A stretch of DNA of 64,000 nucleotides from a virus. The notes beneath the pieces were generated by a model. The model ran no database searches. It was not told the origin of the DNA and saw only the letters and a program-made list of their open reading frames with translations. The first letter of the stretch is position 1, and every line of letters starts with the position of its first letter. Shown here piece after piece: positions 1-64,000 of the stretch. A program made the translations under genes and the position numbers. The stretch is taken from the IMG/VR virus record IMGVR_UViG_3300030012_002750, positions 1 through 64,000 of that record. One strand, written 5' to 3'.

Positions 1-7
1 GGTTGGA

Positions 8-26
8 GGCGCGAGGGACTCGCGCC
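8..26. repeat. Perfect 8-bp hairpin, 3-nt loop
   Basis: GGCGCGAG at 8-15 is the exact reverse complement of CTCGCGCC at 19-26, with loop GGA. It is GC-rich and not followed by a T tract, so it is not a classical intrinsic terminator. Confidence 0.7.
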
Positions 27-115
27 GGAAACCCCCTCGCGGTAATTGCGCTAAACGCTGTATCGCGCCCCTATTTTATTGCGAAGTGTGCGATATGCGC
101 GCCATAACATGCACA

Positions 116-132
116 GCGCGATGCTATCGCGC
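116..132. repeat. Perfect 7-bp hairpin, 3-nt loop
   Basis: GCGCGAT at 116-122 pairs exactly with ATCGCGC at 126-132 around loop GCT. It is the second of three CGCG-cored hairpins in the non-coding leader. Confidence 0.65.
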
Positions 133-158
133 TTCGCGGCGCAAATTGCTTAGCCGGA

Positions 159-176
159 GTCGCGCTCGCGCGCGAC
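159..176. repeat. Perfect 7-bp hairpin, 4-nt loop
   Basis: GTCGCGC at 159-165 pairs exactly with GCGCGAC at 170-176 around loop TCGC. It is the third GC-rich hairpin of the leader, just before composition switches to AT-rich. Confidence 0.65.
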
Positions 177-257
177 CAATTTGCCCTCCTTAACCGCGTG
201 CGAAATACAGATATTTTTTTTATGGGGTCAAAAAAAATCCCAGCAAAAATTTTCACC

Positions 258-298
258 TACCGCTATATTCAAGGGCATGGTCGTTATCCGATACAACA
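258..298 (+). promoter_or_regulatory. Candidate archaeal-type promoter of the giant gene
   Basis: ACCGCTATATTC at about 258-269 resembles a BRE/TATA element centred some 30 bases before the ATG at 299. No Shine-Dalgarno-like sequence precedes that ATG, unlike most genes here, so a nearly leaderless transcript would fit. This is a weak motif match only. Confidence 0.3.
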
Positions 299-3200
299 AT
301 GGGTTCTTTTGTCCGCATCATCAAGTCCGATGAAAAAGAAGGTAAGAAGAAGAATTTCCAACCAAGCGGGCCAACCCAAAAAGGCTTTGACGCGTTGCAA
401 AAATACATGGACGAGGCCGAAAAAAAATATCTAAATAAAGATAATAAATTTGGTAATTTTTCATTCTTTGATGCTATAATATTCGCGAATAACCATTTAC
501 TCGCTAATGCATTGGGTTATAGCGGCTTAACACAAAGAGATGCTTCAAGAAGTATTCACGATGAGCGCGAAGATGACAATATGAGTTTAGGTGAAGAACC
601 TCTCATTAACGCGCCAGTTATGTTGCACCTAAAGCGATTGATTGCTAAACACCCCGAATTACAGGAAGCGCGCGATGAAGACGAAAAAGTAAATGGGAGT
701 TTAGAAGATGCTATGGCGGGTATGGATGGCATACGACCCGACATATCGGAGTTTATCGCTAAACCATACAATAAAAACCGATTTGCGCAAGAGCATGAAA
801 TCAATGGGATTCATAACTTATTTGAGAAATATATGCACCCAATAGCACCTACGATTGTAGCAGACGCTAAATTAGCCGGAAGTCAAATTCAACCTAATAT
901 CAAAAGACGGAAGCCGCAACCGCGAGTAAGAGTCACAGGTCCTATGACTGATACATCTTTTGAAGATGAAATGAACCAATTAGTGCAACAACAAAAAGAA
1001 AACATGAGGTTCAAAGACGATAAGAGATTCAAATATGGTGGTGAAAAACAACAGCGCGCCGCAGAAGATTACTACGACAAATTCTTTTCACAGACTGATA
1101 TTGACCGTGGGCCAAAAGCCCCAGCGAGTGTGTCGGTAAGAAGGCCACAAACACAAGAAACAAAGGCTTTAGAAACAAAACACAAAGATTTGATGCGAGA
1201 ATTCAATCTTGATAAAAAAGCCGCTTTTGCTAAGATTCAAGAGGGGTTTAACGATTTCATGATTTCATTAACAGGCAATAAGGCGTTCGGAACATCGGGG
1301 CGCGCAGGTAAATTTGGTGCTGAAATAGAAGTAGGGCGAACACCCGACGCGATTACTCCGTCAATGAATGAATTAGGCAGAAGTCTTGGTATTGGTATGC
1401 AAGCACCAAACATACCGGATTTCATCGGTAAGAGGTGGAGGGAAGATGCTAACCCTTTCAGTATGAATCTTAGAGAAGAAATAACAGAACAATTATCTAA
1501 TGAAACATCTAATCAAGGTTTTCACCCAACATTGTTAACTGCGATGGGCGAAGATGGTTTGTTAAGCACTTTGTATGGCGACCCAAGAGCATACACAACC
1601 GATACTGCTTTTATTAGTGGCGACCAAGAAGAAAAAGAAACACGCGCTAAAGAAGCACGCAGAAGTGAGAAAGGTGGTGCTGAAACCGAATCATCGTTGA
1701 TGACACCCGAAGATGAAATACAAGTCTTGCGCGGTAAAAGAAAATTGACTCCTTCGCAAAAAATACAACAATTAGAGCGACAATTGAACATCGGTGAAAT
1801 TGACGATTATGATTACAAAATGCAAATGATGGCAATGGATTTAGACGGACGACATCTATTAGACCCGGATGCTAAATTAGGAGGTTTAACTGGTGATGAT
1901 TTTGATGTCAACCACCCATTGCATGGTAAAAACGAAGATGATTTGATTGCTTCAACAGATACATTTGTTGATGGTCTAATTGGTATGGGTCGTATAATGC
2001 GACAGTTGAGATATGAAGCATACCAACATAGTGGTGCAGAATCACCAAAAGAAAAGCAAGACATTGATGATAAAATAGCCGCTTTGAAATTAGACGCGGA
2101 GAATATTGTTGCATTTGGCAAACCCCAAGAAGAACGCACCAAAGAAGAAAATACGCGCTATAAAAAATTAGATGCTTTGATGAATGGTAAATTATCAGCA
2201 TTCATTCCGAGGTTGACATCAACAATGAGTTATCAACAAAAATTGCTGAATAATTTAGGATTAAACCCTATTGATATTGTCAACGCCGCGATAAAATATG
2301 CAAACGCAGATATGACTACAACAGGCTACAATGAAGCATTCACATCTCTATTAGCATCACAAAGAAAAGACGGCACCCTAAACACATACCCGATAAGCCG
2401 TTTGTTAAAATATCTAAAAGATGTTGGATATAGACGCGCTTTAGATGAAGAATATCATGCACCGTTGATGGAGCAGAAAGAAAAATTCCGTAAAAACCAT
2501 GAAGCGCGACAAATTATGCAAAAGCAAAAAGTTGACATCAATGACCCCGACCACGAACACGCCGGAGATGTTGTTCATGATAGCGAAGAATGTCTTGCTT
2601 GCCACCCCGACAGATTTGGTAATAGAACTGCGAAAGAAGCGTATGCGCGTGGAGTAAGAAAACCCGACTATAAGGGAGGGCGATTAAGAAATGTCAAAAG
2701 CCCATTCGCTCATAAATCAGTAGTAGTGCCGTCATTGACAGGATATAGTAAAGGCGGTCAAAGTGGTATGTTGAGAGTGGTTGCACCCAAAGGTAGCCCT
2801 TCATTAGCCGCTATTGCTAATCACATATTCCCTAATAAGTATGACATTGATGATTTGTTAGAGCAAGATAAAACAGCACTTGAGCAAAAACGACATCAAA
2901 AATGGGAAAAAAAGTTGAAAGACAAGTTGAAGCGTGAAATCAAAGATGCTGTGATTACAGGAAACCCACGCGCGGCAAACATTTACAAAAAATTCGGACT
3001 AAGTAAAACTCTTGAAAATCCATTAGCGACAGGACCAGCAGGTATGTCCAATAAAGAATTAACAGCCGCGTCATTTTTCTTAAACAATGACGACGCTTAT
3101 GATAAACACTATGAGAAGGTAAGGAGTAGGAATTTATTAGCGACTCGCTACAATGCAATAGAAGATGCGCTATCATTCATCAAGGAGTTGACCGAGGGTG

Positions 3201-6200
3201 CTTATGGTAATAAAATAAAAGCGGGAGCATTAGCACAAGAGTCGTATAGACGCGACACATTAAAAGATATGATTTCACAACCATTAAGCGGTATAGAGAA
3301 ACAACGAGGTGTTATTGCGCGAAATGAAATTGAAAAAGCAACATACAAGAAGCAATATGCGCGCTATTTGAAAGAACAAGCGGAGTATGAAAATTTGTTG
3401 GCTGAAACCAAGATGGTGAAATATACAGATGAAGATGGCATTGAGCGCGAAAGACGCGGGAAATACGGTGAACCAGCGCAAGTAGCAATCATCAAAGATA
3501 TGGGTCAAAAAATAAAAAAAGAACACGGTAATATGTTAGCCATTATGAAACAGGCTGATAGAAAAATTGAGAAAGCCAAGAAAAAAATAGATAGATACGA
3601 AGACAAAAGTAGCCAATCTATTGAGCGCGCAAATAAACTTATGCTTGGTGCTTTTGTTATGGGTGGTGAAGAATTAGCAAACTTTGTTAAAAATCCTAAA
3701 GAAAGTAGCGAAAGAGAAGTTATTGAGAAAGTCTATAATAAATTATACGCGGATAGCCCTTCGGGTGAATACGATTCAATCATAACTGCTGATATGAAAG
3801 GCAACATAGGATATGATAAAACGCACAGTTTGTCCAAATACAAAGAAGGAAGATTAGGTCAAATGGCTGGAACAGGTATAAGATTTAATATCAACAACAA
3901 AGCAATGCCGCGTATTAATTCCCAAATGCAATTAATTGCTCATCGTATGAAAAATGGATTCCCACTTAGCGAAGAACAAATTGCGCAAGCCACCGCGATG
4001 ATGGACGACGCAGAAAACGCAGATGATAGTTTTGATGATGAAGCGTTAAATGAAGCAATTGCTAATTTATCATTAGAAGAATTAGCCGATGTCAACATGT
4101 CGGAGTTAAGACATCGTCACCACGACTCAAACGAAGATGAGTTGGGGTTGCTGTCCGAAGAAGAAGCGGCGCGTAGAGAGTTGAATTCACACTTTACAAG
4201 AGAAGCAGAAGAAGCAATTGCGCGTGGTGATTTCGCCAGCGCAAATCAATTGATAAGCAATTGGCGACAGCACGCGCCAACATTGTGCGGAACATGCCAT
4301 GGACATAGATTTGTGACAAGAGATGAAGCAAAAACATACTTGCGCCATCATATACCGGAATTAAGAGATGAACCAATGGGAAGTCCGAGGTTTGATAGAT
4401 ACATAGCGGATAATCTGCGACCACGCGGTGCTTCTTCATTCGCGGGACACGCGATGGCTGATGATATGGAAGATGATGAACATGAACAACTCGCTTGTCC
4501 TTCTTGTAATCACAGCGCGGATTATGTTAGGGGTGGACAATTATGTAATGGTATTTGCTCCGAGTGTGGCGGTAGCGGTATTCGCGACCCCGATGATGAA
4601 GCCCACTTGTATGAAGGTTATACAGACAAAGAAGGAAATAAGATAGATGGTAAAAATCACCACTATACACACAATGGTGCTGTTGACGCGAAGTTTGATT
4701 TCCTTAACTCATTAATGTTGCAAAGCGCGCAAGCCTCAATTGATGGTCATAAAATGCCAGCGGGTATGTTAGCACCATCAAAACCTCTATGGCAAATGTA
4801 TGGGGACGCTACTGATAGTGGACAGTTTAGAACACTTGAACAATTACGCGAAGCGCGCAAGAAGAAAGAGTTGCCGAAAATAGAAATTGACGAAGATGCC
4901 CCGGAGTTCCAAGGTGTGCCGTCGCGACAAATTGACCCCGCGATAGCAGAAGAGGTGCGTCAAAAGAAATTAGCAGAAAAACTTCTTGAGGAACCAACAA
5001 AACCTAAAGCGGAGATAAAATTACCTACTGTTCACAACACCGCAACAGAAAAACACAATCAACTTATGCTCGGAAATCATATTGATAAATTAGCGCGAAT
5101 GGCGATAGCAGGTCAAGGTAATGCTCCACAGTTCCAAAGTCAATTCAAAGGATTAACAAGCGATGGTGAAGAAATTTACGAACAGGTGCCGATAGATGTT
5201 AAACAACAAATTAACGATTTAGTTAATGAAATAAAAACACACCCAGCATTCCTCAACGGTGATGTCCACGGCAACACAGAACATCATTTGCTTGAGCAAA
5301 TACATAAATTGCAAGAATTAGCGGAAGCACCTTTTGTTGACGACCTAAGCGATGTTGAGGCTGGAAGACCAATGAAGAGAAAAGATAGAAACAAGTTAAT
5401 TGCTCAAAGGAGAAGATTGCCCGTTGATGAAAAGGGCAACATTTCTTTGACAGCCGCAGATGTGTTTGGTGGTAATTCACCTATGACATTTGGAGATTTT
5501 CAAGCACATTACCCCGCGCATGGTCGTATGTTGACTATGAAAGAAATCCGCGAAGGTGTCTTTAAGCCGGGTGCGACACACGCACCAAGCGATATAACCG
5601 ATGAAGATTTGAAAAGATTATTTGCAGGTAATAGAAAAGCGCAAGGTGTAATAAAAAGACGCGAAAGAGTCAATGATTATAGCCCCGAAGCGATACAAAG
5701 TATAGTAGATGTATTTGATAAGATAAAAAGACCTATGACTCGTCGTAAGACAACAAACTTGACGAGTTCCGCGTTAAACGATTTGCTTAGAAATTATGGT
5801 GAAAAAGAAATGGTTGGTGAAATGGAAGACCATCATTTGACTTATAGCGATGAAACTATGAAAGCAATTGCTGATAGTGATATTACCAAGAGTAAAGTTA
5901 ACAATCTTTTGACATCGGCTAACGCAGATGGAAAACAACGCCCGTTGAATAGCCGATACACGATGGGTTTGAATATGGCTATACGAGAAATGTGGCAAAA
6001 ATACGCTATAATGAGCGCAATGAGTGTATTTATGCGCGAAATTAATAATCCTCTTGAATTCCCTAAGATACCGCAAAGTATCAATCAAAATAACTTTCAA
6101 GATTTGACACGCGAAGATAGTGCATTGTATGAACTGATGCATGACGAAGCCGCGAAACTACTTGGGTATGATGATTACAACGAGTTTGAAAAGAAGTTTA

Positions 6201-6889
6201 ACTTAAAGAAAACAGCACAGATTACTGGTGGAAGAGGTAATATAATTCAAGAAATTAAACCGTTAGAGTTCAAAGACAGCGTGATGGCGAATGCAAAACA
6301 CAGCGATGAAGGTGAATTCCCTATCGGTTATGAAGAATTAAAAAGAAATGAAGACGGCGAGATAGAGAGTAAGTTTGTTCCTTCTATGACATCAGCAATA
6401 CTTGAGCGAGCGAGAAACTCTTTAACAACACCAGCAGACCAACAAATGTATGATGTCATGAAGAAGGTTGGTAATTATCACGAATGTCCAAATTGGTATC
6501 ATCGCGACACTATAAACAACTTAGTTAAAGGCCAAGAAGGTAAAGAAGATGGATTCGCTAACTTTGAAGAACTTAGACAAGCACACGCTAATAACGCTTT
6601 ACCGCCGGAATTAGCAAAAGAAATTACTACATCATTTATGTTAGCATACATGTCACACCCGACATTATCACTTCAAAACCATGATGATATGCTCAAATAC
6701 GAACATGCTGTAAATGAGGGGCGAGCCGCGACACCTCCTGTGCAACCTGCACCGCAACCTGTTCAACAACCTGCACCACCTGTTCAACAACCTGTTCAAC
6801 AACCTGTTCAACAAATGGAATATCCACGCTATGAAGTCATGTTTGGTCGGCCTATAAGAAGAATAGATAGCGACGAAGATTCTCAATAA
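299..6889 (+). CDS. Giant uncharacterised protein (2,196 aa) with CxxC zinc-finger clusters
   Basis: A single uninterrupted frame of 2,196 codons; I do not recognise the family. It is hydrophilic, rich in Asp, Glu, Lys, Asn and Gln, and has no obvious membrane segment or signal peptide. A CxxC pair lies near residue 765. A DnaJ-like zinc cluster lies near residues 1330-1425, with CGTCHGH, CPSC and CSECGGSG spaced like CxxCxGxG repeats. Predicted coiled-coil or helical stretches (K/E/Q-rich) fill residues 1040-1200. The C-terminus carries VQQP repeats. There is no SD before the ATG at 299, so translation may be leaderless. Its position upstream of the packaging genes, and its size, suggest a virion-internal or injected protein; this is inference. 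The truncated gene at 62595 may be of a similar kind. Confidence 0.85.
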   Translation: MGSFVRIIKSDEKEGKKKNFQPSGPTQKGFDALQKYMDEAEKKYLNKDNKFGNFSFFDAIIFANNHLLANALGYSGLTQRDASRSIHDEREDDNMSLGEEPLINAPVMLHLKRLIAKHPELQEARDEDEKVNGSLEDAMAGMDGIRPDISEFIAKPYNKNRFAQEHEINGIHNLFEKYMHPIAPTIVADAKLAGSQIQPNIKRRKPQPRVRVTGPMTDTSFEDEMNQLVQQQKENMRFKDDKRFKYGGEKQQRAAEDYYDKFFSQTDIDRGPKAPASVSVRRPQTQETKALETKHKDLMREFNLDKKAAFAKIQEGFNDFMISLTGNKAFGTSGRAGKFGAEIEVGRTPDAITPSMNELGRSLGIGMQAPNIPDFIGKRWREDANPFSMNLREEITEQLSNETSNQGFHPTLLTAMGEDGLLSTLYGDPRAYTTDTAFISGDQEEKETRAKEARRSEKGGAETESSLMTPEDEIQVLRGKRKLTPSQKIQQLERQLNIGEIDDYDYKMQMMAMDLDGRHLLDPDAKLGGLTGDDFDVNHPLHGKNEDDLIASTDTFVDGLIGMGRIMRQLRYEAYQHSGAESPKEKQDIDDKIAALKLDAENIVAFGKPQEERTKEENTRYKKLDALMNGKLSAFIPRLTSTMSYQQKLLNNLGLNPIDIVNAAIKYANADMTTTGYNEAFTSLLASQRKDGTLNTYPISRLLKYLKDVGYRRALDEEYHAPLMEQKEKFRKNHEARQIMQKQKVDINDPDHEHAGDVVHDSEECLACHPDRFGNRTAKEAYARGVRKPDYKGGRLRNVKSPFAHKSVVVPSLTGYSKGGQSGMLRVVAPKGSPSLAAIANHIFPNKYDIDDLLEQDKTALEQKRHQKWEKKLKDKLKREIKDAVITGNPRAANIYKKFGLSKTLENPLATGPAGMSNKELTAASFFLNNDDAYDKHYEKVRSRNLLATRYNAIEDALSFIKELTEGAYGNKIKAGALAQESYRRDTLKDMISQPLSGIEKQRGVIARNEIEKATYKKQYARYLKEQAEYENLLAETKMVKYTDEDGIERERRGKYGEPAQVAIIKDMGQKIKKEHGNMLAIMKQADRKIEKAKKKIDRYEDKSSQSIERANKLMLGAFVMGGEELANFVKNPKESSEREVIEKVYNKLYADSPSGEYDSIITADMKGNIGYDKTHSLSKYKEGRLGQMAGTGIRFNINNKAMPRINSQMQLIAHRMKNGFPLSEEQIAQATAMMDDAENADDSFDDEALNEAIANLSLEELADVNMSELRHRHHDSNEDELGLLSEEEAARRELNSHFTREAEEAIARGDFASANQLISNWRQHAPTLCGTCHGHRFVTRDEAKTYLRHHIPELRDEPMGSPRFDRYIADNLRPRGASSFAGHAMADDMEDDEHEQLACPSCNHSADYVRGGQLCNGICSECGGSGIRDPDDEAHLYEGYTDKEGNKIDGKNHHYTHNGAVDAKFDFLNSLMLQSAQASIDGHKMPAGMLAPSKPLWQMYGDATDSGQFRTLEQLREARKKKELPKIEIDEDAPEFQGVPSRQIDPAIAEEVRQKKLAEKLLEEPTKPKAEIKLPTVHNTATEKHNQLMLGNHIDKLARMAIAGQGNAPQFQSQFKGLTSDGEEIYEQVPIDVKQQINDLVNEIKTHPAFLNGDVHGNTEHHLLEQIHKLQELAEAPFVDDLSDVEAGRPMKRKDRNKLIAQRRRLPVDEKGNISLTAADVFGGNSPMTFGDFQAHYPAHGRMLTMKEIREGVFKPGATHAPSDITDEDLKRLFAGNRKAQGVIKRRERVNDYSPEAIQSIVDVFDKIKRPMTRRKTTNLTSSALNDLLRNYGEKEMVGEMEDHHLTYSDETMKAIADSDITKSKVNNLLTSANADGKQRPLNSRYTMGLNMAIREMWQKYAIMSAMSVFMREINNPLEFPKIPQSINQNNFQDLTREDSALYELMHDEAAKLLGYDDYNEFEKKFNLKKTAQITGGRGNIIQEIKPLEFKDSVMANAKHSDEGEFPIGYEELKRNEDGEIESKFVPSMTSAILERARNSLTTPADQQMYDVMKKVGNYHECPNWYHRDTINNLVKGQEGKEDGFANFEELRQAHANNALPPELAKEITTSFMLAYMSHPTLSLQNHDDMLKYEHAVNEGRAATPPVQPAPQPVQQPAPPVQQPVQQPVQQMEYPRYEVMFGRPIRRIDSDEDSQ
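6758..6814 (+). repeat. 12-bp tandem repeat encoding PVQQ
   Basis: CCTGTTCAACAA occurs at 6758-6769 and three times in tandem at 6779-6814, encoding Pro-Val-Gln-Gln units near the C-terminus of the giant protein. It is a low-complexity linker that probably varies in copy number. Confidence 0.8.
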
Positions 6890-7001
6890 TATCATTTTAT
6901 TATTACAAAGATAATTAATATATTGTTATAATAATAATATTATAATATTGATAAAAAGGTGAATCAATAGACTTATTTATGGTTCGCGCCACGCATTACG
7001 C
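6890..7001 (+). promoter_or_regulatory. AT-rich intergenic region, probable promoter
   Basis: This is the longest AT-rich gap inside the module. It is made largely of TATAAT-, AATATT- and ATTATAAT-like runs between the giant gene and the GTPase/membrane cassette. Several overlapping TATA-like stretches lie around 6915-6950. A promoter for the downstream cassette is the simplest reading; no exact element can be fixed by eye. Confidence 0.4.
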
Positions 7002-7017
7002 AAGGAGGTTGGTTGTT

Positions 7018-7536
7018 ATGCAAGAGCGAACACCACAAAATAAAGACGAATTAAGAGTATTAGGGCTAATTTCATTTGTAAGCATACTTGTTGGTTGCGC
7101 TGTCGCGGTATTTGATGCAGGGCTATGGTTGAAAGATACTTCAACCCATACAAATGCAATCACATATATGATGGGTGCATTCACATTACAGGGAATGGCC
7201 TATTTCATTTACAAAATGTTGGCTCAAGACGGAATGGACCAACGCGCAATCATTTCAAATATGCAACGGAACATGACGCGACAAATGCAAAGCCAACAAA
7301 TGCGATTTGCGCAAGCGCAAATGGATATGGAAATCAAAAAACAAGAAGTGGCATTCGCGAAACAGATGGAAGAATTAGAAAAAGACCCCGAAGTTCAACA
7401 ATATCTTGGATTGATGGGTCTTGACACCGAAGAAGATACCCCACAACATAAAGCCACAGAAAAAAAAGCAATTAAATTAGGCACTAATAAGCCACGAAAC
7501 GCTGATGGCACTTACAAAAAGATAAACAAGGGGTGA
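7018..7536 (+). CDS. Small membrane protein with two TM segments and Gln/Met-rich coiled coil
   Basis: The frame opens at 6979, but ATG 7018 is preceded by a perfect AGGAGGT at a normal distance, so I place the start there (172 aa). Two hydrophobic helices (about residues 13-40 and 48-70) are followed by a long amphipathic Gln, Met, Arg and Lys-rich segment that looks coiled-coil, then an acidic and basic tail. The likely topology is a membrane anchor with an internal coiled coil. It is the first gene of the cassette with the Arf-like GTPase and two other small membrane proteins, suggesting a membrane-associated complex. Function is unknown. Confidence 0.75.
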   Translation: MQERTPQNKDELRVLGLISFVSILVGCAVAVFDAGLWLKDTSTHTNAITYMMGAFTLQGMAYFIYKMLAQDGMDQRAIISNMQRNMTRQMQSQQMRFAQAQMDMEIKKQEVAFAKQMEELEKDPEVQQYLGLMGLDTEEDTPQHKATEKKAIKLGTNKPRNADGTYKKINKG

Positions 7537-7541
7537 AAGTT

Positions 7542-7778
7542 ATGGGTTGGTTATTCAAAACCCCAAGCGATGATGCGACAGAAGCCACGCTACGCGCTTT
7601 ACATACACAAAATACGCTTGATACATATTATGAGCGTGGTAAAGCCTTAGTGTTGTGTATAATTGTTGGTTTTGTATCAGCATTAGGTGTGTCTTGGTTT
7701 GAGTATGGCACAGATTTTAGCGTTTGGGAGAATACTGTTAATTGGTTCTTAGAAAAAATACGCGGCTGGGTGGGGTGA
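7542..7778 (+). CDS. Small single-TM protein
   Basis: 78 aa from ATG 7542, which sits a few bases after GGGGTGA; a GTG at 7533 overlapping the previous stop is an alternative. A cytosolic-looking N-terminus of about 30 residues precedes one clear membrane helix (LVLCIIVGFVSALGVSW). A short Trp-rich amphipathic C-terminus ends in WVG. It lies directly upstream of, and translationally coupled to, the GTPase gene. It could be the membrane partner of that GTPase. No family recognised. Confidence 0.7.
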   Translation: MGWLFKTPSDDATEATLRALHTQNTLDTYYERGKALVLCIIVGFVSALGVSWFEYGTDFSVWENTVNWFLEKIRGWVG

Positions 7779-8501
7779 TTGGTTGCAACATTCGCTGGAA
7801 GCGCACTTATGGGGGCAGTTGTTTATGGTCGCGAACTATACAACTTCCTCAAACCGCGCAGAATCGGCGTTTATGGACCAACACAAGTCGGTAAGACGAC
7901 ACTTGACCAATTTATGAGAACGCCGGGAGAAATGGACGATATAGAGGAAAGGACTATGCACGCTCAACGGTTATTTGGTGGTGGATATGTGCTTCCTAAA
8001 GCAAGTCGTAAGCGTATTCGCTGGAAAGGAGAAAAAAGAGTAGTGCATTCCGCTGACATTGGCGGTCAACAGCGTTTTTGGAACCTATGGATTGATGATA
8101 TGGTTGATAGACAGGTTGAAATTGCTATTTTTATGACTGATACGCGCGTTTTGAAAGGAAATGGTGCGCAAATTATTGACGCGGTGGGTGGTTTTGAGTA
8201 TCTTGTTGACTCGTTGATAGAAAAAAGATGGAAATATCGCTCTTTAAAATCAAGATTGAAAGGAAAACGCTACGCTCCAAAGCAAATATGGCTTGTAGCG
8301 AACAAAGCCGATGAATGGTGGGACGATAATGCTAACATTTTATGGCAATCTAACCGTTTGCGAGAACATAAAGTGTTTGATGCGCACCGCCCAGCCATGC
8401 GAAGACTACAAAAAGCGGGTATTCCGTGTCGTGTTAGCATGATGGCGACTAAAATTGGCTGGAATGTGGAAAAAACAATGATAGAAATGCTAAGTTGGTG
8501 A
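7779..8501 (+). CDS. Arf/Ras-superfamily-like small GTPase
   Basis: 240 aa from TTG 7779, immediately after the preceding TGA; ATG 7809 is the alternative. G1/P-loop GPTQVGKT is at residues 33-40. G3 DIGGQ at 93-97 is followed by QRFWNLW, closely matching the Arf/SarA/G-alpha pattern DxGGQxxxRxLW and keeping the catalytic-type Gln. G4 NKAD is at 175-178. A G5-like ATKIG motif sits near the C-terminus, where Arf proteins have CATSGDG. A mildly hydrophobic N-terminus precedes the G domain. The protein should bind and hydrolyse GTP and act as a switch, probably at a membrane given its neighbours. A small GTPase inside a tailed-virus late module is unexpected. Fold confidence is high; the role is unknown. 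Confidence 0.8.
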   Translation: MVATFAGSALMGAVVYGRELYNFLKPRRIGVYGPTQVGKTTLDQFMRTPGEMDDIEERTMHAQRLFGGGYVLPKASRKRIRWKGEKRVVHSADIGGQQRFWNLWIDDMVDRQVEIAIFMTDTRVLKGNGAQIIDAVGGFEYLVDSLIEKRWKYRSLKSRLKGKRYAPKQIWLVANKADEWWDDNANILWQSNRLREHKVFDAHRPAMRRLQKAGIPCRVSMMATKIGWNVEKTMIEMLSW

Positions 8502-8505
8502 TAAA

Positions 8506-9390
8506 ATGCTTGGAAATACACCCCAAAATGACCTAATGCGCCTTGCCGCACAAACACAGATGAGTCTTGCACAAATGCAACAACAGGCTACCGCACAAGC
8601 CGCGATGAGCAACATAAGTGAGCATATTGAAGTCCCACAAGTCAATTTTTACCCTTCACAACACCCAAATCCCAAAAAAGCGCGCAGAAAAGACATAAAA
8701 CAAGCGTATAAACTGCTAAAACCGACAAAAAGAAGCATTTTTTCGCCGCGAAGGTGGTTATTTGGTGGAAAATACCGATATAATACCAATACAATGCGTT
8801 GTGTTATTGATGGAGCGGATATTGAACACCTTTTACGGCACGCAGGGAACATATATGAGCAGGTAATTGATGAAGAAACTGGTCAATCTTTATGGGATTT
8901 ATACTTCAAAAACCCCGTTACAGGGGAGGTTGAAGCCTTTGTAGCGCGTGAAAATGTTACAAGTGGGCGTAAAATGCGCGGAACATACTGTCCCGAACAC
9001 CTACATTTGTATCATTTATTATGTAAATGGGAAAAAGAAGAAGAAAAAGAGCAAGAGGCGAACAACGGAACACTAAGAGCCAAGTTGAGAAAGGGTGTTT
9101 CAACGGTTGCTGTGCCGATAAGTAGCATAAAAAAGAAAGATAACACACCCCCTATATTATCAAAATACGAACAATTCTTTCAAATGCTAAAACAAGACAA
9201 TATTCCTATCACACATCTAACTAATGCCGCGACAGGCATGAATGATTTAGTAATGATTGTCTTTGATATGCGTCAATTTCAAGCAGGGAATAATGCAAGA
9301 TTGCTATATGATGCGCTCGCTATCCATCAATCCCAGCAACAATCGGCACCTCTCCCACTACCGACAGAATCAAATGATGGGAGCGCGTGA
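8506..9390 (+). CDS. Uncharacterised 294-aa protein, Gln-rich N-terminus
   Basis: The ATG at 8506 follows GGTGAT closely. The first 35 residues are Met/Gln/Ala-rich and helical-looking. A basic stretch (KKARRKDIKQAYKLLK) follows, then a globular part with YCPEH and a later Cys (about residues 164-178) that could bind a metal. A Lys/Glu-rich segment and a hydrophobic strand (DLVMIVFDM) lie near the C-terminus. I do not recognise the family. It is co-directional with the GTPase and a Gln/Asn-rich protein, so it probably belongs to the same cassette. Confidence 0.65.
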   Translation: MLGNTPQNDLMRLAAQTQMSLAQMQQQATAQAAMSNISEHIEVPQVNFYPSQHPNPKKARRKDIKQAYKLLKPTKRSIFSPRRWLFGGKYRYNTNTMRCVIDGADIEHLLRHAGNIYEQVIDEETGQSLWDLYFKNPVTGEVEAFVARENVTSGRKMRGTYCPEHLHLYHLLCKWEKEEEKEQEANNGTLRAKLRKGVSTVAVPISSIKKKDNTPPILSKYEQFFQMLKQDNIPITHLTNAATGMNDLVMIVFDMRQFQAGNNARLLYDALAIHQSQQQSAPLPLPTESNDGSA

Positions 9391-9399
9391 GGTGGTATC

Positions 9400-9978
9400 A
9401 TGGTGTGGCCGTTCAATAACAATAATCAACAAAATCAGCAACAAAATGGTGCTTTGAATCTTGGATTACCCGGTGGACAACAACAAGTTGCCGCGCAAGG
9501 TCAACAGCAATGGAGTCAACAACAATATGGCTTTCAATATCAAGCACCTCCGACTGAAATGGAGATACTATCAGCGATGATAACAACAAATCCAATGATA
9601 GATAAGTGGTTGTCCGACAATAATGGCTCCAATATGAATATGTTTGTATCACTTTTGAGCAGTTTAGTCGCGGTATCAGTTAATACTTTACTCAAAGATG
9701 CGCGTTTAGTTGAAGATGGAGATGGATATAAGTTTGATTTTAGCGGAGTTCAAGGATTACCGACTGTTGATAGCGTAACTATGTCGCAAACTCAATTACT
9801 AAACAACGCATCAAACAATGTTCAGCAAAAAAATATGCAGTTCCAACAAATGGTTCAACTCGCGAATCAAGGTGTAATGCAAAACATGTTGAACGAGGCT
9901 ATGGCTGACCCCGGATTGATGCAAAATGTCGGCGGTGGTATTGGTTCATTTGTTCGTGGAATAGCCGGAGGTAGATGA
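9400..9978 (+). CDS. Gln/Asn-rich 192-aa protein
   Basis: ATG 9400 is preceded by GAGGTGG. The N-terminal 45 residues are dominated by Asn and Gln (prion-like low complexity). The middle has a hydrophobic helix (MFVSLLSSLVAVSVNTLL, about residues 82-99). The C-terminal third is again Gln/Met/Asn-rich and ends in a Gly-rich tail. The composition suggests self-assembly or a flexible scaffold; this is inference. It belongs to the GTPase/membrane cassette by position. Confidence 0.65.
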   Translation: MVWPFNNNNQQNQQQNGALNLGLPGGQQQVAAQGQQQWSQQQYGFQYQAPPTEMEILSAMITTNPMIDKWLSDNNGSNMNMFVSLLSSLVAVSVNTLLKDARLVEDGDGYKFDFSGVQGLPTVDSVTMSQTQLLNNASNNVQQKNMQFQQMVQLANQGVMQNMLNEAMADPGLMQNVGGGIGSFVRGIAGGR

Positions 9979-9979
9979 T

Positions 9980-10213
9980 ATGGATATTGGCTCTCTTTAC
10001 ACCACTATTAGTGATATGACTAACTTGCGTAAGTCTGTTGTTGTTGATATGATTATGGTTCAACTTATTTCTTTGACACTTGGTTGTTTCTTAATTTTGG
10101 TTTTCTCCGGCCCACAGATGTCCTCAACAGATTTAAGTTGGGTTATAGGTGCTTTATTCATCTGTTTCAGCGCAAGCGGTATTGTTTATCGTCGGCTCGG
10201 CCAACAAGGTTGA
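9980..10213 (+). CDS. Small protein with two TM segments
   Basis: 77 aa. The ATG at 9980 follows GGAGGT at good spacing and begins one base after the previous stop codon. Two hydrophobic helices (about residues 26-44 and 52-70) form a hairpin with a short polar loop, and the C-terminus is basic. Holin-like proteins have this size and topology, but so do many unrelated small membrane proteins. Its 3' end overlaps the convergent minus-strand gene by 60 bases. Confidence 0.65.
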   Translation: MDIGSLYTTISDMTNLRKSVVVDMIMVQLISLTLGCFLILVFSGPQMSSTDLSWVIGALFICFSASGIVYRRLGQQG

Positions 10214-10462
10214 CCATTTTCCAATAGGGCATTCGCTGTTTTTAAAAATAGTTTTTGTTTTGATAAAACAACCACAAAGACTGCATCTATCGTGGTTTCT
10301 TTCGGAGCATGTCAAGCAAATGTTGTAGCGACGCTCTCTTTCTGTTAAGTCTGCGCGTTGATTTGTGATTAAATCAGCCGCGGCTCGCGAAAGACTCTTA
10401 GCGGTTCCTAATGAGATTGGAACTCCGCCTATTTTTGGTGCGCGTTTCAATCTCTTTCTCAT
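10154..10462 (-). CDS. Phage-type zinc-finger protein (CxxC...CxxCGCF...CPIGKW)
   Basis: 102 aa on the minus strand, the only convincing gene on that strand. The motif order is ICLTC, RCSLCGCF and ECPIGKW (about residues 49-82), the arrangement of a small zinc-binding protein common in marine tailed phages, where the last element is usually CPxGKW. The N-terminus is basic. Its end runs convergently 60 bases into the preceding small membrane-protein gene, and its start faces the next plus-strand gene across 38 bases. Role unknown; it is probably an accessory regulator or nucleic-acid binder. Confidence 0.75.
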   Translation of the reverse strand: MRKRLKRAPKIGGVPISLGTAKSLSRAAADLITNQRADLTERERRYNICLTCSERNHDRCSLCGCFIKTKTIFKNSECPIGKWSTLLAEPTINNTACAETDE

Positions 10463-10500
10463 GGGAAAGACTCTTTTGCTACCACTACTTGGTCTTTGCT

Positions 10501-11169
10501 ATGGCGGAGCGTATATCAAGAGCCTCTTGTAAGTTCTGTCAAGACCCCGACCGCGATGGTATCGAAGAAATGATGAAGGCTGGGTTGATTACTGCGAAGC
10601 AATTAGACAAAGATAAAGGGTGGCGAGAAGGCACCGCTGATAGGCATTTTCGCAACCACATGGGAGAATATCACATGGGTAGTAATAGCGAATGTGGTTT
10701 TTGTGTATCTTCAAAAAGAGAAAGTTTGGAGATGGCGTATTTTAACGCCAGTATGACTGTTGAAGAAATAGCCCAAGATTTGCAAATGCCCGAATCCAGT
10801 GTTTATCATCATCTTAAACATCATCTTAAGCCAGTAGTGCAGAAAGGCGCGGCAGATATTATCATAGTTGAGGCTGGTAAAGAAATGGAGAGTTTGCGAA
10901 CAAATTTATCGCGCATAAATGGCGAATTGGGTCATTTTCTTGACGATGCAGACCGCAATGACCCACAATATGTTCGCAACATAGTATCTTTACACAAAGA
11001 AGTTCGCGAAACAGTCAAAGATATTATGAGAGTGCAAGAACGCGCGGCTGGTAATACTAACGAAACCATGAACGCACAGACGATAAACATACTCAAAGTT
11101 GAATTAGCGAAAGAGTCCCCCGAAGTATGGGCGCGGTTGCGTGGTAAATTGATAGGGGGTGATGAATGA
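10501..11169 (+). CDS. Duplicated zinc/HTH DNA-binding protein, small-terminase candidate
   Basis: 222 aa from ATG 10501; the frame is open from 10411, but that would overlap the divergent gene. Two tandem modules share one plan: CxFC, a helical stretch, then HxxxH. Module one runs from CKFC to HFRNH (about residues 10-53). Module two runs from CGFC to HLKHH (about 65-107) and contains the HTH-like segment MTVEEIAQDLQMPESSVYHHL. The rest is helical and probably oligomeric. Small terminases bind DNA through an N-terminal HTH and oligomerise through a helical core, and this gene lies upstream of the large terminase. That assignment is an inference; another DNA-binding regulator is possible. Confidence 0.65.
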   Translation: MAERISRASCKFCQDPDRDGIEEMMKAGLITAKQLDKDKGWREGTADRHFRNHMGEYHMGSNSECGFCVSSKRESLEMAYFNASMTVEEIAQDLQMPESSVYHHLKHHLKPVVQKGAADIIIVEAGKEMESLRTNLSRINGELGHFLDDADRNDPQYVRNIVSLHKEVRETVKDIMRVQERAAGNTNETMNAQTINILKVELAKESPEVWARLRGKLIGGDE

Positions 11170-12455
11170 TGGTAGGTGGTCCCGAAGGTAGCACCGCAGG
11201 TATGCGATTTAATCCTCGTCAAAGTGCAGAAGAATTACAAGACGACTCAAGTGTGGGTCGTGAAGATTCGGAAGAACGCGCACTTCATGATGCTAAAAAG
11301 CGTGAGAAACAAGAGAAACGCGCTAAAATGATGCAAGGTCTTCAACACATGAAGATAAAAATACCACAAAAGCGCGATGATGAAGAAGATAGCGACATGA
11401 AAAGACAGGCCGAGGCCGGTCAAATGTCCGGTCAAGTTGGTCAAAATGAGGCTATTGATGGTGCTAACCCTCGCGGTAGTTTTGGTGGTGGTGCTGGAAT
11501 GAACATGTTGTTGTCAACTGCACCGTTTATTGATGATGCTTTTGAGTCAATACGCAAGGCCAAAAAAAACGAGCCGAAATACGACGACGAAAAGCCTAAG
11601 AAAACTACTACACTTGAAACACAACAAGCAAGAGCGCGTGCAAAGAAAGGTAGGCGTAAAAAGAAATACGGTATGAAAGATACTGAAAGCGCGAAAAGAA
11701 GTCGTAGCACAAAAAAGAGAAGACTCAAAGGTGGGAATGTAAGAACACCAAGCATCGCTTCAACGATGTCAGCGGCTCGCGCACCTTATGTTTCATTTGG
11801 TTTAATGGGTTCAAGAAGACCCTCTCCGACAGGACCAAGGTTTTTGACTTTCTCAACAGGAAGAACTCAAGCAAGAACAGCCACTAATCCGCAAAAAAAG
11901 GTGGAGCAAGACTTACGACAGGCTATGCGTCAAGACACACCGACACAAGACATTACCCCTCCTATACCCACAGTTAGCCCTCAATCAAGAGTAGCACGCG
12001 CACCACGCGGTTCGCGAGATTCAAGACCACACAAAAAAGCACTAAGGCAACCAAGAACTGCCGCAACACCGGGTGGAAAAGAAGCGTCGGAAGCGACTTC
12101 TCTTGCTGGTGGTAGTGCTTCTGCTATGGCCGCGGGCGGTATTGGTTCAAGTGATGCTATATTGGCTTCCGAAGAGTTCTTGCATAAGCGCGCACAGAAG
12201 TTGAAATTAGGCATATCTCATCGCGACCGTATTGAATATCGTCAATTAATAGACCAACTCAATCATCTATTGCGCCGATTAATGCGCAAAGAGGATAAGT
12301 CAATGCAAGGTGCTGATGAAAAATCATCACCTAATTCATCGGGTGGTTTAACATCTAATCCAACAGGCGCAACTGAAACAGACCCCGATGACGACGCGAC
12401 AAGATGGGGCGCGCACCCTTACGATTTGTATGTTAGAAGGGGTGGTGTAGGTTGA
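11166..12455 (+). CDS. Highly basic, largely disordered 429-aa protein
   Basis: The start overlaps the previous stop; ATG 11169 is equally possible. The sequence is rich in Lys, Arg, Ala, Ser and Gly, with acidic patches at the start and clusters such as RARAKKGRRKKKYG and STKKRRLK. Only residues 335-385 look clearly helical. Such composition suits nucleic-acid binding, for example DNA condensation or a packaged protein, but no family is recognised. It ends in a TTGA overlap with the next gene, so the two are coupled. Confidence 0.65.
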   Translation: MMVGGPEGSTAGMRFNPRQSAEELQDDSSVGREDSEERALHDAKKREKQEKRAKMMQGLQHMKIKIPQKRDDEEDSDMKRQAEAGQMSGQVGQNEAIDGANPRGSFGGGAGMNMLLSTAPFIDDAFESIRKAKKNEPKYDDEKPKKTTTLETQQARARAKKGRRKKKYGMKDTESAKRSRSTKKRRLKGGNVRTPSIASTMSAARAPYVSFGLMGSRRPSPTGPRFLTFSTGRTQARTATNPQKKVEQDLRQAMRQDTPTQDITPPIPTVSPQSRVARAPRGSRDSRPHKKALRQPRTAATPGGKEASEATSLAGGSASAMAAGGIGSSDAILASEEFLHKRAQKLKLGISHRDRIEYRQLIDQLNHLLRRLMRKEDKSMQGADEKSSPNSSGGLTSNPTGATETDPDDDATRWGAHPYDLYVRRGGVG

Positions 12456-14224
12456 GCGATATTATCTTGAAAGGTCAAGGAGTTTGGTATATGGACGAAA
12501 ATGGTATGATGCACCCAATGTCATTTCCACCTCCCGATTCCGACCATGAAAATTTATCACACTTTCACATCAATAGTAAAACAGGAAAGCCGTTCAAAGA
12601 ACTTGAGGGTAAAGGTTTAGTCGGTAAATTCCCAATAGAAATAGCCGCTGGTATTTTTGCACGCGAACTTATGGAGCAAGGATACAAAGATGAAAACGGT
12701 ATTAGAAGAAAACCTGCTTCGGAAGCATCGGCGTTGAGAGTAGCAAAAACTGTATTCAACAATGCGACAAAAGACTTCAATAAAATTAAGCGCGAAAATA
12801 ATGATGATTTCAATGTTTTACCGATGAAGTTTGATGAGAACGGTCGATTGCACCCCGATTATAAAAATAACCATTATGGAGGTCATGTTTCTCGCCGCGT
12901 TCCAACATCTAAGAGAGCAACAAGAACTAAAGATGGTAAAGTCATTAATAATCACCCGCGAAATGAACAACATAAACAACTTGGACAACATCTTGAATCG
13001 GCGGCTTTTCATGTTGAAAAAGAGTTCCGTAAAATAGCAGAACAGATGGGTGTTGAAAGCGTCCTTGGTGCTAAACAAAATGTGCTTGAACCACAACAAT
13101 TAACACAAGGTATAACACATCGTTATACTTCAAAAGACAAACCTCCGACTCATAGAGATAATACAACATATCCTTCTCATTACAAAGATTTGCATTCACA
13201 AACTGCCGCTTATGGTAAGTATAGTCCGATGGATATAGTATCTATATTACCTCCCGATTTTTTTGTTCCTTCAACAGAAGGCAATATGTCAAAGAAAGTT
13301 ATGAATCAATTAATAGAAATGGGCTACGACCAACCAACTGCGCGCTCAATGGCTCGCGCACCAATCAATCAATTGTTATATGGACGCGGCTCGGAAGGTG
13401 CTGAAACTAATGTCAATAAGATAGTTCGCAACATGCGTAATGTTCTAAGAATAAATACTGATGAAGATGTGCATAACATGTTTGCTAATCACCGAAGCCA
13501 TATAGCAAGAGAGGTTGAAGGTGGAGATAGAGGAAGAAACGGTAAGGCTGTTGAAATTTTAGCAATGATGAAAACAGCGCAAGAGTTAGGTGTTGAGCCA
13601 GCCGAGTATTCTTTATTTGGTTCACCACCACCAAGCATAATGAATGGTTGGCGACAAATTGCTTTGAATGAGGGTGGCAAGAAAGTTGATTTAGACGCTC
13701 TTGGTAGTGTTGATGAAAGACACGCGATGAGAGGTAATTTCGCAAGTGATATGAAACACATATACGAATCATTCCCCGAACATTTGAGCGGTGGTTCAAC
13801 CGCTGATGTATTACCCCCTCAACCTATTGTATCGGATATGCCTATGAGTGAACCACCACCCGCGCTGTCAACACAAGAGCCACTACCGCCAGCACCAGTT
13901 CAGCCACAAGTCAATCCATCGTTCAATCCTTACTTTGACCCGTCAAGTTTTCAATTCTCCGATGACGACCCAATGGGTGTTATCGCGACTATCATGGAGC
14001 GCGTGCAAATGCATGACGCAGGTGGCTCTTTGTTAGTGAAATATGACCCTATGGATAATTTTGATATGCAGAAATTGGGTCAAAATGTTGGCATGTCAAG
14101 TATTGATGTTCGCGCGATTGCTATGTCGCTTGGTGATTGGGGGGTTATAGCGAAATCCTTTAACACTACCCACGATGTGGTTCGCGCTATCAAGAGGTCT
14201 TGCGGAGGTGCAATCAATGGTTGA
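12452..14224 (+). CDS. Uncharacterised 590-aa protein with Pro-rich linker
   Basis: Starts at TTG 12452 overlapping the upstream TGA. The N-terminal half is globular and His/Asn/Lys-rich. A segment around residue 290 (NQLIEMGYDQPTARSMA) resembles a UBA-type three-helix motif with its MGY loop. A Pro-rich linker (about residues 455-505) separates a small C-terminal domain ending in an HTH-like DWGVIAKSFNTTHDVVRAIK. No known family recognised. It sits between the small-terminase candidate and the large terminase, so packaging or virion roles are plausible but unproven. Confidence 0.65.
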   Translation: MSDIILKGQGVWYMDENGMMHPMSFPPPDSDHENLSHFHINSKTGKPFKELEGKGLVGKFPIEIAAGIFARELMEQGYKDENGIRRKPASEASALRVAKTVFNNATKDFNKIKRENNDDFNVLPMKFDENGRLHPDYKNNHYGGHVSRRVPTSKRATRTKDGKVINNHPRNEQHKQLGQHLESAAFHVEKEFRKIAEQMGVESVLGAKQNVLEPQQLTQGITHRYTSKDKPPTHRDNTTYPSHYKDLHSQTAAYGKYSPMDIVSILPPDFFVPSTEGNMSKKVMNQLIEMGYDQPTARSMARAPINQLLYGRGSEGAETNVNKIVRNMRNVLRINTDEDVHNMFANHRSHIAREVEGGDRGRNGKAVEILAMMKTAQELGVEPAEYSLFGSPPPSIMNGWRQIALNEGGKKVDLDALGSVDERHAMRGNFASDMKHIYESFPEHLSGGSTADVLPPQPIVSDMPMSEPPPALSTQEPLPPAPVQPQVNPSFNPYFDPSSFQFSDDDPMGVIATIMERVQMHDAGGSLLVKYDPMDNFDMQKLGQNVGMSSIDVRAIAMSLGDWGVIAKSFNTTHDVVRAIKRSCGGAING

Positions 14225-15845
14225 AACATGGGAAATAGAATGGAATAGTAGTATGCTGGAACATGGTCGCGACTTAGGGACTATGGAATTTATTTTTGCA
14301 AAAGGCGGCACCATCGCGGATATGAACTATGTTATGTTTGATGTTCAAGACACCACTTGGGAACCTCTCATCAAGGCTGTTGCGGAGCGCGACAACTCTC
14401 ACCCCGACATCATTCGGAAGAATGTTCCACAACAACCGATATTCGGTATGCCTAATGAACAATTTAGACCTGCTGTTCCGGCGGCGGGAACTGCTGTCGC
14501 GCCAAACCCAAGAGCGGCGAAGCAAGCAAACCGCGCTATGCGTTCCGCCCAAGCAGGTGAAGCAGTCCGTGGTGGTAGCACTAAAGTTGGAGATTTAGCG
14601 AATGCTGGTTTTTACGGCCAAGCCGCTATGCAAGCGGGTAAGAATATCTTTCAAGGAATGAAGGACCGAAGAGCCGCGAGAGCCGCTGACACTTCTAAAG
14701 AAGGAGGTATGCGACAACGCATGGGTGATTTCATGGGTAAGGTTGGTCGTGGAATTAGCGACTTACGACATGCCCCACAAGCCGCTATGCAATCATTTAG
14801 AGATAGCCGCGCAAGAAGCGAAGATGAAGCACGAAGAAATACACTTGAAACTGGTCTTGGTCGCGGACAGCGACAAATTCAAGACGCAGAACGCAGAAAT
14901 GTTCCGGGTAGTCAAAACTTTGACACAAATATGGATAGAGCGCGGGGAGCCATCAATCAAGGACTTGCTCGCGACTACAACATCAATGTTCCAACCGATA
15001 GTGAAGGCAATCCAACTATGACTGTTCAAGACGCTATGCGTGATGAAATTAAACGGATTGGTGATAGACGCGCTGAACCAAAAGAAGGATTCCTCGCTGG
15101 TATGAAGCGACGCGGTGAAGAGCGACGAGCAAGGAATCAAGCACAAAAAGAAGGAGCGGCATACGCACCTTCTAATGTCGTGCCGGAAGCAGAACCGGAG
15201 CCACCAGCAATGCCGGAACCACCAACACCCGAAGCGGAGCGAGCGGCTAATACTGATATAGTGCCGAAAGAAGAAGAAGAAGAATTTGTATTCAACAATC
15301 CGCAAAGCGGACCCGAAACAGGAACACCACCACAAGACGCGGGGCAACCAATGAAGGTTGAACCCGAAACCGCTACGGCGACTGAACCAACATTTGGACA
15401 AAGGTTTGCTAACGAGGCTGGTATGAAATTAGGTGCAAACGCAGGTGATAGAGTCGCGGGTGGGTTAGATAAAGTGTATGCTCAACACCAAAAAACCCCA
15501 TTCGCTAATTACGAAGATGCAATGCAAGCCATGTTGCAAGGTGGTGTAGGAACAAAAGGTATGATTGACGCTGGTAAGTTTAGTGGTAAAACAGGAAAGG
15601 CTGTTGAAGCGGCTTTAATAGAAATGGGTTATACTCCGGCACAAGCAAAGGCTATTGACCAAGCCGCGAAGCAAGGTAATCCCGATGCAAAAGAGATTGT
15701 TGAAGAAGCAACAGGTGAAGAAGAATTCCAATTTAATAATCCCGATATGGCAAGTGAAATGGCGGATATAGGCAACTTTGGTCTAAGTGAAGATAATCAC
15801 AAAGCGTCGTGGAATTCACTATTAAAAGGGTTAAATATTAGGTGA
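14217..15845 (+). CDS. Uncharacterised 542-aa protein, Ala/Arg-rich with acidic tail repeats
   Basis: The frame opens at 14175, but ATG 14217 has GGAGGTG six bases upstream, so I start there, 8 bases inside the previous gene. Residues 1-80 are a compact Trp-containing domain. Residues 90-340 are Ala/Arg/Gln/Met-rich and helical or disordered. The C-terminal part is acidic and carries the repeated phrase EEEFVFNNP and EEEFQFNNP flanking a UBA-like segment (AALIEMGYTPAQAKAI). No family recognised. It immediately precedes the terminase gene. Confidence 0.65.
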   Translation: MVETWEIEWNSSMLEHGRDLGTMEFIFAKGGTIADMNYVMFDVQDTTWEPLIKAVAERDNSHPDIIRKNVPQQPIFGMPNEQFRPAVPAAGTAVAPNPRAAKQANRAMRSAQAGEAVRGGSTKVGDLANAGFYGQAAMQAGKNIFQGMKDRRAARAADTSKEGGMRQRMGDFMGKVGRGISDLRHAPQAAMQSFRDSRARSEDEARRNTLETGLGRGQRQIQDAERRNVPGSQNFDTNMDRARGAINQGLARDYNINVPTDSEGNPTMTVQDAMRDEIKRIGDRRAEPKEGFLAGMKRRGEERRARNQAQKEGAAYAPSNVVPEAEPEPPAMPEPPTPEAERAANTDIVPKEEEEEFVFNNPQSGPETGTPPQDAGQPMKVEPETATATEPTFGQRFANEAGMKLGANAGDRVAGGLDKVYAQHQKTPFANYEDAMQAMLQGGVGTKGMIDAGKFSGKTGKAVEAALIEMGYTPAQAKAIDQAAKQGNPDAKEIVEEATGEEEFQFNNPDMASEMADIGNFGLSEDNHKASWNSLLKGLNIR

Positions 15846-15851
15846 TGGCGT

Positions 15852-17252
15852 GTGCAGTCGTTATCACTTGAAGCAATTGAGGAAATTGACTTTGAGGTAG
15901 CGAAGCGTGATTTCAAATTTTTCTTTGAAGAAATACTTGGGTTTCAACTATCGTGGCATCACGAACAATGGTTCAACAATCTTGAGTCGCGTAAAAGATA
16001 TTGTGTTAAAGCGGCGCGTGACCACGGCAAGTCAACGCTATTTCTTGGTTATATGCTTTGGAAAACAGCGTTTAATCCAAAGACCAAAGCGGTATTGATT
16101 TCACACAGTCTTCACCAGTCTATACATCACATGAGAACACTTAACGATTTGATTGATAGTGTGCCGTTTCTTGCTAAAATGAAGAAGCCGGATTCTTGGT
16201 CAAAGACATTTTTTGGTTTTGCTAATGGTTCTAACATTAGCGCGAAGTCGGTTGGTGGTGCTATCCGTGGTATTCACCCCGACCTTATTTTATGCGACGA
16301 CATTCTGTGGGGAACAACTGACACAGAACTTGCTCGCGTCGCATCATGGTTTTATGAAGTCCTTGTCCCGACGCTCCACCACACATCAAAACTAATGATA
16401 GTTGGGACACCCTTTACTCCAACTGATTTATACACAGAACTTGAAAGTCGCGACGGTTATCTTGTTGAAACATATCCGGCTATCAATCTCAAAGGTGAAG
16501 CGTTGTGGCCGGAGCGTTGGGACTTAGAATCATTAGATGCGCGCAGAAATGATATGCCAGCGATAGCATTCGCGCGTGAATATCTTTGTGAACCAATGGA
16601 CGATGTATCAAGTCTATTCCCATCAACCATTCTTCAAGCCGCTAAAGACTCATCGTTGAAGTTGATTGAACGCGAAGTAGGCGACCCCGACGACCAATAC
16701 TTCATTGGTTGGGACCCTGCGATTTCAAGCGACCGAGCGGCTGACTATACTGTAATGGTGGTGCTTCGCCGTCCATCAACTAATCCCGAACTGCTTGAGT
16801 TAGTTCACGCAATCCGTCGTAAGAATATGGACTTCCGCACACAGATTATGGAGATTCAAAGACTCAACGCGAAGTTTAACCCCGATGTGATTGAACTTGA
16901 AGCAAACAACTTCCAGCGTGTGTTTGCGACTGAATTACGCGCAGATACAGATTTACCTATCAAGACATTTATTTCCACACGCCAACGCCGCGAGTCGCTT
17001 CTCATGGGTTTGGTGTTGCGCTTTGAGAAAGAGCAAATCCGTTTGCCGTGGGGTGATGACCGTTCTCGCACGCTGATGTCCGAACTTGAGCGGGAGTTGC
17101 TTATGTTTGGTATGAGCAAGAAAGGTCGGCTTGATAGCATCGGTAGGCACGATGACTTTGCTATTGCTCTCGCGTTGGCGCATTGGGCGACCACGGAGTT
17201 CCGTGAGCGCATTGTGGACTTAGATGAAATAATGGCGGGGTTGTTAGATTGA
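15852..17252 (+). CDS. terL: Terminase large subunit
   Basis: 466 aa from GTG 15852. This is the DNA-packaging motor: an N-terminal ATPase and a C-terminal RNase H-fold nuclease. Walker A ARDHGKST is at residues 55-62 and Walker B LILCDD at 145-150. The coupling motif IVGTP lies near 183-187. The nuclease domain begins with FIGWDPA (Asp288), has an acidic IELEANN strand near 347-353, and ends with the metal-site HDD at 433-435. Length is typical. It docks on the portal encoded at 19796 and ends in a TTGA overlap with a small Cys-rich gene. Confidence 0.95.
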   Translation: MQSLSLEAIEEIDFEVAKRDFKFFFEEILGFQLSWHHEQWFNNLESRKRYCVKAARDHGKSTLFLGYMLWKTAFNPKTKAVLISHSLHQSIHHMRTLNDLIDSVPFLAKMKKPDSWSKTFFGFANGSNISAKSVGGAIRGIHPDLILCDDILWGTTDTELARVASWFYEVLVPTLHHTSKLMIVGTPFTPTDLYTELESRDGYLVETYPAINLKGEALWPERWDLESLDARRNDMPAIAFAREYLCEPMDDVSSLFPSTILQAAKDSSLKLIEREVGDPDDQYFIGWDPAISSDRAADYTVMVVLRRPSTNPELLELVHAIRRKNMDFRTQIMEIQRLNAKFNPDVIELEANNFQRVFATELRADTDLPIKTFISTRQRRESLLMGLVLRFEKEQIRLPWGDDRSRTLMSELERELLMFGMSKKGRLDSIGRHDDFAIALALAHWATTEFRERIVDLDEIMAGLLD

Positions 17253-17449
17253 GCGATTGTAATTGTGAATTTTGCGTAGGAACGAATGCGGCTTTTGGCT
17301 ATCTTGAAAAGAAACTATGTCCGGCGGGTAAGGCCGCGGCAAAGCGTAAATTCAAGGTTTATCCAAGCGCGTATGCAAATGGTTGGGCTGTCCAATACTG
17401 TCGCGGTAAATTCAAAGGCAAGAAAAAGAAGGGAGGCAAAAAGAAATGA
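17249..17449 (+). CDS. Small Cys-containing basic protein
   Basis: 66 aa from TTG 17249 overlapping the terminase stop. It starts with CNCEFCVG and has two further Cys (LCPAG, QYCRG). It ends in a strongly basic KGKKKKGGKKK tail. It is probably a zinc-binding nucleic-acid protein and the first of four small genes between terminase and the next large gene. Confidence 0.7.
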   Translation: MSDCNCEFCVGTNAAFGYLEKKLCPAGKAAAKRKFKVYPSAYANGWAVQYCRGKFKGKKKKGGKKK

Positions 17450-17610
17450 AACTGAAAAAAGACAAATGTTGTTGTGGCGGAACTAAAGATACGCCTTGCG
17501 TTTGTATGATTGAAGGTAATCAATGTTCTGCTAAAAAACCTAAATGCCCTTGTTATAGATTAATGGATAAACAAAAAACGACTTTGAAAAAGATGGTGCG
17601 CGTAGTATGA
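17446..17610 (+). CDS. Cys-rich 54-aa protein
   Basis: The ATGA overlap with the previous gene and ATGA overlap with the next argue strongly for a real gene despite its size. It carries CCCGG, PCVCM, QC and KCPCY, so eight Cys in 40 residues, then a basic tail. A small metal-binding fold is likely. Function unknown. Confidence 0.7.
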   Translation: MKLKKDKCCCGGTKDTPCVCMIEGNQCSAKKPKCPCYRLMDKQKTTLKKMVRVV

Positions 17611-18284
17611 CAGTAGAAAAAAACTTGAATCGTTGGTTTAAGGAGAAGTGGGTCGATGTTTCTCGTAAAAATAAAGACGGCTCACACCCTCCATGCGGTC
17701 GAAGCAAAGCCAAGACTTCAAGCAAAGGTTATCCTAAATGTCGTCCTTCCGTCAAGGTATCAAGTAAAACTCCAAAGACTTCCGGCTCTATGTCCGAGGG
17801 TCAAAAACGCGCGGCAACAAAACGCAAGCGCAGTAAAAAACAAGGTGTGGGTGGGAAGCCCACGGTGGTAAAAATGGAATATGAATACATTATGCACGAA
17901 CCAATAACAGCAGAAGAGTTAGCGATGATGAACGACGAAGATATAGCGAAAGAGGTATCTTTTTGTGATTGTTGCTCACCGTTTGACATAGCAACTTCTG
18001 TATTGAAAGCCAAGAAAAAAAGCAAGCCATTTCATGGTTACAACCCGAATAAGCACAGTCGTAAAGGTGGGCTAAATGCCAAAGGACGCGCCGCCGCAAA
18101 GCGTAAGAGTGGTGCTAATCTTAAACCCCCTGTAACTACCAAACCAAGTAAATTAAAACCGGGCGGCAAGAAGGCTAAAAGGCGTAAATCATTTTGCGCG
18201 AGAATGAGTGGTGTTAAAGGACCGACCAGTAAAGGAGGCAAATTGACTCCTAAAGGTGCGGCGTTGAAAAGATGGAATTGTTGA
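17607..18284 (+). CDS. Basic DUF5872/DUF6321-like protein
   Basis: 225 aa. The N-terminal part (WFKEKWVDVSR, then DGSHPPCGRS and GYPKCRPS, about residues 10-55) has the pattern I associate with DUF5872. The C-terminal part (GGLNAKGRAAAKR, then KSFCARMSGVKGP and ending ALKRWNC, about 155-225) matches DUF6321. Both occur in marine tailed phages and large DNA viruses, often joined. A middle acidic segment contains FCDCC. It is strongly basic overall, so DNA association in the particle is plausible; no biochemical role is known to me. Family assignment is from memory of motifs. Confidence 0.75.
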   Translation: MTVEKNLNRWFKEKWVDVSRKNKDGSHPPCGRSKAKTSSKGYPKCRPSVKVSSKTPKTSGSMSEGQKRAATKRKRSKKQGVGGKPTVVKMEYEYIMHEPITAEELAMMNDEDIAKEVSFCDCCSPFDIATSVLKAKKKSKPFHGYNPNKHSRKGGLNAKGRAAAKRKSGANLKPPVTTKPSKLKPGGKKAKRRKSFCARMSGVKGPTSKGGKLTPKGAALKRWNC

Positions 18285-18285
18285 A

Positions 18286-18408
18286 ATGTTTGAATATTGC
18301 GGGTGGTGCTATGTTGATGAAAGCGTCTATCCGTTCGGGCTATGTAAGAAGTGTTGGATTAAGTATGGTAAACCTCAACCAATGAATGTGAAAGGTGAGG
18401 CAACATGA
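18286..18408 (+). CDS. 40-aa CxxC zinc-ribbon peptide
   Basis: It begins one base after the previous stop and ends in an ATGA overlap with the next start. CGWC and CKKC pairs 15 residues apart make a minimal zinc ribbon. AAAGGTGAGG near its end serves as ribosome site for the next gene. Too short for homology recognition. Confidence 0.6.
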   Translation: MFEYCGWCYVDESVYPFGLCKKCWIKYGKPQPMNVKGEAT

Positions 18409-19796
18409 TTATTGATTTATCCGATGAAAATACTTTCATTGATATGATATTGAAAAATACTATACAGGGTGCATCATTTGGTGATGCGCCACAACCAATT
18501 AATCAAGGTCAAGGACAAGCAAACGCTAATCCAACACCACCAAAGCCCAACGAAACTGGTGAGCAAGAAGAAAAAGACAAAATAAAACAAGTGGTGCAAG
18601 AACAACTCAAGCGTTCATTACCCGATGGAGGTTGGTTTCAATCAATGTTTGGTCGCGGTGCTGGTGATTTAGTTAAAGATTTGAGATTGGCGCGGCGTGA
18701 ACATAAAGACATGCGCGATGCTATCGACCACGCTATCGACGCTATTCGCATTGCTAAAAAACAAGAGGTTGAGGCTACCCTTCAATCAATTGAATGGATT
18801 GGTAAGCACGAAGATACAGTTAGAAATTTAGGTATTAGTGAGCGTGATTTACAAGCGTTGCGCAAACATGGTGTAAATCGCGAATATGCACTTCGCCGCG
18901 CTTGTGTTCAATGGGAGAAAGCAAATGATATTATCAGTAAATTGCTTTTGATAGATGGGGAATTCAATGATGAACAAAGGCAAATGTGGGTTGACGCACA
19001 ACAATTAAAAAAGAATTCTAAGAAAGAATGGAAAAATAGTTTGCACTCGATTGACAACATCAAAAAAAGTGAAGCGATATGGTTGACTAAAGCAACATCA
19101 ATACTTGAAAAGCGGGGTCCGTTATCAGCGAGAGAACTTGTTGGTAGTATGAGCGGAGTGAAAAGTTTAACTACACAGAAATTGAGCGCGCTCTTCAAAA
19201 TGCATGGAGTTGAATATGATATTGAAAAGATTGGCGCATCATGGGGTATAGTTCGCGATGACACAGTTATTTTCAAAGATGTATGGGCTTACGCCGCTGG
19301 ATTTCTTGACGCTGATGGTTATATTACAATCACTAAGCGTCTTGAGCCAAGGGCTGGGTTTATAGCCACAGGAGAAAGAGGTAAGATGCATTGTGAACAA
19401 TTACACAAGGCTCTTGGATGCGGTGTTCTTCAAACAGATTTGAAGATTCATAAAAATAGCAGACGAACGCAACATAGATTACAGTTTTATAGTGAGAATG
19501 ATTTAAGGAAATTAATGAAAGGTTTGCGTCCACACCTCCGAATGAAAAAAGGTCAAGCGGGTGCTGTTCTTGAGTTGCTTAATTTGCGCGGTCGCAAAAC
19601 TGACATTATCAAATCTCGACGCGATGAATTGTATCGTATAGTAAAATGGTTAAACTGGAAAGATGTGCCGGACAAGCGTGAAGAATTGCTTAAAGAGTGG
19701 AACATTGATGAACTCGGACTTCATGCGATGTTTAATCGGGATGGCGAAACCCTGCGTCTTCTTGACGACGCTAACCGACTTGTGGAGATGATGTGA
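18405..19796 (+). CDS. 463-aa protein with C-terminal LAGLIDADG endonuclease-like domain
   Basis: Residues 1-60 are Gln/Pro-rich and disordered. Residues 60-215 are helical and highly charged, unknown. Residues 220-290 resemble a winged-helix. Residues 294-306 (WAYAAGFLDADGY) are a clear LAGLIDADG-type motif with both acidic residues, followed by an alpha/beta region to about 420 that fits one homing-endonuclease half-domain. Such enzymes cut DNA as dimers and are usually free-standing or in introns and inteins. Here the domain is fused in frame to an unrelated N-terminus, and both gene ends overlap neighbours, so it looks domesticated. It is coupled to the portal gene. Confidence 0.75.
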   Translation: MIIDLSDENTFIDMILKNTIQGASFGDAPQPINQGQGQANANPTPPKPNETGEQEEKDKIKQVVQEQLKRSLPDGGWFQSMFGRGAGDLVKDLRLARREHKDMRDAIDHAIDAIRIAKKQEVEATLQSIEWIGKHEDTVRNLGISERDLQALRKHGVNREYALRRACVQWEKANDIISKLLLIDGEFNDEQRQMWVDAQQLKKNSKKEWKNSLHSIDNIKKSEAIWLTKATSILEKRGPLSARELVGSMSGVKSLTTQKLSALFKMHGVEYDIEKIGASWGIVRDDTVIFKDVWAYAAGFLDADGYITITKRLEPRAGFIATGERGKMHCEQLHKALGCGVLQTDLKIHKNSRRTQHRLQFYSENDLRKLMKGLRPHLRMKKGQAGAVLELLNLRGRKTDIIKSRRDELYRIVKWLNWKDVPDKREELLKEWNIDELGLHAMFNRDGETLRLLDDANRLVEMM

Positions 19797-21637
19797 TGGT
19801 AGAAGAGAAAGGCTTAGTTGGTCGTTTTTTGTCAAGATTGACTAAACCGTTCAGTCGGCGAACAACACCCGAACCACAAATGCCTCTTTGGAAAACTGGT
19901 ATCCAAGAACCCGTCTTGGTTCAAGGTGTATCAATCCCTGCTCTTTACGCAACAGTTCAAGAGTCAATAATTTTGAGAACAACAATCAATACTTTATGTC
20001 AAGAAATATTCCGTCGCGGTTATTATTGGGAGAAAAAATTCCATAAGAAATGCACTAATTGTCAAGAAGAATATCAACACGATACAGTCAATGAATGTCG
20101 TATTTGTGGTAATGAAGAATTCGATAGCCCCGATGCTGACCAAATACTATACCCGCGCTGGTTGTTGAAGCAACGCAACAGTATGGACCAATCATTTATT
20201 GAAGTGATGAAAGAGATTGAATGGGATTTAGATATTGTCGATGATGCATTTTTACTGCTCATCAAAGAATACTTCATTGACCCAAAAAGTGGTGAGATTG
20301 AGTTTTTCCGAGTCAAAGAATTAGTGCGTGGCGACCCAACATTCATGCGAATTGTAGCAGATAAAGCGGGTAAGCGCGGAGGTAGATATTTGCTATGCCC
20401 TGTTCATCGCGACAAAACATACCCGCATAACGGCAACCATAGCAAGTGTGATGTGTGTTCTCTTCCTCTTCAAGATGTTCATTATATCAATACAGCAGGT
20501 AGTGGTAAAACGCAATATTATCTTGACGGTGAAGTATTACACTTGTCCAAATTTAATCCTACCAAACTATACGGTCGTTCACCCGTCGCGAGTATGTGGA
20601 GGCAAGCGCAATCACTTACTGCTATGGATAATTATATTTATCTCGCATACCAAAAGCGAAGAATACCGCGTGGTGTTCTTGCAATCACTACTGACAATAT
20701 TCAATCAACTGCTTCATTTTGGAAGGGAGCAGAAGAAAAAATGGAGCGCGACCCGCACTATATACCGAAAGTTGGTGTTGAATCTTCATCGGGTCGTGGT
20801 AAAGTTGAGTTTGTTCGCTTCATGGATAGTCTTGATGAGATGCAATACGCGCAAGTCCGTGATGAGATAAGAATGCGTATCGCGGCGTTTTATGGTGTAT
20901 CTAATGTTTTTATGATGGACGCTGGTAAGTCCGGTGGTTTGAACAATGAAGGTATGCAAATCCTTGTGACAAATCGGGCAGTCGAGTCCGGTCAAAAATT
21001 ATATTCACGCGAATTATTCCCAAGAATGTTAGACCAAATGGGAGTTGAAGATTGGTGTTTAACATTATATCCGAATGAAGAAGAAGATGAAATTACACGA
21101 CTTCGCCGCGATGAACAGGAAGTTAACATCGCACAGCGTATGCAAGCACTTGGATTCCAACCGGAATTGACAGAAGATGCAGGTCGCGATATACGCTTTG
21201 TCTATAAGAAACCCGACCCACAAGAAGCCATGATGCAACAACAAGGTGGCGCGATGGGCGGTGCAATGCCACCGGGAGGCGGTATGCCGCCGGGTGGCGG
21301 TATGGCTCCACCAATGCCGCCGGGGGGCGGTGGCATACCTCCACAGGGTGGGGGCGCGATGATGCCGCCGGGGGTAGGGGCTTCTCCACCGGCAGGGGGA
21401 GCGTCCCCACCCGGAGGTGGTCAAATAATGATGATGGAGAAAGCAATCGGGTTAGGTGAAGGAACAGGTCAACGCGACCGTGGCCCTGCACCTATTAGTT
21501 CCGAAACTCATCAATCCGGCGCACCTTCCACTAAGAAAAATCAGCGCGGTGCTAAGAAGACACCGTTAGAGCAAGCACTTGATAGTGTTCAAGCCGCGAA
21601 AGACCCAACTAATAAAGAAAAAGAAAGTGGTTTTTAG
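19796..21637 (+). CDS. Portal protein with zinc-ribbon insertions
   Basis: 613 aa from ATG 19796 (TGATG overlap; GTG 19793 is possible). The portal forms the dodecameric ring through which the terminase pumps DNA. The core is portal-like: an N-terminal segment before residue 70, and the stem/clip region with SPVASMWRQAQSLTAMDNY (about 264-282). A conserved GVSNVFMMDAGKSGG comes later, near residues 368-382. Two Cys clusters are inserted: CTNC...CRIC (86, 89, 101, 104) and CPVH...CDVC (201, 204, 218, 221). The C-terminal about 130 residues are disordered, with PPGGG repeats and a basic tail. It is about 100 residues longer than compact portals because of these additions. Confidence 0.85.
   Translation: MVEEKGLVGRFLSRLTKPFSRRTTPEPQMPLWKTGIQEPVLVQGVSIPALYATVQESIILRTTINTLCQEIFRRGYYWEKKFHKKCTNCQEEYQHDTVNECRICGNEEFDSPDADQILYPRWLLKQRNSMDQSFIEVMKEIEWDLDIVDDAFLLLIKEYFIDPKSGEIEFFRVKELVRGDPTFMRIVADKAGKRGGRYLLCPVHRDKTYPHNGNHSKCDVCSLPLQDVHYINTAGSGKTQYYLDGEVLHLSKFNPTKLYGRSPVASMWRQAQSLTAMDNYIYLAYQKRRIPRGVLAITTDNIQSTASFWKGAEEKMERDPHYIPKVGVESSSGRGKVEFVRFMDSLDEMQYAQVRDEIRMRIAAFYGVSNVFMMDAGKSGGLNNEGMQILVTNRAVESGQKLYSRELFPRMLDQMGVEDWCLTLYPNEEEDEITRLRRDEQEVNIAQRMQALGFQPELTEDAGRDIRFVYKKPDPQEAMMQQQGGAMGGAMPPGGGMPPGGGMAPPMPPGGGGIPPQGGGAMMPPGVGASPPAGGASPPGGGQIMMMEKAIGLGEGTGQRDRGPAPISSETHQSGAPSTKKNQRGAKKTPLEQALDSVQAAKDPTNKEKESGF
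21241..21420 (+). repeat. GC-rich low-complexity tract encoding PPGGG repeats
   Basis: Repeated CCGCCGGGnGGCGG-like units encode Met/Pro/Gly-rich repeats (MPPGGG, PPQGGG, SPPGGG) in the portal C-terminus. The composition is sharply more GC-rich than flanking coding sequence. Confidence 0.8.
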
Positions 21638-21674
21638 GGATAAGTTAAAGACTTAGCCGCGCCTCGTCCACCGC

Positions 21675-22016
21675 ATGAGCCTATTAGCAAAGATGGACCC
21701 AATAGTTCGCAAATTAGAAACTGCGGTAGCAGAATTCAAGGTTGCGCTCGCAAATAATGACTTAGTATCAGCCGAACAATTTTTGAGAAGCATACAATCA
21801 ACAAGTGATTATCTTGCTGATGATGTAACAGAAATCTACAAGTCACAAAATGGCGGAGATAAAACTCTTGGTGTAAATGATAGATTTGCTGGTGGCTTCC
21901 CCGTCGCACAATTTAACAGCACACAAGGTGTTATCGCGAAATCCGAGGATAGACCGTTGGGATACATAGGGCCGGACAGAATTGGTGGATATTTTAAGAA
22001 GCAAGGACAGGTGTAA
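21675..22016 (+). CDS. Uncharacterised 113-aa protein
   Basis: Starts at ATG 21675 after a 37-base gap with no good SD. The N-terminal 60 residues form predicted helices (coiled-coil-like LETAVAEFKVALANNDLVSAEQFL). The C-terminus has Gly/Asp-rich loops ending in GYIGPDRIGGYFKKQG. Its position between portal and the ligase-like giant protein suggests a head-associated role. No family recognised. Confidence 0.65.
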   Translation: MSLLAKMDPIVRKLETAVAEFKVALANNDLVSAEQFLRSIQSTSDYLADDVTEIYKSQNGGDKTLGVNDRFAGGFPVAQFNSTQGVIAKSEDRPLGYIGPDRIGGYFKKQGQV

Positions 22017-22018
22017 GC

Positions 22019-22363
22019 GTGGCAGAAGACACCGACGCAATGGTGCTGATGAAGGCTCTTATCACTAAAATGGAGTCCATGGACGCTGAAATTAACGCTA
22101 TGCGAAAAAGTATAGACACACCGGAGATGTTACTAAAGCGTGCTGGTTTTGTAAAAGCCAACACCCCTGCTAATGAAGATGTGTGGGGCGACCCTCTCCG
22201 CGGCGACCGCGATTCTGTTATTAGCAAAGCCGCCGCCGCCATTGATGATGCAGGTATGAGTATGCCGGAGTCAAATGAAGCATGGCATGATATGTCTTGG
22301 GAAGAAATTCACGCGATGGCTGACACCGCCGCGCAAGCAGAAGGAAGGAGGATTGACCAATGA
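22019..22363 (+). CDS. 114-aa protein with C-terminal MSWEEIH tag
   Basis: GTG start at 22019. The N-terminus is a coiled-coil-like helix (MVLMKALITKMESMDAEINAMRKS); the C-terminus ends in MSWEEIHAMADTAAQAEG. The same pattern, MSWDDVHRLANKALKGG, closes the prohead protease/scaffold protein at 30166, so the two may share a binding partner. Overlaps the next gene by four bases. Function unknown. Confidence 0.65.
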   Translation: MAEDTDAMVLMKALITKMESMDAEINAMRKSIDTPEMLLKRAGFVKANTPANEDVWGDPLRGDRDSVISKAAAAIDDAGMSMPESNEAWHDMSWEEIHAMADTAAQAEGRRIDQ

Positions 22364-22716
22364 AACCAATAAAAGTTGAAGCAGGGCAACTTGCCCCCGA
22401 TGTTGACCAGTTACTTGAGAAAGCCAACAAATTGATGGAAAAGGCAGAACAAAAAGAAACTGATAAGTTTGGTTCGGAACATGCTGATTTGTTTGTGAAT
22501 GTCACAGGTAAAGACAAACCCGTTAAGACTGGTTATTATGATACTAACCAGCGACGCATAGAAGTCAAAGATGTTGCCAAAACAAAACCGAAGATGGAGA
22601 ATGTCAATTTAACTCCTATTGGTTATCCATATCCACTTGAGGCGCGTGAAAACAAGAAGGGCGACCCATCGGACAAAAACCCTCCATCAGCATACAACCT
22701 CACAGATTATCTATGA
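22360..22716 (+). CDS. Uncharacterised 118-aa protein
   Basis: ATG at 22360 inside the upstream stop region, with AAGGAGG upstream. It is hydrophilic: an N-terminal helix (DVDQLLEKANKLMEKAEQKE), then a Lys/Pro-rich extended part ending in SAYNLTDYL. It is coupled to its neighbours in the portal-protease interval. No family recognised. Confidence 0.6.
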   Translation: MKPIKVEAGQLAPDVDQLLEKANKLMEKAEQKETDKFGSEHADLFVNVTGKDKPVKTGYYDTNQRRIEVKDVAKTKPKMENVNLTPIGYPYPLEARENKKGDPSDKNPPSAYNLTDYL

Positions 22717-22727
22717 GGTGATGAAGT

Positions 22728-25700
22728 GTGCGCGAAGATGCTTTTCAATATCATCAACGCGTGGTAAATGATTTTGCGCAAGCGATTATCAACAAACAAG
22801 ATGCTCGCGACGAAGCAGTTAATGTTTTACTAAGTGCGAATAACTTAGAGAATCATGGGTATTTACATATACCGTTTAGAGAAGAAGCAGAAAACTTCCT
22901 CAAAGGACCACAATTACAAATAAAAACTCCAACTGAAAAAGGCATGGAGAGAATTTTCTCCGGTGGTGAAACAAGGGCTGAACCTGCACCCCAGCGACAC
23001 CACAAGCCACGACAGTTGTTCAATAGCGATAAATGGAGCGAGGCTAATGAGAATCTAAACGAAGATGAAATTGACAAGATGGTTAGAAAATTAGTAGGCT
23101 TCCGTTTTGAAGATAGTATCCCAAACCTAAGAGATTTTAGTTCCGATGAAATTATTGGCAACCATTCCAAATTCAAAACATTAGGTCTTCACCCTCCACG
23201 CGCAGGTGAAATTTCTTACAACGAGAAACCGTTATGGCAACAATTAGCGAGATTTCTTTTCAGTAATAACGGAGCAAACGCTGAAAGACTACACGATGCG
23301 ATGGTGAAGACAGCAAAGGGTTTGCACCCTGTCTTGAAACAAATACATCATTTTGGTGATTGGAGAGGTAATAATGCTTCTATTCTAAAAATATTCAACC
23401 GTGGGTTAGAAGATTTCAAAGAATCGTTTGCTAAAAAGTTTGGACACGCGCACCCTGTATTATCACATGAGCAATTAAATGAGTTGTTTTTAAGACAAAA
23501 GTTTTGGGAGAATGAAGGTGTATCGCGCCAACAAGCGTTTGACATATTATACAATGACGGAGGATTCCCTCGTAGGTTTTCGGACGAAGGTGATACAACG
23601 CCTGTTGAACAGTTACGCGCTATCGCTGACGCTAAAAGAAAAAGGCGGTCAAGACCAATGGAAGGTGAAGAAAATCATGGTATAGTTGGCGATGATGCTT
23701 GGCGATATGGTATTGCTTTACTTCCCTACGATGATATTTACAGAATTAAAAAGTGGCTTTTAACAACCAACGGTGGTATGAAAGATGATGGGACAGTTGG
23801 TAATGATGATGTGATTAAAGATATTCTTGGACCCGACGCGAGAGGATACATGGCTAACCACGCGTTCATGATAGATAATATGCTTAACGAGTTATACGCT
23901 GGTAATCCTTTGAAAAACGGTATGAGTCATGTATTACCTAATCGCTTTACTGCTAAAGGAAGAGCAGAAATGAAGAAGCAAATGGCTCAAAGAGAACAAG
24001 ATTTGACAAAGAAGTTTGAAAGAAACAATTGGTCTAATATTGATGCTGATACTCTTCAATCAGCGTTGGCGGGTTTTGACATAAAAACCATGGTGAAGAA
24101 ATATGCTGATAAAGCCAATGCTGAAATAATAGATGATGGTGGTTTATATCCACATATTGACCATAGTGAATATGGCTCTTTCATTTACATGTCGCCCGAC
24201 TTTGAACCTCGCGACATGAAAAGTTTGGTTAATCATAATTTCTTTGAAAAAGAAGAATTGAAAGACATAATAAAAGTAAGCGCGAATCTTGTTGGACAAA
24301 GTGAATACGCAGATAGTATTCGCGAAACTGTTGCTGGATATACTCATAGTCATAATGTTGATGGGGAGTTTAGTATGCTTGACAAACCCGAAGTAAATTT
24401 AACTCCGTTGGGTATTTTGATGGAAGGTGTCGGCACCAAAAGAGGTAGTGCTGGTGGTGAATCCGGTGACTTTGGTGTTGCTTACGATAATGCTTTTCCT
24501 AATATCTTCCGCGTTGAGTTGCCCGAAACAGCGTTTATGATACCGAGTAGGGGCTTGAAAGAAGGTGGTGGTAAAGCAAAGTCGGTTGAACAACAAGATG
24601 TTTTTGACCCTCAAAAAGAAAATGATGAGGGGCAGGTTGAACAAGATTTGTTGAGAGCGATGGACAAATATAATGTTGATAATAAAGATGAGATACTTGC
24701 GCGTTTTAGAAATGGTGAAGTGGTTAGTCTTGATGTTCCGCGAAAAGTAAAGACCACAGATGACATCGTTAATGAAATCATCAATCCTTACTCAAATGAA
24801 CTAAGAGAAGAAGAAGGAGTTGACCCGATAAGAGGTTTTGAAGGTATAGAGGCATACACCGAAGGTATGCCACAACTTAGAAGTCCATCATCATTAGGTA
24901 TGAATTCTTTTATGATGGCTCACAGCGATGCTTTGAATTTACTTCTAAGAAGCCATGTTGGGTTTTTGAGTAATGATAACAAATCCGTTCATAGCACAGA
25001 AGCCTCGTTAAAAACACCAAGATTCACCGCGCAGAAAGAAAGGATAAATAGTGAAAAAAGAGGCCGCAGAAGAATGCTTGACAGAAATCAAATGTCCGGT
25101 GGTAAAGGTTCGGGTCAAGCCGATACAGCAAGAGAATTTGGAACTAAGAAAGGTAATATTACCAATGAACTTAGAATGGCGATAGACGCGCTTTTACTTG
25201 GTTCGCACCATGCGCAACACATTCATGATGATGAATCGCTTGATTTGCTTACAGCGATTCTCAACGCGAAAAAAGGAGAAAGACTAAACATACTCAAGAA
25301 TGGTTCACACAAAGATATAATCGGTTATGGTGGAAGAACAGGCGAAGATATGGTTAAAGAAATACTGGAAGGTGTTGAAGAACCATCAAGGCTTGCGCTA
25401 TACAAAAAAGAAGATTTTGATAACCACCTCAACCATTTAATGAGTTTTGACAAACCCTATGAACTACCCGACCATCAAGTAAAAGGAATTAAATCAAGAA
25501 ATAGATTGATTCAAGAGATTAAAAATCTCGACCACGAATATCAACAAGCGCGCGAAAATGATGATGTTGACAAGATGGCTACTATCCAACAACGGATAGA
25601 AGGTATGTTGAACTCCGAAGATGATGTTGTTGGATATATGCACGACGAAGATGAAAATAAATTATCCGCGATTGTTGTCGGACCAAGCCCTGCTTCGCTT

Positions 25701-28697
25701 ATATCTCAACATGAAGCAATGTTAGGTAATGCTTTACAGATTGCTCGCAATGAAGGTGATGAGATTTCTCAAGAAGTCATTGAGAAAAGAATGCAACAAC
25801 TCCGTCAAATTGCTCAACGCGAACCTTCTTACGAATCTTCAATAAAGAATGATGAAGACCATATACAGAATCACATTGACACTATCTTAGGTGTTGGAAA
25901 AATATTCAAAGCATTACGCCCAGCGATTGAAAAAATATATCCTAATATATTTGCTAAAGACAATCGCGAAGCGCACGCGGCTACTGCATATACATTGAAA
26001 CTCGCAGAACAAATACTTACAATGTCGCCCGATGCGAGAAGAAAACTATTCACAGGAAAAGACAATATCCGTTTAGGTGGTAAAAAAGCATCATTTGATT
26101 TATCCCCACAAGAAGTTGATGAGTTAGAGGGAATAACAGCAATGCGCGCTACACACGAAGGCTCCGACTATGAAGATGCAGAAAAAATACTTGATAGCAA
26201 ATTCGGCGGTGTTCAACCAAAAGGATACAATGTGTTAACACATCTTGCTCAAAATGCTAATAACATCAATGAAGATGAAATAAGAATTTTTGATGAACTA
26301 ATAAAGAATGTCAAAGAGTCAGCGAAAGAGCAAGGTATAACTTTCAACCAAGCATTTACCGCGAGATATTATCCTATCAATGAGGCTGGTAATCCTATTA
26401 GCGGCATAGAAAGAAAAAGATTGTTTGACATACTCAACATACCTAAGAGGGGTGGTAATAATTTTATCTATAACGAAGGTGGTATTTTTCACGGTCGCGA
26501 ACAGTTAAGAAGTGGTGGTCAAAGTATTCTTGATAAAGACGGTAAAACAATCAGTCTTGACAAAGAGCGCGATTTAATTTTTAGACTATTACACAATACT
26601 CATCAACAAACAAGAAAGGGTAGTGATGTCGCTTTGGATTTCAAAAACATGAAGTTCTTTAAAAATAACAGACCCAACACTAAGAGCGTTATGAATTTTA
26701 ATAAGTTAAAATCAATTCAAAATATAGCAAGTTTGCTTAGTAGCGACACTAAAACTGATATGCTTGACAAATCAACAGCGGGTGAACAAGCAACCCCTAT
26801 GGGTGGTCACAACTTTGACCACGCGCCTGTTGTTCCTATATTTACCAGCACACACAAAAAATTCCACTACGGTGAAGATACGAATGTGCCGTTTATTGTA
26901 AGACCGGACGCGTTGAATGATGGTATGTTGCTTCTTGAAGACGAAGGTAATCACGCCTATAACACACTACCTAAGCAAAGATTGTTTGCTCCGCGAAATT
27001 TGAGAAGATATGTCAACCCTTCCCTCAAGCCGTTGACTACGGCTCAACAAGGAGATAGATATTATGGTGATTATGCGGAGTTTAGCGAAGGCCAAGAACC
27101 GAACCCGAACACCCGTATGGGGCAAGTGGTGAATCAAGCAATGGCTACTTCACCCGAACCATTACAGTCAACTGATGATAATATGAGATACTCGTCGCAT
27201 GTTCTTGATGTCGCGCTTGATGACACCCTCATTATCAAAGACGATGGCAAACCACAACCTATCAAATTCATGCATCGCATTTTTGATTTAGAAGACATGA
27301 CTCATCTGCGCGGTTTTACTGGTGATTGGGTCATAAGTCTATATCCGCATGGTGAACACATCATCGCTACTAAGAAAGATAACAAGATAAGCGCGTATAG
27401 CGTTGATGGTGAAGTTAAGTTAGATGATGTGTTTAATGAAGAGGTTAGCAAAGTGTATGAAAAAGATTTCATAGTTCACGCGATATTACATGATGGTATC
27501 ATGACAGTAATTGATTTACTTAAGACGGCTGATGAAGATACACATAACATGCCGACTAAAGACCGTATCCGCCACCTTCGCGCTCAATACGAATCCAGCG
27601 AACACATCAAGATGCCCGAACCTATCAACACAAAGCGTAGCGATGATGAAGGGTTGAAGACAGCAGTTGAAGGGTTGAGAAAAGAAAATGATATGGATAT
27701 ACTACTTAGAGATGCTAACGCTACATATATGAAAGGTGAACCTCGTCACCCTAAGTGGGTATTATTAACTCAAGAAAAAATGGTTGATGTTGTCATTTTA
27801 TCCGCCAGCGGAAAAAATTACACGGTTGGTGTTGGTCCATTGATGCACCCCGAAAATTACGGTAAGCGCGCACAGCAAGTTGGTGATGAACATTACATGA
27901 ATGTTGGAAGCGCGAAAGGACCACGCGGATTGAAGGTTGGAGATTTCGCTACTGTTAGTTGCACAGGTGTAAGCAGTTCTAAGAAAGATAATCCAGTCTA
28001 TCGTATCCGGTCTGCTAAGATAACAGACAATGAACCACTTGCCGCTGACAGTGTTGAAACTCTCGCAATCATGTGCGGCGACCATCATATTCCTCAACAA
28101 GTCAATATGAAGAAAGGCAACATCACTATTCTATTCCCCGCATTTGATGATGAGGTTGTTTGTAAAACACGAAAAGAAGATGGACATTGGTTTGTTGAGC
28201 CTCAATCTTCAATTTGGGGCAACGATTACCTTGTCAAATTAGCACGCGACCAAGAAGTGTATTGGGGTGCAAAGGCCGCTTGGTTGTTGAAAAGAGATGA
28301 AGAAGAACCCGAATACGACGAGGTTGACCCCGAACCACCAGCGGGTCATAGCAAGAAACCGAAGAAGGTGCTTGAAGAAGAAGAAGAAGTTATCAAGCGT
28401 GGGTTGGAATTGATTGAGCGCGGTCTTGAACATATTAGTAAAGAGAAGATTACAAGCACAGGAGTTCAAGGGTTGGGAATGGATTATGCAACACCCGATG
28501 AATCACCGCGAGGACCAACACAAAATATACGCGACAATACTATGCCCGACTTTGACCCCCAATCGCGAACAGATGATGAATTAAAACCTGCTACTAAGAA
28601 AAAAACCAAGCGACTGCGAACAAGTCAAGGCGAAACTGCGCGTCTTGAAGACGATGGAGTTGTCGCGATTGAGAACAGTTCCATTGATATACAATGA
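22728..28697 (+). CDS. Giant 1,989-aa protein with degenerate ATP-dependent DNA-ligase-like C-terminal domain
   Basis: GTG start at 22728 after GAGGTGATGAA. Residues 1-1480 are hydrophilic, helical and unrecognised. From about 1500 the order of elements follows an ATP-dependent DNA ligase adenylation domain. GFTGDWVISLYPHGEHI (1529-1544) sits where motif I KxDG is expected. ILHDGIM (near 1585) corresponds to motif III, followed by an IDLLK...KDRIRHL segment. DILLRDANATYMKGE (near 1655) corresponds to motif IV, and KWVLLTQEKMVDVVIL to motif V. An OB-like beta region follows to about 1850. The catalytic Lys of motif I and the Glu/Lys of motifs III and IV appear replaced, so it is probably inactive and structural or DNA-binding. 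The tail has Glu/Lys-rich helices. Gene placement between portal and protease suggests a head or injected protein. Confidence 0.75.
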   Translation: MREDAFQYHQRVVNDFAQAIINKQDARDEAVNVLLSANNLENHGYLHIPFREEAENFLKGPQLQIKTPTEKGMERIFSGGETRAEPAPQRHHKPRQLFNSDKWSEANENLNEDEIDKMVRKLVGFRFEDSIPNLRDFSSDEIIGNHSKFKTLGLHPPRAGEISYNEKPLWQQLARFLFSNNGANAERLHDAMVKTAKGLHPVLKQIHHFGDWRGNNASILKIFNRGLEDFKESFAKKFGHAHPVLSHEQLNELFLRQKFWENEGVSRQQAFDILYNDGGFPRRFSDEGDTTPVEQLRAIADAKRKRRSRPMEGEENHGIVGDDAWRYGIALLPYDDIYRIKKWLLTTNGGMKDDGTVGNDDVIKDILGPDARGYMANHAFMIDNMLNELYAGNPLKNGMSHVLPNRFTAKGRAEMKKQMAQREQDLTKKFERNNWSNIDADTLQSALAGFDIKTMVKKYADKANAEIIDDGGLYPHIDHSEYGSFIYMSPDFEPRDMKSLVNHNFFEKEELKDIIKVSANLVGQSEYADSIRETVAGYTHSHNVDGEFSMLDKPEVNLTPLGILMEGVGTKRGSAGGESGDFGVAYDNAFPNIFRVELPETAFMIPSRGLKEGGGKAKSVEQQDVFDPQKENDEGQVEQDLLRAMDKYNVDNKDEILARFRNGEVVSLDVPRKVKTTDDIVNEIINPYSNELREEEGVDPIRGFEGIEAYTEGMPQLRSPSSLGMNSFMMAHSDALNLLLRSHVGFLSNDNKSVHSTEASLKTPRFTAQKERINSEKRGRRRMLDRNQMSGGKGSGQADTAREFGTKKGNITNELRMAIDALLLGSHHAQHIHDDESLDLLTAILNAKKGERLNILKNGSHKDIIGYGGRTGEDMVKEILEGVEEPSRLALYKKEDFDNHLNHLMSFDKPYELPDHQVKGIKSRNRLIQEIKNLDHEYQQARENDDVDKMATIQQRIEGMLNSEDDVVGYMHDEDENKLSAIVVGPSPASLISQHEAMLGNALQIARNEGDEISQEVIEKRMQQLRQIAQREPSYESSIKNDEDHIQNHIDTILGVGKIFKALRPAIEKIYPNIFAKDNREAHAATAYTLKLAEQILTMSPDARRKLFTGKDNIRLGGKKASFDLSPQEVDELEGITAMRATHEGSDYEDAEKILDSKFGGVQPKGYNVLTHLAQNANNINEDEIRIFDELIKNVKESAKEQGITFNQAFTARYYPINEAGNPISGIERKRLFDILNIPKRGGNNFIYNEGGIFHGREQLRSGGQSILDKDGKTISLDKERDLIFRLLHNTHQQTRKGSDVALDFKNMKFFKNNRPNTKSVMNFNKLKSIQNIASLLSSDTKTDMLDKSTAGEQATPMGGHNFDHAPVVPIFTSTHKKFHYGEDTNVPFIVRPDALNDGMLLLEDEGNHAYNTLPKQRLFAPRNLRRYVNPSLKPLTTAQQGDRYYGDYAEFSEGQEPNPNTRMGQVVNQAMATSPEPLQSTDDNMRYSSHVLDVALDDTLIIKDDGKPQPIKFMHRIFDLEDMTHLRGFTGDWVISLYPHGEHIIATKKDNKISAYSVDGEVKLDDVFNEEVSKVYEKDFIVHAILHDGIMTVIDLLKTADEDTHNMPTKDRIRHLRAQYESSEHIKMPEPINTKRSDDEGLKTAVEGLRKENDMDILLRDANATYMKGEPRHPKWVLLTQEKMVDVVILSASGKNYTVGVGPLMHPENYGKRAQQVGDEHYMNVGSAKGPRGLKVGDFATVSCTGVSSSKKDNPVYRIRSAKITDNEPLAADSVETLAIMCGDHHIPQQVNMKKGNITILFPAFDDEVVCKTRKEDGHWFVEPQSSIWGNDYLVKLARDQEVYWGAKAAWLLKRDEEEPEYDEVDPEPPAGHSKKPKKVLEEEEEVIKRGLELIERGLEHISKEKITSTGVQGLGMDYATPDESPRGPTQNIRDNTMPDFDPQSRTDDELKPATKKKTKRLRTSQGETARLEDDGVVAIENSSIDIQ

Positions 28698-28714
28698 AAT
28701 TATGTTCGTGAGCA

Positions 28715-30166
28715 ATGGCGATTCTCGCGGCACCGTCTGTATCCAGCAACCCTGTCATTTTGAAGGGTATTGGTGACGACCTTGTTGTTGCTGGATATGC
28801 GTCTGTTGAGATGGTTGACAAGCAAGGCGATTTAATTACTCGCGGTGCTTTGAAAGATGCTTTTGGTAAATTTATGAAAGCAGATGGATTCCGCAATGTT
28901 CAACTTGCTCATTCTAATATTCAAGTAGGAAGTGTCATTCCTTCCTACACAGATTCAAGTGGTCGTGTTTGGAAGTCCGAAGTGGACGACACAGGTATGT
29001 TTGTAGTTATCAAACTACGCGGCGACATAGAGAAGGCACGCGAAGTGGCTTCCGAAATCCGCAAAGGGAACTTGCGCTCGTTCTCTATCGGCGGTCAAGC
29101 ATTTGAGCGCGTTAACAAGAGCGACCAAACTCGCGGTGATTACCGCGAAATCCGTCGTATGGAACTCCATGAGGTTACAATTTGTGAGAAGGGTATCAAC
29201 CCCGAAGCGCAATTTAGGATTCTCAAGGAGGACAAAGGTGATAATATGACTAACACAATGAGCGAATTGCAAAGTGTCCTTGAACGCTTGTCAAAGAAAC
29301 TTGACGACAAGGACAAAGACAAGGAAAACGATAATGACAAGGCTATGATGGCTGATGACAAAAAGAAAGATGATAAAGAGTCCAAAAACAAAGGCATTGA
29401 AGACCTTCTTGACGCGCCCGATAAAAAGGACGAGGACGATGACGGCAACATGACGGAAACTCTTCGTGAAGCGCGACAAGACAAGAAGAAAGATGACGAT
29501 GACGAGGACATGGAAGACATGAACTATGGAGATGATGATATAACAAACAAAGCAGATGATATGATAACGAGCGATTATTTGACTTGGTTAGAGCAGACCG
29601 CAAAAGGCGCAGGTTTTGACCCGTCTGCGGCGCGCGACCATTTCAATAAAGGATACGGACCGGGCGAAAGTGCATTTGACATGCGTGGACAAGGTTCTCT
29701 TGAAGGAGCAGGTGAAGACGACTCCGGTAAGAGGCCACAACCAAACTTTGGTTCTGCTCCAACAGGAAATAAGAATGTAATTAAGGGCGACTACCTAAAC
29801 GCACACAATGTTTCACCAAGTGAAATAGAAGCGGCGTATGAAGTGTATAAAGCGGCGGCAATGGAACAACAATTCAAGGCTGACCTAAACAACAACTTCA
29901 CAGACAGGTTCCTAAAAGAACAAAAGCAAGAAGCAGATGCGATAGCAAAGCAAGACTTTGACGCTCGCGCACCTCTTGTTGAACTACAAAAGGCTGTTCT
30001 TGCGCTAAACGACAGAATTGACAATGTTTCCTCAACAGCAACAACAATAGCAAAGTCCGCTAACAGCGCGACTGTTACAATTCCCGAAACTACTGAATTA
30101 GCATCAATGTCGTGGGACGATGTCCACCGACTTGCTAACAAGGCGTTGAAGGGAGGTGAATACTGA
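28715..30166 (+). CDS. HK97-type prohead protease fused to scaffold-like domain
   Basis: 483 aa. Residues 1-170 are a serine prohead protease of the S78 type: VVAGYASVEMVDKQGD opens the fold. The His66 region (QLAHSNIQVG) and Ser124 (RSFSIGG) fit the catalytic pair. LHEVTICEKGINPEA closes the domain. Residues 180-285 are extremely Asp/Lys/Glu-rich, like a scaffold or delta domain. The remainder is helical, ending in the tag MSWDDVHRLANKALKGG. The protease cleaves scaffold and capsid N-termini during head maturation. It lies directly before the capsid gene (TGATG overlap). Confidence 0.85.
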   Translation: MAILAAPSVSSNPVILKGIGDDLVVAGYASVEMVDKQGDLITRGALKDAFGKFMKADGFRNVQLAHSNIQVGSVIPSYTDSSGRVWKSEVDDTGMFVVIKLRGDIEKAREVASEIRKGNLRSFSIGGQAFERVNKSDQTRGDYREIRRMELHEVTICEKGINPEAQFRILKEDKGDNMTNTMSELQSVLERLSKKLDDKDKDKENDNDKAMMADDKKKDDKESKNKGIEDLLDAPDKKDEDDDGNMTETLREARQDKKKDDDDEDMEDMNYGDDDITNKADDMITSDYLTWLEQTAKGAGFDPSAARDHFNKGYGPGESAFDMRGQGSLEGAGEDDSGKRPQPNFGSAPTGNKNVIKGDYLNAHNVSPSEIEAAYEVYKAAAMEQQFKADLNNNFTDRFLKEQKQEADAIAKQDFDARAPLVELQKAVLALNDRIDNVSSTATTIAKSANSATVTIPETTELASMSWDDVHRLANKALKGGEY

Positions 30167-31314
30167 TGGCAAGAAATTATGTAAGAACAGTTCAAGACAT
30201 GGAAAGATACTACTACGGCGGAGCATCGCAGACAGGATATACCTACGGCTCCGGTGACATACTAAAGGCAGATGCGCCTCTACTATCATCCACAGCCGGA
30301 ACATACCAAGCAATATACGGCAGAAAAGTATGGTCGCAATTGAATCAAGAATTCAATGCATTTTCTATACTACCAAAGAAGCCGTGGGAAAGAAGTGGAT
30401 GGAGAATCCTAACTGGTCGTGCTGACTTTACCAAAGGTGGAGGAATCGCGGAGAACGGAACACTACCGGACACAAGCAGACCGGAATTCCTACATGTAGC
30501 CGCAAAGCCAAAGACCATCGCGCACACTTTTGACCTATCCGAAGTGAGCATGTTCTTGTCCGACAAGGACGATGGTTTGGGCGATGTCCGACAAGTCTTG
30601 AAAGAAGAAATGGGTAAGCATCACGCTGAACACATTAACAGAATGCTTCTTGAAGATGTTGACACACCAGTTGGAAATGACTTTGAATCTCTTGATAGAT
30701 TAACTTCCGACCCCGACAAGATGACCACAGGAACAGGCCATGTAAGCGCAACTACTGACCACGACATTTACTCCATTACTCGCGACGGAAGTGCAGATTT
30801 CCACAGCGCGGAAGTTGATGTTTCAGCAAGTTCAAGCACTAACAGAAACCTATCTTTAAACCAACTTGACGGATTGTTCCAGCAACTATGGACTCGCGGT
30901 GGTAATCCAAAGGTTATGCTAACTGGATATGATACTCTAATGAGAGTTCAGCAGTTGCTACAATCCCAACAAAGATTCATGGACAGCAAGAGAATCACAC
31001 CAACCTATAACGGTGTAAAGGGTGTTCCGGGGCTTGAGGCTGGTTTCATTGTGGCTACCTATAATGGTGTCCCAATTATCCCAACCAAAGACATGCCTCA
31101 AGATGGAGCGGGTTCAATATCCCGTATGTATTATCTTGACACAGATTACCTATGGTTCCAAACTGCTATCCCAACTCAATATTATGAATCCGGTATAGAA
31201 ACTGGCGACCCATTCGCGATTAACCGTCTTGGACAAGAGGGGCTTTACAGAACTATGGGAGAACTATGGTGTTCTTTCTTTGGTGCAAGTGGTAGCATTC
31301 GTGACTTACAATGA
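30166..31314 (+). CDS. Major capsid protein, HK97 fold
   Basis: 382 aa following the protease as usual. Features consistent with the fold: a helical N-arm, an acidic spine-helix region with VRQVLKEEMGKHHAEHINRMLLED (in two parts, about residues 142-165), and NPKVMLTGYDTLMRVQQLLQ (about 248-267). A P-domain to A-domain strand region, GFIVATYNGVPIIPT, lies near 290-304, and the C-terminus reads AINRLGQEGLYRTMGELWC. The sequence identity to classical HK97 is not obvious, but position, size and pattern agree. Confidence 0.85.
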   Translation: MARNYVRTVQDMERYYYGGASQTGYTYGSGDILKADAPLLSSTAGTYQAIYGRKVWSQLNQEFNAFSILPKKPWERSGWRILTGRADFTKGGGIAENGTLPDTSRPEFLHVAAKPKTIAHTFDLSEVSMFLSDKDDGLGDVRQVLKEEMGKHHAEHINRMLLEDVDTPVGNDFESLDRLTSDPDKMTTGTGHVSATTDHDIYSITRDGSADFHSAEVDVSASSSTNRNLSLNQLDGLFQQLWTRGGNPKVMLTGYDTLMRVQQLLQSQQRFMDSKRITPTYNGVKGVPGLEAGFIVATYNGVPIIPTKDMPQDGAGSISRMYYLDTDYLWFQTAIPTQYYESGIETGDPFAINRLGQEGLYRTMGELWCSFFGASGSIRDLQ

Positions 31315-31325
31315 GGTGATTAGAT

Positions 31326-31748
31326 ATGGCAAATGATACACATAGAGGAATAACAGTAACTACCAGCGGAAGTGCAACAATCAATATTGATTATGACCTT
31401 CCACTTCAAGCAGGTGTTGACCAAGATGATACTACATGGTTTGGCCCCGATTATCCGGGTGCTAACTCTTTAACAACATCTTTCGGTCCACAACAGACTG
31501 ACCGAGCAAACCGAATGCAACCGCGATTGTTGTGTTTAACACTTGGTAATCTTGCAGAAGCAGAAACCATTACTTTTAGCGGTGGCGTAAATGTCATTCT
31601 AAGCGTAATTGCACACGGCTCCGACGCGACCGCCAATCTTGGCGTAGCCAAAACAGCCGACCTTGTGCTGACTGCTGATTGTGAAGCAACGACTGACGGA
31701 ACTACCAACGACACCAGCAACGCGACCATTTGGGTTCTTGTGGCTTGA
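31326..31748 (+). CDS. Beta-rich 140-aa head protein, decoration-protein candidate
   Basis: ATG 31326 follows GAGGTGATTAG. The composition is Thr/Asp/Ala-rich with alternating hydrophobic strands and no Lys clusters, typical of a beta-sandwich virion protein. Its position directly after the capsid gene suits a capsid decoration or cement protein. The assignment rests on position and composition only. Confidence 0.6.
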   Translation: MANDTHRGITVTTSGSATINIDYDLPLQAGVDQDDTTWFGPDYPGANSLTTSFGPQQTDRANRMQPRLLCLTLGNLAEAETITFSGGVNVILSVIAHGSDATANLGVAKTADLVLTADCEATTDGTTNDTSNATIWVLVA

Positions 31749-31753
31749 GGTGA

Positions 31754-32125
31754 TTGCTTCTGCCAACTATAACTTACAAAGGCCCACGACGCGCTGGCGC
31801 GAATATGGGTCGTTTAGGTTGGTGGACTTGGGGTAAAGCGGTTGAAGTATCGGCTGAATGGCTTGATGCTAACCGCAAAGAAGTTGATGGGGCAGACTTT
31901 GTAATCAAAGGGCATACCTTTGAATCAGTTGACCTTGGAAATGACGGTATCCCCGATATGGGTTGGAAGAAAGGCGATATTATGGCTTGGTGTGATGACA
32001 ACGGGGTTGAATACTCCGCGCTCTCCACCAAAGCCAAGTTGCTCGCGTTAATTGATGCGCACCTTAACCCACCCGAAGAGTCTATAACCGAAGGCGAAGA
32101 AGCAGATACAACAGGAGATGAATGA
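31754..32125 (+). CDS. 123-aa protein with HeH/SAP-like C-terminal domain
   Basis: TTG start at 31754 next to GAGGTGA. Residues 60-105 (MGWKKGDIMAWCDDNGVEYSALST, then KAKLLALIDAHL) have the helix-extended loop-helix pattern of HeH/SAP/LEM-like domains. These are small nucleic-acid-binding modules frequent in the capsid region of tailed phages. An acidic tail follows. It probably sits in the head-completion region; a precise role is unknown. Confidence 0.7.
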   Translation: MLLPTITYKGPRRAGANMGRLGWWTWGKAVEVSAEWLDANRKEVDGADFVIKGHTFESVDLGNDGIPDMGWKKGDIMAWCDDNGVEYSALSTKAKLLALIDAHLNPPEESITEGEEADTTGDE

Positions 32126-32127
32126 TT

Positions 32128-32373
32128 ATGGCATTTACAAGTGATAACAGACCACATACATTGGGCGATTTGATAGCGATTACAGGCACAGTAGCAAACG
32201 GCGACACAGAAGTTGACCTTAGCGATTTCATGACAGAAATACTCATGGTGCAAGTTCAACCTCTCAACAAGTTAGGCACAGCAAGTGTAGCGCAGTTTAC
32301 TGGAACAGTGGTGCAATTCACTAACATCGCAAACGCTGATGGTGGCAGACTATTCGCGCTTGGTAAGAGATAA
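32128..32373 (+). CDS. Small 81-aa beta-rich protein
   Basis: ATG 32128 is chosen for its spacing from GGAGATG; ATG 32122 is also in frame. The predicted strands (LGDLIAITGTVANGDTEVDL and VAQFTGTVVQFTN) suggest a small beta-barrel head or neck protein. No family recognised. Confidence 0.6.
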   Translation: MAFTSDNRPHTLGDLIAITGTVANGDTEVDLSDFMTEILMVQVQPLNKLGTASVAQFTGTVVQFTNIANADGGRLFALGKR

Positions 32374-32384
32374 GGTGATTCACC

Positions 32385-32558
32385 TTGTCCGATACCAAAG
32401 TGTTTGAGTTCAACCCGGAAGAAGCGTGTGAAACAGGCGCGGCTGTTGCGGGTGGAGTCCAACAGGTGCTTGATGCTTATACTTCAACCAAGACCGTTCT
32501 AAGTATAACATCATATATCATGCAGGGCAACTTATATGTTGTAGTCGTCACCTCATGA
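32385..32558 (+). CDS. 57-aa protein, TTG start
   Basis: TTG 32385 follows AAGGTGATTCACC, and the stop at 32556-32558 overlaps the next ATG, so the frame is well anchored. Sequence: an acidic N-terminus, an Ala/Gly helix, then hydrophobic strands (TVLSITSYI, NLYVVVV). Function unknown. Confidence 0.55.
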   Translation: MSDTKVFEFNPEEACETGAAVAGGVQQVLDAYTSTKTVLSITSYIMQGNLYVVVVTS

Positions 32559-32836
32559 GGGTGAGCGACATGGACATGCAAGAACTCCGACGACTTGAGA
32601 AACAGGGCTGGCGCAAAGCCGAAGAGTCAATGGTCAAGACCGATGAGCGCGATAAGTTGAAAGGCGTTGTAAAGCGTCAAAACATGAAAACGCGCAATAT
32701 ACGAGATATTGTCAACATTGGTTCGGGAACGCGATGCCGTTTTTGCGGTATGCTTCACTTCTGTTATCTTGAGCGTTGTGGTGCTTGTAAGAAACCCATG
32801 GACTATAATCTCGCGAAGACAGAAGAGGTGATTTAA
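32555..32836 (+). CDS. 93-aa zinc-ribbon protein
   Basis: The ATGA overlap fixes the start. The N-terminal helix is charged (MQELRRLEKQGWRKAEES). CRFC and CGAC 16 residues apart (about residues 61-80) form a zinc ribbon. It ends at the A of the next ATG with GAGGTGAT as that gene's ribosome site. Possibly an assembly or nucleic-acid-binding factor. Confidence 0.7.
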   Translation: MRVSDMDMQELRRLEKQGWRKAEESMVKTDERDKLKGVVKRQNMKTRNIRDIVNIGSGTRCRFCGMLHFCYLERCGACKKPMDYNLAKTEEVI

Positions 32837-34440
32837 TGCCAACAGTATTTCAAACAGGGGAGCGCGAAGGAAGACCTTTATTCCCCGATAGACTATACTA
32901 TACTTCTCCACAGAAGGTTGCGGACATATTACAAATCCCCTTACCCGACCCTGTTCCTATGTATCAAAACAATACAGCAACGCATGTTTTCATATCACCA
33001 AGAGATTACCGATTAGTCGGTTTTGAAGTGGGGGACACAATTGAACTTACTTCGGACAACGAATTTCCTCATGAATGTGTAATAACCTCAATAGCCGCCG
33101 CCACTTCCGGTAGCAATAGATTTGTCGCGTTAGAAATGTCCCCCGGCTCAAGTAATACATTTGATATAGCAGACAACGCGGAAGTTCAAAGTCTTCAATC
33201 ATTCACTAACGGTAAGCGTAAGGGCGTTACAAAGAAACAAGTTGAAACTCTTATTATGCGAACACAAGACAAGATAGACAACTTGACAAACAATTCTTGG
33301 CGACCCATGTTGCAGACTGCTGAATATCTTAATTTCGATACTTACAAACCATATCGTCGCAGATACTATACAGATTATGTTGGTTCTGTTCCTTTGATGT
33401 TCCGCAATGCTCAACAAATACTGCGACTTGAAATATGGCAGGGTGCTGACTATCGCGAGATAGCCGCGGCTGAAATACGATTGAAAGTTAATGACTTCAC
33501 ACAACTAACCGCTAATACAGATAAAGTGTTTTTGTGTCCGGGTGGAGGCGGTGTTGCTACGCTGACTGTTGGTGATGGGGCTTCTAAGTTCCGCGCACAA
33601 TTTGACAATGTAAGCACAGCACAGCAATTATCCGACCTTATCAACAAAGACTTGCGTAAAGGTAAAGCCGCAACAGAATTTGTCCCATCATTCATATTAG
33701 AAGATGCGACAGAAACAGACGGAACAATAACAGCAAATGTGCATCATGAGTTTATGGCATCCGCTAACGCAGATTATGGCGGCGGTCAAGTAAAAATTAC
33801 TTCTATGCGTCGTGGTGAAGCGGGTGAAAATTCAACTTATGCTTGCACATCTTCCGGTATAACATTCTCCGGCGCGACTGATATTAACACAAAGATAACA
33901 TCGTTTGATAATGCGGCCGACACGATTACTGTCGAAGACATCACAGGGTTTGTCCCATTCGGTATCATTAATGTAGGTAATGGGTTTGCGCACTATACGA
34001 GTATTACAGGAAACACACTTAACGGTATTACCGACCTTGGGGGACCAACGCACATACATACAGCAACCAGTAATGGTGCTACTGTTACACAAAAGAAATT
34101 CAAGATTGATTATGTCGGCACGACCACAGGTGATGAAGCAAGACTCCGCGATTGGTGGGCTGACTATGATTTAGGAGTTGTGTATTTTAACAACTCATAC
34201 CCCTATTTCTCATGGAACGCAGTCAAGGTATCGTATGTCTATGGTGAGCGATATGTTGAGAAAGCGATTGAAGATATATGCACCAAGTTGGTCGCGATGG
34301 ATTTGATACTGTCCGACGACCGAAGCGTGCTACTACCCGAAGGAACACAGAATGTTGACTTGGGTAGCAAGTATCAATTGTTCAAAGCGCAGGTGGCTGA
34401 AACATTACCGCGCTATACAGAAGTGATGACGGTGTTGTGA
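32836..34440 (+). CDS. Head-tail connector/adaptor candidate (534 aa)
   Basis: The N-terminal half has strands and a helix-rich segment (KGVTKKQVETLIMRTQDKIDNLT) followed by a Tyr-rich motif (YKPYRRRYYTDYVGSVPL). The middle contains beta-domain repeats. The C-terminus (VSYVYGERYVEKAIEDICTKLVAMDLI) resembles the end of head-tail connector proteins. Gene order after capsid and before the tail-completion genes supports an adaptor role. At 534 residues it is much longer than the usual 100-200, apparently through an inserted beta-sandwich (about 230-390). Confidence 0.6.
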   Translation: MPTVFQTGEREGRPLFPDRLYYTSPQKVADILQIPLPDPVPMYQNNTATHVFISPRDYRLVGFEVGDTIELTSDNEFPHECVITSIAAATSGSNRFVALEMSPGSSNTFDIADNAEVQSLQSFTNGKRKGVTKKQVETLIMRTQDKIDNLTNNSWRPMLQTAEYLNFDTYKPYRRRYYTDYVGSVPLMFRNAQQILRLEIWQGADYREIAAAEIRLKVNDFTQLTANTDKVFLCPGGGGVATLTVGDGASKFRAQFDNVSTAQQLSDLINKDLRKGKAATEFVPSFILEDATETDGTITANVHHEFMASANADYGGGQVKITSMRRGEAGENSTYACTSSGITFSGATDINTKITSFDNAADTITVEDITGFVPFGIINVGNGFAHYTSITGNTLNGITDLGGPTHIHTATSNGATVTQKKFKIDYVGTTTGDEARLRDWWADYDLGVVYFNNSYPYFSWNAVKVSYVYGERYVEKAIEDICTKLVAMDLILSDDRSVLLPEGTQNVDLGSKYQLFKAQVAETLPRYTEVMTVL

Positions 34441-34444
34441 TAAC

Positions 34445-34717
34445 ATGAAAGATGTAATCAAGAAGGCTATCGGACAGGCTCTCACAGAACCTATCAAACA
34501 GGCGCGTGAAATGTCTATTTTCAATGATAGTGGCCGAGTCTTTCTTGATGCAACAGCGAGTCTTTACGGAGCGGCAGTCAACAGTGAAGGAGAGTTGATT
34601 GACGCAAATGGTAAAGTCATGGACGAAAAACACCCCGACTATCAAAATATTATCAACGCGGCGAAAAAACAAGCACGCGCACAATCAAGTATAGGAAGTG
34701 ATTTGATTGGCTCTTGA
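34445..34717 (+). CDS. Small 90-aa neck-region protein
   Basis: ATG 34445 shortly after the connector stop. An N-terminal amphipathic helix (DVIKKAIGQALTEPIKQAREM) is followed by a small alpha/beta part and a basic helix. It overlaps the next gene by 11 bases. Possibly a head-closure component; not recognised. Confidence 0.55.
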   Translation: MKDVIKKAIGQALTEPIKQAREMSIFNDSGRVFLDATASLYGAAVNSEGELIDANGKVMDEKHPDYQNIINAAKKQARAQSSIGSDLIGS

Positions 34718-35147
34718 ATCTGTTGAACTAATTAAAAAAATTCTTAGCGATGGATGGAATCGCGGCAACACAGACCAGCGAACACCTATCATTGAAGACA
34801 TTACTACGGCCGAGGCTGGGCGTGGTAAGCGGTTTTCTCTTGCTAACAAAGACGCTATATATCTTTATGAAACTGTCCACAATGAAGAACAGCCGGAAGT
34901 GTTCTATGATTTTGTCCACACGCGAATTAATATCACGGTTGATGCGCGAACAATGAGCGGGAGAAAGCATCTCATGAAGATGGAAGATGAGATTCGGCGC
35001 ATCGTGCATAGTCAAAGAAAGGGTGATGGCGCGAATTTTGACCGATTACTCTATAAGATGCGGACTGACCTCTCCGACCGGACAAAGAGGTTGCATAGAA
35101 TGACCTTCCAAGTGGAAATAGTTATCTTTAGTGAACTCATCGCGTGA
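34707..35147 (+). CDS. Tail-completion/terminator candidate (146 aa)
   Basis: TTG start at 34707. The pattern of an N-terminal helix, NKDAIYLYETV strand, VHTRINITVDAR strand, long helix (HLMKMEDEIRRIVHSQRK) and final strand (LHRMTFQVEIVIFSEL) matches the alpha/beta layout of tail-terminator (gpU-like) proteins. Gene order before the tail tube agrees. No sequence identity can be claimed. Confidence 0.6.
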   Translation: MALESVELIKKILSDGWNRGNTDQRTPIIEDITTAEAGRGKRFSLANKDAIYLYETVHNEEQPEVFYDFVHTRINITVDARTMSGRKHLMKMEDEIRRIVHSQRKGDGANFDRLLYKMRTDLSDRTKRLHRMTFQVEIVIFSELIA

Positions 35148-35166
35148 AGTAAGGCGGACTGATAAT

Positions 35167-37083
35167 ATGGCATCAACAGTGTATAAAGGCGACATATCCG
35201 AAGTGACTTTCGGTAAAGAATGTGGGTTGGCATTAAAGCATGGTGGTTTCGGCGCACTTCAATTTGAAACTGATGCGACTGGAACAGTTATTACATTCAG
35301 CGGCGCGAATCAAGGTTTCTTTGACGGCTCATCTAATTTGAAATACCCTGTTGGTATGCTTGTTGGTTCACAACTTCGCGTTAATGGTGCTGGTAATTTT
35401 ACTGATGACGACAACGCTACGAAAGGCCATGTCTATACCATTGTTGCAAACAGCGGTGACAAAATTACCGTATCACCTGCTATGAAAGAATTAAGCACAA
35501 CTTCAACTACTGGTGATGAATTACTCATTGATACCATAGGAACACCAACAATTGATGTAGGAATGACTTTCAATGCTCAAGCCGCTTCTTCCGATGAGTC
35601 GGTTCTTACTGACCAATTTATCGGTCTTGCGGCAACCGTCGCGCTACCGGAAACAAAAGTGGAAATTAGACGCTCTCACATTGTCGGTGTTGGTCGTGAT
35701 GTTGTTATTCAAGAACCACAGCGATTTTCTAACGAGGGTGGCTCTCTTGAAACAATGATGAACAGCGCGCGTTGGTTGTATTATTCACTTGGGCGCGAAG
35801 TAATTGATGTGCCTTCCACTACAATGACTGGCGACCCAACAGTAGGCGGCAAGGTGGACATCGCGGCTGGTGATACTTTTATTGCTTATACAGGTGCAAT
35901 TTCTAACCTCGCCGTAGGTGAGTATATCATCGTTGTTGATAGCACAGCAACAGACTTCCCAAAGGACACACCTGCCGCCGCATCAAAAGAATGGGGTGCT
36001 GACGGACTTGGTATAGATATGGAGAATACCGAGCGAAATGAAATCCGTCAAGTGTTATACATAGACCCTAATTTGAGAAGAATACATGTTGATGAGCCAT
36101 TTTACTTCAATCATGATAGCGGCACTTATACTTTCAAGAGGGTCAAATACATGCCCGGTTCTGCCGACGGTTCACCAAATTTTGACACAACTGCCGCCTC
36201 TTTCGGAACAATCACTAACCGCCAATCACGACTTTTATTCTCCGGTGCCACTCTCCCATCTTTTGCAATAGAATCCAGTATTCGCACACACAACACAGGC
36301 TCATTTAATGCAAGCGGTGAAGGTCTTGCGGAACCGGGTTCGGTGAATGATAGCAAGCAACTTACGCGCGTTTGGAAAGGTTGTAAGGTTAAAGACTTCT
36401 CTCTCGCGGCAGACGCAGATGCAGAAGTAAAACTATCAGTCAACTTCGATGCGCTTTATTGCTACACCGACACAGGCCGTCTTGAAGACACCAACAAAGG
36501 TGATAGATATACAGCACACAGAATGTTTGAGAATACTGCTAACAGCACAGTAAATAGAAAGAAAGCAGGTATCGCGCCTAATACAGAAAAACCATTTTTC
36601 TTTTACAACGGGCAGATTAGTTCATTTGGAATTAATATTGCACAAGTGACAAACTTTGCTCTAAGCGGCAACAACAACGCCGAAGCAATTTATACTATTC
36701 GCGGCAACAGTCAAACAGAATCACGCAATAACGCTGGTAGTTCTCTTGAGCAAATACCATTTGGTGGGTCAAGAAATGCTAACATTATGATTGAAAAAGC
36801 AATGGAGTATGAATTATCTATGACCGTCATTGCTTCCGACCCTCTCATTTGGCATGAATTTAGAACTAACAGAACTCATAATTTTACTGAACCTATTACA
36901 CTAACTTTGACAAAGGCTGGCGCAGGGGCTAACCGCGAAGAAGTTATCATAGTCATTGATGATTACATCATTGATTCAGCACCACTACCGATACCGGAAG
37001 ACAAGGGTGTTATTAAGTCCGAGTTGACTATAAAACCAAAGCATGTGAGGGTAATATCTCATGATGCTTTCCTACACATGTGA
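35167..37083 (+). CDS. Major tail tube protein candidate (638 aa)
   Basis: The frame is open from GTG 35131, but ATG 35167, after AAGGCGG, avoids a long overlap. It is beta-rich, Thr/Gly/Asp/Ala-rich, with no membrane segments. Strand-rich sections such as KVEIRRSHIVGVGRDVVIQEP and a repeated domain texture suggest a tube domain plus added beta domains. It lies after the terminator and before the chaperones and tape measure, where the tube gene normally lies. It is longer than most tube proteins. Confidence 0.6.
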   Translation: MASTVYKGDISEVTFGKECGLALKHGGFGALQFETDATGTVITFSGANQGFFDGSSNLKYPVGMLVGSQLRVNGAGNFTDDDNATKGHVYTIVANSGDKITVSPAMKELSTTSTTGDELLIDTIGTPTIDVGMTFNAQAASSDESVLTDQFIGLAATVALPETKVEIRRSHIVGVGRDVVIQEPQRFSNEGGSLETMMNSARWLYYSLGREVIDVPSTTMTGDPTVGGKVDIAAGDTFIAYTGAISNLAVGEYIIVVDSTATDFPKDTPAAASKEWGADGLGIDMENTERNEIRQVLYIDPNLRRIHVDEPFYFNHDSGTYTFKRVKYMPGSADGSPNFDTTAASFGTITNRQSRLLFSGATLPSFAIESSIRTHNTGSFNASGEGLAEPGSVNDSKQLTRVWKGCKVKDFSLAADADAEVKLSVNFDALYCYTDTGRLEDTNKGDRYTAHRMFENTANSTVNRKKAGIAPNTEKPFFFYNGQISSFGINIAQVTNFALSGNNNAEAIYTIRGNSQTESRNNAGSSLEQIPFGGSRNANIMIEKAMEYELSMTVIASDPLIWHEFRTNRTHNFTEPITLTLTKAGAGANREEVIIVIDDYIIDSAPLPIPEDKGVIKSELTIKPKHVRVISHDAFLHM

Positions 37084-37093
37084 GGTGAACGAA

Positions 37094-37261
37094 ATGGATG
37101 CAATAAATCACGCGTGGACAATGTTAAAAGATTACCGCGGTGAAGAATATCAAAGTTTTTGTCAACGATGTCATGCACCAATAGACAGTAAATCATTACC
37201 TATGCTCGCAAAAATAAGAGGGCTTTGTCTTGATTGTTATGGTGAAGAGCGAGGATATTGA
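37094..37261 (+). CDS. 55-aa zinc-ribbon protein with N-terminal AWxxLK motif
   Basis: ATG 37094 follows GAGGTGAACGAA. It begins MDAINHAWTMLKDY, then CQRC and CLDC pairs form a zinc ribbon. The N-terminal AWTMLK element recurs in the next two genes and in the truncated protein at 62595. Function unknown. Confidence 0.6.
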   Translation: MDAINHAWTMLKDYRGEEYQSFCQRCHAPIDSKSLPMLAKIRGLCLDCYGEERGY

Positions 37262-37271
37262 GGTGAATGAA

Positions 37272-37625
37272 ATGAATCCTATGGATAACGCATGGCTTTT
37301 ATTAAAACAGAAATCGTATAGGCCAAAAGCGCATTTGCGACAGGCCGGGGCAGATTTAAGCGATAGACATAAGAAAGAAAGGGACCGATTATATATGCAA
37401 CAATTTGCTGATGGTTTTGGACCTCAAGCACCTACGGAAGAAGAACAAGCCCAACAGAAGAATAATTTACGCGAAAGGCAAAAAATAGAACAAAGTGTTT
37501 TATCATCTCAAAGATACCCATACGGCTCTATGAGATATAGAGATGGGCCTTCGCCATTAGAACAAAGACGCTTACAAAGAGGGGAAGACGATTTAAAGCA
37601 AATGCAAATGCAACGCTATGAATGA
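37272..37625 (+). CDS. 117-aa hydrophilic protein with N-terminal AWxLLK motif
   Basis: ATG 37272 follows GAGGTGAATGAA. It begins MNPMDNAWLLLKQKSY and continues as a strongly charged, Gln/Arg-rich, probably helical or disordered protein. The N-terminus matches that of the neighbouring 55-aa gene, implying a shared docking peptide. No family recognised. Confidence 0.6.
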   Translation: MNPMDNAWLLLKQKSYRPKAHLRQAGADLSDRHKKERDRLYMQQFADGFGPQAPTEEEQAQQKNNLRERQKIEQSVLSSQRYPYGSMRYRDGPSPLEQRRLQRGEDDLKQMQMQRYE

Positions 37626-37643
37626 AGCAAGGACTGTGATAAA

Positions 37644-37787
37644 ATGAACAATGTATTTAGAGAAAGTTGGGGAACGCTATTGAAAGAAAGTATGTGCAAA
37701 GGTAAAGATTGCAAAGGTTGTCGCGGTTGTAAGACCTGTCCTAAGTGCGAACCGAAAGGCTCAACTTGTGAAAAGGCCGGGTGTTAA
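37644..37787 (+). CDS. 47-aa Cys-rich peptide with SWGTLLK motif
   Basis: ATG 37644 to TAA 37787. It starts MNNVFRESWGTLLKES, then eight Cys in 30 residues (CKGKDCKGCRGCKTCPKC and two more). It is the third gene in a row with a Trp-x-x-Leu-(Leu)-Lys N-terminus. Probably metal-binding. Confidence 0.6.
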   Translation: MNNVFRESWGTLLKESMCKGKDCKGCRGCKTCPKCEPKGSTCEKAGC

Positions 37788-37790
37788 TTA

Positions 37791-38219
37791 ATGAAGCGCG
37801 ATATGCACATTGGTGGTGAGCGACCACTTCACATTCGTGCTGTTGAGAAAGATACTTTCCTTGTTGAAGATGTATTTAACCCCGAAGCCGCGAAGACCGA
37901 CGGCAACCCATTCCCCGAAGAACTGCAAGAAGAAGCAGTTGAAACGACCCCGCTTGAAGAAGAGGGTCCAACCGATTACGAGTCCATGACAGTTGAAGAA
38001 TTAAAAGCACTTTTACGAGCGCGCAGTCTTGATGTCAAGGGTAAAAAGGCGGAACTCATTACCCGCCTTACCGAAGCCGATACCCCCTCCGATGAGGCAG
38101 TTGAAGTGGAGGCTGTCGCTCCCTCCGTTGAGGCCGCGACCAGTAGTGAGGGAGTAAGTGATAACAATGCCGAAGATAGCAGACCCGATGAGCCTCTTGG
38201 TGAACAGCCAAGCGGTTGA
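37791..38219 (+). CDS. SAP-domain protein (142 aa)
   Basis: ATG 37791. Residues about 61-96 (YESMTVEELKALLRARS, then GKKAELITRL) are a clear SAP motif, a helix-turn-helix-like DNA-binding module. The flanks are acidic and disordered (Glu/Val/Ala/Ser). The 3' end overlaps the tail chaperone gene by about 50 bases. SAP proteins in tail or neck regions may bind the DNA end; that is inference. Confidence 0.75.
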   Translation: MKRDMHIGGERPLHIRAVEKDTFLVEDVFNPEAAKTDGNPFPEELQEEAVETTPLEEEGPTDYESMTVEELKALLRARSLDVKGKKAELITRLTEADTPSDEAVEVEAVAPSVEAATSSEGVSDNNAEDSRPDEPLGEQPSG

Positions 38220-38529
38220 GCATGAAGTAAGAGCAGATGAAGAAGACCCCAATGTGGTCGTAAAAGTATGGGTGAAGGAATTGTCCTTCATGCAGTTGCA
38301 AGATGCAATCAAAACTTTTGTGGCTATTAATGCGGCAGGTTCAGTTGATATTGACCTCGCGCAGTATTGGAAATACATGTTTGCCGAAGCAATTGAAAAG
38401 ACCGAACCTCGGCTATCTATCCCGCAGATGTTGTCGCTAAGACCTTACATCGCTAATCAAATAACTGCGTTGCTACCGCAACCACAGGACTTGATGAGCG
38501 GCCCTTTAGCGGGTGGGGCGACAGAATAG
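38167..38529 (+). CDS. Tail assembly chaperone, short (gpG-like) product
   Basis: 120 aa from ATG 38167 (GTG 38158 is the alternative), the zero-frame product. Size, position just before the tape measure gene, and the downstream overlapping frame with a slippery heptamer match tail assembly chaperones (lambda G/GT arrangement). The fold is alpha/beta with helices LQDAIKTFVAINAAG and IPQMLSLRPYIANQITALL. It should bind the tape measure during tail assembly. Confidence 0.75.
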   Translation: MPKIADPMSLLVNSQAVEHEVRADEEDPNVVVKVWVKELSFMQLQDAIKTFVAINAAGSVDIDLAQYWKYMFAEAIEKTEPRLSIPQMLSLRPYIANQITALLPQPQDLMSGPLAGGATE

Positions 38530-38795
38530 AGGAAGCATACAGTTTTCTCAAAAAACCGTCGCCCGACCTTGAACACGGTTTCAACGCGGCGGCTTATTTT
38601 GTCGCTAAACATTACGGAATCAGTATTCAAGAGGTATGGGATATGAGCATAGAAGCATTTGAGCAGTCTTTCATTTGGGCTAACGCCGCTGAAAGAATGA
38701 AAGCAGAACAAATGGAAGAGGCGACGAAAGGAACAAAGAGTAAGAGTCGCGTAGGCTCAACACACGGACCAATGCCGTTTAGCGAAGGGTGGTGA
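38167..38795 (+). CDS. Tail assembly chaperone, -1 frameshift (gpGT-like) fusion
   Basis: The -1 frame is open from 38457 to the TGA at 38793-38795 and has no good start of its own. A -1 slip at 38502-38508 joins it to the chaperone, giving about 209 aa. The extension reads SGWGDRIEEAYSFLKKPSPD, then a helical AAAYFVAKHYGISIQEVWDM and a charged helix. This resembles T-type extensions of tail chaperones. It ends two bases before the tape-measure start codon. Confidence 0.75.
38502..38508 (+). other. -1 ribosomal frameshift slippery site CCCTTTA
   Basis: The heptamer is read C CCT TTA in the zero frame and CCC TTT in the -1 frame, the canonical XXXYYYZ layout. It lies within the 38457-38529 overlap, 18 bases before the zero-frame stop codon (TAG 38527-38529). 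GC-rich sequence follows immediately. Confidence 0.75.
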
Positions 38796-38797
38796 AC

Positions 38798-40510
38798 ATG
38801 GCTGAAAGTGTTAAAGATGTATCCGACCAATTAGACCAGTTGCAAAAGCAACTTGAGCAGGTTGGAGTCTTTAGCCAAAACACTACGAAGACCATGGGGT
38901 TGTTTGAAAGACAACAACTTAAAATTACCACAGCGTTGAAAAAAAGCCCTATCTATGGGTTGGCTCAAACACTTAAAGGATACGCGCAATCTGTATCAAA
39001 AGTCACAGCGATAACAGGAAAGAATAGCACTATGACAGCAGAACAAAAAGAAAAGTTGCGCGAAAAAATGACAGTAATGGAAAAACTTACTGCCGCGACT
39101 ATTGGATTTGGTGTTGCTCAAAAAATAAGCAACAAGTTGTTAGCAGTTTCTAATAATGGATTTACACGGTTGTTAGTATCAGCATTCTCTTTAGTTAGTA
39201 TTTTCATGATAGTCGGCTTTGCTTTGGCCGCTTTGTCAATAGCGTTTGATGGTGCTAATAGCCCCATTCTCAAAATGACCGAGGACTTAGGACCACTTCA
39301 TGATGCGGCGCAAGGGTTGGTGCTTGTCTTAACGGGAGAAGGAGATGAAGGTGGTTTATCTTCCGCGCTTGATGTTCTTGCTATAAGTCTATTCGCCGCT
39401 GGTGCCGCGGCACTTGTCTTTGGTGGGCCTGTTGGTATAATTGTCGGTGCGCTTACTTTAGCGGTCGGAGCCGCGAGAATATTTTACAATGAGTTTGAAA
39501 ATCTCTACGGTTCTATTCTTGTTGGTGTTGGTGTATTTACAACTTTGATTGGTTCAGTTTTGATGTTAAAAACTGTTTTCGCCGCGTTAAAAGCGGGGAC
39601 TGTTATCGCAGTTAAAGGAACAATAGGTGCAGTAGTAGCAGGTATTGGTATGGTCATTGCTGGTATTGGAGGGCTTGTTGCCTTCGCGATGGGTGCTGGT
39701 GAAGGTATTAAGGGTGTTCTTCTCGGTATTGTTAGCGCGGTTCTTGTATTTGTTGGTTTATTATTAGCGGGTGTCGCTTTAATCCCTGCGGCTATCATTG
39801 CTGGTATCGCTCTTTTAATTGCAACTATTATTCGCTATTGGGACGAGATAAAAGCATTCTTAGGTAGTGCTTTAGATTGGTTGATTGGAGCAGGTGCTTT
39901 CATTATCAACGGTGTAATTAGCGGTGGAGCATGGTTAATCAATTCCATAGTGAATATCATAACAGGGGCTATCGGGCTTGTTGTTGGCGCGGTCGTTGCC
40001 GCGTTTGTTGGAGTTATTAATGTCGGTAAGGGTTTCTTTACATTAATTAAAAATGGTTTTATTGCTGGAATTAAATTCATAGTTGGCTTACCCGGAATGA
40101 TTCTAAAAGGTATTGTTGCAGGGTTAAAATCAATCATTAATGCTATAATTGATATTTACAATGGTTTCGCGGATAAAATGACTTTCACAGTTCCGAAGTT
40201 AATTCCTAAGATTGGTGGAACAAAGATTGGATTACCTAAGATACCAAGACTCGCTAAAGGTGGTGTGGTTGATTCAGCAACGCTCGCAATGATTGGTGAA
40301 GATGGACCGGAGGCTGTTGTTCCTCTTAATCGTAAAAACAACCCAAGAGGTATAGGTTTAGGTGGAGGTGAAATAACCGTCAACATCAATGTTGGGGGTG
40401 TGACAGACAGAACCGATAAGCGCGCATTAGCAAAAGAAATAGGCGACTTGATACGCGCTGAAATGACTCGCGGTGGTCGGTCGCATGGCAATAGGAGGTC
40501 AAGTGTATGA
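38798..40510 (+). CDS. Tail tape measure protein
   Basis: 570 aa from ATG 38798. Residues 1-100 are helical and coiled-coil-like. About 110-450 hold many hydrophobic, Gly/Ala/Val/Ile-rich segments typical of tape measures. The C-terminus carries AKGGVVDSATLAMIGEDGPEAVVPL (read as two adjoining parts, about 487-511), the hallmark end motif of this family. The tape measure sets tail length and is ejected with the DNA. By the usual approximate 1.5 angstrom per residue, this implies a tail tube near 85 nm. Confidence 0.9.
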   Translation: MAESVKDVSDQLDQLQKQLEQVGVFSQNTTKTMGLFERQQLKITTALKKSPIYGLAQTLKGYAQSVSKVTAITGKNSTMTAEQKEKLREKMTVMEKLTAATIGFGVAQKISNKLLAVSNNGFTRLLVSAFSLVSIFMIVGFALAALSIAFDGANSPILKMTEDLGPLHDAAQGLVLVLTGEGDEGGLSSALDVLAISLFAAGAAALVFGGPVGIIVGALTLAVGAARIFYNEFENLYGSILVGVGVFTTLIGSVLMLKTVFAALKAGTVIAVKGTIGAVVAGIGMVIAGIGGLVAFAMGAGEGIKGVLLGIVSAVLVFVGLLLAGVALIPAAIIAGIALLIATIIRYWDEIKAFLGSALDWLIGAGAFIINGVISGGAWLINSIVNIITGAIGLVVGAVVAAFVGVINVGKGFFTLIKNGFIAGIKFIVGLPGMILKGIVAGLKSIINAIIDIYNGFADKMTFTVPKLIPKIGGTKIGLPKIPRLAKGGVVDSATLAMIGEDGPEAVVPLNRKNNPRGIGLGGGEITVNINVGGVTDRTDKRALAKEIGDLIRAEMTRGGRSHGNRRSSV

Positions 40511-41676
40511 CCAAAGTTCGATTGATTCGTAATGATGGTGAGGTGTTAGTAGTTGATGCTACGGACTATTCTCTTAACATAACAAGAGCCGTTCCTGTTA
40601 TGCCTGTTCCTGTTCTCGGTGAAAGATACGCGATTGATTTAAACATGGTTACAGCAGATTTCAAACTCAATGTCATACTTGCTGATGACGATTGCGCGGC
40701 TGTTGAAAACTTACCAACTGCGGCATCAGCAAATATAGATTTTAGCGCGTTAGCCAATAGTGATGGTGGAGTTCAGCAAGCATATATGTCAAGCGGGACT
40801 GTATCGGTTAATGATTTGCACAATAACTTTTTTGAAATTCATTCAAGTTATACAGGAGAAAGCACCATTCGCCCTCCCGTCCGTATCAAATTCAACAAAA
40901 ACTCCGCTGGACACAGTGCATCAAATACACCATCAACTGTCCTTGTTGGTATTCAAGGTATCACAACAGACAATGCTTTAGCGGCGGCTGTAAAAACTGC
41001 ATGTGAAGCGGCTAATTTTACGCAACAACTGACGACTGCTGGTGGAACATCATTCAGTAGCGCATTTACTATCAAAGTAAGCAATGGTGTTTTGACAAAT
41101 AATGCGAGATTAACATTTACACAAACAGAAGCAGGGTTCGCTGGCAATAACGCAACACCAGTTTTCAATAGAGGATTTACTTCTGTCAAACCTTTGTTTG
41201 ATGAATTTGCTGGTGGTTCTAACAAATCTTGTCGTAGCGCGGGAGATAAGTTGCAAGACCTCATCGCGTATGTAGGAAACGCGAGTCTTCTTGGTGCCTC
41301 CGGTTCTGCTCTTGGTGGTCGCGCTGACCCCGATGATTCTAATTCTTTAATTGAGGCTGATGTGAGTTTGTCGGATAAGCAAACCGCGGATTACATAGTT
41401 GGTATTCAAGTGCCTTACAACTCTATGATTACAAGCACATCGGCTAATGACGATTACATAGAGCGCAATCTTATCATGATTACAGGAAGAAGCGACGCGA
41501 ATCAACAAGACGCGTTAGCCAACACTCTTGATGTTGGAGTTGTATTTGACCCAACTAACAAATATACAGGTATTGCCGGAACAGTAGTCGCAATGTCTAT
41601 GAGTTATATTGCCGGAGAAAATGTGTATGAAGGCTCTTTGACTTTCATGCCAGCAGATTTCATAGTGGGGAGTTAA
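40507..41676 (+). CDS. Tail protein after tape measure, distal-tail candidate (389 aa)
   Basis: ATGA overlap with the tape measure. It begins with beta-strand-rich sequence (KVRLIRNDGEVLVVDATDYSL) and is Thr/Ser/Asn/Ala-rich throughout, so probably beta-sandwich domains. Genes immediately after the tape measure normally encode the distal tail protein that connects tube to baseplate, hence the suggestion. No diagnostic motif seen. Confidence 0.55.
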   Translation: MTKVRLIRNDGEVLVVDATDYSLNITRAVPVMPVPVLGERYAIDLNMVTADFKLNVILADDDCAAVENLPTAASANIDFSALANSDGGVQQAYMSSGTVSVNDLHNNFFEIHSSYTGESTIRPPVRIKFNKNSAGHSASNTPSTVLVGIQGITTDNALAAAVKTACEAANFTQQLTTAGGTSFSSAFTIKVSNGVLTNNARLTFTQTEAGFAGNNATPVFNRGFTSVKPLFDEFAGGSNKSCRSAGDKLQDLIAYVGNASLLGASGSALGGRADPDDSNSLIEADVSLSDKQTADYIVGIQVPYNSMITSTSANDDYIERNLIMITGRSDANQQDALANTLDVGVVFDPTNKYTGIAGTVVAMSMSYIAGENVYEGSLTFMPADFIVGS

Positions 41677-41677
41677 G

Positions 41678-44600
41678 ATGACGGTTATTACTCATTCAAC
41701 TCATGCTATGTTTTTCAATGGCATCAGCGATAGTGTAGTTTGTCCTCAAGGAATTTTTACCAAAACTGGTCATAAGCGCGAGATATATGGCGGGGTTGCT
41801 CGCTCTTCTGCGCCTATATTACAAGACGACGACGGCCACCGTTTTGCTAACGCAAATAACCAAACGCTGGGTAAATTCACAGTTGAGGCTTGGGTATCTC
41901 CCGATTGCGGTGGTATAATCGCAAGTAAAGATGAACTGTTTGAATTGCGTATGGGGACAATTGATGCTCCGGGTGTTGCATCTTTTAAAGTTCAATTTAG
42001 CAACGGTGTTACAGCAATTGCTTCAAGCGCGAATAATTATCCGACAGCGGCGGCAAGTTTTGTTAGGAATGATGTTGGATACAATAAAGGACAGCGCGAA
42101 TTATATCACATATCGGGAGAGTTCAACGGTGAACAGGTTAAACTATATGTCAATGGAGAATTGATGGCTTCACATAAAATGAACAAAAAATACACATGTA
42201 ATCTCAACGACCAAGATTTTTACATTGGTGGTAAAGGTGGAGAGTATCGCGGATACATAGAGTCTGTTCAATGGAAAAATGATGTATCAACAATGGAAAG
42301 TCGGACTAAGCCTTTGATGTTGTCGAACAGCACTATTGGTCTTTGGCGATTTGAAGAACCAGTTGAGGTTGATGATGATGTTTTTTACATCACATCAAAT
42401 GTTAACGCTGGTGATACTACAATTACGATAGGAGCCGCCGCGTGTCAATCATTATACGAAACAGTAAGTGGTAAATCCGGCACACTGTTTACTACTTATA
42501 CTCTTGAAAGTCTTGGTAATTATCAAGTTGCTAACGCCGCTCATAGCGGTGGTGCGCAAGTTATTGAAGTTCCGCACACGATGTTTAATTTAATTATCAA
42601 CCCAACAGGAACCGATGTATTATCTCAACAACCTAACGGTTCACCACCGGAGCGTGTGCGTCTTAAATCAATCAATCCTCTCGGAACAATCACCGTTGAA
42701 AGCATACATCTTGATTTCAGTGTATCAACAGACACAGGTGCGCGTGGTGTTTTACATTCGCGCACAGCATTCAACAGCGGTAATAACCTCGCTAATGACT
42801 CCGCGATGGTTTTGGTGCGCTCGGATTTATTGATTGATGGTGAAACAGGCAAGCCGTATCAAAGAATTGGGACAGCAAGCCAAGCCATTGATAGAACAGG
42901 TGCAATGGTTATTGATGAAAGCCCAAATGAATTTCATGGTTTTTTATATTCAAGAAGTCTTGCCGTTGGTAATAATTTTTCACCCGCTTCTTGGACTATC
43001 GCGGAGCGTTTCAAATCCGGTCATACTGGCCGTCATAAATACACACATAGAGAAGGACACCCTTACCTTCATTTGCTACCACCTATACACGAACAGGAGT
43101 TAACAAGAACTATTGACGGTATATCCGATGACGCGCTGATTACATTTGCGGGTAGTTATATTGGTTTAAAATCAGCAATACCAATCAATAGCAAAGCCTT
43201 TGTTTCGCACACAGCATTTAACGGGAAAATAATGAAAGTTAAAACATCGGCTACAACTAACGGTGTTGTTCGTAATGGTCTTGCTTCTATTGATGCTCAC
43301 CGCGATGGTATAATCGCAATATCAGTTGATGATATTGAGCCATTTTTATTAAAGGGTGGAGGTATAGGTGTTAATTCACAATCGGATAGTCAATACATAA
43401 ACCATCTTACACCGGAAAAAGATTCGCGTGTTGCTATCCTTGAAGTGGCGGGTTTGACCGCTAAATATGTTGAGATTCATTATAACGCTATTGACCTCAC
43501 AGGAGGTAAAATGGGGTTAGCAAATCCAGCAATTCTTGTCGAGAAAACAGTCCCCGATGGTGGTTGTTTATTAGATGGTAAAAGAGTTGCCGCGCATATC
43601 GCTGATGCTGTTGGTGCTGGCGCGACAATACATTCTCCGGGCGGTATCATTACTGCTTCACCGCAAGATGTGGGCGATGCTCAAGTTGCTATGAAACCTC
43701 ACCATCTCGTAGGAGATAACGCAGGTGGGTTTGATTATGAAAAGGGATTGAATGAATCATTTTTACCATCTGCATATACACCTCGTAGCACAGGTGACGA
43801 ACCTAATAAGCCACCACAAGGGGTAGCAACAACAACTCACCCATCAGTATATCACAGAATACATATTCAACCAATGCAAAGAAGTGCAAGCGACCCACCA
43901 ATAAATGAAGCACCAACTCACTATCAAGAGAGTGTTCAGTTTGCTTCACAGAAAGGTGGGGCGTTTGAGATGTTTGATGTGATTGATAACAATAAGCAAG
44001 GTGATTCATATATTTTTATTGTTCAGCCGAGTAAGCGCGAAAGAACAATGCAATTGTCGCGAACAACACCTGCTACAATTGATTCTAACGATTGCACTTT
44101 CTTTACAATTGAGTATATTCAATCAACCGTAAGAGTAGTTTCAATGCAGGTAAATGATACAGGCGCGGGTCGTTATTTAGTTATGGAGGGGCAAGGTATG
44201 ATGAGTGATGTGTCCGACCAAACAGTATCTTATGGTGGTGATGGCAGTCGTGATTCTCATATCGTCAAAGAAATACAACCGGGCGCACCTGTTGTATCTG
44301 TTACTCTTGGTGGTGCGGGTCAAGGTGCTATCAATACAAAACCATCATGGGACCCTGCATCTATATCGCGCGTTGGTTGGAATACTCGACAGACTTGTGC
44401 AGTTAGAGTTGCCAGTTTTGATACTACGGCAAACACAATAACAGTAATTACACTAAACAATAAAGCGCGACACATTGGTTCGATGCAATCAACTTCTTGG
44501 GGAACATATTGTTTTCCAGCGACAGGTCGCATATATTTACCGAATGGTGCAAATGCTGAATATACATCTAAAACTGGTTCAGCATTTACATTCCCTGCAT

Positions 44601-47600
44601 TCTCAACACTCTCACAAAGAAAATTCATTCTTCAAGATGGAAATCCTGTTGCAAATTTGGCTGATTGGATTGCTAAAAGTCAACTTACTGCTGATACAGG
44701 AATAATATTACTTGACCCACACTTTGACTCAACTTCGGTATGCGCTGATGGAACTACTATTAACGATAGATTGTTTCAATCAATAAGTTCAGTCAATCAC
44801 GATTATCAATTAGGAACTCAATACGCAAGCACACGCGCGCTTGTTGAGATACCTTTATTTCCCAATCAATTTTTTGAAGACCGCGATGCTGGAATATTCC
44901 CCGGACCGGACAACAGCATGAAATTACATCTTGATGCAACTATGACTGCTCAAGCATGGAATCCTTCACCAGTTGGTCGTCGCGCAAATGGGCGACGAGC
45001 GTTAGACTACGAAGCAGTTGGTCATTATCAATATAATATTTCACCATCTGTAAGAGCAACTATTACACAAATGACAAGAAACCCATCAACTAATACTGTA
45101 ACAGTTGATACAACGGGTAAAGTTCCAGTTTCAAGTTTTGACAGCGGTGCTGATGTTAAAGGTATAAGCACGCGAAGAACAAGAAGGATTGTATTAGGAA
45201 ATGGAGAATGGGCTTATTACGAAAGTAGTGGAACTGAAACTTTAACACTAAGCAATAAATCATCTTATTCAAGCGAAAATTTCTTTTCGAGTGTTCAAGT
45301 CGGCTCACAAGTTATAGTCGGGCAATTACCTAATGATACTCTTGCTCAACTCACAGGTAATGTTTCACACACTTCATCTGCTCAAGAGTATCGTCGTCCA
45401 TTTTATTATGACCGCGGTAGCGTTATGACACAAGGTGGTAATCTTGATTATGGTTTGCGACAATATGTTAGCGCGGTTGAGTTTAAGGCTGGACCAACTG
45501 CAAACCCGCATGTAGCAAGAATACAATCTAAAAACGCAAGGTTGACATTGCTTTCTCAAATCGCAGGTAATAATTATAGATTTACTGGTAATTTACCAAA
45601 AGGTAAATTGCCTACAAATTATAAATTCGCGGCAATAAATGAATCAACGGGTCGTAAATATGCCATAGAATATAATTCATCAACAGGTCCTACTCAAATA
45701 ACAATAGACCCTCACCCAATTTTAGATTCAACAGCACCAGCAATAGGCGCGTTATCAACAACAGCGGACACCGTTTTGACATTACTTGGTATATATTCAA
45801 CTTCTGCTACGACACTACCGTTAAAAATTGAAGATGGTATAGCAAATCAAACTTGGAATAACCCTTATTGTCCCGGCGGTCTTCGCTATGGTGATACTGT
45901 TTGGGCGAATATGCATTACACTAACCCTCATGCGATAGAGGGTTTGTTTGCTAAATCTCGCGGTGTCTATAACGAGTATGAAGTATGGCGTGGTTTTAAT
46001 GGTGGTAAAGGTGAATTGGGAGTTGAAGCACGCGATACTCTTCCGCTTGAAAATTTCCTTATTGGCGATACTTGTCTTGAAACTGCTCGCAATTATGTTC
46101 AACATGTAAACAAGACCATTGAACTTAATTGGACTGAATTAGGTCATACAAACACACCACCTATTGTTGCATACCTTGACCCGTATCTAAGCACAGAAAC
46201 ACATGCGCGTGTGTTGCTTTACGATGTAGCACACGACCGTGAATTTATCGCGTTCCATGATTTACACATGCAAGTTCAAACAAGCGCGATAACCCCAACA
46301 ATCAACGGGCTTGATGTAGCGGCAGGGTTTAGGACACAAAGAAAAGATAAAATATTAAAGACAACAACACATACACAAACAATTCATTCTGCTTCATATA
46401 CTTACGAAGACGGTGATGGTAAATCTCACTTTGTTGAAGGTGCATACGCTCACCGTAGTTGGTATTTGATGGACGAAAGTATGTTAGTCACAAGCGGTGG
46501 AGCAACGCTTCAATTCAACCGACCCAGCAGAAACACACCCCATCATATTCAATTCGGTAGCGAAACGAGTCGTTATGGACACGGTAGGTTAGAGCAATCA
46601 ACTGTTGATAGTCGCGTTCAAGTTGGTTGGACTACTGTTGGGGATGCAGAATTAAGACATGCTGAAACTATACCCTACGAAGAATCCGAAGATGTCCAAC
46701 AAAATACTATTGACAGAACAAGATTTTATGCTACTTTCTTTGATACACCCGAAGGGACGCGTGTTATATCAGCGTTCCTTTGTTTGAAAGGAAAACGCGC
46801 TACAAAAAATGATGCAAGAGAGCATTACGAAGACAGGTTGCAACATCTTGAGCATTGGACAAATATGGACTTTGTTCGCCGTCTTACGATTGATATGGGC
46901 GAAATTGGTTTAAAAGAAGGTGTCACAGATATAGAAGCGGCGGCGCGAGAAGTTGTCCGTATGATTAATCAAGGCGGTGCTGAAAACGGTCGTAGTAGTC
47001 AAAGACGACCCTCCGACCAATATCCGGGTGAAGGAGAAAGATTTGACATAAACCGTCGCTCTATTTCAGTTGGTGGAACGGATACAGAAGAGCCAACAGA
47101 TGCAACAGCCGCGCATCAACATGCTGATTTTGCCGTCACAGGTTCAACATACGACCCCGCGCCATTTTGGTTAGATACTGCATTTACATCTTTTGACCGA
47201 GGTTCACACATGGGTTATGTTCGCGCACATTTGGGTCGTGTTGTTGAAGATGCTAATGGTAATGAAGGATATAGTATTGTAATCCACAGCACAGTTCCGG
47301 GTGCTACATCAAGAAACTTTTGCGTTTGGTTAGACAATAGTAAATCTCAAGCGGAATATAAACCACAATTCCTCATTGGTCATGGTGGCCGATTCCGTAA
47401 TTTTTACTGCCGACCTCCCGAACTGGCAGGTGAAAACATGCACCCTGCGCCTATGCCCATTGACAAAAATGGAAAACCGTTTGCTCCTATTACTACACTA
47501 AGAGAGTATGTTTCATTAGATGAAGACTCCGATGAATTATTTATTAATACACATCTTGGGTTTGGTGCTAACTACAATAATGCTTACACAGGTGATACAG

Positions 47601-50600
47601 CCAATACAGGAGCAACAACTGGTCGCGCATCAAATACTGGAAACATGGAGTCGTTTGAAAATTCCGGTCAAAAATATACTATTCGCGAGGGATTACAAAC
47701 TGGAACTCACGCTTATGGAAGAGTTAACTTTGGTGGTATAGTAGCCGCAGGTATTCCCGGTTTTGCTCCCGATGCTGGGAAATGGGGTTTTGGTGAAAAC
47801 AGCAAATCTAATTCTCGTTTTACATCGTCTATATATGGTAATTATATTGCCGCTGATAGCGAAACGGGTCTTTACGCTAATTACTCATTATATGCACCTT
47901 CGATAGAAACAGACGATGATGCTATCGGCACTTCCAGTCTTTACGGTATGAAATTAGTTGACCATCGTGGTAAATCTCACATACTTAGATATATTTATAG
48001 ACGCGCTGGTGAATCTTTTTCTCACAAAAATGCTCTTATGCCTAAGACTATTGATGAAGAAACGCTAATTTATTTTGACGACCGCGATATTGCGCAAGGT
48101 GGATTTACAATAGGAACTAATATGTGGGGTATTGGTAATGACGGAACACCTTTCTTTTATACACCATCAGTCAACACAAACGGGTGGAGAGGAAATGTAT
48201 GGCGTGGTGTCCACACACCTAACGCCGGATACGCTGTGTCAATTGACCCTGCAACAGCGGCTAATACATTGACATTGAAAGCAGGGACAAATTATGGGTA
48301 TCATGGCGGTGGTATATGGCATGTTTTACCCGAAGACGACCCAACTGCAAATGTTAGAGATATGCTCGGTCATTTAGGATTCCCCGATAGTGGTTTGATA
48401 TGGTTAGCAATACCAAACTCAACCCCCAACGCTTATGAACACACAGGAGTTGTTTTTTCTTACGCATCGCGAACACACAACGGTCGCGGTGGGCCACATT
48501 CTTTCTTTGGACTACAAGGTGTTGATGCAAACACCATAGCGGCATCTTGGTTCCCCGACCAAAATAGATGTGGGCCAACAGGTATTACAGACGCGCGTAT
48601 TCCTGTTATCTTAAGTCCCCATCTTAACCAAACAACTATTATTACAGATGAATTGATTGCCGCGGCAACTAATTACGCGTTTAATGTTGACCCTAACGAA
48701 GATAACCAATTCTTTGATTGTAGCGATTTGCGCGCACCCGATGGTCGCACATACGGTGAAATACTTGGAGATAATGCGCAGACTGCTGTTAAAATAACCA
48801 AGTTCAACCAAAATAAACAAATTACACCCCTCGGTGATATGTTCACAACAACTTTATCGCGAGATTGGGGACTTCATGCGAGTAGTATGGAGTCGGCACC
48901 AATACAAGCAGACTTCGGCTCACAAACATCAATATTCGGAGGTGCGGGTCAATACGGTGGTGCAGATGCCATCTTAGACAAGTCAAAGGCTCATGGTGAT
49001 TTTGGTTATTTGCCTTACACATTGTTGCAAATCAAAACGCGTTTCAAAGGTAGTAATGCTAATACTGCAACACCAATATTTATTGACCAAACAAATAATG
49101 CTATTTCAACTGATGAATGGAAAAAACATTTACGCGGTGAAAAATTTACAAGATACAAAGGCGACCATATTACCCCATCGCTTGAATCTTCAACATATAC
49201 TATTATTGCTTTCGACGGTGCTGTTCCAAGTTCAGCCTTACCCGCTGGAACCGCCTATGACACTTATCAAGTTCATTTCCGCGACCCTGCTCATTTTGCT
49301 GTCCTTGGTCGTCAATATGCATGGCAATTGCAACACATTAGCGGTGGAACAAATCTCAATCAAGAAACTGTAACAACTAATTTTGGTGGTAAAATAGATG
49401 GTTCATGGACACCGTTTAGACGAATGGAATTAGATGAAGATACTTATTTATATGCCGCGGCACTAAGCCCTATATTAGACCCAAAAGATGCTGACAGAAG
49501 TGTATTGGCTTGGAAACATGTTGATTCAAAAGGTGATTTTAAAGATAAATTGGTCGCTGGTGAGATTTTACAACCTTTCAAATTTGATAATGATATTCAA
49601 GGATTAAGATTGAATGGTAATATTCACGGAAACCCAACAGTTTATTTCCGCGGTGCGCAAGATAGTGTTGACCATCATGTTCCGCTTTACTTTGGTGGTG
49701 GTTTTAGCGGTGTCGTAATGGACATTAACGACGGCTCTCGCGTTGATTATTCAACTCACAACAAACACCCATACGCTAAGGGGCCGACTGGTAGTGCTGG
49801 ATTGCAAGACATAGGTGAAAAAATGGGAGCATACGCGCTTCTTGACACCACAGCAATGTTCGCTATGTTCCCCGGAACTATACTTGCAAATCAACATCGT
49901 GGTGAAGCAAGCCCACCATTTGCTAATCAAGATGCTCTTCTTAGCCCCGACATTGATGGTAATACAAATACTCACACTATACCTAATACAACTTACACTA
50001 ATGTAAAAATAGCAAAACCAACACCTATCGTTCTTCGCTTTGCTCACCCATACGCGCGATATGATGATTCAGTTAATAGCGTGGCTTACATGATATTTGG
50101 TCCGGGTCAAGCAGTTCCTAAACATTGGAGCGGTGAAAGTGCTACCTTGACAACATCAGTTGAACCTTCGGCTAAATGGACTGTGGCTAATAAAATATAT
50201 ACCGCGCTTGATGGAATAGTTGGAACAACATATAACGCTGGTGTTGAGTCGGGACATTTCTTACCGAATGAATTAAGCAATACTAATTTAGATGGTGGAG
50301 GGCATCAATTTTTACCAATGACAGACGCTTACGGTGCTAAAAATATATTACCATATAGGGCATGTCGGCATTGGGAACCTTCCTATGGTTCACCAAACAC
50401 TAATTGGAATAACACATTAGCCACAGAATCAAGATATTCACATTCTCATTATTTCAAATCAACGGGAGCAAGCGGAAATACACATTCGCAATACGCTCAC
50501 CCATTTACCAATTACAAAGCACAAACATTATTCACAAACAGTTCATTTCATGTTAGTGGGTTAATTTATCATCTTGAAGGTGGATACACCGCTGGTGGTT

Positions 50601-53600
50601 CATGGTTTGATAATAGCGTTAGAAAAAACCCACCACACCCTGTAAGCGCAACGCTGGTCAATTCAGCAAACGCGGCTGTTCAATACATTGATAGAATCGG
50701 TTTGAATGCTACAATGTTCCGTGTTGGTTCACAAGTTTTAACAGATTATGACCATGATTTAGACGCGGCTGTTCCCGATGATGTGTTTTTAATTGATGCA
50801 ACGCGTTGTCAAAACAGCGAAGAATTAGGTGCAGTTGTCGCGTCGGCAATTAATACATGGCCGGGTCGCGCTAATCTTAAGGCACTTGGTGGAACTTTCT
50901 TACCGTCATTTCAAGATGCCCAAAGACAAGATAGATATGCTTGGATTGAGGTTGCGAATTTTGATAGTTATACACCTGTTTCTAATGACGGCACCGGAAT
51001 CGTAAGTGTTGTGGGTGCTAAATTACCAATGAATCTACCGGAGTTTGGTTGGATTCGCTTATCTAATGGAACCAAAACTTACTTTGGATATTACGCACAC
51101 TACGATAGAACAAATGGAACATTCATACTCGGCAGTCTTCAACACAGACATGGTTTTGGAAGATTGGAAGAGGCTGATTTTGGTGGCGCAGGTGGTGGGA
51201 ATGCGGGTGCTGGTGTGAGTGGCGCACTTGATACTTCGGCTGGTGCATTGAAAGTGTTTGTTTGGTCTAAGGCTGGCAATTTGCGATGGGATAATGGATT
51301 TCAAAATGCAACAGACGGAATACGCTCAACAAGTGCTACAAGCGAGGGTGAAGCATCTAATAGCCCATTTGACCATTATGCGACAACACAAGTTCATTTC
51401 AACGGTGCCACCGATGCCATAGATAGAACACGCGCGGTTGGTGCTGTTGGTTGGCATGGTGAGCGTTATTCTATGTTGAACAGTTTGACTATCACAGATG
51501 ATGGTCCGAAAGTAGCATCGGGTCTTGGTCCGTGGCTTCCGGCATTAGGATTTACACCATACGGTGCCGCTACCACTTGTCATTATCAAAATTCAATAGA
51601 ATGGGATTTGTTAAAAGTAAACGGAGAAGAACAAGAAGGAAATTGGGTTCCAAAGACAGGAATAAATCAAGCATTTGGGCTTCACCAACGCCATTTTATT
51701 GTTGTATCATACGAAGGAGATTTACCTATTATCGCTAAAGCATCGCGCAACGGTCAACAAACTTGTGGTGATATGTTACAACTTAAATGGTCTTCAAGCA
51801 CACAAGGTGGAACAGTTGTTGCGTATCACAATGAGCGATTCAACAATGACCGATATAGTGCTGAATCAAATGCTGGACCACATGTTGAGGCTATGACTGA
51901 CCCTGCTATGACACCACCTGCCGAACTTGACGAAGGAGTAAGTGAAGCCGAAGTTGAAGCCGCGTCGTTGTGGACATCGGCGGCGGCAACATCATTAGCG
52001 CAAGCAGAAACTTGTTTATATCCAACAGGGGATTTGTTCTACAACATAAATGAAAATAGAAACAAGGATAGAAATTACCCAGCCGATAAGATATTTGATA
52101 ATGAAGCGGTAACAGTTAGTAATCAAGGATACGAAACTTACTTTGAACACCGCTCAAAAATATACAACCATTGGAAAACAAGAAACGCGGCTCGCAATTT
52201 CTTTACTGAACATGTAGTATGGAAGCGTATGGGTGGTGGTAATGTCACATTACCTGCTCAAAACGCGCGTGGGCTTGGTTCTATTCCATGGCAGGTTCAC
52301 AAAGTTGGTAGTGAATACATTAAGTTTGGAGAAACAATATACGGCAATGTTCGCTTCTCGTTTGAAACAACCAACGCCGCTATGTATCCAATTATACAAG
52401 CCCAAGAGTTAGCACACCCAGCGTTGGCTGAACAATTCCCTTACGAAGTAAGAAATGCATTAACAATACCCAACGAAGAAATGCAATTTGAAGAAATACC
52501 AGTTGTTGATGATACAGGACAAGAACACAAGTTACCCGGTGGTTCACCGCTTGGTATTATTATTCGCGATTATGAATTAATACAAGACCGGGAAAATGAA
52601 GGTCTTGCACCCGCAGTTGCCGGTTCGGGTGTATCACCTAACATGGAAATACAATTACCCGACCACGATGAGATACCGGGCAACATTCTTGTTCGCGCAG
52701 GTTTTGATAGATTACAAGCATATCAACACGAAACGCTTGGTAGTGGTGGTCTGCAACAACCATCGCAACCATCAAATGTCGTTAGAGAATCATTTACTTC
52801 GGACGGTTCACGACCGCGAACAGAACCTTATTGGGAGCAAGACGGTTATGAACACATCAATCAAAATCCAAACAACTTCCCCGATAGCAACAATACTTTA
52901 CAATCCGAGAACATTCTTGAAACATCATACGAACCTCACGACCGCGCGTTGTATTTCCATGTAACTAAGATGGGATACACTTACACTGAACGCGAACCAT
53001 TGGCTATCATTAACAATGCTATGACGGTCAATCGTCTTACAATTGACACCATAGGAACTAACACTATTACCGCGAAAGAAACCATCATGGCTGATATTTG
53101 GAAACAAGACCCTACACCCGATGGACGCTACTTCCTTTCAGTCAATGGAACAATTGCTTCATTTACAAATGTTAGCGGTAAGCAATTCACAGGTGTTGTT
53201 TTTGCACCGGATTTCACAGCCAAAGAAAACAATCAAATCAAACCATCATTCTATATCCCCGCTGGTTCAACAAGACAATTTGCGGCACGCAGATTGCGCG
53301 ACCATGCAGAAGTAAGCGGCAACAGCCCCGACAAACCACACACTGATTGGATTGGGGTGTCTGCTGGAACAAGCCCTGCGACCGCTGTGCGCGCGGCTAA
53401 CAAACTTACACCTATGCCACTACCGCGTATGGGGCATCATTATGTTATGCCAACTATGTCTGTGATGCCCGGACATCTTGCTCACCCTCAATATCAGCAA
53501 ATATATCAAGCAAACCGCGCTTGCTATGGAGTAATTAAATATGATTCAACACAAGATATTTACAACAATGTTTTGTGGTTTTCAAGCCCTACCGCATCCC

Positions 53601-56600
53601 ACCCACCAAGTGATATACACGGTGATGGTTTTACTCTATTAACTGAAACTAAAATACGATTTGATGGATACGGTATTGCCGACGATAGCGCATCATGCAA
53701 CGCCGCGGGTGGACACAGAATACAACTTGAAGTTGGAACTAATTACAACACAGCGTTTCATTTCCCCGACCCAGCAGAAGTAGGCGCGTATCAAATTGTC
53801 ATTCAACCTAACTTGTTCAGTAAGCAATTCATGGGTAATAATGAAAATACAACATTTGCTTCAACTGATGCACCGGAAGACCCAAGTGGAACAAATACTA
53901 CCGTCACAGTTCTAACAGACCAACTTGTTGCTACGGTTGTTGCTACACAAGGTCGCGACTTGATATTATCCGAAGCAACCATGGCAGATGTGCGCGGTTG
54001 TGAAATATACCTCAATGAGATAATGCTTGACATTGACCCTTCAACACGCGAACAATTTACTAACATACCTATTCTTGGTTTGAGCAACCCGTTTGGTGTT
54101 AACGCTACATCATCGGGAGCATTTACGCGTCGCAGTTTGCCGTATTCTCCTAACATGTTTCATCGTTCATCTCCGGGTATTCCCATAACTGTTCCTTGGT
54201 GGAGCGTAGCATTTGCATCTTCAACAATCTTTACCGCTAATGCTCCGTGGAAAAGCACAGAACATTATCACCCCGATGATTACTACCATTTCTGTCGCTC
54301 AACGCTCGGTGGTGTTGGTTGTCAAACGACTATGCTTGGTTATCCTTCTGTATATCTCGATGTTTATACAGATTATTTAACATCAACAAACCCTGTTGGA
54401 ATAATCGAACACATGGACACTTCTGCAAATAAGTTATATGTTCGCAATAATACTTTATTCCCTGTTGCGGGTGTTGATTATTTCAATCATAGATTAACAA
54501 TTATTAGCGCAAACGGAACGCGACACGATGCAACTTATACAAATAGAGGATATATTAGTGGCGTTGGTTTAACCGACGGTGCTGTTGTATTTCATAATGT
54601 AGTTAATGTCGCTGGTGCAGGTGATTTTCAAACAAATGCAACAAAAGGTCTTGAAGTAAGATTAACAAGAAAATACGGTTTTGATGATTCAAAAGAAATT
54701 TACACAGATTCTCAATCAAGTATTGCTACGCGCAACTTACCACAGTTATTATCGGGAACGCGAGATACTAACAGCCTACATTTACCCGACGCGTATCTTT
54801 GTATGTGGCATTACAATCTTGGTCGCCCTATGACTTGGTATTCCGATTCAAGGACAAATAACAGCGATGCGGCAGTTGATAAGAAAGCATACAATCATGC
54901 ACCGGAACACTTTGAGATGGTTCATTATCACGAATTCGCATACGCTATGAGCGATGGTCCATTTAAATTCCGAGCAAAAAGTATAGAAAATTATACAGGT
55001 GGTCTTACTGATACATATTCTGTTAGTGCTTTAGCACACCAAGCAGGGACAGATGGTAAATCGCGCAAATATAATTTTGGTGCGTTTTGGCCGGGTGGAC
55101 ATCGCTTTGGTGCGCAGATGAGTTCACTTACTCTTTATGGAACAGCCGCTCCGGGTTGGCGCGATAAGTGGGATAACCCTAACATTAAGCAGGTATCCGA
55201 CGCAAAAGGTTTGACTGTAACTAACGGCGATGTTGAAACAATCACCGATTCGCTGTTCAGCAAGAATGTGCATAAACAAGCAGGTTGGGGATACCGTATA
55301 TCAGTAAGACAACCTTACAACAGACCAAGATGGGCTATCAAAGCAAATCAAGGTTTGCGCGACCCTCATGCGTATTATCACTTCCATGCCGAAGGACCAT
55401 TTGTTAGTAGCCAAGAAGTCACTACGCGCACAAATACACAATCGGAAGACCTTAATACTACACTAACAACCATTACCCAACCGGATTATACAGGTATTAT
55501 AGAAAGACAAACTAACGCTTCCGCGCTTATTAATAATGATTTAAGAGGTCAACAAGTAAGATATAGCGATGGTCGTCGTATGACCAAAGGGTTTGGTTGC
55601 GCTGTTCGCAACATACGAAACCCAACAACAGCGATTCGCAAGTTTCATGCAGACACACCCGCTGGATTTAAAGCCGGAACAGATGTTGTTGACCAGCGTG
55701 TTAACCTCGCTCTTGCTCAAGCACATTACATGGTTGATTGGTGGGGCAACACAACGGGTGAAGAGGTAAGACGATTCCCTGTGCGCGGGTTTGGTATTCG
55801 CCCATCATGGGACCCCGAAGATGCATACCGCGCTACGGACAGAACTAAAGTTGCTGAAACTATGTATAATGACACAACAGGTGTGAATCTTGCGGAAGCA
55901 GAAGTTAATTTCTTTGACCCTGCTACTGCAAAGCGAGTCGGCGACCGTGGTGATGGACGCGGTGTGCGATACCCAACATACTTTAACGAAGATATACTAC
56001 AAGATGTATCCGAAGATATGCGACCGTTTGGATTAGTATTATCTCATCATACAAGTGAACCTCCATTTACAACAGGATTTATGCGCCCTGCTAATATTGC
56101 GTTAGAATCATTTGAAGTTCCAAGAGGTATAAGCGCAAGATTAGAAATTGCGGGTGATGATGGTCTATTGAAGCGTGAAGCAAATGTAGGAAGCAATATT
56201 GAGAAAACAAATTTTGACTTTATGATAGAACCAATTGCAAAATCAAAACCCCGTATTGGAATTGACGGCATGAGCGTTGTTGAAAATGATGGTAATATAT
56301 CTCCGCGATATGTTGTTGCAAGCACAGAAGCAACCAGTTTGCACACGGATAGGCAAGCAGGTCAGCGTTTCATATTCTCCGGTGGAGTATCAACAGCGAA
56401 TCGCGCACTAAGTGATTTAAGATTAGATACACTAAACTTTTCTTCAAGTAAGCAAGTTATGAAGTTCGGAACAACGCATGGTATTCCTCCGATTGGTGGA
56501 ACTTACATTATGGAACTTTCATCGGAAGGTGCGCCAATAAACGACTTTGGTTGGGGTGCTTCAAGTGGTGTTACAACCAATCCTTATCAAACTTCTAACC

Positions 56601-57166
56601 ACGACTCAAAATCGTTTAACACTAATGTTAAAGATGAAACAATCAAGTTCCTTGTTCGCCCTGTCCGCGTGCTTGATAATAAACACATTGAACTATTCCG
56701 TAGTGATAGAACACATGTGCTTTCAGCAACAGCCGCAGGTCGTTATGGTGTGTTTGTCTATGATGCTCCTAACGCGCGTGCCGCAGATGCCGCATCAAAC
56801 TACATGCGTAATACAAACCCAGCACCGAGCAACCCACCTTATACTCCTGTTTATCTTTTCACACTTGGAACTTCAACAAGCGCACCTTCAAGCACCGGAC
56901 CAAGAATACCCGGTAGTGAATCTTCAACATTTACAACATCATCAACACAAGCAGTAGCAAGAATGGTTGTAACAAACAACACACTACAACATCTTCGCGC
57001 TGATGCATCAAGGCTTCAATCAGTAGTTAAAAACGATGATGCCTTTATACGAAAAAATTACACGGTTCAACCGAGATACACACAATCATTATACGCGGGA
57101 GATAGACTTAATACAGTAAATCATTCCGGTGAAGGTAATAGAAGTGATAATGGGGTGGGAGCATGA
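41678..57166 (+). CDS. Giant tail/baseplate-associated protein (5,162 aa) with LamG-like domain
   Basis: One open frame of 15.5 kb, nearly a quarter of the window. Residues about 55-205 look like a LamG/concanavalin-type jelly roll: FTVEAWVSPDCGG near the start, LYVNGELMASHKM and DFYIGGKGGEYRGYIESVQW towards the end. The rest is Asn/Thr/Gly/His-rich with countless short strands and no membrane segments. This texture fits multiple beta domains of a receptor-binding or baseplate protein. Lack of stops argues that it is expressed. The start is two bases after the previous stop; the end overlaps the next gene (ATGA). Confidence 0.8.
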   Translation: MTVITHSTHAMFFNGISDSVVCPQGIFTKTGHKREIYGGVARSSAPILQDDDGHRFANANNQTLGKFTVEAWVSPDCGGIIASKDELFELRMGTIDAPGVASFKVQFSNGVTAIASSANNYPTAAASFVRNDVGYNKGQRELYHISGEFNGEQVKLYVNGELMASHKMNKKYTCNLNDQDFYIGGKGGEYRGYIESVQWKNDVSTMESRTKPLMLSNSTIGLWRFEEPVEVDDDVFYITSNVNAGDTTITIGAAACQSLYETVSGKSGTLFTTYTLESLGNYQVANAAHSGGAQVIEVPHTMFNLIINPTGTDVLSQQPNGSPPERVRLKSINPLGTITVESIHLDFSVSTDTGARGVLHSRTAFNSGNNLANDSAMVLVRSDLLIDGETGKPYQRIGTASQAIDRTGAMVIDESPNEFHGFLYSRSLAVGNNFSPASWTIAERFKSGHTGRHKYTHREGHPYLHLLPPIHEQELTRTIDGISDDALITFAGSYIGLKSAIPINSKAFVSHTAFNGKIMKVKTSATTNGVVRNGLASIDAHRDGIIAISVDDIEPFLLKGGGIGVNSQSDSQYINHLTPEKDSRVAILEVAGLTAKYVEIHYNAIDLTGGKMGLANPAILVEKTVPDGGCLLDGKRVAAHIADAVGAGATIHSPGGIITASPQDVGDAQVAMKPHHLVGDNAGGFDYEKGLNESFLPSAYTPRSTGDEPNKPPQGVATTTHPSVYHRIHIQPMQRSASDPPINEAPTHYQESVQFASQKGGAFEMFDVIDNNKQGDSYIFIVQPSKRERTMQLSRTTPATIDSNDCTFFTIEYIQSTVRVVSMQVNDTGAGRYLVMEGQGMMSDVSDQTVSYGGDGSRDSHIVKEIQPGAPVVSVTLGGAGQGAINTKPSWDPASISRVGWNTRQTCAVRVASFDTTANTITVITLNNKARHIGSMQSTSWGTYCFPATGRIYLPNGANAEYTSKTGSAFTFPAFSTLSQRKFILQDGNPVANLADWIAKSQLTADTGIILLDPHFDSTSVCADGTTINDRLFQSISSVNHDYQLGTQYASTRALVEIPLFPNQFFEDRDAGIFPGPDNSMKLHLDATMTAQAWNPSPVGRRANGRRALDYEAVGHYQYNISPSVRATITQMTRNPSTNTVTVDTTGKVPVSSFDSGADVKGISTRRTRRIVLGNGEWAYYESSGTETLTLSNKSSYSSENFFSSVQVGSQVIVGQLPNDTLAQLTGNVSHTSSAQEYRRPFYYDRGSVMTQGGNLDYGLRQYVSAVEFKAGPTANPHVARIQSKNARLTLLSQIAGNNYRFTGNLPKGKLPTNYKFAAINESTGRKYAIEYNSSTGPTQITIDPHPILDSTAPAIGALSTTADTVLTLLGIYSTSATTLPLKIEDGIANQTWNNPYCPGGLRYGDTVWANMHYTNPHAIEGLFAKSRGVYNEYEVWRGFNGGKGELGVEARDTLPLENFLIGDTCLETARNYVQHVNKTIELNWTELGHTNTPPIVAYLDPYLSTETHARVLLYDVAHDREFIAFHDLHMQVQTSAITPTINGLDVAAGFRTQRKDKILKTTTHTQTIHSASYTYEDGDGKSHFVEGAYAHRSWYLMDESMLVTSGGATLQFNRPSRNTPHHIQFGSETSRYGHGRLEQSTVDSRVQVGWTTVGDAELRHAETIPYEESEDVQQNTIDRTRFYATFFDTPEGTRVISAFLCLKGKRATKNDAREHYEDRLQHLEHWTNMDFVRRLTIDMGEIGLKEGVTDIEAAAREVVRMINQGGAENGRSSQRRPSDQYPGEGERFDINRRSISVGGTDTEEPTDATAAHQHADFAVTGSTYDPAPFWLDTAFTSFDRGSHMGYVRAHLGRVVEDANGNEGYSIVIHSTVPGATSRNFCVWLDNSKSQAEYKPQFLIGHGGRFRNFYCRPPELAGENMHPAPMPIDKNGKPFAPITTLREYVSLDEDSDELFINTHLGFGANYNNAYTGDTANTGATTGRASNTGNMESFENSGQKYTIREGLQTGTHAYGRVNFGGIVAAGIPGFAPDAGKWGFGENSKSNSRFTSSIYGNYIAADSETGLYANYSLYAPSIETDDDAIGTSSLYGMKLVDHRGKSHILRYIYRRAGESFSHKNALMPKTIDEETLIYFDDRDIAQGGFTIGTNMWGIGNDGTPFFYTPSVNTNGWRGNVWRGVHTPNAGYAVSIDPATAANTLTLKAGTNYGYHGGGIWHVLPEDDPTANVRDMLGHLGFPDSGLIWLAIPNSTPNAYEHTGVVFSYASRTHNGRGGPHSFFGLQGVDANTIAASWFPDQNRCGPTGITDARIPVILSPHLNQTTIITDELIAAATNYAFNVDPNEDNQFFDCSDLRAPDGRTYGEILGDNAQTAVKITKFNQNKQITPLGDMFTTTLSRDWGLHASSMESAPIQADFGSQTSIFGGAGQYGGADAILDKSKAHGDFGYLPYTLLQIKTRFKGSNANTATPIFIDQTNNAISTDEWKKHLRGEKFTRYKGDHITPSLESSTYTIIAFDGAVPSSALPAGTAYDTYQVHFRDPAHFAVLGRQYAWQLQHISGGTNLNQETVTTNFGGKIDGSWTPFRRMELDEDTYLYAAALSPILDPKDADRSVLAWKHVDSKGDFKDKLVAGEILQPFKFDNDIQGLRLNGNIHGNPTVYFRGAQDSVDHHVPLYFGGGFSGVVMDINDGSRVDYSTHNKHPYAKGPTGSAGLQDIGEKMGAYALLDTTAMFAMFPGTILANQHRGEASPPFANQDALLSPDIDGNTNTHTIPNTTYTNVKIAKPTPIVLRFAHPYARYDDSVNSVAYMIFGPGQAVPKHWSGESATLTTSVEPSAKWTVANKIYTALDGIVGTTYNAGVESGHFLPNELSNTNLDGGGHQFLPMTDAYGAKNILPYRACRHWEPSYGSPNTNWNNTLATESRYSHSHYFKSTGASGNTHSQYAHPFTNYKAQTLFTNSSFHVSGLIYHLEGGYTAGGSWFDNSVRKNPPHPVSATLVNSANAAVQYIDRIGLNATMFRVGSQVLTDYDHDLDAAVPDDVFLIDATRCQNSEELGAVVASAINTWPGRANLKALGGTFLPSFQDAQRQDRYAWIEVANFDSYTPVSNDGTGIVSVVGAKLPMNLPEFGWIRLSNGTKTYFGYYAHYDRTNGTFILGSLQHRHGFGRLEEADFGGAGGGNAGAGVSGALDTSAGALKVFVWSKAGNLRWDNGFQNATDGIRSTSATSEGEASNSPFDHYATTQVHFNGATDAIDRTRAVGAVGWHGERYSMLNSLTITDDGPKVASGLGPWLPALGFTPYGAATTCHYQNSIEWDLLKVNGEEQEGNWVPKTGINQAFGLHQRHFIVVSYEGDLPIIAKASRNGQQTCGDMLQLKWSSSTQGGTVVAYHNERFNNDRYSAESNAGPHVEAMTDPAMTPPAELDEGVSEAEVEAASLWTSAAATSLAQAETCLYPTGDLFYNINENRNKDRNYPADKIFDNEAVTVSNQGYETYFEHRSKIYNHWKTRNAARNFFTEHVVWKRMGGGNVTLPAQNARGLGSIPWQVHKVGSEYIKFGETIYGNVRFSFETTNAAMYPIIQAQELAHPALAEQFPYEVRNALTIPNEEMQFEEIPVVDDTGQEHKLPGGSPLGIIIRDYELIQDRENEGLAPAVAGSGVSPNMEIQLPDHDEIPGNILVRAGFDRLQAYQHETLGSGGLQQPSQPSNVVRESFTSDGSRPRTEPYWEQDGYEHINQNPNNFPDSNNTLQSENILETSYEPHDRALYFHVTKMGYTYTEREPLAIINNAMTVNRLTIDTIGTNTITAKETIMADIWKQDPTPDGRYFLSVNGTIASFTNVSGKQFTGVVFAPDFTAKENNQIKPSFYIPAGSTRQFAARRLRDHAEVSGNSPDKPHTDWIGVSAGTSPATAVRAANKLTPMPLPRMGHHYVMPTMSVMPGHLAHPQYQQIYQANRACYGVIKYDSTQDIYNNVLWFSSPTASHPPSDIHGDGFTLLTETKIRFDGYGIADDSASCNAAGGHRIQLEVGTNYNTAFHFPDPAEVGAYQIVIQPNLFSKQFMGNNENTTFASTDAPEDPSGTNTTVTVLTDQLVATVVATQGRDLILSEATMADVRGCEIYLNEIMLDIDPSTREQFTNIPILGLSNPFGVNATSSGAFTRRSLPYSPNMFHRSSPGIPITVPWWSVAFASSTIFTANAPWKSTEHYHPDDYYHFCRSTLGGVGCQTTMLGYPSVYLDVYTDYLTSTNPVGIIEHMDTSANKLYVRNNTLFPVAGVDYFNHRLTIISANGTRHDATYTNRGYISGVGLTDGAVVFHNVVNVAGAGDFQTNATKGLEVRLTRKYGFDDSKEIYTDSQSSIATRNLPQLLSGTRDTNSLHLPDAYLCMWHYNLGRPMTWYSDSRTNNSDAAVDKKAYNHAPEHFEMVHYHEFAYAMSDGPFKFRAKSIENYTGGLTDTYSVSALAHQAGTDGKSRKYNFGAFWPGGHRFGAQMSSLTLYGTAAPGWRDKWDNPNIKQVSDAKGLTVTNGDVETITDSLFSKNVHKQAGWGYRISVRQPYNRPRWAIKANQGLRDPHAYYHFHAEGPFVSSQEVTTRTNTQSEDLNTTLTTITQPDYTGIIERQTNASALINNDLRGQQVRYSDGRRMTKGFGCAVRNIRNPTTAIRKFHADTPAGFKAGTDVVDQRVNLALAQAHYMVDWWGNTTGEEVRRFPVRGFGIRPSWDPEDAYRATDRTKVAETMYNDTTGVNLAEAEVNFFDPATAKRVGDRGDGRGVRYPTYFNEDILQDVSEDMRPFGLVLSHHTSEPPFTTGFMRPANIALESFEVPRGISARLEIAGDDGLLKREANVGSNIEKTNFDFMIEPIAKSKPRIGIDGMSVVENDGNISPRYVVASTEATSLHTDRQAGQRFIFSGGVSTANRALSDLRLDTLNFSSSKQVMKFGTTHGIPPIGGTYIMELSSEGAPINDFGWGASSGVTTNPYQTSNHDSKSFNTNVKDETIKFLVRPVRVLDNKHIELFRSDRTHVLSATAAGRYGVFVYDAPNARAADAASNYMRNTNPAPSNPPYTPVYLFTLGTSTSAPSSTGPRIPGSESSTFTTSSTQAVARMVVTNNTLQHLRADASRLQSVVKNDDAFIRKNYTVQPRYTQSLYAGDRLNTVNHSGEGNRSDNGVGA

Positions 57167-58833
57167 CATATAGCGTTCCTTCGCCAACAAATGCGTCTTA
57201 TGTAAAAAAGAGATATGGTCGCTCCAAAGAAGTTTATAACGAAATAGGTGCTATTGCTGAAAAGCCAACTTTTGTTGATAATGCAATCCACCACGCGATT
57301 TATGAAACTACCGAAAATTTAAGCAAAAAAACACAAGTAAGCAAACCGAACCAAGGAGATTTTCAACCAACACATCAGCGCAGATACAGATTGACCGAAG
57401 AGCAATCTTCAATTCGGTTAGCACACAAAGACCATGAAGATGCTCCCTTTTTTAACGGAGAGCGATTGGGTGAATTTTCATCAAGACCAATGCTTTTAAT
57501 TGCTGATAATGACACATCTTTGCGACTAAGAACTAAATCGTTAACTAATACACAGAAGGGTGTTCGCGTTCACTTTAATAACATGAAAGGTAAAACTCTT
57601 GCTGATTACAGCATGGATAGTGTTTCGCATGTTCGCGCTGGACAAACAATCAGCGTTGGTATGAGGTCAACCGATTTAGTTGAGAAACTATTTGACAAAG
57701 CATTACATGGTTTGAATAGCGTAAGCGCGCAAGGTGTTAGCACATTATTTGTAGCGCAGAATTTTAACTCAACAAACATTCCAACAGCGGTTAGATTTGT
57801 AGGACGACATGACCATTTTATTATGTATTATGATAGGTTTGGTAATTTCAAATACGCACCTAAAATATTTAATTTTAAAGACCGAGAGTTAGGCACACAA
57901 CGCGGTATAAGTGAAACAAAAATTGACCCAATCGTTGATGTAGCAAATCGTATAGTTGTAAAAGGAAAAGGTATTGCAGTTAATGACCATGTTAGTGTAT
58001 TAGTTGATGATGCAGAAGAGCAAAAGAAAAGAGGGTCAATCAAAGAAATGAAGGTTCAAGACCCGACTGTTAATAATGAATCAAAAGCAAGAACAAGCGC
58101 GGGTCAATTATTGCGTTTAAACAAAAAGGCTCAAGGTGCTTTACAGTCAAATGAACACGCGCTATCTTGGGATTTTGAACCGGGTGATATTGTCAATTAC
58201 AAATCAGCAATAGGTGATGTTCAACAAGCAATTATTGAATTAGAACACAGGTCCGATGGAACATCGGATTTCCAAATGCTCTCTTATGAAGCGGGTCTTG
58301 AAGCAGTTGTTAACTCATTTGGAGATAGTGCAGACTTAAATGATGAAGATTTTGTCTTCGATAATAGTCAGCAAATATCAACTCTAAATAAAAGCGGTGT
58401 CGGTAGTGCAAAAATTAGAGTGAGAGGTGTATTAAGAGTCCGACCCGTTATTACAAAGTTAGCAAGAACAAAAACAAGCGCGCTTAACACAGGTTCGGAT
58501 ATACACGCGGGTATGTTGTTAGGACATCGCAACAGCGGATACGGTGCAGGTCGGTCTGCTCTTGGATTTGGTATTACACCGCGCATTAGCGGCACACATG
58601 CGGCGGGGGCTATCACAGTTTCCAGCACAACCGGATTTGCTGATAACGGTCATTTGATACTTGATAACAAGTCTTTTGTGTCATATAGCGGTAGAACAGC
58701 AACCACCTTCACAGGGGTAAGTTTGGTAAGCGGAGCCGCCATAGCCTCACCTATCGCGGAGATTCGTATGCTCCGCCCTCGCGGACATGAGATGAGAACA
58801 GTCAAGGGTAGAAAGATAAGGAGGAAGATTTGA
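57163..58833 (+). CDS. Baseplate-hub-like tail protein (556 aa)
   Basis: The central part (residues 250-380), with VDVANRIVVKGKGIAVNDHVSVLVDD, a helix-rich stretch and then LSWDFEPGDIVNYKSA, resembles late-control/gp27-like tail hub proteins, whose domains form the tail-tip ring. A C-terminal beta domain follows (AAGAITVSSTTGFADNGHLILD) and a basic end (MRTVKGRKIRRKI). Position after the giant tail gene and before fibres supports a hub. Assignment is from fold pattern, not identity. Confidence 0.55.
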   Translation: MTYSVPSPTNASYVKKRYGRSKEVYNEIGAIAEKPTFVDNAIHHAIYETTENLSKKTQVSKPNQGDFQPTHQRRYRLTEEQSSIRLAHKDHEDAPFFNGERLGEFSSRPMLLIADNDTSLRLRTKSLTNTQKGVRVHFNNMKGKTLADYSMDSVSHVRAGQTISVGMRSTDLVEKLFDKALHGLNSVSAQGVSTLFVAQNFNSTNIPTAVRFVGRHDHFIMYYDRFGNFKYAPKIFNFKDRELGTQRGISETKIDPIVDVANRIVVKGKGIAVNDHVSVLVDDAEEQKKRGSIKEMKVQDPTVNNESKARTSAGQLLRLNKKAQGALQSNEHALSWDFEPGDIVNYKSAIGDVQQAIIELEHRSDGTSDFQMLSYEAGLEAVVNSFGDSADLNDEDFVFDNSQQISTLNKSGVGSAKIRVRGVLRVRPVITKLARTKTSALNTGSDIHAGMLLGHRNSGYGAGRSALGFGITPRISGTHAAGAITVSSTTGFADNGHLILDNKSFVSYSGRTATTFTGVSLVSGAAIASPIAEIRMLRPRGHEMRTVKGRKIRRKI

Positions 58834-59180
58834 TGCCAATGTTAAATTCAGTCAAACGACGCTTGGTTGAGCATCTTGCTACACTTGTTAACGAGTTGCA
58901 TGTTGGTAGTGATGGAACGGTTGCAACCTCCGAAGACGGCGGTGCGCGCACACTTGCAAGAATAACACCGCGTGTGCAAATTATTGACGACACCAGCATA
59001 CTTGTTGAGGGTGTGTTAAACGCATCGTATGTCTTCACCAAACCAATCCAAGAAATCTATCTTCAATACAAAGACGCAACAACAGGCGAGTTTGTTCCTG
59101 TGTATCGCGCGGACATTCACTCTCTTACAAAGAGCGCAGATAATGAAGTGCGCTTCTCATTCATATTGGAGGTATCGTGA
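58833..59180 (+). CDS. Small baseplate-region protein (115 aa)
   Basis: ATG 58833 follows AGGAGGAAG; TTG 58830 is possible. An N-terminal helix is followed by strands (RITPRVQIIDDTSILVEGVL and IQEIYLQYKD). The size and layout suit a small baseplate wedge or a fibre connector. It overlaps the fibre gene by one base. Confidence 0.55.
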   Translation: MPMLNSVKRRLVEHLATLVNELHVGSDGTVATSEDGGARTLARITPRVQIIDDTSILVEGVLNASYVFTKPIQEIYLQYKDATTGEFVPVYRADIHSLTKSADNEVRFSFILEVS

Positions 59181-61447
59181 TGGCGACAGATAACATAGCA
59201 GGGCATACAGCCGCGCAGAATACGCTTGGTGAAGACGGACTACGAGATGGAGATTCGTTATCACCCACGACGCTTACCAATTTAATTCAAGGTGTTCATG
59301 GCAACGGTATCCTTCGATACCAAGATGGAGCATACGGCTCATCAAGAAATGAAACAAATAGCGGTAATCAACCCGGTTCAATGGTGCGCGCATCAGCAAG
59401 CACTCTTGGTGTAAGTGGTGGTTTTGTTGTGCTTGACGGAGCATTGTATGAATTCGCTAATGGTGTTGGTGACGGAGTTCTTCTTGATTTAAATAACCCT
59501 TCACATGGTAGTGGTGCGCTTACTCTTGCCGCAAACCAAGAAGCAATCTATACAATTTATGTTGCCCCAAGTGGTGGAGTTAACAAAGTTGCTTTTGAGG
59601 CTGGAAGTCCTGTTGATACTACAACGGGGATATATCCTTCCGCGTCTAATCAATACCTTATTGACTACGATGGAACCACTACACAAGACAACATGAAAAC
59701 AATTGTGCTTGCTCATGTCCGTGTTCAGTATATTGGTTCCGGTGGAGGTAGTAATAATCTAAACATTGTTGAGATAAATGATAAGCGCGTCTTTTTACAA
59801 GGTTCAGCAGACTATCGCATTCCGCTTTCAACAGGAACAATATCATCGGGAAGTGGAGTAAGCGTTGCTGAAATTGCAGATGGTGGTTCGGAAGGTGTTA
59901 ACACAATTGCGCATCTTAACGCTATTCACAATGAGAACGGCGAACTTGCTGTGACAGATACAGTCAATGTTCATTGGGTAAGCCACCCGCGCTATGGCTC
60001 ATTTGACCAGTTGCCGCCGGGACCGGGTGATGCAGGGTATGGACAAGGACCGTCGCGCGGTGCAGACCGCGGAGGTGGTCATGTTGCAGACTCATTCTAT
60101 TTCGCAGGGCGCAACAACCAACAGACCGGACACTACTCGGTAAGGTTACAAGGGCGCGGTGTTGATGCCACAAGCACAGCACTAACCACATCGGGTATTT
60201 GGAAAATTACAGCGGACGGAGATTCTTTCTTTATGCTTGCACCTAACAATAGCGTTGATATTACGCTACAACCGGAGCAAGATTCAGCGGGCAATTACAT
60301 GTTCCCCGAAGGACATACTATTGAAGTATGCAATAACGGATTAGGCAATATCATCTTCGATGACTTAAGCGGCTCTAATGAAACAATCGCACCAAGTCAT
60401 CGCGCTACATTTATTTACGAAGGTAGCGTATGGGTGCGTTGTGATTATCAATCAGCAATTTTAGGTATAACTCCGGCTATTGTTGATAATAGCGGGACTC
60501 CCGATTTTGCCACAGGTATTACACAAGGAGAAGTGCTAACGCTTCTTGGTATCGAAACAGGTGCCACAGCAGACCAAACTGATGCTGAAATACGCGCCGC
60601 TGTTGAAGCCGCAACTGACTCTAATGTATTCACCGACGCAGACCACAACAAGTTGAATGCAATTGAAGCAAACGCAGATGTCACAGATGAAACAAATGTC
60701 AAAGCGGCAATTGACGGTATGACTCTTACAGACATTGGAACTCCCGCTTCCACCGACAGGATTCTTATTCAAGACGCGGATGATTCTAATAATCTTAAGT
60801 ATGCTGATTTCAGCGAATTTGGTGGTAGTGGTGGTGGTAGCGGAACGGTGACAAGCATTGGGACAACCGCGCCTATCACCGGAGGAACAATCACAAGCAC
60901 AGGGACAATTGGAATTAGCGCGGCTACTACAAGTGCGGCAGGTTCAATGTCTGCGGCTGACAAACTCAAGTTAGATGGTATAGCCGCAGGTGCTAATGTA
61001 TATACTAATGGTGACGCACTATCGGCAGTTTCGGGCAATGACCTTTTTATGGATAACGAGCGAACATTTAGAGCATCAACATGTGTAGTTGATTTCGGCC
61101 AAAATCCACTTGGACTTTTCCCTAACCCAACGGTATATGAGTTAATACCGGATGAAGCGGGGACAGTAATCTTAGCACCGGGAGGAACAACTTGGGGGCT
61201 ACCCGACCCCTCCCCATTTTCGGGGACACAGGTAGGCGATACCTATGTTATTATTAATATAGATACGGGGGCGGGCGCGGGAACTCCCGTAACGATTGAC
61301 AGAACAGGTAATCCGGGGGGATTGGGTGGACACGGAACTGCTCAAGACTTGAACGGGGCGGCAACCAATGGTTCGCTTCCCGCGCATGAGGCTGTTACTA
61401 TAATTTACACAGGACCGGTAACGGGTTGGTATGGAATAGGATTGTGA
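59180..61447 (+). CDS. Tail fibre protein (755 aa)
   Basis: ATG 59180 after GGAGGT. The N-terminal half is beta-rich, probably the virion-attachment part. The C-terminal shaft has phage fibre repeats: TDADHNKLNAIEANADVTDE (near residues 482-501) and SAADKLKLDGIAAGANVY (near 590-607), separated by GSGGGSGTVTSIGTTAPITGG-type sequence. These occur in trimeric fibres of many tailed phages. The tip is beta-rich. It should bind the host surface. Confidence 0.8.
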   Translation: MATDNIAGHTAAQNTLGEDGLRDGDSLSPTTLTNLIQGVHGNGILRYQDGAYGSSRNETNSGNQPGSMVRASASTLGVSGGFVVLDGALYEFANGVGDGVLLDLNNPSHGSGALTLAANQEAIYTIYVAPSGGVNKVAFEAGSPVDTTTGIYPSASNQYLIDYDGTTTQDNMKTIVLAHVRVQYIGSGGGSNNLNIVEINDKRVFLQGSADYRIPLSTGTISSGSGVSVAEIADGGSEGVNTIAHLNAIHNENGELAVTDTVNVHWVSHPRYGSFDQLPPGPGDAGYGQGPSRGADRGGGHVADSFYFAGRNNQQTGHYSVRLQGRGVDATSTALTTSGIWKITADGDSFFMLAPNNSVDITLQPEQDSAGNYMFPEGHTIEVCNNGLGNIIFDDLSGSNETIAPSHRATFIYEGSVWVRCDYQSAILGITPAIVDNSGTPDFATGITQGEVLTLLGIETGATADQTDAEIRAAVEAATDSNVFTDADHNKLNAIEANADVTDETNVKAAIDGMTLTDIGTPASTDRILIQDADDSNNLKYADFSEFGGSGGGSGTVTSIGTTAPITGGTITSTGTIGISAATTSAAGSMSAADKLKLDGIAAGANVYTNGDALSAVSGNDLFMDNERTFRASTCVVDFGQNPLGLFPNPTVYELIPDEAGTVILAPGGTTWGLPDPSPFSGTQVGDTYVIINIDTGAGAGTPVTIDRTGNPGGLGGHGTAQDLNGAATNGSLPAHEAVTIIYTGPVTGWYGIGL

Positions 61448-61451
61448 TACG

Positions 61452-62234
61452 ATGAATCCAATGTCGGCGTTGAAAATAGGCACAGCCATGAAAGACAAGA
61501 AGAAGCGCGCGGGTGGAGGTGGGCCACCACCACCACCACCTGCCGGAATTTTCCCCGGCGCAATAGATTCTAATAATAACCTCGACAACATTTTCGGAGT
61601 CGTGGGTCATGACTTCGCCACAGTCCAAGCAAATCTTGATGTCGCGTCTATGACGATATTAGCAATAATGGATTTGAATACTAATGCCTTAGTTTCTCCT
61701 TATTCGGGAACCAACATACAAGTTGCTGACTTTATAGCAAGGGGTAATAGCCAACCGGGAGGTAGTGCTATCAGTCCCGCACCGAGCATAGGTAGCGGTT
61801 ATGCAGGGTTCACATTGATAGATGGTGAAATAACTTTGAACATAGCAAACAACGGTAGCGATACAGGGATTGGAATAGGCGTATCTGCTTACAACCCTAC
61901 CAATCAAAGATTTGGTGGTGCTACCCGTTTCTTTTTGAGTGTTTATCATGACGCGCTTAACTTAGTAGGAAATGGTCATTTATTCCTTGGTCCAAGTTTG
62001 ACTAAGAACTTCGTTAGTGCCGGTCACGGCGTTCAAGCGGCAAGTAGTCCCGCCGCTATCATATTCCAAAACCCTCCACCTGTTGCGTCGGGTGAATTAA
62101 TTTTTGAAGTGCGAGGCGTTTTACAATCAAAAAGAGCAGGTTCTCCGCATGCAACGATTCCCAGCAGTTTAAATCCCGCTACCGGTGGTTCTGTTTACGG
62201 GGGAAATGCTTATCTTAGTGTAGTGATTAATTAA
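61452..62234 (+). CDS. Virion appendage/tip protein with polyproline linker (260 aa)
   Basis: ATG 61452 five bases after the fibre stop. A basic N-terminus is followed by a Gly4-Pro6 linker (residues 21-30). A beta-rich globular domain (residues 50-260) follows, with repeated strands such as GYAGFTLIDGEITLNIANNG. The layout suggests an attachment peptide plus a receptor-binding or tip domain. Unrecognised family. Confidence 0.6.
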   Translation: MNPMSALKIGTAMKDKKKRAGGGGPPPPPPAGIFPGAIDSNNNLDNIFGVVGHDFATVQANLDVASMTILAIMDLNTNALVSPYSGTNIQVADFIARGNSQPGGSAISPAPSIGSGYAGFTLIDGEITLNIANNGSDTGIGIGVSAYNPTNQRFGGATRFFLSVYHDALNLVGNGHLFLGPSLTKNFVSAGHGVQAASSPAAIIFQNPPPVASGELIFEVRGVLQSKRAGSPHATIPSSLNPATGGSVYGGNAYLSVVIN

Positions 62235-62243
62235 GGTGAAAAA

Positions 62244-62399
62244 ATGTTATGGATATGGTTTTTGTTAGCAGTAGTGGCTGGATTTGTATTGACTTGGTTT
62301 TCTATGATTGACGATAAAGATACAAATTTTATTATTTTTGACTCGGAAGAGGAACTTCAACAGGCATGTTGGAACGGATTACGGAAAGGTGTGAAGTGA
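62244..62399 (+). CDS. 51-aa single-TM protein
   Basis: ATG 62244 follows AAGGTGAAAA; the stop overlaps the next ATG (TGATG). A membrane helix (LWIWFLLAVVAGFVLTWF) at the N-terminus is followed by an acidic, soluble tail. It could be a spanin- or holin-related protein or an envelope peptide; not determinable. Confidence 0.55.
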   Translation: MLWIWFLLAVVAGFVLTWFSMIDDKDTNFIIFDSEEELQQACWNGLRKGVK

Positions 62400-62602
62400 T
62401 GGGTAAACTGCGCGATAGATTAAGTCAAAAATGTCCAAGTTGTGGTCAAAATGTTGTCGCGCTAAGAATTGAAGGGCGATATGTTAATGACCGTGATACG
62501 CGTGTGCTTGTATGGGAATGCCCGTTATGCCAAAGATTATGGCGCGAGTCGCGATTAAATAAACCTAAATTTAAACACCACGGAGTTGAGCAAAATGTCT
62601 AA
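62399..62602 (+). CDS. 67-aa zinc-ribbon protein
   Basis: ATG 62399 (the frame is open from 62366) shares the TGATG with the upstream stop. CPSC and CPLC (about residues 12-45) flank a strand-rich section as in zinc ribbons. The C-terminus is basic. The next gene starts 8 bases before its stop. Probably nucleic-acid binding. Confidence 0.65.
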   Translation: MGKLRDRLSQKCPSCGQNVVALRIEGRYVNDRDTRVLVWECPLCQRLWRESRLNKPKFKHHGVEQNV

Positions 62603-64000
62603 AGAAAAACCAAAGAAAAGCGGCATGGTATTGATTATCGGTATGGGCGCGAAACCTAAGAAAGAAAAAGATGGTGTAAAGAAAGCAGATAAAGCAGATG
62701 AAATGACAGCCCCACGAAAGCGTGGTGGGCTTGGTAATAAAGAGAGAAAAAGATTGTTTGCTTTCAAAAACAGATTGCGCGCAAATCCAAATGTAGTTGA
62801 AGAAACACTAAGCAAACTCAACATACCCGAAAAAATGTTCCGTATGTATTTACAAAAAGTTGAAGGTATGACTCTTGAAGAAGCGAAGACTAAAGATACT
62901 AATTTCCCAAAGTTGATTGATGAAGTCAAAAGAATTAACAATGCAAACTTAGGACAGTTTGATGAAGCGGGTAATATCAAAAATAAAAAATTACAAGAGT
63001 CAATGCAAAAGCAAGGGATTAGACTTAAGGATTTCAAACAATCCATAGAAGACGACCCTTTCATGAATTTCCAAGATAGAATGGCGAAACTAAGAGGTGA
63101 AAGAGGTCCGCGTGTAAAACTTGACCGCGCGCCAAGAAGAAGAGTAGGACAGAAGAAAAAGCGTAATCCGAAAGGTGATATGTTTGACATACCGAGCGAC
63201 GACTCCGAAGAAGAAAAAACAAAACCCAAAACCTCTTTTAACGCGCCAATGACACCCTTAGAACAAGAACGCCGAAAAAGAACAAATAGATTATACCAAC
63301 TTAAAGAACCGTATGGTTATAGGCATAGATTAGATAGCGATGAAACTTACGAAGACCTATACAGTCAAATGTTTCAAAATATAGAAGAAGCAAAAGCCAA
63401 CGACCCGCGTATAAGAGATAAAAAAGATACATTCACAGACTTTGAAGGAGATTTTGAAGACGCAGAAGATAAAAAACTTAGAATGCTTGAAAGATTATTC
63501 CAAGCCAACCAATCCGACCCGACAGAAGCGGCGTTGAGAGCGTTGGGTCAAGGTGGTGGAGCAATGAGCGAACCAAAGTATCGGTTTAGAACAGTTCAAG
63601 GAAGAGTTCAAAGTCAACCATCAACTATATTCCAAGATGAGCATGTAAGTCCTTTTGCTAAATTACCATCACCTCAAGACGATGACGATATTGCAACATC
63701 TTCCGATTCGCGCAATGTCATGGACCCAGCGTGGGTGTTGCTCAAAGGTGCTATGAAAACTATTGACTTGATAGCACAAGAAACAAACACAATGGAGGAA
63801 GCACTACAATCAATGAAAGAATCATTCCCTAACATGCCGTCGCAACAAGCAATACAACTTGTCACAGAAGCAAAGAATCAACAAGCGCGTGAAAGAATGC
63901 AAGAGCCAGTTGCTAATATCATTGATAGTTCACCACAAGAGATGATGGATAGAAACCCCGGCATGAAAAATTTTGCATCACCAACAGGCAATCTTGATGA
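62595..64000 (+). CDS. Large hydrophilic protein, 3' end beyond the window
   Basis: Starts at ATG 62595 overlapping the previous TAA and stays open for 468 codons to the window edge, so it is partial at its C-terminus. It is Lys/Arg/Asp/Glu-rich and mostly helical or disordered. Residues 376-386 read MDPAWVLLKGA, the same AWxLLK element found at the N-termini of three small genes near 37.1-37.8 kb. A CUE/UBA-like segment (ALQSMKESFPNMPSQQAIQL) follows. It resembles the giant protein at 299 in texture. Function unknown. Confidence 0.7.
   Translation, partial: MSKEKPKKSGMVLIIGMGAKPKKEKDGVKKADKADEMTAPRKRGGLGNKERKRLFAFKNRLRANPNVVEETLSKLNIPEKMFRMYLQKVEGMTLEEAKTKDTNFPKLIDEVKRINNANLGQFDEAGNIKNKKLQESMQKQGIRLKDFKQSIEDDPFMNFQDRMAKLRGERGPRVKLDRAPRRRVGQKKKRNPKGDMFDIPSDDSEEEKTKPKTSFNAPMTPLEQERRKRTNRLYQLKEPYGYRHRLDSDETYEDLYSQMFQNIEEAKANDPRIRDKKDTFTDFEGDFEDAEDKKLRMLERLFQANQSDPTEAALRALGQGGGAMSEPKYRFRTVQGRVQSQPSTIFQDEHVSPFAKLPSPQDDDDIATSSDSRNVMDPAWVLLKGAMKTIDLIAQETNTMEEALQSMKESFPNMPSQQAIQLVTEAKNQQARERMQEPVANIIDSSPQEMMDRNPGMKNFASPTGNLD

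Follow-up and report, generated by a model that had tools for sequence, protein, structure and literature searches.

The DNA analysed here, referred to below as the window, comprises positions 1 to 64,000 of the IMG/VR record IMGVR_UViG_3300030012_002750. The interval 7018-10213 shows a compact architecture: six ORFs, termed G1, G2, GTPase, G4, G5 and G6 (Table 1), are all present and form a co-directional run on the same strand, as in the original prediction, although the gene list of the latter had missed a minus-strand DUF6171 gene. A ribosome-binding site, AAGGAGGT, precedes the ATG of G1 at 7018, and the GTPase gene uses a TTG start codon, its ORF opening immediately past the stop codon of G2; across loci the gap between these two genes has a median length of 1 nt. 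The suggestion that the run sits behind its own A+T-rich, promoter-like gap held with regard to composition (across loci, a median A+T of 64% vs 55%), but the promoter itself is unproven, with a TATA-like hexamer present in just 61 of 165 loci. The start of the probable small terminase subunit (TerS) was picked by family length.

Table 1. Positions of the cassette genes and adjacent features in the window
Feature	Position	Strand	Basis or occurrence
A+T-rich intergenic gap, possible promoter	6890-7017	+	window sequence; A+T-rich across loci
G1, 172-aa membrane protein	7018-7536	+	ORF; 168/172 loci
G2, 78-81-aa single-TM protein	7533-7778	+	ORF; 170/172 loci
Small GTPase, 240 aa	7779-8501	+	motifs, fold, profile comparison
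G4, 294-aa soluble protein, probable zinc domain	8506-9390	+	invariant Cys/His; 172/172 loci
G5, 192-aa Gln/Asn-rich protein	9400-9978	+	ORF; 172/172 loci
G6, 77-aa two-TM protein	9980-10213	+	ORF; 172/172 loci
DUF6171 gene	10154-10462	-	between G6 and probable TerS
Probable small terminase subunit (TerS)	10471-11169	+	HTH Pfam match, position before TerL, synteny
Large terminase subunit (TerL)	15852-17252	+	used for GTPase-independent sampling of viruses

Sequence, predicted fold and family placement of the GTPase

The 240-aa product displays the following guanine-nucleotide motifs (always named as motifs below, as distinct from the proteins G1 to G6): motif G1 (GPTQVGKT, residues 33-40), the switch-I threonine (Thr59), motif G3 (DIGGQ, 93-97), motif G4 (NKAD, 175-178) and motif G5 (MMAT, 222-224), with a tryptophan (Trp104) at D+11 relative to motif G3. 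In the family assembled here (172 homologues/loci in total; 44 in the non-redundant set), GxxxxGKT, the switch-I Thr, DxGG, NKAD and MAT are invariant in 171-172 of the 172 loci, Asp93 of motif G3 being kept in all 172; the earlier reading of motifs G1, G3 (with its downstream Trp) and G4 is thus borne out. The catalytic Gln that it had included does not hold as a family-wide feature: residue 97 is Q in 113 loci, E in 49, D in 8 and H in 2, i.e. Gln97 is replaced in 59/172 loci, through about nine changes on the tree. Two elements are family-specific, namely a basic insert at about residues 150-165, before motif G4, and a long insertion in the switch regions, the spacing from switch I to motif G3 being longer by roughly 12-15 residues than in Ras or Arf. 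The AF2 model begins with a hydrophobic, Gly-rich helix (residues 3-24) of moderate hydrophobicity and weak amphipathicity (mean moment 0.24).

Single-protein searches of Pfam, PHROG and PDB sequences with the GTPase found nothing, be it at the gathering cut-off of PF00025 (Arf), for any other Pfam family above cut-off or for any PHROG; families were therefore built before further comparison. Weak PF00025 matches occur in 16 of the 44 family members (best E 0.006), and HHalign with the GTPase family returned probabilities of 98.1% for Arf, 98.2% for Rag and 96.7% for Ras, against 0.4% for a viral terminase P-loop used as a control, which speaks against a non-switch P-loop reading of 7779-8501. 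The AF2 model (mean pLDDT 68) has 748 PDB matches at E<=0.001, with Rab, Arl2, Ras and G-alpha structures at E as low as 4e-7; all among the matches listed are small GTPases or G-alpha, Arl2 (9edt_G) having the top TM-score of these. Taken on its motifs, predicted fold and profile comparison, the product is a divergent switch-type small GTPase, as had been proposed, and since the cut-off of no Pfam family is reached it is placed in a new small-GTPase family that is not assignable to Arf. The more specific Arf-type label was accordingly dropped: the Pfam Arf cut-off is missed, the Arf and Rag scores are indistinguishable and the Gln is not conserved.

The comparison with known families is instructive on both sides. 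With the Arf/Sar/SR-beta proteins (PF00025) the viral GTPase has in common DxGGQ and its downstream Trp (D+11), the AT of motif G5, the fold and an N-terminal hydrophobic helix (with a weak moment in the viral protein), but it differs in its sub-cut-off Pfam score, the basic insert before motif G4 and the variable Gln. The similarity to Gtr/Rag (PF04670) spans only 81 aligned columns in the half running from motif G1 to motif G3, and the C-terminal domain of Rag was not seen in the viral GTPase. Membership in MglA was rejected: the MglA version of motif G3 lacks an Asp that other GTPases conserve (PMC4316618) and that is present throughout the viral family, and no Pfam match to a Roadblock/LC7 (MglB-type) partner was found among the neighbour genes of the GTPase. 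The Ras/Rab proteins of giant viruses, recovered as BFVD matches, share a virus-encoded small-GTPase fold; however, they are genes of eukaryotic viruses, whereas the gene described here is operonic and a fixed member of the core set in tailed viruses of prokaryotes, and no protein among the BFVD matches listed is named as a product of the latter. Likewise, tblastn with the window GTPase against 50,697 phage records gave no match, and with a distant family member chance-level matches only.

The associated proteins and the ArvABC parallel

The three small membrane proteins previously noted as flanking the GTPase were recovered: G1 with one strong and one weaker segment, after which comes a Gln/Met-rich stretch that is a probable coiled coil, G2 with one predicted segment and G6 with two. 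G5 has a single marginal hydrophobic segment; it and the N-terminus of G4 are Gln-rich, as had also been observed. G4 contains the invariant residues C99, C162, H165, H167 and H170, and this Cys/His motif, found in 172/172 loci, probably constitutes a zinc domain. Comparison of the G4 model with the PDB gave no significant match and no known fold neighbour, and Roadblock/longin (MglB-like) and ArfGAP folds were rejected as candidates on this account.

By analogy, the nearest functional parallel to the cassette is the archaeal vesicle operon ArvABC (OapABC). In Haloferax, the small GTPase ArvA, whose N-terminus forms an amphipathic helix, governs vesicle formation together with ArvB and the Zn-ribbon protein ArvC, the last of which is proposed as a GAP (PMC10927574). 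The two sets have in common a small GTPase carrying a hydrophobic helix at its N-terminus (ArvA being likened by its description only) and a zinc-type protein, probable in the case of G4, beside the GTPase in a short conserved operon of an archaeon or archaeal virus. They differ in that G4 has another Cys/His motif, with neither DUF2072 (ArvC) nor a Zn-ribbon among the Pfam matches shown for its family, and in that the viral operon adds the membrane proteins G1, G2 and G6; ArvB (DUF2073/PF09846) was found in 0/18 viral genomes.

Conservation of the cassette and identity of the viruses

The gene order of the cassette is invariant, and it lies directly upstream of the probable TerS, the next same-strand gene past it, in every locus reaching that far. 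The six genes therefore form a conserved block, as anticipated, and the contrary expectation, that the neighbours would be absent next to GTPase homologues, was not borne out; the four of 172 loci without G1 are consistent with contigs ending first. When loci were sampled through the terminase, independently of the GTPase, 120/120 carried the latter. In 18/18 records of 92-118 kb the GTPase is single-copy and on the strand opposite to the DNA polymerase. The GTPase gene is complete and intact, and purifying selection acts on each of the six genes (median dN/dS 0.06-0.10); together with the conserved motifs, this shows that the reading is no product of chance. The cassette itself is stable, with a variable region upstream of it. 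The late tailed-virus location inferred earlier also stands, as the cassette adjoins the terminase genes on the virion strand. It belongs to the core of the late (virion) half in these marine tailed viruses of archaea, which make up a large lineage.

A scan of bacterial and archaeal genomes for the GTPase recovered only three MAG contigs, labelled Cytophagaceae, Asgard and Maricaulis; these look viral and binned with unrelated hosts, and no cellular donor is proposed. Asgard orthologues were dismissed, as 119 genomes of that phylum gave only weak matches to Arf-like proteins of about 300 aa.

The capsid and portal of this virus match archaeal tailed viruses only, and, judged by genome features rather than by direct similarity to the exemplars ON649702, OR863078 and PP497039, it is an archaeal tailed virus of the magrovirus type. 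Shared with Magrovirales (Aoguangviridae, Apasviridae; PMC10768690, PMC12999244) are genomes of about 90-118 kb, PolB, a virion module encoded on the strand opposite to the replication module, and a Druskaviridae-like capsid and portal. TFB scored above cut-off in 2/18 genomes; MCM helicase, reported for Aobingvirus but not shown to define Magrovirales, had no Pfam match above cut-off among the 18. The one magrovirus survey searched makes no mention of a GTPase.

Candidate roles in release, assembly and exclusion

We tentatively favour, at a probability of about 0.4, a late membrane-anchored GTPase switch that acts with its partners in virion release. The GTPase would be held at the host membrane by its hydrophobic N-terminal helix and/or by G2 and G1; GTP binding would alter the switch regions and thereby recruit or assemble G1, G2, G5 and G6; and the zinc-like G4 would serve as a partner or GTPase-activating factor, which could be why the Gln in cis is often lost. 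The host membrane would thereby be remodelled or opened late in infection, either in vesicle-like egress or in timed lysis, with a logic comparable to that of Arf with ArfGAP and of the ArvABC system. Of the functions entertained in the original prediction, membrane remodelling, egress and lysis are still possible candidates. Counted in its favour are the invariance of the motifs, the fixed linkage, the purifying selection, the G4 motif and the ArvABC parallel; against it stand the weak amphipathicity of the N-terminal helix, the missing ArvB and ArvC matches, the lack of a fold neighbour for G4, the position of the cassette, which abuts terminase/head genes and fits assembly equally, and a separate 1-TM gene behind the tail genes (62244-62399), a possible release gene in its own right. 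A bolder version, in which an Arf-like viral membrane machine made up of the switch GTPase, a zinc-type activating partner and membrane adaptors forms an essential core set budding or opening the archaeal host membrane for the release of virions, is a doubtful proposition.

The main rival is a role in virion assembly or DNA delivery, in which G1, G2, G5 and G6 would be packaged or be membrane proteins of the assembly site and the GTPase would act as a checkpoint of assembly or as a packaging-coupled motor regulator, with its basic insert binding DNA or portal; this is conceivable but on the improbable side. The placement directly upstream of TerS/TerL, the universality shared with the terminase genes, the Gln-rich composition of G4/G5, reminiscent of structural or ejected proteins, and the family-specific basic insert are all compatible with it. 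However, the cassette is missing from two related archaeal viruses whose portal and capsid are homologous, so the head machinery that they share does not depend on it; moreover, no small GTPase is known in tailed-virus packaging or ejection. Lysis timing, with G1, G2 and G6 as holin-like pores restrained by the GTPase until its GTP/GDP state or GTP depletion triggers them, has in its favour that nearly all the short TM proteins in the 64-kb late region are encoded in the cassette and that no lysis mechanism is known for archaeal tailed viruses. It is nevertheless unlikely, as profile searches matched no cassette protein to a holin family (two weak holin PHROG matches, E 0.04, are at chance level) and the 1-TM gene at 62244-62399, downstream of the tail genes, is another candidate.

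Less probable still is a pseudo-GTPase scaffold that binds GTP without hydrolysis as a fixed assembly platform: the Glu, Asp or His at residue 97 speaks for it, but none of the remaining residues for nucleotide binding and switching varies, and the prokaryotic Rup Group 1 GTPases also lack this Gln, which a partner is thought to supply (PMC4316618). A cassette for superinfection exclusion, as entertained in the original prediction, or for defence or anti-defence is the least credible of these readings. An NTPase with small membrane proteins is a common form of such systems, but genes for exclusion or defence usually have the patchy distribution of accessory genes, unlike a block that is universal in the terminase-sampled loci, invariant in order and placed on the late virion strand, and the PADLOC anti-phage defence models found no match in the cassette.

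The release switch, if real, would mean that GTPase-controlled membrane work, until now a matter of cells and giant viruses, also belongs to the core functions of prokaryotic tailed viruses, and a budding machine of this kind would be a viral counterpart of GTPase-driven vesiculation in an archaea-infecting lineage. Should the role lie in assembly instead, a tailed-virus lineage with a switch GTPase among its universal late genes still appears undescribed, given the absence of the protein from the phage records, PHROGs and the one magrovirus survey searched. For the exit route of archaeal tailed viruses from their hosts, which is largely unknown, the cassette presents a defined, testable gene set, and the viruses carrying it belong to abundant marine lineages.

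Gene order and conservation of the cassette

The six co-directional genes of the original prediction are confirmed as real open reading frames within a virus record of 64,515 bases. The start of G1 adopted here is preferred over that given by the ORF finder (6979) because of the ribosome-binding site ahead of it. Relatives typically have a gap of ~225 nt between G6 and the small terminase subunit (TerS), suggesting that a gene is often located there; in the window this place is taken by a DUF6171 gene on the opposite strand. It is followed by an HTH protein, which judging by its position is probably TerS; another three proteins separate this one from the large terminase (TerL) at 15852.

Coordinates of the cassette genes and of further features discussed in the text
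Feature	Position	Strand	Remarks
G1	7018-7536	+	ORF; AAGGAGGT ribosome-binding site before ATG at 7018
G2	7533-7778	+	ORF
GTPase	7779-8501	+	ORF
G4	8506-9390	+	ORF
G5	9400-9978	+	ORF
G6	9980-10213	+	ORF
DUF6171 gene	10154-10462	-	E 2e-7; overlaps G6 end, directly after cassette
2196-aa protein	299-6889	+	directly upstream of cassette
Protein with LAGLIDADG-like stretch	18405-19796	+	between terminase and portal
5162-aa single ORF	41678-57166	+	tail region
51-aa single-TM protein	62244-62399	+	after presumed tail genes

The order G1-G2-GTPase-G4-G5-G6-TerS-G8-G9-TerL is identical, as far as contigs extend, across the 172 loci found via the GTPase. To remove ascertainment bias, loci were also sampled independently of the GTPase with three different large terminases as queries: GTPase, G4, G5, G6 and TerS are present in 120/120 loci with enough upstream sequence, and none of the shorter ones is inconsistent with the cassette. 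These 120 loci represent 94 distinct terminase proteins, the safer count since some contigs were found in more than one scan, and distant relatives without the cassette may exist because the queries derived from known carriers. All six genes are under purifying selection (median dN/dS 0.06-0.10), and gene content upstream of G1 differs freely among genomes. Thus, in both samples GTPase homologues are accompanied by their neighbors, and the cassette stands as a conserved six-gene block.

The 2196-aa protein contains CxxC/CxxH clusters and matches no Pfam family; it was found in 35 loci and is missing from most other relatives.

A small-GTPase family on the Arf/Rag side

As a single query the window GTPase has no sequence match in Pfam or PDB. 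Its motifs, namely G33xxxxGKT40, Thr59, D93-x-G/A-G96, Trp104 (D+11), NKAD 175-178 and AT 223-224, are invariant or nearly so among 24, then 44 diverse homologues. Individual members weakly match Roc, Arf, RagA, MMR_HSR1 and Ras, and 35/44 weakly match TIGR00231 (small_GTP). The AlphaFold2 model shows a small-GTPase fold (pLDDT 68, pTM 0.68), for which Foldseek has Rab, Arl2, Ras and G-alpha among the matches listed (best E 3.8e-7; top listed target-normalized TM-score 0.64, Arl2), with giant-virus Ras/Rab proteins the top named matches among viral models. HHalign relates the family to Arf (98.1%, 134 columns, spanning the G1 to G4 motifs), Rag (98.2%, 81 columns) and Ras (96.7%), in contrast to 0.4% for a viral terminase P-loop as control. 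The claim of a switch-type GTPase, as against a non-switch P-loop protein, is thus upheld; of the Arf-type label, the Arf/Rag side is retained and the filing as Arf is not, this being a new small-GTPase family not assignable to Arf.

The catalytic Gln of the original prediction is not a constant feature: at the position following DxGG, 113 of the 172 loci have Q, 49 have E, 8 have D and 2 have H, and a tree built without that column implies roughly nine changes there. If the GTPase hydrolyses GTP, a partner or a Glu must often substitute. Switch I (T59) and G3 (D93) are 34 residues apart, the corresponding spacing in Arf and Ras being ~19-22. The N-terminal helix (residues 3-24) is hydrophobic, Gly-rich and weakly amphipathic, with G7 and G12 invariant in the non-redundant set, and a basic stretch at ~150-165 precedes the G4 motif.

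The GTPase has no match among 50,697 phage records and no convincing PHROG, and no structural neighbor among the matches listed is named as a prokaryotic-virus protein. A magrovirus survey (PMC10160649) makes no reference to a GTPase, and no magrovirus GTPase report was found in the literature searched, which covers the key magrovirus papers in part, so that earlier annotation is possible. Small GTPases themselves being known, we rate the family and its setting as new. The nearest cellular matches found are Asgard-phylum proteins of ~300 aa (L175, L176, L177 and L179, from genome scans), in which a C-terminal Arf-like domain (LDxGGQxDFWxLW) follows an N-terminal domain.

Partner proteins and proposed role

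The expected small membrane proteins around the GTPase are recovered by prediction: G1 has two TM segments and a probable coiled coil, G2 one and G6 two. Together with one marginal segment in G5, these are nearly all the short membrane proteins of the late region, the remainder being the 51-aa protein and some possibly spurious minus-strand ORFs. G4 and the GTPase are the most conserved cassette proteins. In G4, C99, C162, H165, H167 and H170 are invariant in 172/172 loci, and C104 is present in 152 of 172 (Ala in the window); 25/61 members weakly match the CxC6 cysteine-cluster model. Its AlphaFold2 core is confident across residues 50-186, and the structure search found no PDB counterpart for it.

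The cassette thus holds an intact GTPase in obligate linkage with membrane proteins and a Cys/His partner, on the late strand and universally in the sampled loci. We propose that the GTPase might be a switch anchored at the membrane, with G4 as its putative activating partner and membrane remodeling for virus release as the proposed output. The best functional parallel is presented by ArvABC of Haloferax volcanii, where the small GTPase ArvA carries an amphipathic helix at its N-terminus and drives the formation of vesicles; this activity falls about threefold on loss of ArvB and rises on loss of the Zn-ribbon protein ArvC, a proposed GAP (PMC10927574). Here, too, a GTPase with a predicted N-terminal helix and a probable zinc-type partner share one operon; however, ArvB is absent from 18 viral genomes and G4 is distinct from ArvC, limiting the resemblance to working principle. 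The main rival to a release role is that the cassette may work in assembly, packaging or DNA delivery, which its position adjoining the terminase would also fit. Superinfection exclusion, raised by the original prediction, is disfavored by the universality of the cassette and by the absence of a match to any defense system.

The 51-aa protein occupies a classical release-gene position and is an alternative lysis candidate.

Virus lineage and late-region observations

Capsid and portal match archaeal tailed viruses only (Druskaviridae, viruses of Methanomassiliicoccales and Methanofastidiosa). All 18 relatives of 92-118 kb encode a family-B DNA polymerase and a single GTPase gene, always on the opposite strand to it; TFB is above cut-off in 2/18. 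These features match the published description of Magrovirales (PMC10768690, PMC12999244), making this placement probable, short of proven since MCM was not found in the 18 genomes and the comparison is with the description of the order. The related HVTV-1 and vir335 genomes have no GTPase, nor did the examined stretches of them yield any other cassette gene; thus, the cassette is lineage-specific and outside the shared head machinery.

One cassette-bearing contig (L095, 1-8011) is binned into a 3.8-Mb MAG labeled Asgard group archaeon, probably by mis-binning. The protein between terminase and portal has a LAGLIDADG-like stretch (AGFLDADGYITI), spotted by eye, and no Pfam match at 0.01; HNH endonuclease genes of HVTV-1 sit at similar places. 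The 5162-aa ORF is very large for a tailed virus.
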